The position numbers and the translations under genes were made by a program. This document shows positions 1 through 43,390 of a stretch of DNA of 43,390 nucleotides, piece by piece. The stretch spans positions 1 to 43,390 of the forward strand of contig JAGXOC010000002.1 of assembly GCA_019894665.1 (NCBI GenBank), written 5' to 3'. The DNA is from Candidatus Thorarchaeota archaeon. Lineage in GTDB: Archaea > Asgardarchaeota > Thorarchaeia > Thorarchaeales > Thorarchaeaceae. The notes under the pieces were generated by a model. The model saw only the letters and a program-made list of their open reading frames with translations. It ran no database searches and was not told where the DNA came from. Every line of letters begins with the position of its first letter. Position 1 is the stretch's first letter.

Positions 1-1
1 C

Positions 2-1114
2 TTCTTCTTCACACCCAAAGTCATCGCAAGATATCAGGAAAGAGTACTGCAGATCTATCGCTATATTGTGGTTGGAATAGTCGGGGCGGTGATGCTTGTA
101 GAGTTCATATTCACACCCAATTTCCTGCTCAACAATCTCACGACTTATCTTCTCCCTGCTGGTGTAGGTTGGATTGTTCTAATTCCCGCATTCATTGTCA
201 TACCACTCTTCCTAATCTTTCCGAGATTTATACAAAGCATATGGAATCTAAGACCTAACATCGAGTCGTTCTGGAATGAATTCTTGCATCACAAGATGGG
301 GATGATGGGACTGTTAATCATCTCATCAATCGTCTTGATTGCGGTGTTTGCACCACTAATTGCACCGTATCATTGGGGTGATGGCTCACTTGCTCTTGAG
401 GACCTACTGGCTCTTCCAAGTCCTGAACACCCATTGGGTACTAATATGCGAGGAGAGGATATCTATAGCAGGTTGATCTATGGGTCACAGATATCGCTTA
501 TTGTTGGGTTTACTGCAAGTGTTGTAGCTGTGTTTTTGGGTACCATCATTGGTCTCGTTTCAGGCTACTTTGGAGGATTTATTGATACTATCTTGATGAG
601 AATTACAGATGTGTTTCTCTGTCTGCCCACCTTGCCGCTCATGCTCATCTTTCTGGTAATATTTGGGCAAGGGCTTCAAAACGTCATTGTGGTCATCGCC
701 ATGTTAAGTTGGACAGGAACAGCGCGAATGGTACGTAGCGAAGCATTGTCTCTGAGAGAACGACCTCTAACAGAAGCCGCACATGCCCTTGGAGGGAGTG
801 ACACCTATATCCTGTTCCGCCACATTATGCCCAACACATTCCCACTCATCCTGGCAAATATGATCCTTGGAGTGGTCAATGCAATCCTTAGTGAGGCGGG
901 TATCGCATTCCTTGGATTTGTTGACATTCACGGTCAACCAAGCTGGGGAATTCTCCTACATTGGGCTTGGAAGAACGCCGCGTTATTGTCCAATAAGTGG
1001 TGGTGGTTCATTCCGCCAGGTATCTTGATCATGTTAACGACACTCGGATTTGTCTTCATCAGTCACACTGCCGACAAAGTAGTGAATCCCAGATTACGAG
1101 GGAGGCGAGGTTAG
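2..1114 (+). CDS. Peptide ABC transporter permease, DppC/OppC type (5' end cut by window edge)
   Basis: Inner-membrane permease subunit of a dipeptide/oligopeptide importer. The reading frame is open to the left edge, so the gene starts outside the window; a GTG at 68 is in frame but not a convincing start. The C-terminal half is a canonical BPD_transp_1 domain, with the conserved HPLGTNMRGEDIYSR segment before it and an EAA coupling loop (EAAHALGGSDTYILFRHIMPN region) that docks on the ATPases. Ahead of the usual first DppC helix (starting near the MMGLLIISSIV segment) there are at least two to three extra hydrophobic helices, an extension also present in the second DppC of this window (26231-27940). 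The stop codon abuts the ATG of the OppD gene at 1115, so the three genes form one operon; the DppB and binding-protein genes presumably lie upstream. Confidence 0.9.
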   Translation, partial: FFFTPKVIARYQERVLQIYRYIVVGIVGAVMLVEFIFTPNFLLNNLTTYLLPAGVGWIVLIPAFIVIPLFLIFPRFIQSIWNLRPNIESFWNEFLHHKMGMMGLLIISSIVLIAVFAPLIAPYHWGDGSLALEDLLALPSPEHPLGTNMRGEDIYSRLIYGSQISLIVGFTASVVAVFLGTIIGLVSGYFGGFIDTILMRITDVFLCLPTLPLMLIFLVIFGQGLQNVIVVIAMLSWTGTARMVRSEALSLRERPLTEAAHALGGSDTYILFRHIMPNTFPLILANMILGVVNAILSEAGIAFLGFVDIHGQPSWGILLHWAWKNAALLSNKWWWFIPPGILIMLTTLGFVFISHTADKVVNPRLRGRRG

Positions 1115-2092
1115 ATGGCAGTCTTAGAAGTCAGAGATTTAGCAACGTACTATTACCTTGGCAAAAAAGAGCTTAAAGCAGTCGATGGTGTGTCCTTTGA
1201 CATAGAGAGTAGGAGGACCTTGGGACTGGCAGGAGAGAGTGGCTGTGGTAAGACAACAACCGCCTATAGTATCATGAGAATCCTCGCAGAGAATGGGAAA
1301 ATTGCTCGAGGTAGTGTCACTCTGGGCGGCGTTGAACTAACTGAACTAAGCGACGAGGAAATGCGACAGATTCGTTGGAAGAAAGCATCTATCGTATTCC
1401 AGTATGCTATGAACGCGTTCAATCCTGTTCTTCGCATAGGTCGGCAAATAGTGGAAGTGATACGTGAGAAGGATAAAATGTCTGAAGAGGAGGCCGTTCT
1501 TACAGTCTCAACGTTGTTTGATGAGGTGGGGTTAAAACCTGAGAGACAGACTGACTACCCGCATGAATTCAGCGGAGGAATGTTACAAAGAGCCATCATT
1601 GCTCAAGCACTAGCTTGTGACCCTCAATTGATAATTGCAGATGAACCAGTCACTGCTTTGGATGTCATTGTACAGAATAAGATCCTAGACCTTCTGAGAA
1701 AACTTCAGGACAAGTATAATCTTGCGGTGTTATTCATCACGCATGATCTCTCGGTTGTTGCTGAGAACTGCCATGATGTTGGCATCATGTATGCCGGAAA
1801 TCTAGTTGAGGTAGGAGATGCAGCCTCAGTATTCAAGAAAAGTCTGCATCCATATTCCTACAAACTCATTGGGGCATTTCCAAGCGTCGTTGGTCCAAAG
1901 AAACGATTGGAGTTCATTCCCGGATCTCCACCAAATCTCTTGAATCTGCCCACAGGTTGTAAGTTTCACCCGCGGTGTCCCTTCGCACAGTCAATCTGTA
2001 AGGATGATATTCCAGAATTCAGGGAAATTACTTCAGGTCACTTTGCAAAATGTCATTTTGCTGGAGAACTCGACTTTGGAGGTGGACAGTGA
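1115..2092 (+). CDS. Peptide ABC transporter ATP-binding protein, OppD/DppD type
   Basis: Cytoplasmic ATPase subunit of the peptide importer encoded by the flanking genes. Visible motifs are Walker [10 protein letters not shown] (residues 40-48), a Q-loop in the VFQYAMNAFNPV form typical of OppD, signature FSGGMLQR, Walker B LIIADEP and H-loop THD. The C-terminus carries the oligopeptide-transporter domain with its conserved cysteines (GCKFHPRCPF, SICKD and KCHF), a four-Cys set that in this family is thought to hold an Fe-S cluster. The length of 325 aa is normal. The start is ATG at 1115, directly after the permease stop, with GGAGGCGAGG at 1101-1110 as ribosome binding site. The stop abuts the ATG of OppF at 2093, so translation is probably coupled. 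Confidence 0.93.
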   Translation: MAVLEVRDLATYYYLGKKELKAVDGVSFDIESRRTLGLAGESGCGKTTTAYSIMRILAENGKIARGSVTLGGVELTELSDEEMRQIRWKKASIVFQYAMNAFNPVLRIGRQIVEVIREKDKMSEEEAVLTVSTLFDEVGLKPERQTDYPHEFSGGMLQRAIIAQALACDPQLIIADEPVTALDVIVQNKILDLLRKLQDKYNLAVLFITHDLSVVAENCHDVGIMYAGNLVEVGDAASVFKKSLHPYSYKLIGAFPSVVGPKKRLEFIPGSPPNLLNLPTGCKFHPRCPFAQSICKDDIPEFREITSGHFAKCHFAGELDFGGGQ

Positions 2093-3079
2093 ATGACAAC
2101 AAACGACACAATTCTTAGCGTTCAAGACCTCAGAAAGTGGTTCACACTTCGGGCAGGATTGTTCTCTTTCAATAGACAACCCAGCTATGTCAAAGCAGTC
2201 GATGGCGTCAGTTTTGATGTTCCAAGAAGCGGGTCTATTGCAATCGCAGGAGAAAGTGGTTGCGGAAAAACAACATTAGCCAGAACAATACTTCGACTAG
2301 TAGAACCTACATCAGGTTCAGTGTTATATAATGGTGAGAACATCTACGAGATGAACCGTCTTGAGCTCAGTGAACTCAGACTCAAGATGCAGCTCATTTT
2401 CCAAAACCCCTTCGAAGTTCTTGATCCTCGACACACCGTAGTAGATCTAGTTGGTGAGGGGCTTGTGATTCATGGACTTCAAGAGAACGATGAAGTATTG
2501 CATGACCGAGTCATTAGCGCGTTGGAGGATGTCAGACTAATTCCTGCAGAAGACTTTGCGACCAGGTATACGCACGAACTATCTGGCGGGCAGCTCCAAC
2601 GTATTGCGATCGCTAGGTCGCTGATTCTTAAACCCGAACTGATAATCGCTGACGAGCCAGTTTCAATGCTTGATGCAAGCATTCGAACAGAAGTCATGAA
2701 CTTGATGACAGACCTTCAAAAAGAGAAAGAATTGACATACATCTTCATAACCCACGATCTTGCTCAGGCTAGATATATCGGCGACTATCTGATTATCATG
2801 TATCTTGGGCGTATAGCTGAAATGGGACCAATGGAAGATGTGATTCAAGCCCCACAACATCCCTACACAAAGGCACTTGTCTCGAACATTCCGATACCTG
2901 ATCCTACAGTAGAACGAGATCGAATCATGCTAGAGGGTGAAACTCCCACACCTGTTGACTTACCACCAGGTTGTAGATTCAAACCGCGATGCCAAGAGAT
3001 AGGAGTTTATTGTAAGGAGGATGAACCTATACTTCATGAAGTAGCCTCTGGTCACTGGGTAGCATGTTACATCGAATAG
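2093..3079 (+). CDS. Peptide ABC transporter ATP-binding protein, OppF/DppF type
   Basis: Second ATPase of the importer, expected to pair with the OppD-type subunit encoded just before it. Walker [10 protein letters not shown] lies at residues 53-61; the Q-loop is IFQNPFEVLDPRH, the signature LSGGQLQR, Walker B LIIADEP and the H-loop THD. The C-terminal peptide-transporter domain is present with its cysteines (GCRFKPRCQE, YCKED, ACYIE end). At 328 aa it is a normal length. The ATG at 2093 abuts the OppD stop, preceded by GGAGGTGG inside the end of OppD. It is the last gene of the operon; a 12-bp inverted repeat follows at 3090-3136. Confidence 0.93.
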   Translation: MTTNDTILSVQDLRKWFTLRAGLFSFNRQPSYVKAVDGVSFDVPRSGSIAIAGESGCGKTTLARTILRLVEPTSGSVLYNGENIYEMNRLELSELRLKMQLIFQNPFEVLDPRHTVVDLVGEGLVIHGLQENDEVLHDRVISALEDVRLIPAEDFATRYTHELSGGQLQRIAIARSLILKPELIIADEPVSMLDASIRTEVMNLMTDLQKEKELTYIFITHDLAQARYIGDYLIIMYLGRIAEMGPMEDVIQAPQHPYTKALVSNIPIPDPTVERDRIMLEGETPTPVDLPPGCRFKPRCQEIGVYCKEDEPILHEVASGHWVACYIE

Positions 3080-3089
3080 AATGAAAATC

Positions 3090-3136
3090 ATCTTCTGGAG
3101 GATGACAGGTCAGATTTGACCAGACCTCCAGAAGAT
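3090..3136. terminator. Convergent-gene hairpin (12-bp perfect inverted repeat)
   Basis: ATCTTCTGGAGG at 3090-3101 is exactly complementary to CCTCCAGAAGAT at 3125-3136, and a second helix GGTCA/TGACC (3108-3112 and 3117-3121, loop GATT) sits inside. It lies between the converging ends of OppF and the small zinc protein. There is no T-tract, so it may be a transcript-end stabiliser or bidirectional terminator rather than a classical archaeal T-rich terminator. Confidence 0.5.
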
Positions 3137-3154
3137 TGAAGATATATTGTCAGA

Positions 3155-3307
3155 TTACAAATCCACAGGTCTACAGAGGTAGTCTTTGCTGTTTGCAGCA
3201 CGACCACAGACCTCACAGATGAATTTGGCATCTTTCACACGAGGTCGCATCTCGTCGACCCCATGATGTTTAGAAAAGTCACACATGTGTTCTTTGTGAT
3301 CACCCAT
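3155..3307 (-). CDS. Small CxxC zinc-binding protein (50 aa)
   Basis: A 50-residue protein with a C-terminal ICEVCGRAA...LCRP pattern, that is CxxC plus a later Cys, and an N-terminal HxEHMCDFSKHH stretch. This is the layout of a one-site zinc ribbon or treble-clef-like mini protein. I chose the ATG at 3307 because GGAGGAAACATA stands directly before it; a longer frame to 3361 adds 18 residues without a ribosome site. No function can be assigned. It converges with the OppF gene and is divergent from the MFS gene at 3425. Confidence 0.6.
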   Translation of the reverse strand: MGDHKEHMCDFSKHHGVDEMRPRVKDAKFICEVCGRAANSKDYLCRPVDL

Positions 3308-3424
3308 TATGTTTCCTCCGATGAGTTGTGACAATGAATTCTTTGTTTTTGTAATAAGCATTCAGAAAGCGGAGAATGTAATGTTTATCTGAAGAGGGTT
3401 TACGGTGTTACCTCGGAGAGCAAT

Positions 3425-4651
3425 GTGTCTGTGAGCCAGTCAATAACTAGTGACTGGAGAGCCCTCCGTTCTGTTTACAACTCAGCATTCGCCTGCAGTC
3501 TTGGATTTTTCGTAGTACGCTTCCTCCTCCCTATAATCGCATATGCTTCAATGGGAGCTAGTGCAATTCAAGTTGCACTCATATTCTCTCTGTTGACTCT
3601 TGGTGCAGCACTATTTTCACCTGTTGCAGGAAGAGCCGCAAAGAGAGGAAGAAGACGTGAATCAATCTTCTTTGGTGCTACGGTCCGTGCTTTAGCATAC
3701 ACTGGAATGGCAATCTCGATTATCTTCCTTGATGTAAATATGCTCATAATTAACAGCCTTATCTGGGGACTTGGTGCAGCTTTCTATCAAGTCGGTAGCG
3801 ATGCAGAGATATCAGAGAGGGTTTTGAGGGAGAATAGAGCTGAGGCCTTTGGACGAAGAGCGGCGGCAAATGGTCGGGGTCAGGTCATTGGTGCATTCAT
3901 CGGATTCACTCTGCTCTTCACGTTAGAAAACATAATGGTTATTTTTCTCTTCTATGCAGCTTCTAACCTCATAGGTGGTTTGATAGTTGTCAGACATCGA
4001 CCACCTCTTGAAAAACAAAGAGAAATCCCAAACGGTCTAGGTGGAGTATCTGTAGTCGGTTTGGGTATTGCTGCATTAGTAATAGCGGCAGCATTGGACA
4101 CCTTCATCTCTGCTCTTCTGTCACCATTTGTAGAACTCTATATCCTTGAAGTGTTCACAACAGATATTCTTCTAGTTGCACTCGTGTATCTTCCAGGAGG
4201 CATTATTTCTGGAATGTTTGGGGGATATATGGGTAGATTTGCGGATCATAAGAGTAAGATCGGTATTGTGTCAGCGGCTGTAATTGTTGGAGCATTGAGC
4301 ACCTTAGGGCTGGTATTTGTCCCAGCAGTGTTTGCATTCCCAGTGGACCTTCTCATGGTTGCCTTGTTGTTTAGTATTGGTACTGTCACTGGAACTATGG
4401 CGTACACGGTCATGTCGTCAATATTCGGAACTGCATACGAGGGTCGAGCAAGTGAAGGATTTGGTATGTTCGAGTCAGCCATGGGATTCTCTAGATTCAG
4501 TGCACCCCTAGTTGGAGGAATACTATGGGATTTTCTTGATCCAACGGCTCCGTTCATTCTCGTGGGTCTCTCAGGCTTTGTCCTTGTCCCAATTTACGCA
4601 TACGGAATGAAAAAGTACGAGCAAGCAGTCCAGCAGCAAAAAGAGCCTTGA
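3425..4651 (+). CDS. Major facilitator superfamily transporter
   Basis: A 408-residue membrane transporter with about 12 predicted helices in two halves. The loop between helices 2 and 3 carries a basic MFS motif A-like segment (GRAAKRGRRRES, residues 69-80), and the matching loop of the second half reads GRFADHKSK. The substrate cannot be told from sequence; the general form resembles drug or sugar efflux carriers. The start is GTG at 3425 with GGAGAG at about 3415-3420; an ATG two bases upstream is in another frame and stops at once. It stands alone, divergent from the zinc protein, and ends 80 bases before GAPDH. Confidence 0.85.
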   Translation: MSVSQSITSDWRALRSVYNSAFACSLGFFVVRFLLPIIAYASMGASAIQVALIFSLLTLGAALFSPVAGRAAKRGRRRESIFFGATVRALAYTGMAISIIFLDVNMLIINSLIWGLGAAFYQVGSDAEISERVLRENRAEAFGRRAAANGRGQVIGAFIGFTLLFTLENIMVIFLFYAASNLIGGLIVVRHRPPLEKQREIPNGLGGVSVVGLGIAALVIAAALDTFISALLSPFVELYILEVFTTDILLVALVYLPGGIISGMFGGYMGRFADHKSKIGIVSAAVIVGALSTLGLVFVPAVFAFPVDLLMVALLFSIGTVTGTMAYTVMSSIFGTAYEGRASEGFGMFESAMGFSRFSAPLVGGILWDFLDPTAPFILVGLSGFVLVPIYAYGMKKYEQAVQQQKEP

Positions 4652-4667
4652 AGAGATTGGTCCATGA

Positions 4668-4680
4668 ACAAAGATATATC
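4668..4680 (+). promoter_or_regulatory. Likely archaeal TATA box for GAPDH
   Basis: AAAGATATATC at about 4670-4680 is A/T-rich with a purine-rich flank, and lies about 52-60 bases before the GAPDH ATG at 4732. A transcript starting about 25 bases downstream would have a short leader containing GAGGTGG at 4718-4724. Confidence 0.35.
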
Positions 4681-4731
4681 AAAGAGAGGCTACCTCATCA
4701 TGTATAGTCGCACCATAGAGGTGGCACTTTA

Positions 4732-5739
4732 ATGGCAATTCGAGTTGGTATCAACGGATTTGGAAGAATAGGTCGTGGCTTCCTTCGCGCGGCCTTAGAA
4801 AAGAAAGGATTTGATATCGTAGCAGCGAACGACCTCACAAGTGAGGCGGCTCTTGCTCACCTTATGAAATATGATACTGTGATGGGACGTTTTGATGGAA
4901 CAATCGAAGCAGGAAAAGGTAGCATCACAGTCAATGGAGATGAGATCAAGATTCTCTCTGAGAGAGACCCTGCAAAACTTCCTTGGGGAGAATTAGGAGT
5001 TGACATCGTCATTGAGTCGACTGGATTTTTCAGAACAAGAGAAGCAGCTGAGAAGCATATTTCTGGTGGAGCCAAGAAGGTCATTCTTAGTGCTCCAGGA
5101 AAAGGTGGGGACATTTTTACCGTAGTTCCAGGTGTCAACGATAATGATTATGACCCAGCAAAACACAACATTATCTCTAATGCATCTTGCACTACGAATT
5201 GTCTCGCCCCCTTAGTAAAGGTGATAGATGAGGCTTTTGAGATAGAGCGAGGACAGATGACTACGATTCATTCTGTGACCAATGACCAGGTCATGCTTGA
5301 TGGACCTCACAAGGATTTGAGGAGAGCCCGAGCAGCATGCTGGAATATTATCCCAACATCAACAGGTGCAGCAACTGCAATTGGACTAGTATATCCAAAA
5401 GCTGCAGGGAAGCTTGATGGAATGGCATTTAGAGTACCAGTGATGGACGCTTCAGTTGTTGATATGAATGTCATAATCACGAAAGATGCATCTGTCGATA
5501 CTGTGAATGAGGCATTCAAGAAAGCATCCAAGACTGGTAGCTTAGCTCCGTATTTGGCATATCTCGAAGAACCCTTGGTTTCCTCAGACTTCATTGGAGA
5601 CCCCCATTCATGCAGCTTTGACTCGCTTCTAACCAAGGTGCTAGGTAACTTAATCAAAGTCGTTGGTTGGTATGACAACGAAGCTGGTTACAGTAATCGT
5701 CTTGCAGACCTAGCAAAAATTGTTGGAAACAAAATGTAG
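4732..5739 (+). CDS. gap: Glyceraldehyde-3-phosphate dehydrogenase, bacterial/type I
   Basis: Phosphorylating GAPDH of the bacterial/eukaryotic class: glyceraldehyde-3-phosphate, NAD+ and phosphate to 1,3-bisphosphoglycerate in cytosolic glycolysis or gluconeogenesis. The Rossmann motif is GINGFGRIGR (residues 6-15), the coenzyme segment AANDLT has Asp34 as expected for NAD preference, the catalytic cysteine is C153 in SNASCTTNC, and the general-base histidine is H180 in TIHSVTNDQ. The C-terminus has the class signature WYDNEAGYSNR. At 335 aa it has the type I length; most archaea instead use the unrelated-looking type II enzyme, so bacterial origin by transfer is likely. ATG 4732 is preceded by GAGGTGG. 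A hairpin with a T-rich tail follows at 5752-5788. Confidence 0.97.
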   Translation: MAIRVGINGFGRIGRGFLRAALEKKGFDIVAANDLTSEAALAHLMKYDTVMGRFDGTIEAGKGSITVNGDEIKILSERDPAKLPWGELGVDIVIESTGFFRTREAAEKHISGGAKKVILSAPGKGGDIFTVVPGVNDNDYDPAKHNIISNASCTTNCLAPLVKVIDEAFEIERGQMTTIHSVTNDQVMLDGPHKDLRRARAACWNIIPTSTGAATAIGLVYPKAAGKLDGMAFRVPVMDASVVDMNVIITKDASVDTVNEAFKKASKTGSLAPYLAYLEEPLVSSDFIGDPHSCSFDSLLTKVLGNLIKVVGWYDNEAGYSNRLADLAKIVGNKM

Positions 5740-5751
5740 AGAAGACTAAGA

Positions 5752-5788
5752 AGAGTTCCTTCTGTGATTCAAGGAACTCTCCTTTTCT
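5752..5788 (+). terminator. Hairpin terminator after GAPDH
   Basis: AGAGTTCCTT at 5752-5761 pairs exactly with AAGGAACTCT at 5771-5780 around a 9-base loop and is followed by CCTTTTCT. The hairpin plus T-rich tail sits 13 bases after the GAPDH stop and 28 bases before the next ATG, so GAPDH and the citrate synthase homologue are probably separate transcripts. Confidence 0.6.
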
Positions 5789-5815
5789 ATCTAAGAGCAA
5801 GGATTTGCTTTTCCT

Positions 5816-6790
5816 ATGGAACCGATAAGTAGGATTGACCCTTCAATTAATCAACTCTATTTCAGAGGGTTTAATGCAACATATCTTGCAGGCACATTAG
5901 ACTTCGAATCGGTACTCTACTTGCTTGTTCATGATAGTCTACCGGATGCGGACCAACGAGTGGAACTTGAGCAGCGTATGATTGAGCTCAGAGGGCTCTA
6001 TAAAGAAGAAATTCAATCATTGGACATATTGGTCCAAAGTCTTGATGATATAAGAGATGAACACGAATTATGTCTATTTGACACACTGTTAGCTTTTGTT
6101 ACATTATGTCCGCTAGTAATAGCAAACCAGTTTACTGAGATTCAAGGGAGGAAAGCTGAAGATCCACACAACGACTTTGGACTTGCCGCGAACTTCCTTT
6201 GGATGGTACAAGGAAGGAAACCAAAAGAAACAGATTTGGCAGACTTTCAGACTTGTTTAATCCTACACATGGATGATCCAGACAATCCTTCACTTACGGC
6301 ACTTCTTCATACGCTGGATGAAGGTTCCGCCTCCGAAGCACTTCATGCCGCCCTCTCAAAGCATGTCGGATCACTTCATCATGGTGCTGGAACTTTGGCG
6401 ATGTCCATGTTTGAAGAAATCAACAAAGCAGAAGATGCTCCATCTGTTCTCAGGAAGCGTTTAGAATCGAATGAGAAAATCTATGGAATGGGGCACAGGA
6501 TTTACAAAGGTGTTGACCCGCGGGCGATAGTTCTAAGAGACATGCTCAAAAGAAGAACCTTGAGCACCCAAAGTGAATGGCTTGTGGATGTAACTGATGC
6601 TGTTGCTAGAGAGGGTGCGGTACTTCTTTCTGAATGGAAGGGAGTCCAAGCATATCCCAATGTTGACCTATACAATGCAGCTGCTTATTCCACCTTCGGG
6701 TTTTCTCCTGAACTGAACACATCACTTTTTGCTGTTTCTCGAGCTGCGGGGTGGATGGCACACATTTTGGAGCACAATAAGCTTCAATAG
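5816..6790 (+). CDS. Citrate synthase-family protein, short and divergent
   Basis: Homologue of citrate/2-methylcitrate synthases, which condense acetyl- or propionyl-CoA with oxaloacetate. Seen: RGFNATYLAGTLDFESVLYLL (N-terminal family region), SLHHGAG with H188 in place of the first catalytic His, GMGHRIYKGVDPRA with H227, and YPNVDLY with D284 as the catalytic Asp. Odd points: the usual HADHE segment that contributes a second substrate-binding His reads HMDDPD (151-156), and the protein stops at EHNKLQ, without the C-terminal segment containing the family's substrate-binding arginines. At 324 aa it is about 50 residues shorter than typical enzymes. The ATG at 5816 is the only start after an in-frame stop at 5792. 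Citrate synthase activity is therefore uncertain; another acyl-CoA condensation is possible. Confidence 0.85.
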   Translation: MEPISRIDPSINQLYFRGFNATYLAGTLDFESVLYLLVHDSLPDADQRVELEQRMIELRGLYKEEIQSLDILVQSLDDIRDEHELCLFDTLLAFVTLCPLVIANQFTEIQGRKAEDPHNDFGLAANFLWMVQGRKPKETDLADFQTCLILHMDDPDNPSLTALLHTLDEGSASEALHAALSKHVGSLHHGAGTLAMSMFEEINKAEDAPSVLRKRLESNEKIYGMGHRIYKGVDPRAIVLRDMLKRRTLSTQSEWLVDVTDAVAREGAVLLSEWKGVQAYPNVDLYNAAAYSTFGFSPELNTSLFAVSRAAGWMAHILEHNKLQ

Positions 6791-6814
6791 ATTCATACTC
6801 GGAAACTTCGGAAA

Positions 6815-6830
6815 TTAGTTATATAGTGAA
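6815..6830 (+). promoter_or_regulatory. Possible promoter of the homocysteine operon with a long leader
   Basis: TTAGTTATATAG around 6815-6826 is the best TATA-like element ahead of the DUF39 gene. If used, the transcript would begin near 6850 and carry a leader of about 200 bases before the ATG at 7047. The rest of 6791-7046 holds no reading frame I can support; it contains a small perfect hairpin, TTTCGC at 6949-6954 with GCGAAA at 6959-6964 and a GACT loop. Confidence 0.3.
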
Positions 6831-7046
6831 TTTGTCAAGCAATGGCTTGCCAAAGAATCTAGAAAAAGAGTCAAACAATCGAACAAAGAAAACTGCAGAA
6901 TGATGTGATGGAGCTATCATCACCATTAACGTCAGTCTGTCGACTCTCTTTCGCGACTGCGAAATAGCGATTCTCTGGCCTGTTTCTGCTTATTTTCTGT
7001 TCAATTTTCACTCTTCATCTAGTGTTTCTTGGTCAGGAGAAATATA

Positions 7047-8405
7047 ATGAAGAATCAAAAAACAATTCAGGAGATTAATGAAAAAATCGAAAATGGTAGT
7101 GTACGAGTGGTCACTGCTTCTGAGATGATAGACATAGTTGCCGAGCTCGGTGCTGATGGTGCTGTTCATGAAGTGGATGTAGTCACTACAGGTACATTCG
7201 GTGCAATGTGTTCTTCTGGAATGTGGATGAACTTCGGACATGCCGAACCTCCTATAAAGATGTCAAAAGTGTGGCTCAATGATGTCGAGGCATATGGAGG
7301 AGTCGCTGCAGTCGATGCATATTTGGGTGCGACTCAGTTGTCGGAAACAAGAGGAATGGAGTATGGAGGGGGTCATGTCATCGAGGACCTTATCCGCCGT
7401 AAATCTGTACATCTTAGAGCAGAGGCATATGGAACAGACTGTTATCCTCGGAAAGAACTGTCGATCGATATCAATATCGATGAGATGAATCAAGCAACAA
7501 TGTCGAACCCGCGTAATTGCTATGAAAGATATGTTGCGGCCGTGAATTCATCGGACAAAACTATCTACACATACATGGGCAAGCTATTGCCAGAGCTTGG
7601 AAATGCTACCTATTCAGGAGCAGGTGATATTGCACCGATTCCAAACGACCCTACGTTCCGAACAATCGGAATAGGAACGAGGATATTCCTTGGTGGAGCT
7701 GTTGGTTATATCACAGCTAGCGGCACACAGCACAGTCCGGGAACTGGATTCAGTACACTAATGTTACAAGGAGATGTGAAGAATATGTCCCCTGAGTTCA
7801 TTAGAGGAGCTACATTCACGCGCTATGGCACATCACTTTACGTTGGTGTTGGTGTTCCAATACCCGTTTTGAATTCGGAGATTGCCAAGAGTACTGGGAT
7901 ATCTAATGAACAAATCCAAACCAATGTTTTGGATTATGGAGTTCCATCACGAGGACGCCCAACCCTTACAAAAGTCAATTATGAAGAACTAAAATCCGGA
8001 GCAATAGAGGTTAACGGCGTCGAGGTCAAGACCGCACCCATCTCAAGCTTTGGTGTTGCGAGTAAGATTACCAAGTTACTGGCGCAACAGATCAAGTCAG
8101 GTGAGTTTCTGTTGAGTGAGGCGGTTCAACTTCTGCCAACTGACACAGCTTGTAATCCGATGGTGCAGAGGGAGTTGACAGCTGTCACCACACTCGCACC
8201 AGCCACCGACCAATCTGTTGATGATCAATTCGTCAGGATAAACAAGGACCTATGTGTCGAATGCGGGCTTTGTGTTTCATTCTGTGAACCGGATGTCTTT
8301 GCATTCGATAATGACTGGACTTTCACATTTAGGCCTGAGCTCTGTGTGGAGTGTGAGCTATGCGGCGATGTTTGTCCCCAGAAGGCAATCTCACTCAGGA
8401 GTTAA
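7047..8405 (+). CDS. Homocysteine biosynthesis protein: DUF39 (COG1900) fused to 2[4Fe-4S] ferredoxin
   Basis: DUF39 family proteins are linked by genetics in methanogens to making homocysteine from aspartate semialdehyde and sulfide. Residues about 10-360 form the DUF39 domain; it contains C55 (GAMCSSG) and C132 (GTDCYPR), whose spacing matches the two conserved cysteines implicated in persulfide chemistry in the Methanosarcina protein. The C-terminus is a 2[4Fe-4S] ferredoxin domain with CVECGLCVSFC (C403-C413) and CVECELCGDVC (C433-C443), which in methanogens is a separate neighbour. No CBS domains are present. I chose ATG 7047, with AGGAGA six bases before it, over an in-frame TTG at 7029. 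It is first in a four-gene operon with COG2122, Asd and aspartate kinase. Confidence 0.92.
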   Translation: MKNQKTIQEINEKIENGSVRVVTASEMIDIVAELGADGAVHEVDVVTTGTFGAMCSSGMWMNFGHAEPPIKMSKVWLNDVEAYGGVAAVDAYLGATQLSETRGMEYGGGHVIEDLIRRKSVHLRAEAYGTDCYPRKELSIDINIDEMNQATMSNPRNCYERYVAAVNSSDKTIYTYMGKLLPELGNATYSGAGDIAPIPNDPTFRTIGIGTRIFLGGAVGYITASGTQHSPGTGFSTLMLQGDVKNMSPEFIRGATFTRYGTSLYVGVGVPIPVLNSEIAKSTGISNEQIQTNVLDYGVPSRGRPTLTKVNYEELKSGAIEVNGVEVKTAPISSFGVASKITKLLAQQIKSGEFLLSEAVQLLPTDTACNPMVQRELTAVTTLAPATDQSVDDQFVRINKDLCVECGLCVSFCEPDVFAFDNDWTFTFRPELCVECELCGDVCPQKAISLRS

Positions 8406-8416
8406 GGTGATGCGGC

Positions 8417-9130
8417 ATGAATCGGTATTCGCTCAAAGTTGAGGAAACGATAGCCACTCTGGTTGTCGATGGTGATCACTATGCATTAGCAGAGCTGTTA
8501 GTAAATGAGGCAAGAAACGAGATTCTGGAATATATAGATGGCCATCCAGAATTTGAAACAAGCTTCACTCCATTATCAGTCTCTAGCAAAGCGGGACCTG
8601 TTGTCCAAAGGATGTCCAGCTCTAGTCATAAAATTGGCGTTGGACCAATGGCTTCGGTGGCAGGGTGCATCGCCCAATATGTCGTAGAGGAATTAGTGAA
8701 TATTGGAGTTCGACATGTCATTTTCGAAAATGGAGGAGATATTGCAATGTTTCTTGAACAACCATCAGTTGTGGGGATATACTCGGGGTATAGCAGTAGC
8801 CTAGGGCTTGGTTTGAGAATAACTACAACAGATCAAGTGCTTGGGATATGTACTTCATCAGGGACTATCGGACACTCAATGAGTTTTGGATTCTCAGATG
8901 CATCTATAGTCATCTCGAATGATGTGGCACTTGCAGACGCTGCAGCAACTGCACTTGGGAATCAGATACTTTCTGAAAATCAAGAGCATGTTGCGACTGT
9001 GATGAGAGAGATGATGAGTGAGGACATAGAGGGTCTAATGGTCGTTATCGGTGATCTTGTCGGAACATGTGGAAACCTTCCAGAAATAGTCAAAGCAAAT
9101 GTAGACTATGCTCTGATTTCCAAGGGGTAG
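8417..9130 (+). CDS. UPF0280 / COG2122 ApbE-like protein (homocysteine pathway partner)
   Basis: A 237-residue member of the UPF0280 family (COG2122, distantly ApbE-like), reported to assist DUF39-dependent homocysteine synthesis in methanogens. Family segments are clear: GVGPMASVAGCIA (about residues 74-86), ENGGDIAMF, and CTSSGTIGHSMSFG, the last being the ApbE-like glycine/serine stretch. There is no signal peptide or membrane helix, so it should be cytosolic. ATG 8417 follows AAGGTGATG and lies 11 bases after the DUF39-ferredoxin stop, and the Asd gene begins 12 bases downstream, so co-transcription is very likely. Confidence 0.88.
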   Translation: MNRYSLKVEETIATLVVDGDHYALAELLVNEARNEILEYIDGHPEFETSFTPLSVSSKAGPVVQRMSSSSHKIGVGPMASVAGCIAQYVVEELVNIGVRHVIFENGGDIAMFLEQPSVVGIYSGYSSSLGLGLRITTTDQVLGICTSSGTIGHSMSFGFSDASIVISNDVALADAAATALGNQILSENQEHVATVMREMMSEDIEGLMVVIGDLVGTCGNLPEIVKANVDYALISKG

Positions 9131-9142
9131 GAGAGATGAGAC

Positions 9143-10198
9143 TTGAAGAAACTTAGAGCTGGTATTCTTGGTGCAACAGGGGTTGTTGGACAACAGTTTG
9201 TTCGAATTCTAAGCAATCATCCCTTCTTTGAGACCGTTGTAGTTACAGGCTCAGCAAGATCCTCAGGGAAACCCTACAAAGATGCCACAGACTGGATTGT
9301 CACAAACAACCCTCCGGAAAATGTCACTGACCTCGATGTGCTTGATACCAATACAAAAGTCATACTGCGAAATGATATTGATTTGGTTTTTAGTTCGCTT
9401 CCATCAGATGTAGCTTATTCAATTGAAGACGAACTTGCATCAGCTGGTGTTCCTGTATTCTCGAATGCTGGTGCACATAGAATGAAGGAATCAGTGCCAA
9501 TTCTCATTCCAGAAATTAATCCAAGCCATCTGAATCTAGTGTCATCTCAGCAGTATGGAGAAGGCTTCATCGTCACCAACTCAAATTGCTCGACCTCAGG
9601 GCTTGTCTTTGGGCTGAAACCCTTGATGGATTTTGGAATCAATGATGTGATTGTTACGACCTATCAAGCTGTTTCTGGAGCTGGACGGAATGGCGTGGGG
9701 TCAATGGACATCCTAGGCAATGTGATTCCTTATATCTCGAATGAGGAAACCAAGATTGCACAAGAGACCCAAATTATTCTGGGCTGTAAAGAAAATGGGA
9801 AGATAGTTCCAGCACCGTTTGATGTAAACGCGAGTTGCGCAAGGGTTCCTGTGTTGAATGGACACCTAGAAAGTGTTGTTGTACAGTTGGAGCGGGAATT
9901 TTCTGTCGATCAAATCATTGAAGCCTTCAACAGTTTCAGTGGGGAACCTCAAGCCCTTGACCTTCCGACAGCTCCATCGAACCCCATAATAGTCTGCCAG
10001 GAGCCAGACCGTCCACAACCAACTAGAGACCTCTCGCTCCAAGTTGGAGACTTGGGGATGGCTGTGAAGATTGGTCGCGTTAGAAAGCAGAAGGACCGTC
10101 TGAACTTCTTCTTGCTTGTGCACAATGCAATACGTGGTGCTGCAGGAGCTTCGGTGCTCAACGCCGAATTTGCTCGTGTCAAGGGGGTAATAGAGTGA
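9143..10198 (+). CDS. asd: Aspartate-semialdehyde dehydrogenase
   Basis: Reduces aspartyl phosphate with NADPH to aspartate semialdehyde, the substrate of the DUF39 protein and the branch point to threonine, methionine and lysine. Seen: GILGATGVVGQQF (residues 7-19), SSLPSDVA, catalytic cysteine C149 in SNCSTSGL, TYQAVSGAGRNGV, and the active-site histidine in RVPVLNGH. The sequence is of the archaeal/fungal type and 351 aa is a normal length. The start is TTG at 9143, following GGAGAG at 9130-9135; the nearby ATG at 9136 is out of frame and stops after six codons. Its last four bases overlap the GTG of aspartate kinase. Confidence 0.95.
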   Translation: MKKLRAGILGATGVVGQQFVRILSNHPFFETVVVTGSARSSGKPYKDATDWIVTNNPPENVTDLDVLDTNTKVILRNDIDLVFSSLPSDVAYSIEDELASAGVPVFSNAGAHRMKESVPILIPEINPSHLNLVSSQQYGEGFIVTNSNCSTSGLVFGLKPLMDFGINDVIVTTYQAVSGAGRNGVGSMDILGNVIPYISNEETKIAQETQIILGCKENGKIVPAPFDVNASCARVPVLNGHLESVVVQLEREFSVDQIIEAFNSFSGEPQALDLPTAPSNPIIVCQEPDRPQPTRDLSLQVGDLGMAVKIGRVRKQKDRLNFFLLVHNAIRGAAGASVLNAEFARVKGVIE

Positions 10199-11598
10199 AG
10201 ATAATGAAATTCGGAGGAGGATGCCTTCGTACCCCAAAGAACCTCACTGATATAGCATCAATCGTCAGAAAGGAGATGCCGAACCCGATCGTAATCGTAG
10301 TTTCTGCATTCAATGGGGTGACAAATGATCTCGAAGCAGCTGCTCAAACTGCACTTGAGTCAGAAGATCGAATCCCTGAAGTGGTAAAAGAATTGCGAAT
10401 TTTTCATCAAGAATTCGTGGAGAGCATCATTGATGATCAAGGGCTACTCTTGAGAACCCTCAATCAAGTGGAAAGCAAGTTTCAGAAGCTTGAACGCCTG
10501 CTTTTTGGTGTAGCATATACTGGAGAGATTAGTGATGCCGTCAGAATCCTAATCATGAGTCAGGGAGAACGACTCTCATCAATCATACTTGAAGCTGTTC
10601 TGATCAATCAGGGAATACAAGCAAAAGCGTTCGAATCAGAAGCACTAGGAATTCAAACGGATTCAGTCTGTGACAATGCAACTGCAAATCTTAGAGCTAC
10701 GAAACAGAATCTGACGGATCAACTTACGCCTTTTCTGCAGAAAGGAATCATACCTGTGATTACGGGTTTCTTTGGCTGCACTACTGAAGGGAAGACATCG
10801 TCATTTGGTAGAAACGGCTCAGACTATAGCGCAGCTGTTGTTGCATATGCTCTGAATGCCGAGAGTGTACATATCTGGAAAGACGTAGATGGTTTCATGT
10901 CTGCAGATCCGAGAATCGTTCAAGATTCAGTCAGGATTGATACTTTGTCCTATGTTGAGGCTGCGGAGCTATCATACTTCGGTGCTAAGATTCTTCATCC
11001 TCGAACTGTTGAACCTCTTGCCGGTACTGGTGTTAAGATCTTCATACATAACATTCACGCACCTGAGAATTCAGTGACAGTAATTCAACCGGAAGGTCAT
11101 GAGAAGAGCGATGTAATCAAGAGTGTGACTGCAAATGATGACATCGCAGTTCTGAAAATCCATGGAGCCGGAGTTGGTCATAAACCAGGAATTATCGGTG
11201 AGATTGGTAGAACCCTCTCGGGTGCGGATGTCAACATATTCTCAGTCTTGACATCTCAGACGTCCATCAGTCTCATATTGGATTCGGTTGACTCTGGAAG
11301 AGGGGTAGATGCCTTGAGACACCTAGTAGGAGGAGTCATAGAGAGAATCGAACTAAAGAAGAATGTATCATTGATCGCGGTCGTAGGTGAAGGTCTCTTG
11401 ACCACAGAGGGGTTGGCTGCTCGCGTGTTCACAGCAGTAGCGGAGCACGGTATCAATGTTGAGATGTTTGCGGCCGGAGCTTCTGAAGTTGCGTACTACT
11501 TTATTGTTGAACAGTCAGAGATGAAAACAGCTATACAAGCAGTGCATGAGAAATTCTTCGGAGCTGGGTCTATAGCAAGGTTGAGCAGGTATTCATAG
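10195..11598 (+). CDS. lysC: Aspartate kinase, monofunctional with ACT domains
   Basis: Phosphorylates aspartate, feeding the dehydrogenase encoded just upstream. The amino-acid kinase domain spans about residues 1-290, with the N-terminal KFGGGCLRT (usually KFGGTSV), MSQGERLSS, and GRNGSDYSAA with the following WKDVDGFMSADPR loop. Residues from about 320 form a pair of ACT domains (GIIGEIGRTLSGADVNIFSVL and LAARVFTAVAEHGINVEM regions), so allosteric control by a pathway amino acid is expected. GTG 10195 overlaps the Asd stop by four bases and has AGGGGGT before it; an ATG at 10204 is a weaker alternative. Last gene of the homocysteine operon, converging on the DapA-family gene. Confidence 0.95.
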   Translation: MKIMKFGGGCLRTPKNLTDIASIVRKEMPNPIVIVVSAFNGVTNDLEAAAQTALESEDRIPEVVKELRIFHQEFVESIIDDQGLLLRTLNQVESKFQKLERLLFGVAYTGEISDAVRILIMSQGERLSSIILEAVLINQGIQAKAFESEALGIQTDSVCDNATANLRATKQNLTDQLTPFLQKGIIPVITGFFGCTTEGKTSSFGRNGSDYSAAVVAYALNAESVHIWKDVDGFMSADPRIVQDSVRIDTLSYVEAAELSYFGAKILHPRTVEPLAGTGVKIFIHNIHAPENSVTVIQPEGHEKSDVIKSVTANDDIAVLKIHGAGVGHKPGIIGEIGRTLSGADVNIFSVLTSQTSISLILDSVDSGRGVDALRHLVGGVIERIELKKNVSLIAVVGEGLLTTEGLAARVFTAVAEHGINVEMFAAGASEVAYYFIVEQSEMKTAIQAVHEKFFGAGSIARLSRYS

Positions 11599-11631
11599 AG
11601 GCAAAGAATGAAGCATTAAAGATGTAAGCAA

Positions 11632-12525
11632 CTACCAGTTCGAAATGACTGCAATGGTTGCATTCTTCTCTTCATCAGAGAGTGGATGGATTGGAGGTCT
11701 ACAGAGACCTCCTTTCAACCCTACATGGTCCATAGCAGTTTTGATGATGGGAACATTGTTGGCAAAACCACGACCTTCACGAAGATATTCTAGTGGTGTT
11801 ATCATCTTCTGAATTTTCATTGCTTCTTCAAAATCAACTTTCTTCAAAGCATCGATCATTCTCTTAGAAACCTGCGGAGCAAAGTTGCAGAGACCACTTG
11901 TGAAGGCTTTTGCTCCTGCTAGAAAGAAGAAAGGAGCGAATCTTTCTGCAGTCCCACACGACCACACAATCTTATGACCAAGTCTTTGAACGGTTCGTGT
12001 GAAGTCCACAATGCGACCAAACGCATACTTGACTCCGACCAGATTGTCGTAGGCAAGAAGTTTCTCTAGCATGTCATCTGAGAGGAGCGGTCCTTTCTTG
12101 TAAAGCACAACATTGAGATCCTTCGCAGCTTGAAGGATAGTCCTGTAATAACTAAATAGACCCTCCTCTGAACTGAAGACATGTTGAGGATAATGAATCA
12201 TCGCAGCACTGACACCGATATTTCGCACCGTGTCAAGTTGAGAGACTGCTGTCTTGATTGAATGACCAACTCCAGACATTATCGTTGATTTTCCAGCAGA
12301 TGCTTCGACTGTGGCATGGAGAACCGCTGTCCACTCTTCCTCTGACAAAGAATAGAACTCACCCGTGTTGCCATTTGGAATAATCAGAGGAACGTCATTT
12401 TTCGTCAGAAACTCAGTATTGGTAGAAATTCCATCAATATCAACCTGAGAGAGGTCATCACTGAAAGGGGTAATAGTGGTTACTGAAAATCCACTCAAAA
12501 TATCTTTGAATTTTCCATGGTCCAT
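11632..12525 (-). CDS. DapA-family aldolase/dehydratase (DHDPS / NAL / KDG superfamily)
   Basis: Class I Schiff-base lyase of the dihydrodipicolinate synthase/N-acetylneuraminate lyase family. From the ATG at 12525: GNTGE (residues 52-56) is the pyruvate carboxylate-binding motif, LYKKG near 141-145 supplies the catalytic tyrosine, and K166 in GVKYAFG is the Schiff-base lysine; KYAFG is reminiscent of dehydratases acting on sugar acids, so lysine synthesis is not assured despite aspartate kinase next door. A GTG at 12588 would add 21 residues including CCDC, but the family normally begins close to the TPF strand, so I prefer 12525; ribosome sites are weak for both. Third gene of a minus-strand operon after the C45 hydrolase and MFS transporter. 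Confidence 0.88.
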   Translation of the reverse strand: MDHGKFKDILSGFSVTTITPFSDDLSQVDIDGISTNTEFLTKNDVPLIIPNGNTGEFYSLSEEEWTAVLHATVEASAGKSTIMSGVGHSIKTAVSQLDTVRNIGVSAAMIHYPQHVFSSEEGLFSYYRTILQAAKDLNVVLYKKGPLLSDDMLEKLLAYDNLVGVKYAFGRIVDFTRTVQRLGHKIVWSCGTAERFAPFFFLAGAKAFTSGLCNFAPQVSKRMIDALKKVDFEEAMKIQKMITPLEYLREGRGFANNVPIIKTAMDHVGLKGGLCRPPIHPLSDEEKNATIAVISNW

Positions 12526-12595
12526 GCAATCACAACAGTCCTTCAACCTGAAGAAAATAGTGACTGAAATATCTCTCGATTGAACCACAATAACT

Positions 12596-13474
12596 CTACG
12601 GAAAGCTGGACATTAGGTTGTACTTGCTCTCGGGTGATTCAAAGTCCACAACGAACTCATCGTAGGTGCTTGTGCATGGATTACCAGCAGCTACCTTGAT
12701 TCTAAATTCAAGCGTGTCTGTGTCGATGCCAGAAACCTCTGCAACGTAGCTGTAAACGGTCTCACCCAGATATGGCTCCGACCTAGGATTGGAGCAGCTG
12801 TGTCTACAGATTGAATCGAAACCCCGACCGTCTCTATGAGTGCTCAAGAGTTGGGTCATGTCCATTAGAGAAGTTGCTTCAGCTAAGAGCTTTGCCGCTT
12901 CTTGTCTCCGTCGCTGACTAGTGGTCAATGGACCACCAGCTTCACGTTCAGCCATTGAAGCACGTCGAAGAATATCAGCAGTTGGTAGAATGAGGTGATG
13001 ATTGGTCCTTGTGATTATCTTAGGGGACTTTTCAAGAACTGCAACGCCATCACCAATTTCGATCGCGCCCACACCTTCAGGGGATGCGAGAACAAAGTTA
13101 CACCACTGGTATCGATTGCCACTCTTGAGGTCAGTGCGAACGAGCTCAAATGCTTCCTCAATCGACTTTGTTTCTCTGAAGATTCTCTCGAGTAGTGCAT
13201 CGTATGCATTGTGTGGAGTTACAAGCACAGTTGTGTTGCATCCTGCTAAACCTGATTTGTTGAATCCAAATGAAGCACCGCAATCTTCGCCATCACCGAC
13301 ATTTACGCCAGTTACGAAGAAAACATCTTTGTCAAATACAATTGAGTCCCTGAAACCGCCCCAGATAAGATCACGGTTCTTTAGAAGATAATACCTATCT
13401 CCAATGATCTTCGCTCCAGCGGTGCATCCATCGGGCATGATAGAAACTCGAAAGGTTATCATATCAAGTTTCAT
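12596..13474 (-). CDS. Peptidase C45 / isopenicillin-N acyltransferase-like Ntn hydrolase
   Basis: Autoprocessing N-terminal nucleophile hydrolase of the C45 (acyl-CoA:6-APA acyltransferase-like) group, which acts on amide bonds of small amino-acid conjugates. Starting at ATG 13474 the predicted nucleophile is C17 in PDGCTAG, followed by the YYLLKNRDL segment; then GASFGFNKSGLAGCN and TNHH, all typical family positions. Cleavage before C17 would release a 16-residue leader. At 292 aa it is shorter than fungal enzymes but normal for prokaryotic members. The start is four bases after the MFS stop; the longer frame to 13531 runs inside the MFS gene and is unlikely. The context suggests a transported amide substrate hydrolysed after import. 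Confidence 0.8.
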   Translation of the reverse strand: MKLDMITFRVSIMPDGCTAGAKIIGDRYYLLKNRDLIWGGFRDSIVFDKDVFFVTGVNVGDGEDCGASFGFNKSGLAGCNTTVLVTPHNAYDALLERIFRETKSIEEAFELVRTDLKSGNRYQWCNFVLASPEGVGAIEIGDGVAVLEKSPKIITRTNHHLILPTADILRRASMAEREAGGPLTTSQRRRQEAAKLLAEATSLMDMTQLLSTHRDGRGFDSICRHSCSNPRSEPYLGETVYSYVAEVSGIDTDTLEFRIKVAAGNPCTSTYDEFVVDFESPESKYNLMSSFP

Positions 13475-13478
13475 TGTC

Positions 13479-14687
13479 TTAATCGATTTGATTGGTTTCT
13501 TCAGCAAATGCCAAATCAGAGGCTCGACCATTACCGACTATACCCAAAAGTGAGATACTAATTAGCAACGCTACTAAGTTGAAGGTCATGTTTAACCATG
13601 AGATTGGCTGAACTGCTCCGAATAGAAATTGAGCAAAGAGACCTCCGATCACAGGTCCCGCAAATGTTCCTGCATTTTGAGCACCATAGATGAGTGACAT
13701 TGCTCTACCACGCTCATCCTCACCCGTAAGGTGGGCTGCAAGAGCGCTTGTTGCAGTCAATGAAAGGGGGTAGATTGGGAACGCCCATAGGACACATGCA
13801 ATGATGGGGTCAGTCACCAAGGCAAAAGCCATCGCAAAGATGGAGTAAGCAGCGAATGCAGCAATCATGACCTTCACCGGTCCTTTCCTGTCGACAATCT
13901 TTCCGATATAGCCTGTGATTAAAACAGCGATGATAGTCGCTCCAGAATTAGCAAAACCTACGTATGATGTTAATCCACCCAATTCATCTACAATGATTAT
14001 TGCCATGATGAATGAAACTGAATTCATTCCAATCTGACTAATACCAACAGCGCTTACCAAACGGCTCATACCCGGTATTCGAAGAAGGTCTCTGATACCC
14101 TTGTCATCGTCTTTCTTCTTGGTTTCAAAAGGAATGTCTCGGATGAAAGCAACACAACTAGCAGTCGCCCCAATTCCAAGTACAGCTCCAAGGATAAACA
14201 GTGGACGCATGCCGATGATGCCGATCAGTAATCCACTACTCATTGCTCCAAAGAACCATCCACCAGATTCTGCTGCAAGAAAGTAACCTAAACGCTCGCC
14301 CTTCTTATCAGTGTCAGTAGTAAGAAGTGCTTGGCCCATTGGTAATGCTGCAGATGAAAAGACTGCACCAACCACTCCAACGAGGACGAATTGAAAAACA
14401 TCAGTCACCATGAAGTAGAAGAAGAACGTAGATGCATACCCAAGGAAACCAACAATCATGAAGGGCTTTCGACGCCCAACACGGTCTGAGAGAGACCCCC
14501 AAACATTCGTTACAATCATAACAACTAACGCAGGTGCAGACCACGCAAAGGTAAGGACTAGAAAGTCATCCACGAACAAGTCATGCTTGACAAAGAAGGT
14601 CATCCATTGCCAAATGATTGCTTGTGCCATGGCTTGGATGGAATATGCCAAGTATACTGTAGTGACAGCGCGGTCTCTCAAACCCAT
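13479..14687 (-). CDS. Major facilitator superfamily transporter
   Basis: A 402-residue carrier with about 12 hydrophobic helices. MFS motif A is very clear as GSLSDRVGRRK (residues 64-74), with a second-half echo at GKIVDRKGPVK. ATG 14687 is preceded by AGGATG. It is the first gene of a minus-strand operon with the C45 hydrolase and DapA-family lyase, with only four bases between its stop and the hydrolase ATG. That context suggests uptake or efflux of the compound those enzymes process; the substrate is unknown. It is not a close relative of the MFS protein at 3425-4651, judging by motif and loop sequences. Confidence 0.87.
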   Translation of the reverse strand: MGLRDRAVTTVYLAYSIQAMAQAIIWQWMTFFVKHDLFVDDFLVLTFAWSAPALVVMIVTNVWGSLSDRVGRRKPFMIVGFLGYASTFFFYFMVTDVFQFVLVGVVGAVFSSAALPMGQALLTTDTDKKGERLGYFLAAESGGWFFGAMSSGLLIGIIGMRPLFILGAVLGIGATASCVAFIRDIPFETKKKDDDKGIRDLLRIPGMSRLVSAVGISQIGMNSVSFIMAIIIVDELGGLTSYVGFANSGATIIAVLITGYIGKIVDRKGPVKVMIAAFAAYSIFAMAFALVTDPIIACVLWAFPIYPLSLTATSALAAHLTGEDERGRAMSLIYGAQNAGTFAGPVIGGLFAQFLFGAVQPISWLNMTFNLVALLISISLLGIVGNGRASDLAFAEETNQID

Positions 14688-14744
14688 CTTTATGCATCCT
14701 ATTTGTTAGATTTTGCGAGCGAGAGGACTGCCTTAAGGATGTGG

Positions 14745-14760
14745 CGCGGATGTATAATAT
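14745..14760 (+). promoter_or_regulatory. Possible TATA element in the divergent region before the acyltransferase
   Basis: TGTATAATAT at about 14751-14760 lies in the 130-base gap between the divergent MFS and acyltransferase genes. It is roughly symmetrical and could serve either direction. For the acyltransferase ATG at 14818 it would give a leader of about 35 bases. Confidence 0.3.
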
Positions 14761-14817
14761 CGGATGCGCAAGTCGTATAGTATTTGTGGAAGATGGTACA
14801 GAATCTTTTGAGCTAGA

Positions 14818-15972
14818 ATGATTGAGGAAGGAAGCGCTACAATTGAGGAACCATACGAAGAACAATCAGAAAGGAGACCCTATTTCTTCCAACTTGAAGT
14901 ATTGAAAGCAATCGCCATCGCATTTGTCGTGATGGACCATAGCTTGACTTGGGAGATCAAGGGAGCGATGGGTAACATCTTCTGGGAACGGTTGTCTATA
15001 CCATTCTTCCTTATTGTGATGGGCTTTAACATGGGTATTTCTTTCAAGTATCGAAATACGAAGAGGCTCAGAGACCTCTATTCTTTAGATTACTTCATAC
15101 GTAAGTTAAAGCGGTATGTCCTTCCATTCATCATTCTCTACATAGCGTCGATAATTCTAGGCATCACTTTCGGATACACTAATACAAGCGAATACTTATG
15201 GCTGGGGTTCCTACCATTCTGGGGACCAGGAAATTGGTTCATTCCTCTCTTGTTTGGTTCCATTGTTGTGTTCCCCATCATATACTGGTTATTCGATAGG
15301 TTCCCTTTGGTGACAATCGGATTGTGTTTCCTCAGCGAACTTGTATTCCAGTATATCCTATGGTTCCTATACCCAGCTGCCACAACAGCATATGATGATT
15401 TCATCATTACTGCTATTAGGGTCAACACCCTTTTCTTCCTGCCAGCTGTAGGGCTTGGACTCTGGTTCTCGAAAGGCTTTGGCATGGAGGACAAACGTAA
15501 TTGGTTCGTCTATCCATATCTTGCAATCAGCGCTTTCTTCATGTTTGACTATGCAACTGGTATTGTGAGTTCATTTCCGGGAGCTATCGGTCAAACTATG
15601 ACTTTGATTCAAGACTTCATTAAGGGAGACTATACACTCCTCTTCTACGGTTATGCTGCGTTCTTCTTCCTGCTAACAATGTCAATCGTAGGGAAAGCTC
15701 CAACAGGTGCATTTTCACGAGTAATTCAGCGAATTGGGAGATCAACCTATCACATTCTTCTTTTCCAAATTTTCTGGATGTCCATAGTCTATTGGTTTAC
15801 ATCACCGTTAGCAGTAATGGAACACACCATTCCAAATTTTGCAGTATTACTTCATTGGCCAACTTCTTTGAACTATATTCCATTCTACATTCTTAATCTT
15901 GGAGTGTCTTTCAGTGGGGGAATGTTATGGTATGAGTTGGAGAAACGGTTACTTTACAAAAAGAAGTCATGA
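14818..15972 (+). CDS. Membrane acyltransferase family 3 protein (OafA/NodX-like)
   Basis: A 384-residue integral membrane protein of the acyltransferase_3 family, which transfers acetyl or other acyl groups to surface sugars, lipids or peptides. After a hydrophilic acidic N-terminus (1-22) comes the family opening, FFQLEVLKAIAIAFVVMDH, with the conserved His at residue 41, then about ten helices ending near residue 375. WERLSIPFFLIVMGF is the second family landmark. The acceptor cannot be deduced. The start ATG 14818 has only a weak ribosome site. The following ABC ATPase gene begins 58 bases after the stop on the same strand, so co-transcription is possible. Confidence 0.8.
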   Translation: MIEEGSATIEEPYEEQSERRPYFFQLEVLKAIAIAFVVMDHSLTWEIKGAMGNIFWERLSIPFFLIVMGFNMGISFKYRNTKRLRDLYSLDYFIRKLKRYVLPFIILYIASIILGITFGYTNTSEYLWLGFLPFWGPGNWFIPLLFGSIVVFPIIYWLFDRFPLVTIGLCFLSELVFQYILWFLYPAATTAYDDFIITAIRVNTLFFLPAVGLGLWFSKGFGMEDKRNWFVYPYLAISAFFMFDYATGIVSSFPGAIGQTMTLIQDFIKGDYTLLFYGYAAFFFLLTMSIVGKAPTGAFSRVIQRIGRSTYHILLFQIFWMSIVYWFTSPLAVMEHTIPNFAVLLHWPTSLNYIPFYILNLGVSFSGGMLWYELEKRLLYKKKS

Positions 15973-16030
15973 ATTAGAAACATAATGCTTCAGCCAGAGA
16001 GTATTTCAATCTCAAAGGGATGGGAAAGGT

Positions 16031-17158
16031 ATGGTCGCCAGTGATGATGAAGTGACTCTCAAGGTTGAGAACCTCCGAGCTTTCTATACTTCAAAGAAGG
16101 GGCTTGTAAGAGCGGTAAACAATGTGAGCTTTGAGGTAAGAAAGGGTGAGTCAGTTGGACTCTTTGGCGAGTCAGGAGCAGGAAAGACCAGTGTTGCTCT
16201 TTCCATCCTGGGAATGTTCGACCAGCTCTCCCGATATTATGCTTCAACCGCAGCAAATGAAGAGAACAAAAGGTTGTGGTCTCTTAAAGATAAGGCTCGG
16301 AAAAAAGGACTCACATCTGAGGAGATGGGAGAGGACCTTCCAGGTGTTGAAGGACACATCTGGTTCAAAGGAAAAGATATCGTGGCTCTAGATGAAAAAG
16401 AGTACCGAAAACTACGAGGGAATGAGATAACTTACGTTCCACAGGGCACTACTAAATCTCTGAATCCTTATTCAAACATTGAAGAACAAGCATCTGAGGT
16501 GCTCTGGGCACATGATGAGGACAGTGAGCTCGTTGAGTTGCAAGTCATGAAGAGAGTGCTACAGACGCTTGATCTTGTGGAACTTGGTGACGTAGATCTA
16601 CGAAAAGGAATGAAACCTTCACAGTTCAGTGTAGGCGAAGACCAGCGTGTACTCATTGCAATGGCGCTCATCCCAAATCCAGCACTGATGATTGCAGATG
16701 AACCAACCACTGCTGTAGACATAGGACTCCAAAACAGAATACTAGAGGCAATCCAAATCGTTCATGACGAATTGAATCTTTCAATGTTACTCATCAGCAA
16801 CAATCAAGGCACAATTGCTAAAACATGCGATAGAGTTGGAGTGATGACTGCAGGACATATTGTTGAGTTTGGGGAGACGAAGAGGGTTCTCAATTCCCCG
16901 GGACATCCCTTCACTCGGGCATTCATTATGAGCAATCCATCGATGGAACTCATTAGGAAAATCAGGGAAAAGGGTCTTAGGATTCGGGGTATACCTGGCA
17001 AACCCCCAGACCTTGCAAATCCTCTGCCAGGATGCCCCTTCAGTGAACGATGCGAGTATGTCCAAGATATCTGTAGAGAAAAGCTACCTGAATATCGTGA
17101 GATTGAGAAAGATTACTGGGTACTCTGCCATCGATATGAGGAACTGCCAGAGTGGTAG
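16031..17158 (+). CDS. Orphan OppD-like ABC ATPase with degenerate signature and H-loop
   Basis: A 375-residue OppD-type ATPase with the C-terminal peptide-transporter domain (GCPFSERCEY, ICREK, LCHRY). Walker A GESGAGKTS (46-54), Q138 in VPQG and Walker B LMIADE (D223, E224) are intact. The ABC signature, however, reads FSVGEDQR (199-206) instead of FSGGxxQR, and the H-loop reads ISNNQG, so the catalytic switch His is Asn257 and the next Asp is Asn258. A 40-50 residue charged insertion follows Walker A, as in its paralogue at 32318-33403, whose motifs are canonical. No permease or partner gene is adjacent. Family knowledge suggests a weak or non-hydrolytic ATP site. ATG 16031 follows a purine-rich GGGAAAGGT. 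Confidence 0.9.
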   Translation: MVASDDEVTLKVENLRAFYTSKKGLVRAVNNVSFEVRKGESVGLFGESGAGKTSVALSILGMFDQLSRYYASTAANEENKRLWSLKDKARKKGLTSEEMGEDLPGVEGHIWFKGKDIVALDEKEYRKLRGNEITYVPQGTTKSLNPYSNIEEQASEVLWAHDEDSELVELQVMKRVLQTLDLVELGDVDLRKGMKPSQFSVGEDQRVLIAMALIPNPALMIADEPTTAVDIGLQNRILEAIQIVHDELNLSMLLISNNQGTIAKTCDRVGVMTAGHIVEFGETKRVLNSPGHPFTRAFIMSNPSMELIRKIREKGLRIRGIPGKPPDLANPLPGCPFSERCEYVQDICREKLPEYREIEKDYWVLCHRYEELPEW

Positions 17159-17217
17159 AGGCCACACCAACATTTTATCAGTGAGTTCCGATAGAAACAT
17201 GATGAGGGTAGAACGAT

Positions 17218-17511
17218 ATGCCAGCATCTTTTGATGATCCACCACCAGATAAACCAAGACCCCCGCCACCTCAACAGGAAATCAGAGATGAGAATCTGGG
17301 CACCATTGCCAAAATAGGGGGGTCCACTTTTGTTGCTACTTGCATGTGTGGTTGTGGAGCTGTCTTCCTGATAGTCCCCATGATGATGTTACCCTATGGA
17401 ATCAATCCATTTTTGGGATTCTTTGTACTAGTGGGTTTAATCTTTGCCGTCATAGGGTGTTATGCAGGATATTACGGATGGAAGGCTGCTGAAGAGGGTT
17501 CAAAATGGTGA
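17218..17511 (+). CDS. Small membrane protein with proline-rich N-terminus
   Basis: A 97-residue protein whose first 25 residues are proline/aspartate-rich (PPPDKPRPPPPQQ), followed by two hydrophobic helices (about 34-58 and 64-86) and a short charged tail. Cysteines cluster at the first helix (CMCGCG). No family recognised. ATG 17218 has GAGGG ten bases upstream and lies 59 bases after the ATPase stop on the same strand. It may be an accessory or unrelated protein. The small size lowers confidence. Confidence 0.6.
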   Translation: MPASFDDPPPDKPRPPPPQQEIRDENLGTIAKIGGSTFVATCMCGCGAVFLIVPMMMLPYGINPFLGFFVLVGLIFAVIGCYAGYYGWKAAEEGSKW

Positions 17512-17536
17512 TACCACCAAAGTTGCTTCACGAAAA

Positions 17537-18583
17537 TCAGAACACGGTATGAATCAATTCATCAGCAGAATGGAATTCCTTGAGGCTACCTTCAAACTGC
17601 TGTAACACAGTTCCGAATTCATACTCAAATTTTTCAGTGAACTCCTGTACTTTGTCCAGAAGAATCTTGTAAGGTTTCTTTGCAATCAAGACGGAGGTGA
17701 ACGCGGCTCCGTGTGCAAATAGAATGTCATAATCACCAATGGACACAATATTGAGTCCCGTTGCACTTCGGGTTATTTCCTGAAAGAGGGATTGTACTCC
17801 TGCAATGCCTGCTGCTGTAAGAACCTGATCGATATCGGGATTCTCAACAAATTGATGATGGCACATAAGAATTCCACCGCTTTGAATCACATACAATTCT
17901 AGAATTTGCTTGTTCCAGTCTAACTCATCCAGTGCAGGTGAGGTAGACAGAACATATCCAAAAATCACTATACCTACTGTAAGTAGCAAAAGACCAAGTG
18001 TATAGATAGATTCTCCCAGAATATAGCCTGTGTCTGAACGCGCAATAAAACCAATCCATCCGATGACAAATCCAATAACAACCCATTGCACACTTATCCT
18101 TACTTCTCCAGATGTGCCCCCCCAGGTGTATCTCAAGAATTGTGCTATTCCTATGAGCGCGAGTATTGCTACGAATAGGGCAAGTGGCTCAAAAAAGGCT
18201 CGGGGTACGATAAGTACCATGAACGTTGAAACAATCCCGATGAGTGTTAAGGAATGACGAGTCCTATATGGTAGAATCATCTCCATTGCAGCAAAGAAAG
18301 AAGAGAGAGCAAATATCACAGCTATGTAACCTGCGGCAACGAATGTGGTATTCATCGGCTCAGTCGTCAGCCAGAAATCGGAGATGATGAAGCAAATTGA
18401 ATTTACTGATAAACCAAAGAAAAATATCGACCAGGCTAATCGGAGATCTAGCTTTTTCTTGTACTTGTCCTTATACCATTGGTTAAAGAAAATTATACTG
18501 AAGAGCATTGAGTAGAACACTATACCGCTGCTTAGAATAAGGAAGATGTCGCGTGCAAATCCTCCAACTTCAAAAAGCGGCAA
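17537..18583 (-). CDS. 7-TM membrane protein with C-terminal longin/roadblock-like domain
   Basis: A 348-residue protein with seven hydrophobic helices (about 12-33, 48-70, 80-101, 111-130, 131-151, 166-181, 190-213) and a soluble C-terminal domain (about 227-348). That domain begins LYVIQSGGILMCHH, continues with a helix (QVLTAAGIAGVQSLFQEIT), a strand pair (NIVSIGDYDILFAHG) and a final long helix ending in FHSADELI. This beta-beta-alpha-beta-beta-alpha order is what archaeal longin/roadblock-like sensor domains look like. It resembles a membrane receptor with a cytosolic GTPase-regulator-like module; function is not known. The start is TTG 18583 with GGAGGT at 18593-18598; no ATG fits. It stands 79 bases beyond the DinB gene. 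Confidence 0.72.
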   Translation of the reverse strand: MPLFEVGGFARDIFLILSSGIVFYSMLFSIIFFNQWYKDKYKKKLDLRLAWSIFFFGLSVNSICFIISDFWLTTEPMNTTFVAAGYIAVIFALSSFFAAMEMILPYRTRHSLTLIGIVSTFMVLIVPRAFFEPLALFVAILALIGIAQFLRYTWGGTSGEVRISVQWVVIGFVIGWIGFIARSDTGYILGESIYTLGLLLLTVGIVIFGYVLSTSPALDELDWNKQILELYVIQSGGILMCHHQFVENPDIDQVLTAAGIAGVQSLFQEITRSATGLNIVSIGDYDILFAHGAAFTSVLIAKKPYKILLDKVQEFTEKFEYEFGTVLQQFEGSLKEFHSADELIHTVF

Positions 18584-18662
18584 TCAGTTAATACCTCCAG
18601 TGGTTTCCAGTTGTTCTTTTGAGATGAGAGTCTATTTTAGTAATGCTAGGATGAAAGACTGG

Positions 18663-19187
18663 TTAACTTTCATCGATTAGGGCTCTTATTATCCCCAGAG
18701 TTGAGTCAACTGCTTTCCCCCAAAGGTTGTCAGGATCAGGAGGAAGCTCTGACGCACCAATCATCCGACGTATTTTTGCAATCTGACCTGTATGGTAAAT
18801 GCCATGCTGCGATGTTCTCAATACAGCCCATGCAATTGAAGGACCCCCATCCTTTGGAGGAATTATGCGGAGCTGTTCCTCAGGACATTCTTTGAGAATC
18901 ATGGTTATTTTCTCAGTGTTCTCATGAATGCGAGATATGACCTCCTCAAATGTGTCAGCAATCACTGGAGGACCTATCGAGTTGCCAGCCTTATGGAACC
19001 AGTAGGTTTCTGCAGTTCCAATATGCATGACGATTCCAGCAATAGACCTCGAGTATTCTTCACTGGTTACAGTTTTGATCAATTCGTCATTGGTCAAACC
19101 CTTCAACACATAGTGAAGATGAGTCCTCTGATTCTCATGTGCTTGAATCACCATCTCTCTGAACCAACTTGGTACCAAGCCAATCAC
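18663..19187 (-). CDS. DinB-like metal-binding four-helix bundle protein
   Basis: A 174-residue DinB/YfiT-superfamily protein. Three histidines at the expected places form the metal site: MHIGTAETYW in the second helix region and QHGIYHTGQI near residue 130, followed by the typical KIRRMIG. Members are thiol-transferases or related enzymes using small thiols, but most are uncharacterised. The ATG at 19187 overlaps the DUF362 stop by four bases (ATGA), with GGAG just upstream inside that gene, so the two are translationally coupled. This coupling to a ferredoxin-like DUF362 protein is the main hint to its role. Confidence 0.85.
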   Translation of the reverse strand: MIGLVPSWFREMVIQAHENQRTHLHYVLKGLTNDELIKTVTSEEYSRSIAGIVMHIGTAETYWFHKAGNSIGPPVIADTFEEVISRIHENTEKITMILKECPEEQLRIIPPKDGGPSIAWAVLRTSQHGIYHTGQIAKIRRMIGASELPPDPDNLWGKAVDSTLGIIRALIDES

Positions 19188-20374
19188 GCTCCAGGTTTTT
19201 TGGGTGGATCCTTTGTGAGTGTCACAAGTTCGTACTCTCTATTTCCTAATCCCATCTTCTTCGCATGCGAAAGTTGAATCTCAGCAAGCTCAAGAATCTC
19301 ACCACTCTCAGGATCTTTGCACCCATGAGCCATAGCGAATTTGCAAGCACCACACTCTATTTCACCCACTGAGGAATCAGGGTTTGGCGGAGCATCTTTG
19401 ATTGCCTGTATTGTAGCCTCATCTATGGCAAGAGGGTCTCTAGAACCGAATATCCCGATGTCATGCAAGAGAAGTGGAGCCCCATAGTTCCAACAATCAC
19501 ACTTGTCTGATATGTCGATTGCGATATTGATGAAGTAAAACTTGTCCACTCCAATTGAGTTGACTACACCCGCTGCGTTCTCAACAAAGATCGGTCCTTG
19601 CGTGTGGCTTGGTCGCCAAGTCTGCTTTACCGCTTTGGCTTCGACTCGAGAGCATACATCTACACAATGATGACAAGCTATACAATTCGAGAGGTCAACC
19701 TCAGCCTTCTCTTTCATCGTTATGCATCTAGTAGGACAGGTCTTCAAGCATTTTGAACACTCCGGACCCAAACACTTCTCAGGGTCTATCTTTATGTCAC
19801 CCAGGAAATGCATTGCGGCCTTACCTCTCTTTCCCACGAGTCCAATACCAAGATTCTTGATTGAACCACCAATGCCGCCAAGACCATGTCCCTTTGCATG
19901 CGTCAGGACGATTACCTTGTCACAATCAAGTAGAGGTGTCACGACATCTGCACTCTTAATGAAGTCACCATCAACTGGGACATCAAAGACATCGGTTCCC
20001 CAATATCCATCAGCTATGACAAGGGGAGCACCTACTGTTGCTGCAGTATAACCATGAAGCGTTGCCATGCCCAAGTACTCGGTCACGGTGGTTCTGCCAC
20101 CGTATGTTCCTCCACCTCCATACCCAAGCCCAGTAGTTTCTGTGACAAATGGTTCACCACCTACGGCTCGGATAAGGTCAACAATCTTCCTCGCATATGC
20201 CGGACGCAGATAGTTAGTGTTACCCCACTGACCAAAGTGGGTCTTTACCATAATCTTCTCGCCGGGCTTAATCGCCTTATCAAGACCAAGCTCATTGAAA
20301 ATGTGTTCTAATTTGTCAATCATGTTGTAGTCAGTTCGTGTCTGCCTATCAGTGAAGTAGACCTTTGATGTCAT
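19184..20374 (-). CDS. DUF362 protein with 2[4Fe-4S] ferredoxin domain (copy 1)
   Basis: A 396-residue cytosolic iron-sulfur protein of the DUF362 family. The N-terminal domain has KTHFGQWGNTNYLRP and LTHAKGHGLGGIGG; residues about 200-250 carry two cluster motifs (CLGPECSKCLKTCP and CIACHHCVDVC), and the C-terminal part resumes DUF362 with FYFINIAIDISDKCDC. A further GACKFAMAHGC near the C-terminus is absent from the neighbouring paralogue. The biochemical role is unknown; the family is thought to be redox-linked. ATG 20374 has GAGGA about 11 bases upstream. It is separated by 68 bases from copy 2 and overlaps DinB by four bases. Confidence 0.88.
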   Translation of the reverse strand: MTSKVYFTDRQTRTDYNMIDKLEHIFNELGLDKAIKPGEKIMVKTHFGQWGNTNYLRPAYARKIVDLIRAVGGEPFVTETTGLGYGGGGTYGGRTTVTEYLGMATLHGYTAATVGAPLVIADGYWGTDVFDVPVDGDFIKSADVVTPLLDCDKVIVLTHAKGHGLGGIGGSIKNLGIGLVGKRGKAAMHFLGDIKIDPEKCLGPECSKCLKTCPTRCITMKEKAEVDLSNCIACHHCVDVCSRVEAKAVKQTWRPSHTQGPIFVENAAGVVNSIGVDKFYFINIAIDISDKCDCWNYGAPLLLHDIGIFGSRDPLAIDEATIQAIKDAPPNPDSSVGEIECGACKFAMAHGCKDPESGEILELAEIQLSHAKKMGLGNREYELVTLTKDPPKKPGA

Positions 20375-20442
20375 GATTCGTCAATCCTCTAGAGTACGAT
20401 AGTAAGCGGCTAATTAACAGTTCGGCATCAGACAGTCTGAAC

Positions 20443-21576
20443 TTATCCCTCTGGCTTTTCACGAGAGAGTTTGACAAGATCATAATCTGTTGTTCCTAAT
20501 CCAATCTTGCGACCGTGTTCGAAAATTGCCTCTGACCGTTCTGCAAGACTCTCGAATTGAGACTGGTCCACGCTGGATTCAGCATTCAAGGCGACACCCT
20601 TCATTGCATGCATAGTCGCATGGTCGATTGCCAATAAATCGGAAGATCCTAAAATTCCAATATCATGCATCACCAACGGAGCACCAACACAGATGCAGTC
20701 GCAGTGGTCGGATATGTCAATGGCCAAATTGATGTAGTAGAACCTGTCAGGTCCAATGGATTTTATAACTCCTAACGCGTTCTCAACTACACGAAGTGCC
20801 ATATCTTGGCCAGACCAAGACATGAAGATTGCTTTCGCACCAACCTTGTTGGAACAGATTGATGCACAATGGCCACAAGTCACACAGCGGTCCCAATCAA
20901 TCTTGACGGTGTCTGAAACTTCGATACACCTAACTGGACAGACAGAAACGCACTCTGAACATTCTGCACCCTTACACTTCTCTTGAGAAACCTGAAGACC
21001 ATCAGGACAGTGAACCGCAGCCTTTCCTCGTTTTCCCACCATTCCCACACCCATGTTCTTGATTGAGGCTGCAATGCCCATATGATGAAACTTTGCGTGT
21101 GTTAGAAGGATGATCTTGTCACAGTCTAAAGAAGCGGCTGCAACAGGTACTGATTGAATATGTTCACCATCAATGTCTACATTGAAGGTATCAATACCCC
21201 AATAACCATCAGCAATCACAATGGGGGCTCCTAGAACGCCTTGCGTGAAACCGTTCAGGGCTGCACGCTCAAGATATTCAGGTGCTGTAGTTCGACCGCC
21301 ATATGGACGTCCACCACCGTATGCAAAAGAAGCCGTATCAGATACAAATGGAAAACCACCTGCAGCTCGAACCAGATCCACTAGTTTGCGAACATAAGCA
21401 GGTCGAATGTAATTCGTATTCCCATATAGACCAAAGTGAGTCTTAATCATCACCTTCTCGCCATCTTTGATTGAATCTCGTAATCCCAGTTCATTGAAGA
21501 CGTGCTCAAGCTTGTCGAGCATGTTATAATCTGGCCGAGTTTGGCGATCTGTAAAGAATACCTGTAGATTCGTCAT
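20443..21576 (-). CDS. DUF362 protein with 2[4Fe-4S] ferredoxin domain (copy 2)
   Basis: A 377-residue paralogue of the downstream DUF362 protein; the two align from the first residue (MTNLQVFFTDRQTR against MTSKVYFTDRQTR). It has KTHFGLYGNTNYIRP, LTHAKFHHMG, and two cluster motifs (CKGAECSECVSVCP and CVTCGHCASIC). I chose ATG 21576 because homology to copy 1 begins exactly there and GGTG stands before it; a longer frame to 21741 would overlap the divergent gene at 21688 with sequence absent from the paralogue. First gene of a likely DUF362-DUF362-DinB transcription unit. Function unknown. Confidence 0.88.
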   Translation of the reverse strand: MTNLQVFFTDRQTRPDYNMLDKLEHVFNELGLRDSIKDGEKVMIKTHFGLYGNTNYIRPAYVRKLVDLVRAAGGFPFVSDTASFAYGGGRPYGGRTTAPEYLERAALNGFTQGVLGAPIVIADGYWGIDTFNVDIDGEHIQSVPVAAASLDCDKIILLTHAKFHHMGIAASIKNMGVGMVGKRGKAAVHCPDGLQVSQEKCKGAECSECVSVCPVRCIEVSDTVKIDWDRCVTCGHCASICSNKVGAKAIFMSWSGQDMALRVVENALGVIKSIGPDRFYYINLAIDISDHCDCICVGAPLVMHDIGILGSSDLLAIDHATMHAMKGVALNAESSVDQSQFESLAERSEAIFEHGRKIGLGTTDYDLVKLSREKPEG

Positions 21577-21687
21577 GATGACACCATGCATGTACTCAAC
21601 AAAGCACAACTTATGAGTTGTCGTCGAGATCTGGCAAATATCTTCGATACCGAAAAGGCTATTCCCAATCCTAGAGAGCACTGAGCT

Positions 21688-22542
21688 ATGCCAGCCAGGT
21701 ATGAATTCAGCCAGGAAGCCATTCAGAATTTCAGCAATCAATATGGGATTGCAATCAATTTAACATCTGAACAAAAAGAGAAACTAGCTGACATTGGAAA
21801 GACTTCTCTCTTGGTTGAGCAAATATCAAGTATTGCTGATCAATTATGTCCGGATGATGTTAGTCTGAAGGACTTCATTGAACAGGGATTGGCAGATTTA
21901 CATCCTGTAGCATTGACACTCTACGTTCTGAATGATGACTTGTGGAAGATTATGTCTCGCAAACATGAACATCCTGAGAAGATGCTCCCAATGACAACCA
22001 TTCCTTGGTTCTGCTGGGAAGAAAAGGCAGAAGGTAGAAAGAATCCTACTGGAGTCAAAAGTATCGATGATCCAAATCGACCATTCACTACTAAGATAGA
22101 AGATGGTGTCTTGAAAATTAGTGGTAAAGGTGGCGATTTTGCAGGACTACTGGAAGGTCGCATTGTAAATCCGTACAAAGGAATCCGGCCATTGTTCATT
22201 CCTGGATCTACTGGTCCGAAGAAGGCTGTGGCAAATTATGAATCTCAATTGATTCAGATTGCAATCAATATTGCCCCATCAAAAATGAAGCTCTATCCAG
22301 CTCCCGTGAAAGAATTGGATTATGTGTTTTCAGAGAAGCCCCGAGTATTCTATGATCACGGCATCCAAATCAATGTGGATGGTGAGGAAGTAAATCTGAA
22401 AGTTGGCAAAAGGAGAGAAATCACCCTTCGTGGCAAGGTGATGATCTTCATTGGGAAGGATTTTGAGGAAACACCTGACTCTGACAAGATTCTGATGTTT
22501 CATGCTTGGCTTGCGGTACTGAATAGAACTCCGTTCCTTTAA
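21688..22542 (+). CDS. Unrecognised soluble protein
   Basis: A 284-residue protein with no signal peptide and no membrane helix. The first 100 residues look helical with acidic character; residues about 110-200 contain WFCWEEKAEGRKNP and a glycine-rich DGVLKISGKGGDF stretch; the C-terminal 100 residues alternate short strands (QLIQIAINIAP, GIQINVDGEEVNLKVG). I recognise no family. ATG 21688 has a weak purine stretch before it. It is divergent from the DUF362 pair (111 bases apart) and precedes a membrane protein gene on the same strand. Coding is supported by an uninterrupted frame with normal codon use. Confidence 0.7.
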   Translation: MPARYEFSQEAIQNFSNQYGIAINLTSEQKEKLADIGKTSLLVEQISSIADQLCPDDVSLKDFIEQGLADLHPVALTLYVLNDDLWKIMSRKHEHPEKMLPMTTIPWFCWEEKAEGRKNPTGVKSIDDPNRPFTTKIEDGVLKISGKGGDFAGLLEGRIVNPYKGIRPLFIPGSTGPKKAVANYESQLIQIAINIAPSKMKLYPAPVKELDYVFSEKPRVFYDHGIQINVDGEEVNLKVGKRREITLRGKVMIFIGKDFEETPDSDKILMFHAWLAVLNRTPFL

Positions 22543-22610
22543 GGCAGGATTTAAAATTCATTAACTTTTCTCGACCTTAAGTTTCAATCAGGCAAACTAG
22601 AGGAATGAAC

Positions 22611-23381
22611 ATGGAATTCACAATTGGTTTACTAATCACGGGTTCGTTCATTCTCATCGTAACACTATACCGCCTAAGAAATGTTAGGCAACATCGCGGT
22701 CTTCAGCATCAGATACAAGAAGCATATGATGTGTCTAGTCTTGACGTGAGTGGCAACACTCGCTATGCGAGTTGCTATTCCCACACTTGGGTTATGGACA
22801 ACATAACAAGAAAGTCGCATTCGAGAATCGGAGCTATGCTACAAGACCATCTAGCGAACAATACTCTACTTGCTGGAATGTGGATAGGTCTTATTGTGGG
22901 AACTTCATCAATGCTTCTCACATTATTGCTTGTTCAATCATTGCGAACTATTGGTACAGTCATTGTAATCTTTGTAGTGGGGGCGTTGATTGCTCTAGGG
23001 CCAGGAGGACCTAGATACTCAGAAAACCTGCTTGATGCAGTTGTGAAGAATCAAATTGAGGATCTTAATGCACAGGATTTCGTGTACGTCAAAATAGCCA
23101 ATGATACGATTCAGCGCGCAGTGATTGTGAATGTAGTACTAGCTTCAGTATTCATCATAATCGCGCCTTGGGGGGACATGCTACCAACTCTTCTTGCTCA
23201 AGGAATTGCTATATTCACTGTAAATCTGATCTGGGAACCTGCATTCTTCCTTCTAAATGTCCACATCGCATTTGCATTATTCTACATTGCAGCTATTATC
23301 GGTTTCAGTAGCTTCGTATGCTTGAAGCTGGGACAACGACTGACCTCACAGGAAGAAGAAGCACCCACTGTTCATTACTAA
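22611..23381 (+). CDS. Multi-pass membrane protein, unrecognised
   Basis: A protein of about 256 residues with one N-terminal helix (EFTIGLLITGSFILIVTLY), a soluble basic segment of about 60 residues, then two helices (LLAGMWIGLIVGT and TIGTVIVIFVVGALIAL), a GPGGPRYSENLLDAV linker, and three further hydrophobic segments. No known family is evident. I prefer ATG 22611, six bases after AGAGGA at 22599-22604; the ATG at 22605 touches that motif. A TTTAAAATT stretch at about 22549-22558 may be its promoter. It converges with the small membrane protein pair on the minus strand. Confidence 0.7.
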   Translation: MEFTIGLLITGSFILIVTLYRLRNVRQHRGLQHQIQEAYDVSSLDVSGNTRYASCYSHTWVMDNITRKSHSRIGAMLQDHLANNTLLAGMWIGLIVGTSSMLLTLLLVQSLRTIGTVIVIFVVGALIALGPGGPRYSENLLDAVVKNQIEDLNAQDFVYVKIANDTIQRAVIVNVVLASVFIIIAPWGDMLPTLLAQGIAIFTVNLIWEPAFFLLNVHIAFALFYIAAIIGFSSFVCLKLGQRLTSQEEEAPTVHY

Positions 23382-23393
23382 ACTTTTCATTGA

Positions 23394-23738
23394 TCACGGC
23401 GGAAAAGCTAAACCTAGAATATAGAAAAATCCACTAAATGCAAGTAGAAAGAATGCGGCCAAGAGATTTTTTTTCCCATAGATTGCATATTGCCAAGACT
23501 TGGTAGGATTGCCCTCCGCATCAAAGCGTTTTTCATCATCAAGTGGTTGGCGGCTCATTAGACAAGCTCCAAGAATTAACATAACTCCAAATTCTGGAAT
23601 CATGAAGTTAGCAGCTGTAAAGAAGTCAAAGGTCGTCGCTGTAGAGATATGAATTGTCAACGCAACAATGACATTGATGAAAGCTAAGAGGCTTGCGATA
23701 ATCCATGTCTCAAGAAGAAGTTTGGACCGGCCACCCAT
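23394..23738 (-). CDS. Small three-to-four-helix membrane protein
   Basis: A 114-residue protein with hydrophobic segments at about 9-28, 35-58 and 89-110 separated by a charged loop (RQPLDDEKRFDAEGNPTKSW). No family recognised. ATG 23738 lies two bases beyond the stop of the gene upstream (23741), with GGGAT inside that gene as ribosome site; a longer frame to 23825 would overlap that gene and lacks support. The pair looks like a translationally coupled two-subunit membrane unit. Confidence 0.6.
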   Translation of the reverse strand: MGGRSKLLLETWIIASLLAFINVIVALTIHISTATTFDFFTAANFMIPEFGVMLILGACLMSRQPLDDEKRFDAEGNPTKSWQYAIYGKKNLLAAFFLLAFSGFFYILGLAFPP

Positions 23739-23740
23739 AC

Positions 23741-23971
23741 TTATCCCGCCACTATCTGAAGCCAAAAATTGAATGCAAGCACTACGATTATGAGGATAAC
23801 CAATGGAAGGAAGATGGTTTGACATGATGCAATGAATAGGGCGAGGTAGTCTTTGCCATCAAGGGGTCTCAACGCGTCTTGTTCCTCACGTTGCGCATAC
23901 TGCATCCAGTCGATTTTTTCCTCTTCTGGTTGAATCTGCTCTTCTTCATTATCCTCGAAATCTGTGCCCAT
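23741..23971 (-). CDS. Small acidic single-pass membrane protein
   Basis: A 76-residue protein: a strongly acidic N-terminal half (DFEDNEEEQIQPEEEK), an amphipathic middle (LDGKDYLALF) and one C-terminal hydrophobic helix (FLPLVILIIVVLAFNFWL). No family recognised. The ATG at 23971 and a GTG at 23980 are both possible; neither has a strong ribosome site. It precedes, with a two-base gap, the small membrane protein at 23394-23738. It lies 50 bases downstream of the peptide transporter operon and could be its distal end. Confidence 0.55.
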   Translation of the reverse strand: MGTDFEDNEEEQIQPEEEKIDWMQYAQREEQDALRPLDGKDYLALFIASCQTIFLPLVILIIVVLAFNFWLQIVAG

Positions 23972-24029
23972 GTATTCCACACTCTGATGGGAGGGAATTG
24001 CGTTCTTTAATCAATCGCTATGCATGTAA

Positions 24030-25058
24030 TTATGCTATTGAGTCACCGAATGAATCGGCATATTCCTGTTGAGCACTTGCTCCAAAGTCAAGTTCTCCTG
24101 CAAAGTGACAGGCAACGAGGTGACCACCACCGACATCTCGCAGTGGAGGTTCTTCCATCTTGCAGACATTCTGCGCAAAGATGCATCGAGGATAAAACCT
24201 ACATCCTGGAGGTGGATTAATTGGACTAGGAACTTCACCTGCCAAGATTACTGCTCTTCCGGAGAACTCTGGATCGGGGATAGGTACTGCAGACACAAGT
24301 GCAAAGGTATAGGGATGCAACGATTTCCTGAAAATGTCGTAGGGGGTTTTTTCAACTATCTTGCCCAGATACATGACAGCAAGACTATCACTCATGTGCT
24401 TGACAACAGACAGGTTATGTGAAATGAACATGTAAGTTAAATCGAACTCCTCCTGAAGGTCCTTCATGAGGTTTAATGTTTGAGCCTGTACCGACACATC
24501 AGTGCTTGATGTAGGTTCGTCCATGACAACAAACTTAGGATTGAGTGCCAGTGCTCGTGCAATGCAGATACGTTGCCTCTGGCCGCCAGAAAACTCATGC
24601 GGAAATCTGTTGAGATGAGCTTCTGTAAGACCGACCTTTTCAAGAAGGCTCAGGACCATATCTCTCATCTTTCGACCCTTTGCAACTCCGTTCACAACCA
24701 ATGGTTCTCCAATGGAGTTCTTGATTGTGACTCGGGGGTCAAGTGATGCCATTGGGTCTTGGAACACAATCTGCATGTTGAATCGGACTTTCCTAAGAGC
24801 TCGTCCTTTGAGCTCTGTGATATCTTCTTCATCAAAATAGATCTTACCACTTGTAGGTTCCATAAGCCGAAGGATAGTACGTCCAAGTGTCGTCTTTCCA
24901 CACCCGCTCTCCCCTACAACGCCAAGTGTTTCGCCTTTCTTGATTTCGAGATTCACACCGTCAACAGCATGTACTTTTCCGATGACCTTCCGAAATACAC
25001 CTCCGGTTAGTGGAAAGTGTTTCTTGAGATCTTCAGTACGAATTAATAATTCACTCAT
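24030..25058 (-). CDS. Peptide ABC transporter ATP-binding protein, OppF/DppF type
   Basis: ATPase subunit of the complete transporter encoded at 24030-31154. Walker [10 protein letters not shown] is at residues 49-57; Q-loop [12 protein letters not shown], signature FSGGQRQR, Walker B FVVMDEP and H-loop SHN (His kept, next residue Asn rather than Asp). The C-terminal domain has [15 protein letters not shown] and ACHFAGEL. Its length of 342 aa is normal. ATG 25058 is preceded by a strong GGAGGA, and the OppD stop at 25072 is 13 bases upstream. Last of the four minus-strand genes. Confidence 0.94.
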
Positions 25059-25071
25059 TCATTTTTCCTCC

Positions 25072-26223
25072 TCAGCTTCGCAAGGGATGGTGACAAGCCA
25101 CCCAGTGACCTGGTTCAAGCTCTTCGAGAAGTGGCTTCTTCTCTTTGCATACGGAAGTTGCATAATCACACCGGGGATGAAAACGACATCCCGTTGGAGG
25201 TGTGATTAGATTTGGTACAGTTCCTCTGATCTGAGGTAGTCGATCTTTCACTTCATGGAGTTTCGGCACAGCGATCAAGAGACCAGCGGTGTAGGGATGA
25301 AGTGGTTTTGCGAAGATTTCTTCAGTGGCACACGACTCAACAGTTGTTCCAGCGTACATGACATTGACCCAATTGCAGGTTTCTGCAACTACGCCCATGT
25401 CATGCGTGATGACGATGATTGAGGTTCCAATTTCTGCCTTCAGCTGGTTCAATAGCAGAAGCACCTGTGCTTGCACAGTGACATCCAGGGCAGTTGTCGC
25501 TTCGTCACAGATCAAGATACTTGGATTACAAGCAAGTGACATAGCAATCAATGCCCTTTGTCGCATTCCGCCTGAAAGCTCATGTGGATACTGATTCACG
25601 ACCTGTTCAGGTGCAGGCATTCGGACCAACCTAAGCATCTCAATAGCTTTTAGCTTAGCGGCTTCTCGCATTGATTTCTTATCTGGTTCAGGTGGATCAT
25701 CTAGCTGTTGTCTATAGTAGGAAATCTTGCCTTCGATTTCAGCACGATTCTCATCAGACGTTGCTTCAGATAGCGTAAGCTCGAGCTTTGCTATCTTCAT
25801 GTACAGGACATCCATTGCGAGGTTCTGGTGAAGTTCAATTACTTCAGCAATCTGGTCGCCAATTCGAAATACAGGATTGGGATATGTCGCAGGGTCTTGG
25901 AACACAATTGAAATTCGGTTCCCTCGGATCTCAAGCATCTCTTCGAGTTCGAGCTTTGCAAGGTCTAGTTCGATTGTTTCCTTTGTTTCAAAGTCTTGAT
26001 CGAAGAACAGAATCTGCCCGTCATCAAGTCTTCCAGGAGCTTCAATAAGACGAAGAATAGACTTGGCTGTGACTGACTTGCCACAACCTGTCTCTCCGAC
26101 AACACCCATTGTGTCTCCACGACGAAGGAACATCTCGACACCATCGAGTGCCTTTACGATACCTTCGTAGGTGTAGAAGTTCACATACAGATCCTTCACA
26201 TGTAGGACTAATTCATCGGACAT
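25072..26223 (-). CDS. Peptide ABC transporter ATP-binding protein, OppD/DppD type, with coiled-coil insertion
   Basis: ATPase partner of the OppF protein encoded downstream. Walker A GETGCGKS (43-50), Q-loop [12 protein letters not shown], signature LSGGMRQR, Walker B ILICDEA and H-loop THD are intact; [15 protein letters not shown] and ACHHP form the C-terminal peptide-transporter domain. An unusual charged, heptad-like segment of about 60 residues (from about [19 protein letters not shown] to [11 protein letters not shown]) lies between Q-loop and signature, where ordinary OppD has a short helical subdomain. ATG 26223 with AAGGAGATGA upstream is preferred to a longer frame that runs into the permease gene. 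383 aa. Confidence 0.93.
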
Positions 26224-26230
26224 AGTTGTG

Positions 26231-27940
26231 TCATCTCCTTCTAAGCTTGGGATCCAAGATGTCCCTAATCCCATCTCCAACAAGATTGAATGATAGAGCT
26301 GTGACAAGTATTGCGAGTCCGGGATAGAGTGTCATCCAGGGTGCGCTGAGAATGTAGTTCTGACCTCTGGCAATCATCATTCCCCACTCTGCAGTACCAA
26401 CTGGCGGACCAAATCCGATGAAGGCTAGACCAGCAGCTACCAATAGCACGGAGCCAATATCCATCGTAGCTTGAACAATCACTGGTTGAATCGTATTCGG
26501 AAGTATATGACTGAACAGGATTCTTGAGTCGCTTGCGCCAGAAGAACGTGCAGCCTCAATGTAGAGCTTCTCACGTTCTGAGAGAACTTGGCCTCTTACA
26601 AGACGAGCATACGTAGGCCACCAAGTAATCATAAGCGCAATACTAATTGTCTCTAGACTGCGCACACCTATAGCCATTACAATGGCCATGGCTAGTACAA
26701 GACCTGGAAATGCGAAGAAGATGTCAGTGATCCGCATCACGAGCTCATCCAGTTTCCCGCCATAATACCCAGAAGCCGCACCAATGATTGCACCGAAAGA
26801 TAGTGCAACCATAACTACACTGAGTGCAATTTTCAGGTCCTCCTGTGCACCCCAAATGATTCGACTGTAGATATCACCACCATAACTGTCAGTACCCCAG
26901 ATATGAACAGGGAAGATACTGAAGTAAGAGATGACAACTCTAGTATTGACAGACCATGCGTTTGTCTTTTGAGATGCGGTGAATTGAAGCTCCCAAACAT
27001 AGCCACCTGTTTCATCTGGAAGTTCAATATATTGCAATAGACTCTCATCGACAACAGACGCATTCGCATAGAGATAGGATTGTCGTTGGGATACTGTCAT
27101 ATCTTCGTAATCTGTCACATTGAGACTATAGATTCGAAAAGTGATATTCACTGATACGACATCCACACCAGTCTCTAGTTCAGAAACCCCAATGAATAAT
27201 TTCGGAATCTCAACAGTTTCTAGATATTTTTGTGTTATTGTCAATTGTTGATAGTAGTAATCTGGCATTATGTCAGGATTTAATGTAGTATCTTCAAAGA
27301 GATACTCATAGTTTTGTTTAATGTCATTGCTTGATGAACCAGGTGGAAGTCTGACATCATCAAAGACCATGGTTGTTCCTGCGTATGTAGTAGTCCAAGG
27401 TGCTGTGATAGCAACCATAACCATGAATGAAATGAGTAGGATACCAACCACAACCAACGGACTCTTCCGTATGAGGTGTAGCGTGAACCGAGTTTCTTTG
27501 ATGCGGGGTTTCGTGTCTTCAACAAACTCTTCAAACCAGTAGTATCTCACACCAGGTATGAATATCAAGAGTAACTGAAAGACGATGAGAATCATAAAGA
27601 TGAGACCTATCGTTCCCAAAGTTGCGTAAACAACAGTCAAAAATACGTACAAGTAGAATGACGTTCCGAAAGCATCAGACACGCGCTCCATGACACCCTG
27701 ATTCGCTCTTATCAGGAAGAAAGACAAGACGAGAATTATGAGACTCTGTAATATCCATTCACTGACGAAAGCTGGGACTTCTAGTGATACCCCCATCCAT
27801 CCTTGGATTGTATAGGCCATGTTTCCAAGAACTATTATTCCACCGAATAACAGACTGGCCATAACAAATATGATCTGTATCAGACTGAGGAGTTTTGCTA
27901 TTGTTTCATTTCCATTATTATTCTGAACATCTGTTTCCAT
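26231..27940 (-). CDS. Peptide ABC transporter permease, DppC type, with extra N-terminal helices and large external loop
   Basis: A 569-residue DppC-like permease, nearly twice the usual length. Residues about 15-130 contain four hydrophobic helices not found in standard DppC; the canonical first helix is at about 158-178. Between it and the conserved HIWGTDSYGGDIYSR (346-360) lies about 165 residues of hydrophilic, strand-rich sequence, where most family members have 20-40; several NxT/S sites are consistent with an exterior location. The remaining part is a normal BPD_transp_1 domain with EAA loop EAARSSGASDSRILF. ATG 27940 with GGAGGATG nine bases upstream is preferred to an ATG at 27949 that abuts the motif. 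Operon with DppB, OppD and OppF. Confidence 0.92.
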   Translation of the reverse strand: METDVQNNNGNETIAKLLSLIQIIFVMASLLFGGIIVLGNMAYTIQGWMGVSLEVPAFVSEWILQSLIILVLSFFLIRANQGVMERVSDAFGTSFYLYVFLTVVYATLGTIGLIFMILIVFQLLLIFIPGVRYYWFEEFVEDTKPRIKETRFTLHLIRKSPLVVVGILLISFMVMVAITAPWTTTYAGTTMVFDDVRLPPGSSSNDIKQNYEYLFEDTTLNPDIMPDYYYQQLTITQKYLETVEIPKLFIGVSELETGVDVVSVNITFRIYSLNVTDYEDMTVSQRQSYLYANASVVDESLLQYIELPDETGGYVWELQFTASQKTNAWSVNTRVVISYFSIFPVHIWGTDSYGGDIYSRIIWGAQEDLKIALSVVMVALSFGAIIGAASGYYGGKLDELVMRITDIFFAFPGLVLAMAIVMAIGVRSLETISIALMITWWPTYARLVRGQVLSEREKLYIEAARSSGASDSRILFSHILPNTIQPVIVQATMDIGSVLLVAAGLAFIGFGPPVGTAEWGMMIARGQNYILSAPWMTLYPGLAILVTALSFNLVGDGIRDILDPKLRRR

Positions 27941-27956
27941 AGCTAGCATCCTCCAA

Positions 27957-28994
27957 TCAACCAAATCTAATCCTCGGATCCAAAACACCGTATATCATAT
28001 CAACTATGAAATTCGCTATGACGAAAATAAATGCAACAAGCAGAGTGAACCCGTTAATGGCGGCTATATCTGAGTTGAGAATTGAATTAGTCGCCCACCG
28101 TCCAAGCCCAGGCCAATTGAATATAGTTTCTGTCAAAACAGCTCCGGTTATCAGTCCACCGAATGCCAGACCAATAACAGTCACGGTGGGGATGAGTGCA
28201 TTCCTCAGAGCATGCTTGTATATCACGACTCTCTCACTGAGCCCCTTAGACTTTGCAAGCGTGATGTAATCCTCTTTTATAACCTCTAGCATACTTGAGC
28301 GCATCATTCTTGTGATGATTGCAAGAGTGATGTATCCGAGACAGAAAGCAGGCATAATAAGATGGACAACAGCATCCAAAAACAAGGCTGGATTATGTTC
28401 AAACAAAAGCGAATCTATGAGCAGAAATCCTGTTGTGGGTTGCCAAGATCCGAATGCACGAAAATTGTAACGATCTCCACCGGGTAAATGTGGCAGGTCC
28501 CAAACGGATAACTGATAGAATAATACATACTTGAGCATCAGTCCAAACCAGAAAATTGGCATCGACACACCAATAAGCGCAAAGACACGTGTGACGTGAT
28601 CTGCAGCTTTGTCCTTTCGTGTTGCAGAGATAATACCTAGTGGGATACCAAGAACGATAGCGATGGACATAGCAACGATGGAAAGTTCAATAGTTGCTGG
28701 AAACAATCTGGCAAGAACGGTAAGAACAGGTTGATCCGCTCCCGTAGTTGTACTAACGCCCCAATCTCCCTGGAATAAGGCAGTCAAATACAGGAAGTAC
28801 TGTACGACTAGGGGTGCGTCCAGTCCTCGTGCTCGGATAATACCGGGTATTGCTGCGTCCGGGGTTCTCTCTGTGACGTACATAGCTAAGGGATCACCGA
28901 CTACGTACGAGAGGAACCATGTTATTGTTAAAACACCAAAAATAACAGGAATTGCCAAGATTATCCTTCGTAGTACAAAGTCTCTGAGTTTCAT
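27957..28994 (-). CDS. Peptide ABC transporter permease, DppB/OppB type
   Basis: A 345-residue permease with six helices and the DppB hallmarks: N-terminal MKLRDFVLRRIILAIPVIFG, the VGDP motif after the first helix, the EAA loop region around DYITLAKSKGLSERVVIYKHALRN, and the terminal VDMIYGVLDPRIRFG. It forms the membrane channel with the DppC protein encoded next. ATG 28994 has GAGGGT upstream. First gene of the minus-strand part of the transporter; its promoter lies in the 282-base divergent region shared with the solute-binding protein gene. Confidence 0.95.
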   Translation of the reverse strand: MKLRDFVLRRIILAIPVIFGVLTITWFLSYVVGDPLAMYVTERTPDAAIPGIIRARGLDAPLVVQYFLYLTALFQGDWGVSTTTGADQPVLTVLARLFPATIELSIVAMSIAIVLGIPLGIISATRKDKAADHVTRVFALIGVSMPIFWFGLMLKYVLFYQLSVWDLPHLPGGDRYNFRAFGSWQPTTGFLLIDSLLFEHNPALFLDAVVHLIMPAFCLGYITLAIITRMMRSSMLEVIKEDYITLAKSKGLSERVVIYKHALRNALIPTVTVIGLAFGGLITGAVLTETIFNWPGLGRWATNSILNSDIAAINGFTLLVAFIFVIANFIVDMIYGVLDPRIRFG

Positions 28995-29117
28995 GAGTGA
29001 ACCCTCGATGATGCTTGTTTACATTTATAGGAATCCAATCTCGTAAACTATTGCTGCCGACCGTGTGTAATACTTAAGGTTTTGGTTGCCATCAACGGTG
29101 ATTTGAAGCATTTTCAA

Positions 29118-29149
29118 ACACCTAGCCTACCCGTAAGTATATTAGGTGT
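29118..29149. promoter_or_regulatory. Inverted repeat around a TATA-like box in the transporter divergent promoter
   Basis: ACACCTA at 29118-29124 is the exact complement of TAGGTGT at 29143-29149, and TAAGTATATT, a TATA-like stretch, lies between them at about 29134-29143. The arms flank the likely promoter of the binding-protein gene at 29277, so a dimeric regulator could block it. The rest of 28995-29276 contains no gene I can support; a second TATA-like TAATACTTAAG lies near 29067-29080. Confidence 0.35.
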
Positions 29150-29276
29150 AAATCCTCTGCGAGGTCTAATAGCGTAGTTAGGTTGGTTAATTGTTTAGTT
29201 ACATTACTACTTGCCTAGCTTGTTGTTACGGTCCATTCAATGGATCGTTCATAGCGCAACTTTTAGAAAACACGAG

Positions 29277-31154
29277 ATGGATAACATGGAGAGAAATCAA
29301 TTAATTGCTGTTATCGTAATCGTTGTGATTATAGGTTCTGCTGGAGCATATATATTGTTACAGCCTCCTGCAGTACAACTTGCTGAGGATCAGACAATCA
29401 TTTTTGAAACGATTGCTCTTCCTGAGTATGTCGACCCACACAAGGACTACGAATCAGCTGGTTCCCACGTAAGTCTCAACGTCTATGAGACGTTGTTTAC
29501 GTACCCCTGGGATTCCGCAGACACAACACCATCTGTTCCATTACTTGCGGAAAGCGTACTAATATCATCAGATGGAATGACCTACACATTCACACTCCGT
29601 CAAGGAATCACATTCCATGATGGAACAGCCTTCAATGCCTCAGCCGTACAGATGAACTTCTGGAGAATGCTAGGACGTGGATGGGATGATGGCTTTGGTC
29701 CACAGTGGATAGTTGCTGAACCAATCCTTGGTGGCCAGGCCATTGAGGATGCAGTATACGAGTATGGAGACAGAAGTCCCCAACACATCGGTAATTGGAC
29801 AGAATGGCAGGCAAACTCTGGCGCAATTGAAGTCGTGAGTGAGTTCGTTGTGGATGTGCATCTTGCATATCCCTTTGCACCATTCATTCCTGGAATAACC
29901 TATGCATGCGCTGCAATGATCAGCCCAACCTACTTCATGGCTCACGGTGGAATGTCGCCTGAGAGTGATGATTTTTGGATGGATAGTCATACATGCGGGA
30001 CTGGTCCATACATCTTTGAGGAATGGATTGATAATGATAGGCTCACGGTAGTTCTCAATGAAAACTATTGGAGAGAAGCAGATGCAAAGACCACTCATCC
30101 CTTTGCAGGCTCCATCACTCAGGTCACATGGAAGAAGAACATAGATATCAACAGCAGGATGTTAAACCTCCAGGCTGGAGAAACTGACTACTGTGATTGG
30201 CAGGCAACCAATGCCTATGACATCTACAACAACGTTACCGACCGTGGTGACGGTACATTACAGAGCATCAACCCTGAGGTCAAGGTCTGGACAGGTCTAC
30301 CAAACTACAACGTCATGTTCTTAGGATTCAACATGAACGAGTACCTGAACTACACAGGCGAGATCGTTGAGAACCCATTCCAAGACTGGGAGTTAAGAAC
30401 AGCGATGTCCTACGCATTCGACTATGATGCCCTCATTGACAATGTCATGAACGGAATTGCTACACCGTTAGCAGGCTGTATTCCAAAAGGTCTGATGGGA
30501 TACAATGATGCTTTGCTCCCGTACGTACAGGACTTGGATGAGGCAGTAATACACTGGAACCTAGCCATGGACAATGGTCTGGATGATATCCTAGCAAACA
30601 ACTCCTTCCAGGTGAACATCTACTACAACGAGGGTAATGACGCCCGTGAGGCCTCAAGTCTGCTGCTCAAGCAGGCCCTTGAGGAGATCATTGCTGATCC
30701 GGCTTCCGAAGATCCCTCCACGACACTTACCATCGATGTATATGGTCTTGAATGGGCAAGCTATCTATACCAGGTCAGGAACAGACAACTACCGGTCTTC
30801 TTCCTCGGTTGGATGCCTGACTATGCACACCCAGATAACTACGCAGGACCCTTTGTAAAGAGCACTGGTACCTACCCGTACAGGATGGGTCTAGAAGGCT
30901 CAACCGGTGAAGGCGGTGTTGTTTGGGATCATGAAAAGGTCAATGGTTGGATTGCTGCTGGATCTCAGGAAACTGATGTTGCTGCAGCGGAAGCAATCTA
31001 TGCGGATATCCTACAGGAGATCTTTGACCACAATGCGTTCATCTGGGGCTACCAAGCAATTGAATTCCACGTCGAAGGTGCCTGGATGGAAGGATATGTG
31101 TTCAACCCAATGAAAGATGAGTACTTCTACCACTACTACAAGGTTGTAATTTAG
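29277..31154 (+). CDS. Peptide ABC transporter solute-binding protein (SBP family 5), membrane anchored
   Basis: Extracellular substrate-binding protein of the family 5 (DppA/OppA) type, serving the divergently encoded permeases and ATPases. An N-terminal helix (IAVIVIVVIIGSAGAYILL) anchors it; no lipobox Cys follows, as is usual for archaeal anchored binding proteins. The mature domain has family segments LAESVLISSDGMTYTFTLR, GITFHDGTAFNASAV and CGTGPYIFEEW, and ends with VFNPMKDEYFY. Acidic and tryptophan-rich composition is normal for the group. About 625 aa from ATG 29277; ATG 29286 is equally possible, and a TTG start at 29211 would add a segment before the anchor. Followed by a terminator at 31196-31219. 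Confidence 0.94.
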   Translation: MDNMERNQLIAVIVIVVIIGSAGAYILLQPPAVQLAEDQTIIFETIALPEYVDPHKDYESAGSHVSLNVYETLFTYPWDSADTTPSVPLLAESVLISSDGMTYTFTLRQGITFHDGTAFNASAVQMNFWRMLGRGWDDGFGPQWIVAEPILGGQAIEDAVYEYGDRSPQHIGNWTEWQANSGAIEVVSEFVVDVHLAYPFAPFIPGITYACAAMISPTYFMAHGGMSPESDDFWMDSHTCGTGPYIFEEWIDNDRLTVVLNENYWREADAKTTHPFAGSITQVTWKKNIDINSRMLNLQAGETDYCDWQATNAYDIYNNVTDRGDGTLQSINPEVKVWTGLPNYNVMFLGFNMNEYLNYTGEIVENPFQDWELRTAMSYAFDYDALIDNVMNGIATPLAGCIPKGLMGYNDALLPYVQDLDEAVIHWNLAMDNGLDDILANNSFQVNIYYNEGNDAREASSLLLKQALEEIIADPASEDPSTTLTIDVYGLEWASYLYQVRNRQLPVFFLGWMPDYAHPDNYAGPFVKSTGTYPYRMGLEGSTGEGGVVWDHEKVNGWIAAGSQETDVAAAEAIYADILQEIFDHNAFIWGYQAIEFHVEGAWMEGYVFNPMKDEYFYHYYKVVI

Positions 31155-31195
31155 TAGTGGACAAGAAGTAACTTATCAGCAATAGAACAAAATGT

Positions 31196-31234
31196 AGACC
31201 GGGGTTACCACCTCGGTCTCTCTTCTTATTTTTC
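31196..31234 (+). terminator. Hairpin terminator after the solute-binding protein
   Basis: AGACCGGGG at 31196-31204 pairs with CCTCGGTCT at 31211-31219 (nine pairs, one G-U) around a six-base loop, followed by a pyrimidine-rich CTCTTCTTATTTTTC tail. It lies 42 bases after the stop codon. Confidence 0.65.
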
Positions 31235-31331
31235 GGGCATGTTTTCAAGAGATTGAATGAGTTCATCTCATGGCCGAGTTGGAAACCCTTATAGCAAGAA
31301 TTTCGTGCACAATTTGCAGGTGCTCGAAAAC

Positions 31332-32237
31332 ATGCAAACCCCCAAGAAAACACAACGATTCGCAACAATGACCTCTCACCAAATGTTTACATTATGGTGG
31401 GAAGAGCGATGGGTTAGGAATCTTGTATTCTTACTAACACCTGTGGGAATCATCGATGCAACCTTTACAGTACTCCTTTTCAATGAGTTGGGTCATGGCT
31501 TCGAGTTTAACCCAATTGTACAGATAGCCCTTCAAAGTGAATGGTGGTTTGTGTGGTTCTTCATTGATGCAGTTTCCTTCTTCCTATTTGTTATGATGGC
31601 TGGATCATACTATTTGCATACTCGGAGAAGTCTGGTCAATAATCGGACTGGTCTTGTTTCAGGACTTGTAGCAATTAGAGTAGGTTTGGCTGCTCACAAT
31701 GTAATCAGATTCCAAGGAGCTTTCTCAGCAGTTTTCGGTGGTTTCATGTTTGGAGCGATTACTTTCATAATCATGGATAGTCTGCTTGATCGTACGAGTG
31801 ATGTGACTTGGCACGGGTTTAAACAGTGGTGGAAACATAAGACAGACAGATTCCATGATTACAGGCTTACTAAGAAAGTGCGCAAGTCAAAACGAGGAGA
31901 TGTAACACAGGTGGACGAAGAGAGTGAGAAAGAGATTCGTGCAGATCTGCCGAAAACAGCAGAATCAGATGTATCAAGTAGCGGTGGACTCTGGCGAAAA
32001 AGAGCGGCCTATCTAATGGGAGCAGTTGCTCTCTTCCTATTCATGCCCTACTTCCTTGTCTTCCTTGGAGATTTAACTGGAGTTTCTGCATTTACCGATA
32101 TCTATGGATCTTTGGTGTTTTGGAACGAACTATCCGCACCTGCATTCCTGATAGGATTCGTTACAATCTGCATATTCACTGCTAGCATCATGTATCTCAT
32201 TCTCCGATCATTTGAAGTTCAAGATGGCGCTTGGTAA
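31332..32237 (+). CDS. Membrane protein, DUF5658-like N-terminal half
   Basis: About 301 residues: three to four helices in the N-terminal half, a charged cytosolic linker (about 60 residues rich in K, E and D), then two C-terminal helices. The D..FTVLLF...G.GFEFNPIVQ segment followed by the WFVWFFIDAV helix resembles DUF5658-type membrane proteins; confidence in that match is modest. I prefer ATG 31332 because AGGTG stands nine bases before it and CCTTATAG at about 31287 is a fitting TATA box; an ATG at 31257 in the same frame would lie 22 bases after the upstream terminator. It ends before the ABC ATPase whose start at 32318 is 80 bases further. Confidence 0.65.
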   Translation: MQTPKKTQRFATMTSHQMFTLWWEERWVRNLVFLLTPVGIIDATFTVLLFNELGHGFEFNPIVQIALQSEWWFVWFFIDAVSFFLFVMMAGSYYLHTRRSLVNNRTGLVSGLVAIRVGLAAHNVIRFQGAFSAVFGGFMFGAITFIIMDSLLDRTSDVTWHGFKQWWKHKTDRFHDYRLTKKVRKSKRGDVTQVDEESEKEIRADLPKTAESDVSSSGGLWRKRAAYLMGAVALFLFMPYFLVFLGDLTGVSAFTDIYGSLVFWNELSAPAFLIGFVTICIFTASIMYLILRSFEVQDGAW

Positions 32238-32317
32238 GATTTCGACATTCTGCCAAGCATCATGCGTCTTCAACACGCTTTATTAGTGAAAAATCGCAAG
32301 CCCGCCTTGGTGTCAGT

Positions 32318-33403
32318 ATGGCCAAAGGTGATCCACTACTCATTTTGAAAAACCTGAAGGCTTACTATCCTTCCAAGAAAGGATTGGTCCGAGCAGTTGA
32401 TGATGTCTCTCTGGAAGTTCGAGAGGGAGAGTGTGTCGGAATTCTTGGAGAGAGTGGGTCTGGGAAGAGTAGCATGGCACTCGCAATAATGGGACTCTTT
32501 GAGAGAGTTGCAAGATTTTCTGCTGGAGCATCAAATGATCCTGAACTACGGAGAGCGTTTGAGAAAGGACTTCCGGGCTCTAAAGATATGCCAGGCGTGG
32601 GGGGAAGTGTCATCTTCAGAGGAAAAGACATGAGCACTCTATCGCAGGAAGAACTCGTTGCGATTCGAGGTCGTGAACTCTCACTCATTCCTCAAGGTCT
32701 TGGTCATGCTCTTAATCCTCAACACAGTATTGGGCACCAGACTGCTGAACCTCTTGTGGTGCACGAGGAGAATATCAGACTTCTTACACTGAAGAGGAAG
32801 GTTCTCGAATACCTGGGTCTTGTACAACTGGCTGATGCTAATCTTCGTTTTGTCATGGATCCTGGAAGTTTCAGTGGTGGCGAATCTCAACGTATACTCA
32901 TTGCCATGGCGCTTATCGCAGGACCGTATATGGTGATAGCAGATGAACCCACATCAGCTCTCGATGTAACAGTTCAAGCACAGATCATGAATGTCCTCAG
33001 GATGGTCCGTGATGAATTTGATGTCTCGCTCTTGCTCATCAGTCACGACGCAGGTGTTGTTGCCGAGATGGCAGACAGAGTTGCAATCATGTACGCAGGA
33101 AAGATAGTTGAATTTGCAAGTGCTGTGGCTGCCTTTCACGAACCCCAGCATCCGTATACGATGGGGCTAATGTCAAGTTTTCCAACCATTGCAATGATGC
33201 AGATGCGAGCAGGCAAGAAACCTAGACTAAGGGGAATTCCTGGAGACCCTCCTGATCTTTGTAACATACCAAAAGGATGTGCGTTTCATCCACGCTGCCA
33301 ATACACGATTGACATCTGCAAGGAAGAAATACCAGAATACAGAGAAGTCAAACCAGACCATTTCATACGATGTCATCGATATGGGGATATAGTGCAAGAA
33401 TAA
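32318..33403 (+). CDS. Orphan OppD-type peptide ABC ATPase
   Basis: A 361-residue OppD-like ATPase with complete motifs: Walker A GESGSGKSS (44-52), Q-loop IPQGLGHALNPQH, signature FSGGESQR, Walker B MVIADEP and H-loop ISHD. The C-terminal peptide-transporter domain has GCAFHPRCQY, ICKEE and RCHRYGD. It shares with the ATPase at 16031-17158 the opening PSKKGLVRAV-like segment, a charged insertion after Walker A and the PQG Q-loop, so the two are paralogues of one subfamily; only this copy is canonical. No permease or OppF gene is next to it. ATG 32318 with GGTG upstream is preferred to a longer frame from 32231 that overlaps the preceding gene. Confidence 0.92.
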   Translation: MAKGDPLLILKNLKAYYPSKKGLVRAVDDVSLEVREGECVGILGESGSGKSSMALAIMGLFERVARFSAGASNDPELRRAFEKGLPGSKDMPGVGGSVIFRGKDMSTLSQEELVAIRGRELSLIPQGLGHALNPQHSIGHQTAEPLVVHEENIRLLTLKRKVLEYLGLVQLADANLRFVMDPGSFSGGESQRILIAMALIAGPYMVIADEPTSALDVTVQAQIMNVLRMVRDEFDVSLLLISHDAGVVAEMADRVAIMYAGKIVEFASAVAAFHEPQHPYTMGLMSSFPTIAMMQMRAGKKPRLRGIPGDPPDLCNIPKGCAFHPRCQYTIDICKEEIPEYREVKPDHFIRCHRYGDIVQE

Positions 33404-33406
33404 GGT

Positions 33407-33438
33407 GTGAGCGCCATCGGGCGCTCACGGAGTTTTCT
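33407..33438 (+). terminator. Strong hairpin terminator after the orphan ATPase
   Basis: GTGAGCGCC at 33407-33415 pairs perfectly with GGCGCTCAC at 33420-33428 around an ATCG loop, followed by GGAGTTTTCTT. It begins four bases after the stop codon. Confidence 0.75.
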
Positions 33439-33483
33439 TAGATCAAGTCTGACCATCGATGGGTACTGTTTGATGTGAAGGTG

Positions 33484-33719
33484 GTCTGAATATTAAACGT
33501 GCAAGCAGTCACTTTTGCAGTCCCGCATCCAAATATTAGACTATATCCTCCCAGCTCTGACGAGTTGTAATCAGACAATACAACTCTCGAATAATATTCT
33601 TCCGCTTGCCGGAGATGACCACCACGCATTACAGAATGCGTTCTGAGGAGGTGGCGTTCAAAATGAAAATAGTTGTACCCACCATTGAGTAAGGCAGCCC
33701 CCCGCACTAAGCCGGGGGC
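33484..33719. other. Gene-free region with four consecutive hairpins (candidate structured RNA or palindromic element)
   Basis: No credible gene lies between 33438 and 33730. Four helices follow one another: (1) GTCTGAATATT 33484-33494 with AATATTAGAC 33532-33541, one bulge, enclosing TGCAA/TTGCA at 33500-33504 and 33515-33519; (2) GAGTTGTA 33562-33569 with TACAACTC 33579-33586; (3) ACGCATT 33624-33630 with AATGCGT 33635-33641, extended by CCACC 33619-33623 with GGTGG 33650-33654; (4) GCCCCC 33697-33702 with GGGGGC 33714-33719. They could belong to an RNA on either strand, to the 3' end of the transcarbamylase transcript, or to a small palindromic mobile element. I see no RNase P or SRP RNA core motif. 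Confidence 0.4.
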
Positions 33720-33729
33720 ATGACCTCAC

Positions 33730-34761
33730 CTATTGTTTTCCCATGGTCAGTGCCATGATTGCCTTCTGAACATGGAGTCTGTTCTCAGCCACATCATAGA
33801 CAATGGACTTAGGACCGTCACAGACCTCATCCGTGACCTCTGCGTTTCGGTCTACTGGACCGCAATGAGTGAAGAAGGCATCATTGGTGTGGGACATCCA
33901 CTCCTTGTTCGCAATCCAGTCATCATACTTCGCTGCGATCCCAATTTCTTTCTTCTTCGCTTCATCCACACCATGCTTTATCATGTCATCATAGAAACCA
34001 GCAGTCATCCAATTTCGTGAATAGACAATGTCAGCATCTTTGTAACCCTCTTCGAGATCGTGTACTACTTCAAAGGAGCCGTCAGCTGTTTCAGCGTTTT
34101 GCTCACACCACTTGATGACCTCGGGGTCCAAGTCATAGCCAGGGGGATGAGCAAGTGTGACATCCATTCCAAGTCGGGAGTTGATCAAGATGCTCTCTTG
34201 GACACTACACCATGAACGCACCAGTGCTCCCTTACCCCAGACCTGAACAATCTTCTTTCCCTTGAGATTCTTGCCTGCATGCATTCTGTACCCCATTACA
34301 TCAGCCAAGCCTTGGCAGGGATGGAACTTATCGTGAGCCATGGACACTATGGGAATAGTAGCATTCTCTGCATACTGTCTGAGTATTTCATCGCCCTGGC
34401 CATAGTACTCGAGAGCGGTTTCTAGAATTCTAATTCCTAGTCCCACTGCATAACGACTCATCACTTGAGCAGCATCCTCGATGGTCTCGCCAGCTGATTT
34501 AGCTGTTTTGAGCCGCATCGACTTTGGCTCTAGAAATTGTGCGTGGCCGCCAAGCTCTGTGGCTGCAGCCTCGAATGACTGTCGGGTCCTGACACTTGGG
34601 TTAAAGAAGAACATGAAGAATGTCCGTCTATCCAGAGAGTTGTTCAGGGGATGATCATAACGATTTGCCTTCATCTCAAATGAGAGGTCGAGAGCTTTCT
34701 CGAGCTCTTCAACACTCCAATCTTGTGTTGTAATTAAATCGCGTCCGTACAGACTCTTCAT
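33730..34761 (-). CDS. Ornithine/N-acetylornithine-type carbamoyltransferase family protein
   Basis: A 343-residue transcarbamylase that joins carbamoyl phosphate to an amine acceptor. The carbamoyl-phosphate motif is SVRTR (56-60) in FFNPSVRTRQSF; then HPCQGLADVMG, the GMDVTLAHPPGYDLDPEV segment typical of acetyl/succinylornithine enzymes, and the C-terminal GPKSIVYDVAENRLHVQKAI. The acceptor loop reads HCGPVDRN where the family normally has HCLP, so Leu is Gly and the acceptor pocket may differ. Ornithine, acetylornithine or another amine are all possible; no other arginine genes are near. ATG 34761 with GTGAG before it is preferred to a frame extending to 34917. Monocistronic, with the hairpin region downstream. 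Confidence 0.85.
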   Translation of the reverse strand: MKSLYGRDLITTQDWSVEELEKALDLSFEMKANRYDHPLNNSLDRRTFFMFFFNPSVRTRQSFEAAATELGGHAQFLEPKSMRLKTAKSAGETIEDAAQVMSRYAVGLGIRILETALEYYGQGDEILRQYAENATIPIVSMAHDKFHPCQGLADVMGYRMHAGKNLKGKKIVQVWGKGALVRSWCSVQESILINSRLGMDVTLAHPPGYDLDPEVIKWCEQNAETADGSFEVVHDLEEGYKDADIVYSRNWMTAGFYDDMIKHGVDEAKKKEIGIAAKYDDWIANKEWMSHTNDAFFTHCGPVDRNAEVTDEVCDGPKSIVYDVAENRLHVQKAIMALTMGKQ

Positions 34762-34840
34762 TATACTCACATGGCAACTGGGCGTTGTATGATTTTTGAG
34801 TCTATCGCACAATGGAGGATTGTCATATCCTGTTGAAAAA

Positions 34841-34854
34841 GCAGAGTATAAAAA
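34841..34854 (+). promoter_or_regulatory. Archaeal promoter (TATA box) for the small membrane protein
   Basis: GCAGAGTATAAAAAG, with TATAAAAA at 34847-34854 and a purine-rich upstream flank that could be the BRE, lies 34-41 bases before the GTG at 34888. This predicts a leader of about 10 bases and explains the absence of a ribosome binding site. Confidence 0.5.
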
Positions 34855-34887
34855 GTGCCAATGAATTGCGATTGACTGTGAAAAAGA

Positions 34888-35328
34888 GTGAATAATAGCA
34901 TTGACAATAACGACCAAGTTTGTCCGAAATTTGCTTGGATTATCATGACCTTGCTAGGATGTTTGGATCTCGTGAGAGGATTCATGCATACTGTTCTGCT
35001 AGAATATGCAGCTCAAAATATAATGGGACTAGACTTGGCTGTTGCACGAGACGACCAATTGCTATTACTCGGGACTTTCGGTATTTCCAATTATCTTACA
35101 GGGATGATGCTCATTTTAGTTGGGATGAAAGCTCGAAATATCGTGCAATATGTGTTCCTGGCAATTCCTGTGAGCTATTTGTTTGGTGGTTTCTTGATTA
35201 GCAGGGTTGCATCATCTACAGCAAGATTGGGAGGATTATCAATGATGATAGCATACATCGCACTGTGCATCGGAACATTCGTAGCGGTTTTGATATGGAA
35301 GAATTTGAAGCAAAAAGAATATAGTTGA
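34888..35328 (+). CDS. Four-helix membrane protein, unrecognised
   Basis: A 146-residue protein with four hydrophobic helices (about 15-38, 58-80, 86-105 and 113-138) and short loops. No family recognised. The GTG start at 34888 is supported by a good TATA box at 34847-34854 rather than by a ribosome site. It lies divergent from the transcarbamylase and convergent with rubrerythrin, with a short hairpin between the ends. Confidence 0.6.
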   Translation: MNNSIDNNDQVCPKFAWIIMTLLGCLDLVRGFMHTVLLEYAAQNIMGLDLAVARDDQLLLLGTFGISNYLTGMMLILVGMKARNIVQYVFLAIPVSYLFGGFLISRVASSTARLGGLSMMIAYIALCIGTFVAVLIWKNLKQKEYS

Positions 35329-35329
35329 C

Positions 35330-35351
35330 CCAATGACTCGAGAGCCATTGG
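35330..35351. terminator. Hairpin between convergent genes
   Basis: CCAATG at 35330-35335 pairs with CATTGG at 35346-35351 around a 10-base loop containing CTCGAG. It sits between the stop codons of the membrane protein and rubrerythrin, 38 bases apart, and can serve both strands. No T-tract is present beyond TTTAG. Confidence 0.4.
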
Positions 35352-35365
35352 ATCGCCTTTAGTTT

Positions 35366-35953
35366 CTAGTATTCAGAAAAGTGGACCATGAAGTATCCCT
35401 TGTCATGAAGACACGCTGGACACTTTTCAGGTGGATGCTCACCATCGTGGATGTAACCACAATTGTCGCAACGCCACTGAACCTTCTCTGTCTTCTTGAA
35501 GATGCTACCATCTTTAATCTGATCAGCAAGGGCTAGGTAACGCTTGTGATGCCAAGACTCTGCATGGGCGATTGTCTTCCATTGATGGGCGACGTTCGGA
35601 AATCCCTCATCTTCAGCAATCTTTGCATAACCGGGGTACATTTCGGTGAACTCAAACTTCTCTCCAGCAGCAGCATGTCTGAGAATATTCTCAGTGCTCT
35701 CGTAGGATCCGCTGGTGGGGAAGTCCCACTCAACCTTAATCACTTCTGTTGCTCCACCTTCTTTCAGGAGCTTGAAGAATCTCTTTGCATGTTCTTTCTC
35801 ATGACCCGCAGTCTCAAGGAAGATTGCAGCGATATGAGCGTAACCTTCTTTTTTGGCAGTCGAGGCTGCCATCGTATATCGATTGCGTGCCTGTGACTCA
35901 CCAGCAAAAGAGGTTAACAAATTCTTCTCGGTCTGGGTTCCTTTTAGATTCAT
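35366..35953 (-). CDS. rbr: Rubrerythrin
   Basis: Non-haem diiron peroxidase that reduces hydrogen peroxide in anaerobes. The four-helix domain has the iron ligands in FAGESQARNRY, ETAGHEKEH, EFTEMYPGY and HAESWHH; the C-terminal rubredoxin-like domain has CDNCGYIHDG and CPACL for the [Fe(SCys)4] centre. At 195 aa it is a normal full-length protein. ATG 35953 with GATGAGGT upstream. The flavodiiron protein gene ends 121 bases upstream on the same strand, so the two form an oxygen and peroxide defence pair even if separately transcribed. Confidence 0.97.
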   Translation of the reverse strand: MNLKGTQTEKNLLTSFAGESQARNRYTMAASTAKKEGYAHIAAIFLETAGHEKEHAKRFFKLLKEGGATEVIKVEWDFPTSGSYESTENILRHAAAGEKFEFTEMYPGYAKIAEDEGFPNVAHQWKTIAHAESWHHKRYLALADQIKDGSIFKKTEKVQWRCDNCGYIHDGEHPPEKCPACLHDKGYFMVHFSEY

Positions 35954-36074
35954 TTACCTCATCTCTCTCAGTGGAGTAAATCCTCCACCATGCTTCTCTG
36001 CTTTCGCGAGAATACCAGACCTTACTGTAACTAATTAATAAGACTGTTCTTAGATGGGTCTAACTTTTTGAGAA

Positions 36075-37259
36075 TTACTTGAGACGCTCAGCGATCACCT
36101 TTGCAAGGCTCTTACACTGTGCACTCTGTTCCTCAGTTGGTCTACCCTTCACGTGAACAATTGGTTCAAGGATCTCATATCGTGCATCCGCTAACTGCTT
36201 GGTGATCTTCTCAACACCGCCGCCTTGCCAGCCATATGTTCCCAGAATGCCAATGGGACGGGGTGGGTATCGCTTCCCTTGAATCTCATTTGCGAAGTTC
36301 CATATCTTTGGGAATGGAAATGCATCATATGTGGGGGTTCCTAGAACTATGACCCCAGCGCGCACGGTCTCCGTGATGACCCTACTGAGACCAGTGTATG
36401 AGATGTTGAACATTTTGACCGTCACATCGAGTTTCTCCAACTCTTTCTTCAGGTTCATCGCAACTCGGAAGGTGAATCCGTACATACTACCATACACGAT
36501 GGTGCAGACCTTCTCGAGCTCAGGTCCACTCCACTCATCATACTTGTTGACAATCCACATTGGGTCCTTTCGATAGATTGGACCATGACTGGGAGCAATC
36601 ATCTTGATGCCAATTCCCAGGTCTTTCACCTTCTTGATACCAGCTTGAACAAATTTGAAGTAGGCTGTGATGATAGTGCAAACATACCGTTTTGCCTCCC
36701 ACTCAATTATCTCCATATTAATCTCATCATCAAAGTGTAGTCCGTTCAAGGCTCCAAAGGCTCCAAACGCGTCACAGGAGAATAGTATCTCATCCTCCTT
36801 GATGTATGTCATCATGGTCTCAGGCCAGTGAAGGAACTTGGCGTGAACGAATTGTAGAGTCTTACTTCCAAGTGAGAGTTCTTGGAGATCCTCTGCAATT
36901 ATTTCATCGAGGTCAAGATCGAAGAAGGACTTCTGCATAGCAGAGGCTTTCTGCGTATAGACTAGTTTCGCGTTGGGAGCAATCTTTGCTATGTCTGGCA
37001 AGGAACCTGTGTGATCGGGTTCCATATGATTCAGAATGATGTAGTCAATCTTTGAAGGATCGACCAACTCTCTGATATTATCAAGCCATTCATCAGCCCA
37101 CGGTCCTTTCACACCTTCAATGACTGCAATCTTCTCATCAACAATCAGATAGCTGTTGTAAGATACTCCAAATGGGATATCCCAAAGGTTCTCGAATAAT
37201 TCTGTATGATTGTCGTCTACACCAACGAAGTAGACACCTTTCGTTAACTCTCTATGCAT
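36075..37259 (-). CDS. fprA: Flavodiiron protein (FprA/ROO type A-flavoprotein)
   Basis: Reduces oxygen to water (or NO) using electrons from rubredoxin or F420H2-type donors. The metallo-beta-lactamase domain (1-250) has the diiron ligand motif HMEPDH at residues 78-83, the later histidine in HFLHWPET-like AKFLHWPETM, the bridging Asp in FSCDAFGAFG, and the last His in APSHGP. Residues from about 255 are a flavodoxin domain starting IVYGSMYGFT with the FMN-phosphate loop, and LGTPTYDAFPFP and GTYGWQGGG as further FMN contacts. At 394 aa it is a normal class A protein. ATG 37259 with GGTGA six bases upstream is preferred to TTG 37271. Confidence 0.95.
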   Translation of the reverse strand: MHRELTKGVYFVGVDDNHTELFENLWDIPFGVSYNSYLIVDEKIAVIEGVKGPWADEWLDNIRELVDPSKIDYIILNHMEPDHTGSLPDIAKIAPNAKLVYTQKASAMQKSFFDLDLDEIIAEDLQELSLGSKTLQFVHAKFLHWPETMMTYIKEDEILFSCDAFGAFGALNGLHFDDEINMEIIEWEAKRYVCTIITAYFKFVQAGIKKVKDLGIGIKMIAPSHGPIYRKDPMWIVNKYDEWSGPELEKVCTIVYGSMYGFTFRVAMNLKKELEKLDVTVKMFNISYTGLSRVITETVRAGVIVLGTPTYDAFPFPKIWNFANEIQGKRYPPRPIGILGTYGWQGGGVEKITKQLADARYEILEPIVHVKGRPTEEQSAQCKSLAKVIAERLK

Positions 37260-37354
37260 TGCCTTCACCAATTATTCTGGAGTCTTTGATTTATTCGAGT
37301 GTTGCGTGATAAAAGACCTTCCCTCGACTTACGTCTTGGTTTCGTGTTAACCAT

Positions 37355-37370
37355 AGTTAAATATTTTTTG
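37355..37370 (-). promoter_or_regulatory. Possible promoter of the flavodiiron gene
   Basis: On the minus strand CAAAAAATATTTAACT (37370 to 37355) is a TATA-like stretch about 100 bases before the ATG at 37259, with GTTAAC/AGTTAA repeats beside it. The rest of the divergent region 37272-37576 holds the palindrome at 37481-37506 and no gene I can support. Confidence 0.3.
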
Positions 37371-37480
37371 TAGTGGAGGATCTCAATGACCTGTATTCGT
37401 TCACGAGGTCGATGACTGAATGTCCTATCAGAGCGCCACTGCCTCCTAAGAATCCTCCGCCCAAATTTGATAACAAAACG

Positions 37481-37506
37481 TCGTTATGAACAATCGAACA
37501 TAACGA
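37481..37506. promoter_or_regulatory. 8-bp perfect inverted repeat upstream of AOR (candidate operator)
   Basis: TCGTTATG at 37481-37488 and CATAACGA at 37499-37506 are exact complements with a 10-base spacer, giving the 18-base centre-to-centre spacing expected of a dimeric winged-helix regulator. It ends 70 bases before the AOR start and a TATA-like TTTGTATATATTC (about 37541-37553) lies between it and the gene. Confidence 0.4.
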
Positions 37507-37576
37507 TATGAATCAGGATGACATATCGCATATAAGGAAGTTTTTGTATATATTCAACAAACATGGAGGGTATAAA

Positions 37577-39367
37577 GTGAACAAGGTACTTCGTATTGAC
37601 ATGGAAAATCTCTCACACAAGTGGGAGAATGTAAAACCCGAACACCAAACATACGCTGGTCGGGCATTCACCTCAATAACTCTTTCAGAGGAAGTGGATC
37701 CCACCTGTCATCCACTTAGAGCGCAAAACAAGATTGTTGTTTCACCCGGTTTACTTGCGGGTACTCTAGCTCCATCATCAGGTCGAATGAGTGTGGGAGC
37801 AAAATCGCCGTTGACTGGAGGAATTAAGGAAGCAAATGCTGGAGGATTGACCGGTACAAAATTAGGAAGCCTTGGTGTGAGGGGTATAATAATTGAAGGT
37901 GCTCCACCAGATTCCGAAGACTGGTATAGCATTCTAGTCGGTAAGGACAAGTGTGAGATAATCAAAACAAATGACTATGCTGGACTTGGTCTCTACGAGT
38001 TGATTGGGAAAATCTGGAAAGATTATCCAACAAAACCGGGAATCATTGGTTCAGGTATTGCCGGGCAGAGATTGTTGAAATGTGCAGGAGTTTTTGGTAA
38101 TAATATTGAGAACTCAGACCCGGGTAGATATGCTGGCCGAGGTGGGCTAGGTGCAGTATTTGGGTCCAAAAGAATTGTGGCTATAATCAGCGATGGGACT
38201 GGAGGAACCAGACCTGCAGCAAAAGACCAAGAAAAATTCGACGCGGCAAGAAAAGTCTTCGTCAAGTCATTGAATGCTCACGCTGTGACAGGCAGGCTAA
38301 ACGATGATAAAGGGGAACCCTTTGGCGGTCTCAAGAACTATGGAACCAACGTTCTTCTGAATATCCTCAGTGAAGCTGGAGGACTTCCGACAAAAGGGTT
38401 TAGTTCTGGACGTTTCGATAAAGCTGCGAAGATATCAGGCGAGGCTGTACACGATCTCGTAGATAGGACAAAGAAGAAATTTGGTGACAAGGCAGAAGGA
38501 AAGTATGCTCATTCATGTCATCCAGGTTGTGTCATGGCTTGTTCCAATGTTGTCCCATACGAGGACACGGGTAAAATGCATGTTTCACCTCTGGAATATG
38601 AATCAGTATGGGCACTTGGTGCAAACCTCGGAATTAGCGTACTTCATGATGTCGCTGAGCTAAATCGTTTATGCAACGATCTTGGGCTTGATACAATTGA
38701 AGCAGGAAATACAATTGCTATGTTCATGGAGGCAGGACTCATTCCGTATGGTGATGGTCCGAAATCTATTGAGTTATTGAAGAAAGCCTACGATGAGAGT
38801 TCTGTTGAAGGAAAACTCGTCAGCTCAGGAACTCAAACAGCTGGTGAAGCACTAGGAGTTACGAGAATCCCTGTGGTGAAAGGTCAAGCTCTTCCAGCTT
38901 ACGATCCAAGATCAATCAAAGGAATTGGTGTGACCTATGCCACGACACCGATGGGTGCTGATCATACTGCGGGATACACTGTTGCTGCAGAGATTCTAGG
39001 AATCAAAGGCACGGTGACGGATCCCCGTGATTTGAAGAAGGCTGAATTGTCTCAAGCGTTCCAAGCAACCACGGCTTACATAGATTCAACTGGCTACTGT
39101 CTATTCATTGCGTTCTGCATACTCGATGATGATGATGGATTCAATGCTATGAAGGACACAGTTGATTCATTCTTGGGACAGGATATTGAAGTTACTAGTT
39201 ATGGCAAAGACATACTTAGGAAGGAGCGGGAGTTCAACAAGAAAGCTGGTTTCACTGAAGTGGATGATAGACTACCAGAGTTCTTCAGAACAGAGCCCCT
39301 ACCACCGCACAATGTGGTCTTCGATGTGCCAGATGAGGAACTAGATGAGGTATACAAAAATATGTAA
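37577..39367 (+). CDS. aor: Aldehyde:ferredoxin oxidoreductase family protein (tungsten-pterin)
   Basis: Oxidises aldehydes to acids with ferredoxin, using a tungsten bis-pterin and a [4Fe-4S] cluster. The N-terminal domain has AGRAFTSITLSEEVDPTCHPL and LAPSSGRMSVGAKSPLTGG pterin-contacting segments; the cluster cysteines are C314, C318 and C322 in CHPGCVMAC, with C508 in STGYCLF. The usual family spacing is CxxCxxxC, so here one residue is inserted. PMGADHTAGYT is the conserved pterin/active-site loop. I chose GTG 37577 because GGAGGG stands six bases before it and 596 aa matches the family; a longer frame from 37508 lacks a ribosome site. Two MoaD-like genes follow. Metal and substrate are inferred from the family. 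Confidence 0.93.
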   Translation: MNKVLRIDMENLSHKWENVKPEHQTYAGRAFTSITLSEEVDPTCHPLRAQNKIVVSPGLLAGTLAPSSGRMSVGAKSPLTGGIKEANAGGLTGTKLGSLGVRGIIIEGAPPDSEDWYSILVGKDKCEIIKTNDYAGLGLYELIGKIWKDYPTKPGIIGSGIAGQRLLKCAGVFGNNIENSDPGRYAGRGGLGAVFGSKRIVAIISDGTGGTRPAAKDQEKFDAARKVFVKSLNAHAVTGRLNDDKGEPFGGLKNYGTNVLLNILSEAGGLPTKGFSSGRFDKAAKISGEAVHDLVDRTKKKFGDKAEGKYAHSCHPGCVMACSNVVPYEDTGKMHVSPLEYESVWALGANLGISVLHDVAELNRLCNDLGLDTIEAGNTIAMFMEAGLIPYGDGPKSIELLKKAYDESSVEGKLVSSGTQTAGEALGVTRIPVVKGQALPAYDPRSIKGIGVTYATTPMGADHTAGYTVAAEILGIKGTVTDPRDLKKAELSQAFQATTAYIDSTGYCLFIAFCILDDDDGFNAMKDTVDSFLGQDIEVTSYGKDILRKEREFNKKAGFTEVDDRLPEFFRTEPLPPHNVVFDVPDEELDEVYKNM

Positions 39368-39372
39368 ATTTT

Positions 39373-39407
39373 CCAAGGGGACTTAGCTTCCCCCTTGGTT
39401 TTTTCTT
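39373..39407 (+). terminator. Intrinsic-type terminator after AOR
   Basis: CCAAGGGG at 39373-39380 pairs with CCCCTTGG at 39391-39398 around a 10-base loop and is followed immediately by TTTTTTCTT. It lies six bases after the AOR stop, so the MoaD-like genes either depend on read-through or have their own promoter. Confidence 0.75.
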
Positions 39408-39456
39408 CATACCATTAGGATTATCTGTACATCCTTCTTCCTATGATTGATTCATA

Positions 39457-39780
39457 TTGAGTGCAGATTCCCTCGAAATCCACCTCTATGGTCGTCTACG
39501 CAAGCTTGTCAAAGGTAGTCGTCCAGATGAGGATACAGTTCGAACACTCGAGTACGTTGAAAATGAAACATTTGAGGGACTAATTGATAGACTAGAACTA
39601 GAACAGTCAGACATTGGTGATTGCTTTCTTAATGGCACACTAGTAAAACCCAAAAATGTGATACCAAAAGGAGCTCGTTTAGGTTTGTTCCCATTCAATA
39701 TGGTCTTACTTTGCGGGGGACAACATCTGAAAGGTCATGGTTATACACGTGAGGATGTTGACATAGACTACTATCGGTGA
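39457..39780 (+). CDS. MoaD/ThiS-like ubiquitin-fold protein with C-terminal tail after Gly-Gly
   Basis: A 107-residue beta-grasp protein: LEIHLYGRLRKLV opening strand and turn, TFEGLIDRLELE helix, CFLNGTLVKPKNVIPKGARLGLFPF as the later strands. Mature MoaD proteins end in Gly-Gly; here Gly87-Gly88 (LLCGG) is followed by 19 residues (QHLKGHGYTREDV and on). If used for sulfur transfer, the tail would need removal. The only start is TTG 39457, with no strong ribosome site. Its stop overlaps the region of the next gene, a canonical MoaD, so the two are coupled. MoaD-like genes next to AOR are common and serve pterin cofactor synthesis. Confidence 0.75.
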   Translation: MSADSLEIHLYGRLRKLVKGSRPDEDTVRTLEYVENETFEGLIDRLELEQSDIGDCFLNGTLVKPKNVIPKGARLGLFPFNMVLLCGGQHLKGHGYTREDVDIDYYR

Positions 39781-39785
39781 ACCAG

Positions 39786-40028
39786 ATGTTGGTAAATGTC
39801 AAACTCTACGCAACTCTAAGAAAATTTGCACCTGATGGTGTTGAGATAGGAGAGGCGTTTCCTATAGAGATTGACAAGGCAACAATTGATGGAGTTCTTG
39901 AAAGATTGCGAATTGATAAAGAACAGGCAAAAATCATCATGGTCAACGGAACCCGAATTACTAGACTTGATTATGCGTTGTCACCAAACGACACAATTGT
40001 CATTTTCCCACCAGTAGGTGGGGGATGA
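39786..40028 (+). CDS. moaD: MoaD-like sulfur carrier protein
   Basis: An 80-residue beta-grasp protein with VNVKLYATLRKFAPDG at the start, a helix (IDGVLERLRI), the MVNGTRI strand, and the C-terminal IFPPVGGG ending in the Gly-Gly that is adenylated and thiocarboxylated. It supplies sulfur for molybdopterin/tungstopterin dithiolene formation, matching the upstream AOR. I chose ATG 39786 with GGTGA six bases before it; a GTG at 39777 overlaps the previous stop and is possible. Confidence 0.88.
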   Translation: MLVNVKLYATLRKFAPDGVEIGEAFPIEIDKATIDGVLERLRIDKEQAKIIMVNGTRITRLDYALSPNDTIVIFPPVGGG

Positions 40029-40079
40029 TCTTCACGGTGTCGGATAAGTACTCAAATTTAGTCGCTTTTTTATTGCCAA

Positions 40080-40090
40080 GCTGATATAAG
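40080..40090 (+). promoter_or_regulatory. Possible TATA box for the type I membrane protein
   Basis: CTGATATAAGTAAATAG with TATAAG at about 40084-40089 lies roughly 57-62 bases before the GTG at 40146. The gap 40029-40145 otherwise shows no gene. Confidence 0.35.
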
Positions 40091-40145
40091 TAAATAGAAA
40101 GTTTCGGGATGGTTCATCCGTCTCATAATCATGGAGAGTAGTAAT

Positions 40146-40718
40146 GTGAAGAAACGATTCAGTTTGCTGGTTTTTGTTTTCACATTACTATTAGCTACTG
40201 GTGTAGAAGCAAGGGACCACGATTTGATTTCTGGAGAGCAACTCTTAGCGACTCATGATATTGTGATCGAAGCTATTTCGTGGAAATCATTCCCAATATC
40301 ATGTTCCGAGGGAGATACACTTTCTGGTGAGTTCAGGATAGTTAGCAACGGAGACCTCTTTCCAGGTGACGAAACAAAGTATGATAATTGGTTACTCGGG
40401 GGTATTGACTTTCTCATTCTCGATGAAGACAACTATGACCTCTGGGTAGATGATTCAGCAGTTACTCCAATATTCGAAAGATTTTCTCTGGTAAAACTAA
40501 CATGGAGTATCGAGATACCCTACAATGGAGTATGGTATGTTGTCTACTCAAATGACTCCATTTTCATGAAACAGATAGAAGGTAGTATAATCCGTTCTGG
40601 ACCCAATGATATTCTTATTCAATTGATTGGGTTGATTGGCCTAGCGTCATTTCTTACTTTGATTCTAATCTACTGGAAAAAAATGAGGGGGCTGTGGCAT
40701 GATAGCCACAGCAACTAA
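40146..40718 (+). CDS. Secreted, C-terminally anchored protein with a beta-sandwich-like (GOLD-like?) domain
   Basis: A 190-residue protein: a textbook signal peptide (KKRFSLLVFVFTLLLATGVEA), an external domain of about 125 residues, one C-terminal helix (ILIQLIGLIGLASFLTLILIYW) and a short basic tail (KKMRGLWHDSHSN). The external domain is strand-rich, with GDTLSGEFRIVS, GIDFLILDEDNYDLW, and IPYNGVWYVVYSND, the order expected of GOLD-like beta-sandwiches in p24 proteins; this match is by pattern only. I chose GTG 40146, seven bases after GGAGAG; an ATG at 40131 would start upstream of that motif. No operon partner. Confidence 0.7.
   Translation: MKKRFSLLVFVFTLLLATGVEARDHDLISGEQLLATHDIVIEAISWKSFPISCSEGDTLSGEFRIVSNGDLFPGDETKYDNWLLGGIDFLILDEDNYDLWVDDSAVTPIFERFSLVKLTWSIEIPYNGVWYVVYSNDSIFMKQIEGSIIRSGPNDILIQLIGLIGLASFLTLILIYWKKMRGLWHDSHSN
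40691..40712. terminator. 8-bp perfect hairpin at a convergent gene end
   Basis: GCTGTGGC at 40691-40698 pairs with GCCACAGC at 40705-40712 around an ATGATA loop. It overlaps the last codons of the type I membrane protein and precedes the stop of the minus-strand gene at 40723, so it can act on both transcripts. Confidence 0.5.
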
Positions 40719-40722
40719 TTGC

Positions 40723-41178
40723 TTATTCTTCAGTTGCAGCTTCTTCTTCTGCAGGTTCTGGTGGAGGAACTTGAACTCCTCCAGCGTCAGATGGGAGAAA
40801 CTCATCTAGGAGTTCGTAGAGAGATCGACCAAACATACCGCCAAAACCACCAAGCATCGCACCAATGAGGACACTGATCACAATAACTAATGCTCCAAGT
40901 CCATCGAGACCTAGAAGTCCGATGAATATATTAGCTACAGCCATTGCTTGAGCAGTTAATGCTAGATAGACAAAGAGTATTCCCCATGCAAGTCCTACGC
41001 CTAGAAATCCTATCAAGAAGGCTTTCCTTATTCTCCTGACAAAGAGAGCTCCGAGTGCTCCTGCAAAGAGCATCAGCATCCAGTTCCCAGCTAGCTGGAA
41101 AACGATTCCAAAGACTATGGTGATCACCAGTGCTGGTAGAAAGCCGAGTTCAGGAATTGTATCATCTATTTTTCCCAT
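40723..41178 (-). CDS. Small membrane protein with acidic proline-rich tail
   Basis: A 151-residue protein with four hydrophobic helices (about 11-30, 32-47, 52-75, 82-110), a GAMLGGFGGMFGRSLYELL segment and an acidic, proline-rich C-terminus (PPPEPAEEEAATEE). No family recognised. ATG 41178 has a strong GGAGGT upstream and starts 11 bases after the penicillin acylase stop (41190), so the two genes are co-transcribed. Its role next to an exported hydrolase is unknown. Confidence 0.7.
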   Translation of the reverse strand: MGKIDDTIPELGFLPALVITIVFGIVFQLAGNWMLMLFAGALGALFVRRIRKAFLIGFLGVGLAWGILFVYLALTAQAMAVANIFIGLLGLDGLGALVIVISVLIGAMLGGFGGMFGRSLYELLDEFLPSDAGGVQVPPPEPAEEEAATEE

Positions 41179-41189
41179 TTCATAACCTC

Positions 41190-43390
41190 CTATGGTACAA
41201 AGGTGATAGTCCTCTCTATCAGCGAGTCGTCCGTGTCTGCAGTTCTAAAAGCAACAGCTGTCGAATAGAAGTACATCACATGGTATCCGTGTTGCTCAGT
41301 GACCTCGTTAAATGAGTACCAGATGTCAAAGATGTCATCCCAATGAGGACTGAACATGTTTCCACTCTGACCACCAGGGTAAGCCATGTATGACATATCA
41401 ATAGCATTCAGGTCAGCAATCAACCTAGTTGATGGACCGCTTGATGCTATCCAACCTCCAGCGACATTGATTGTGTTCTGCCCGCGGTGGGGGCCACCTC
41501 CAATGAAAGTGAATCCGGCCATATGCTCTATGTAGATAGTGTGACGATTTCCATACACCCAGTCAGACTCATCCACCCACTCAGCTGTAAGTGTGTCGAT
41601 TGCTTTAAAGAGAGCTTGAACAAGTATCTCATCACGGGTCTCGACAGGTACTGTAGAGTGGTCGTCGAAATAGTAGGCATTGTCTGTCACAATGAACTCC
41701 TCAAGGATTGGTGTTCTTGAGAGGGGTATTGCAGTATCAATGGAACTGACCTCGTCAAATGTTTCTTCGTGGATAGCATCGAGGAGATACATCCAGATTG
41801 TCGGTGCCTCCAAGTCTGGTTCCATATCAAAGTCCCAAGGTCGCAGCAGTTCGACAGCATCAGCTATTGTGGTGTTCCCATCACCCACTGCATCCCAGGC
41901 AGCTATGACATACGGAACGATGACTTCTGCCCTAACTTCAACAACATCAGCCTGAAATCGTTTCATGTCATCCACTGTTATGCCATCGTTATTGTCCAAG
42001 AGATAGAAAATACGCCTTGCGCGGTATCCATTAGCTTGTGGACCGAGGATGTCATAGGCATAGTTACTTGGATCTATTGTTCGCTGGTTCGCAGACTGAA
42101 CAAATCCTCTTGAAGGATTGACCTCTCGGGGGTTGTGGGCATATGGGACATAACTCACCATTCCCACCGAGTCATTCAGGGCAGTAATCGGGTACTCGCC
42201 AGTGTACCCAGCACGTATTGGAAGTCTTCCAACAACAAGCATAGCGATATTTCCCGAGTCATCCCCAAACACACAGTTCTGGGGCGCAGTGTCCCACCAA
42301 TACATTGCATTCATGAACTCTGTTAGATCGTCAGCTTTCATGACTTCAGCAATCGCAACCATCTCATGAGTTACACCAGATATTGTCCAGTTCATCGCCA
42401 AGTTCGGGTGTGTTTCACTATCAGAACTGTAAGTAGGCTGAACTGAATCAATACAAGGTCCATGAACAGACTCCTTTACAGTGAATGGTATGACCTCACC
42501 TTCCTTTGTGTGGATGTATTCCTGGTGGATGGTGAAATCCCTCCACTCACCATTGTACATGTACTGGTCAGGATTCGCAGGATTGAGCTCTTCAACGAAA
42601 ATATCGTTTACATCAGCTCCTACATTAGTGAAGCTATATGCTACATGATCATTGTGACCAATAAGAACTCCAGGAAGTCCTGGAAATGTCGTGCCAGTCA
42701 CGTCAAGTACTCCAGGCACAACTATGTGTGTTTCATACCAGACAGAGGGTGCTTGGTATCCTAAGTGGGGGTCTCCCGCCACTATTGGCATTCCTGTTGA
42801 TGACTTCGAGCCATTGATTGCCCAATTATTACTGCCGACGAATTCGAAGTCACCTAATGGCTTGATGACCTCATTCATCATTTTGATCACTGCTTCCAAC
42901 TTGTCATTCGGGATTATTGCTTCATCCGCGAGTATGATGCCAGAGAATTGATCGGGATCAGCTGAAACCGGCACCTTTCCAGGTCCAAGAGGGTATTCCC
43001 CAATGCTTAGGTTATACTGTTCTTGAATTATAGGAATAGTATTGGGCATAACATCTGGAAACAGGTCATTGTACAATGTGTCATTATCAAGTGTTGTTCG
43101 AATCCATTGGCGTTGAAAGTCCATGATTGACCCCGCAAGACCCCATGCCAACATCTTGGCATTGATAAAACAGTCCACAGGAGTCCAAGGTTCTGGAGTA
43201 TAACCTAATATTTTGAACTCGATAGGCATGTTCGCACTAGTCAACGAATTGATGAAGACATTTGCACCTTCAACTAAAGCATTAACACCGTCCAATGCAT
43301 CAGCTACTTCAGAATCTGAAGCAGCATTTGCTTCAAACCACTCGAGTGTATCCTGAGCGGATCGCGCCAACCCTATTGATCGATAGAACT
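41190..43390 (-). CDS. Penicillin acylase family Ntn hydrolase (S45), 5' end cut by window edge
   Basis: Amidohydrolase of the S45 family, whose members cleave side-chain amides of penicillins, acyl-homoserine lactones or lipopeptides. The alpha-chain part begins beyond the window (frame open to 43390); the spacer ends at the autocleavage site before the nucleophile Ser (codon 42831-42833) in VGSNNWAINGS. After it come GDPHLGYQAPSVWYE and the later GHNDHVAYSFTNVGAD, the usual oxyanion-hole and Asn contacts, and near the end GPSTRLIADLN and YPGGQSGNMFSPHWDD. Over 730 aa are in view, normal for the family. Likely exported, but its N-terminal signal is outside the window. A small membrane protein follows 11 bases downstream. 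Confidence 0.93.
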   Translation of the reverse strand, partial: FYRSIGLARSAQDTLEWFEANAASDSEVADALDGVNALVEGANVFINSLTSANMPIEFKILGYTPEPWTPVDCFINAKMLAWGLAGSIMDFQRQWIRTTLDNDTLYNDLFPDVMPNTIPIIQEQYNLSIGEYPLGPGKVPVSADPDQFSGIILADEAIIPNDKLEAVIKMMNEVIKPLGDFEFVGSNNWAINGSKSSTGMPIVAGDPHLGYQAPSVWYETHIVVPGVLDVTGTTFPGLPGVLIGHNDHVAYSFTNVGADVNDIFVEELNPANPDQYMYNGEWRDFTIHQEYIHTKEGEVIPFTVKESVHGPCIDSVQPTYSSDSETHPNLAMNWTISGVTHEMVAIAEVMKADDLTEFMNAMYWWDTAPQNCVFGDDSGNIAMLVVGRLPIRAGYTGEYPITALNDSVGMVSYVPYAHNPREVNPSRGFVQSANQRTIDPSNYAYDILGPQANGYRARRIFYLLDNNDGITVDDMKRFQADVVEVRAEVIVPYVIAAWDAVGDGNTTIADAVELLRPWDFDMEPDLEAPTIWMYLLDAIHEETFDEVSSIDTAIPLSRTPILEEFIVTDNAYYFDDHSTVPVETRDEILVQALFKAIDTLTAEWVDESDWVYGNRHTIYIEHMAGFTFIGGGPHRGQNTINVAGGWIASSGPSTRLIADLNAIDMSYMAYPGGQSGNMFSPHWDDIFDIWYSFNEVTEQHGYHVMYFYSTAVAFRTADTDDSLIERTITFVP

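Follow-up and report, generated by a model that had tools for sequence, protein, structure and literature searches.

The longin fold helps to control small GTPases in eukaryotic cells, and eukaryotic longins also act as SNARE regulators and as coat subunits without a GEF role. Thorarchaeota belong to the Asgard archaea, kin of the ancestor of eukaryotes. Asgard longins, roadblocks and longin-GTPase fusions have already been published, with longin homologues listed for Loki and Odin and the fusions known in MK-D1 (PMC10933270). Asgard genomes are rich in small GTPases; operons do not reveal their partners, and in MK-D1 the GTPase genes do not, as a rule, share an operon with a longin or roadblock gene (PMC10933270).

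Here we describe a protein, 7-TM-longin, encoded in the window (the whole stretch of 43,390 nucleotides that was analysed), in which a longin domain follows seven predicted membrane helices. The closest described systems are the Asgard longin-GTPase fusions of MK-D1 (PMC10933270), tied to Arf/Rag-like GTPases; a homologous longin occurs in such fusions in the same phylum and in the same genome, but in 7-TM-longin it is placed C-terminal to seven helices and not in cis with a GTPase. By profile, the closest relatives among solved structures and Pfam families are the longins of MON1/CCZ1, FUZ/INTU, HPS1/HPS4 and TRAPP Bet5/TRAPPC1, which differ from 7-TM-longin in being eukaryotic soluble subunits of multi-longin complexes, devoid of membrane helices. 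The SNARE longins (VAMP7, Sec22b) are longin-bearing membrane proteins as well, and VAMP7 was the best Foldseek match; their longin, however, is N-terminal and is followed by the SNARE helix and one C-terminal anchor, whereas 7-TM-longin has no SNARE helix. The gene and its parts are as follows.

17537..18583, minus strand: 7-TM-longin gene, 348 amino acids, TTG start (open reading frame; homologues; dN/dS 0.04-0.08).
18593..18598, minus strand: GGAGGT ribosome-binding site, 9 nt 5' of the TTG (sequence).
17942..18562, minus strand: seven predicted membrane helices, residues 8-214, N-out/C-in (AlphaFold2, hydropathy, charge).
17906..17941, minus strand: cytosolic linker, residues 215-226, SPALDELDWNKQ, conserved (alignment A1).
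17540..17905, minus strand: longin domain, residues 227-348, beta-beta-alpha-beta-beta-beta-alpha-alpha (model, Foldseek, profiles).

The minus-strand frame stays open over 17537-18583, and the plus strand over the same span is riddled with stops. The first-pass annotation had proposed a TTG start backed by GGAGGT, and comparison bears this out: at the aligned start position TTG is used in 5/5 closest species, four relatives among them, and GGAGG stands ahead of it in four of the five (3/4 close relatives). The host is a Thorarchaeon, the nearest named relative being Candidatus Thorarchaeota archaeon AB_25 (87% identity), in which the gene order around the locus matches that of the window; the placement of the genome with Thorarchaeota agrees with the Asgard host assumed earlier. 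In 45 of 59 Asgard genomes either the whole protein or its C-domain had a homologue, and six full-length homologues, own included, occur in the genus (72-100% identity). In comparisons of the window with three close relatives, dN/dS was 0.044-0.075 where dS was measurable, and the membrane part had more amino-acid changes than the C-terminal domain. Because of this breadth of homologues and these ratios the frame is not a chance one, and purifying selection on the gene, as judged from sequence comparison, is strong.

Two co-directional genes lie upstream.

18663..19187, minus strand: DinB-family protein, 79 nt from 7-TM-longin (possible operon).
19184..20374, minus strand: DUF362 / 4Fe-4S protein, 4-nt overlap with the DinB gene (context).

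The order of DUF362 and DinB next to 7-TM-longin was kept in 5/5 relatives checked at that locus. In one genome (G002, locus L068, G002:C44) the syntenic 7-TM-longin is 50% identical to that of the window, while the neighbouring DUF362, DinB, acyltransferase and ABC ATPase genes are 70-85% identical; thus 7-TM-longin either diverges faster or was replaced there. The window also carries an adjacent DUF362/4Fe-4S pair on the same strand (19184-20374 and 20443-21741) and numerous oligopeptide-type ABC transporter genes (68-3079, 16031-17158 and 24030-33403). No relatives of the window protein were found in the viral contigs scanned.

The seven helices claimed by the first-pass annotation were recovered in the AlphaFold2 model with moderate pLDDT (8-42, 47-71, 77-103, 106-125, 128-156, 160-181 and 191-214), and family-averaged hydropathy of this part has seven maxima rather than fewer. 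The full-length and isolated-domain models were each built from five close sequences, with low mean pLDDT (56 and 53, respectively). Lysine and arginine are concentrated on three predicted inside loops (4.7, 1.7 and 3.4 per sequence, versus 0.2, 0.7 and 0.8 outside), hence a predicted N-out/C-in topology. GPCRs and microbial rhodopsins share seven helices in this orientation with 7-TM-longin but have no sequence match to it. A microbial rhodopsin was rejected since lysine in helix 7 was present in 0/21 homologues, and membership of the rhodopsin, Myomaker or GPCR families was not accepted because Foldseek matches of the full model had E above 1e-3 and reflected general shape only. A HisKA_7TM sensor was likewise rejected, Pfam PF16927 having no match in this genome. 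Searches of the whole protein against PDB and Pfam/NCBIfam gave no real match, the protein has no sequence match to known receptors, and no catalytic motif was recognised in its 7-TM part. Polar residues R11, D12, N61, D69, E101 and Y194 of the membrane part are invariant or well conserved; R11 and D12, both invariant and predicted to lie close to the outer face, are no more than a lead toward ligand binding. In the linker E220 and W223 are invariant, and D219 and D222 are present at 90% (alignment A1).

The C-terminal domain had been annotated as a cytosolic, "longin/roadblock-like" domain. The cytosolic placement agrees with loop charge and with the model, and of the two folds the longin half of the description held, on strand-helix order, Foldseek and profiles. 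The isolated-domain model, of low pLDDT, has the order beta2-alpha-beta3-alpha-alpha without an N-terminal helix; alignment A5, a profile built from 47 Asgard homologues of the domain, agrees. Against solved structures, the first 50 Foldseek matches all belonged to the longin/roadblock superfamily; they include VAMP7 (2.5e-4), Sec22b (TM 0.65), AP-1 sigma 3 and CopZ1, as well as MglB, Ragulator and one Asgard roadblock. The A5 profile matched best TRAPP Bet5 (2e-4) and MON1 (6e-3) among PDB sequences, and its members matched the Pfam families Fuz_longin_1 (9/47), Longin (4), Intu_longin_1 (3), Clat_adaptor_s (3) and Sybindin (2). Two longin-GTPase fusions that carry a homologous domain, L081 and L082, scored above the curated Pfam cut-off for Fuz_longin_1. 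The window sequence of the domain itself had no direct match in Pfam or PDB, so that the assignment runs via relatives. Matches of the domain profile to MukB and to a de novo protein were dismissed as noise. Fold prediction and profile search of residues 227-348, the check suggested earlier, thus returned longin and no clear match to an unrelated fold. A roadblock of the MglB type shares the superfamily fold, regulates small GTPases and is represented among the Foldseek matches, but its topology has an N-terminal helix, whereas the model has no helix before the first strand and has an extra C-terminal one. The profile match is poor (hhalign of only 12% to a clean Asgard roadblock set), no Robl_LC7 profile match was obtained for the domain, and none of the domain-search matches overlaps a Robl_LC7 match while about a dozen overlap Fuz_longin_1 (by inspection), which makes the roadblock reading scarcely credible. 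Residues of about 227-348 are a divergent longin, not a roadblock.

The annotation had further connected the protein with small GTPases, and this connection was upheld through domain fusions and not through gene neighbourhood at the Thorarchaeal loci. The longin of 7-TM-longin is homologous to that of the L081/L082-type fusions (hhalign 99.2%, 3.6e-19), and homologous longins are fused to Arf-like GTPases at L081, L082, L084, L111 and L089 (two genes). This genome itself contains two such fusions, one on contig C55 (L043/L139/L174, a single gene) and one on contig C395 (L170, G000:C395:6000-9500), the latter of 283 aa with longin at 5-101 and GTPase at 120-256; L170 is a candidate partner of 7-TM-longin. 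Genome context, which had also been proposed as a check, gave a divided answer: the Thorarchaeal 7-TM-longin loci examined have no GTPase gene up to about 4.5 kb away, while in G037, of another Asgard family, a GTPase is near two 7-TM loci (about 3 kb at L083, 469 bp at L090). GTPase-bearing frames of 285 aa were also observed in most genomes of the genus, and L089:4521-7136 encodes a longin-GTPase-nitrilase-like (CN_hydrolase) fusion of 871 aa. Arf-profile matches in this genome number 21.

Our survey also revealed the longin as a recurrent end-piece of membrane proteins. Out of 82 longin frames in 20 Asgard genomes, 29 have membrane helices, with the longin C-terminal to them; by a simple hydropathy threshold, which makes the classes approximate, the 82 comprise 12 of the 7-TM class, four with at least nine helices, 13 in which a large N-terminal part is combined with one or two helices, six that are GTPase-bearing and 47 that are soluble. 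In further genomes, MFS-like proteins ending in longin (L061 and L062) matched MFS_1 with E values of 1.6e-7 and 3.4e-8, just below the curated cut-off, and TPR proteins with longin were found (L056, L063). The suggestion that longins replace missing two-component systems in the genus was not supported, since response regulators were present in 13/13 of its genomes searched; they are absent from the six other Asgards outside G037.

Taken as a whole, the best explanation, to which we give a probability of about 0.5, is that 7-TM-longin is a receptor or membrane platform acting via its longin on small GTPases. The seven helices would carry a sensor or anchoring role in the cytoplasmic membrane, the acid/Trp linker would couple helix 7 to the cytosolic longin, and the longin would dock and regulate a Ras/Arf-like GTPase. 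It might do so by direct contact with the GTPase, or by pairing with the longin of a longin-GTPase fusion such as that of G000:C395; the longins of MON1-CCZ1 and TRAPP pair in eukaryotes. We infer sensing, GTPase binding, linker coupling and which way control would run, and the putative GTPase link is based on cis fusions of homologous domains seen in sequence.

The helices might instead merely anchor a longin that dimerises with longin or roadblock proteins into a TRAPP/Ragulator-like platform, an unlikely reading that nevertheless carries some weight. Longin and roadblock domains do build dimeric platforms (PMC10933270), and this genome offers 12 Robl_LC7 (roadblock) matches and several soluble longins; the conserved R11, D12, N61, D69, E101 and Y194, however, exceed the needs of a bare anchor. 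Some of the soluble longins in this genome have C-terminal winged-helix-like parts (L037/L103, L040, L042). The flow of control could also be reversed, the longin being an effector handle by which a GTPase or longin-GTPase switches, clusters or localises a 7-TM transporter, enzyme or channel. Such a role would suit the same longin at the ends of MFS-like transporters and of proteins with nine or more helices, as well as the homologues of the 7-TM module, themselves without longin, that are joined to or beside a CPBP-like intramembrane-protease-type protein, recognised by its EEVLFRG / EESLFRG motif (L044-L047). The lack of a recognised catalytic motif in the 7-TM part, and the many longin partners with a single helix and large N-terminal parts, receptor-like in appearance, speak against it, and we regard it as rather improbable. 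That the longin fold was retained for a function unrelated to GTPases fits the missing direct database match of the window sequence and the lack of an adjoining GTPase gene but is highly improbable, since several genomes have a GTPase joined in cis to close homologues of the domain.

In the open-access literature we found no report that places a longin at the cytosolic end of membrane proteins, whether 7-TM, otherwise multi-helix or receptor-like, and as coverage was open-access only, this is weak evidence of novelty. The present analysis adds several longins in Thorarchaeota, beyond the listing for Loki and Odin (PMC10933270). That one domain is found fused to GTPases and also as the cytosolic end-piece of diverse membrane proteins suggests where signals might enter, and it brings the control of the Asgard GTPases within reach of tests with purified proteins. 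It is possible, rather than probable, that 7-TM, MFS-like, 9-or-more-TM and single-TM proteins form an Asgard class of membrane receptors whose C-terminal longin would be a common output on longin-GTPase switches, which might constitute a GPCR-like receptor-to-small-GTPase pathway predating eukaryotes.
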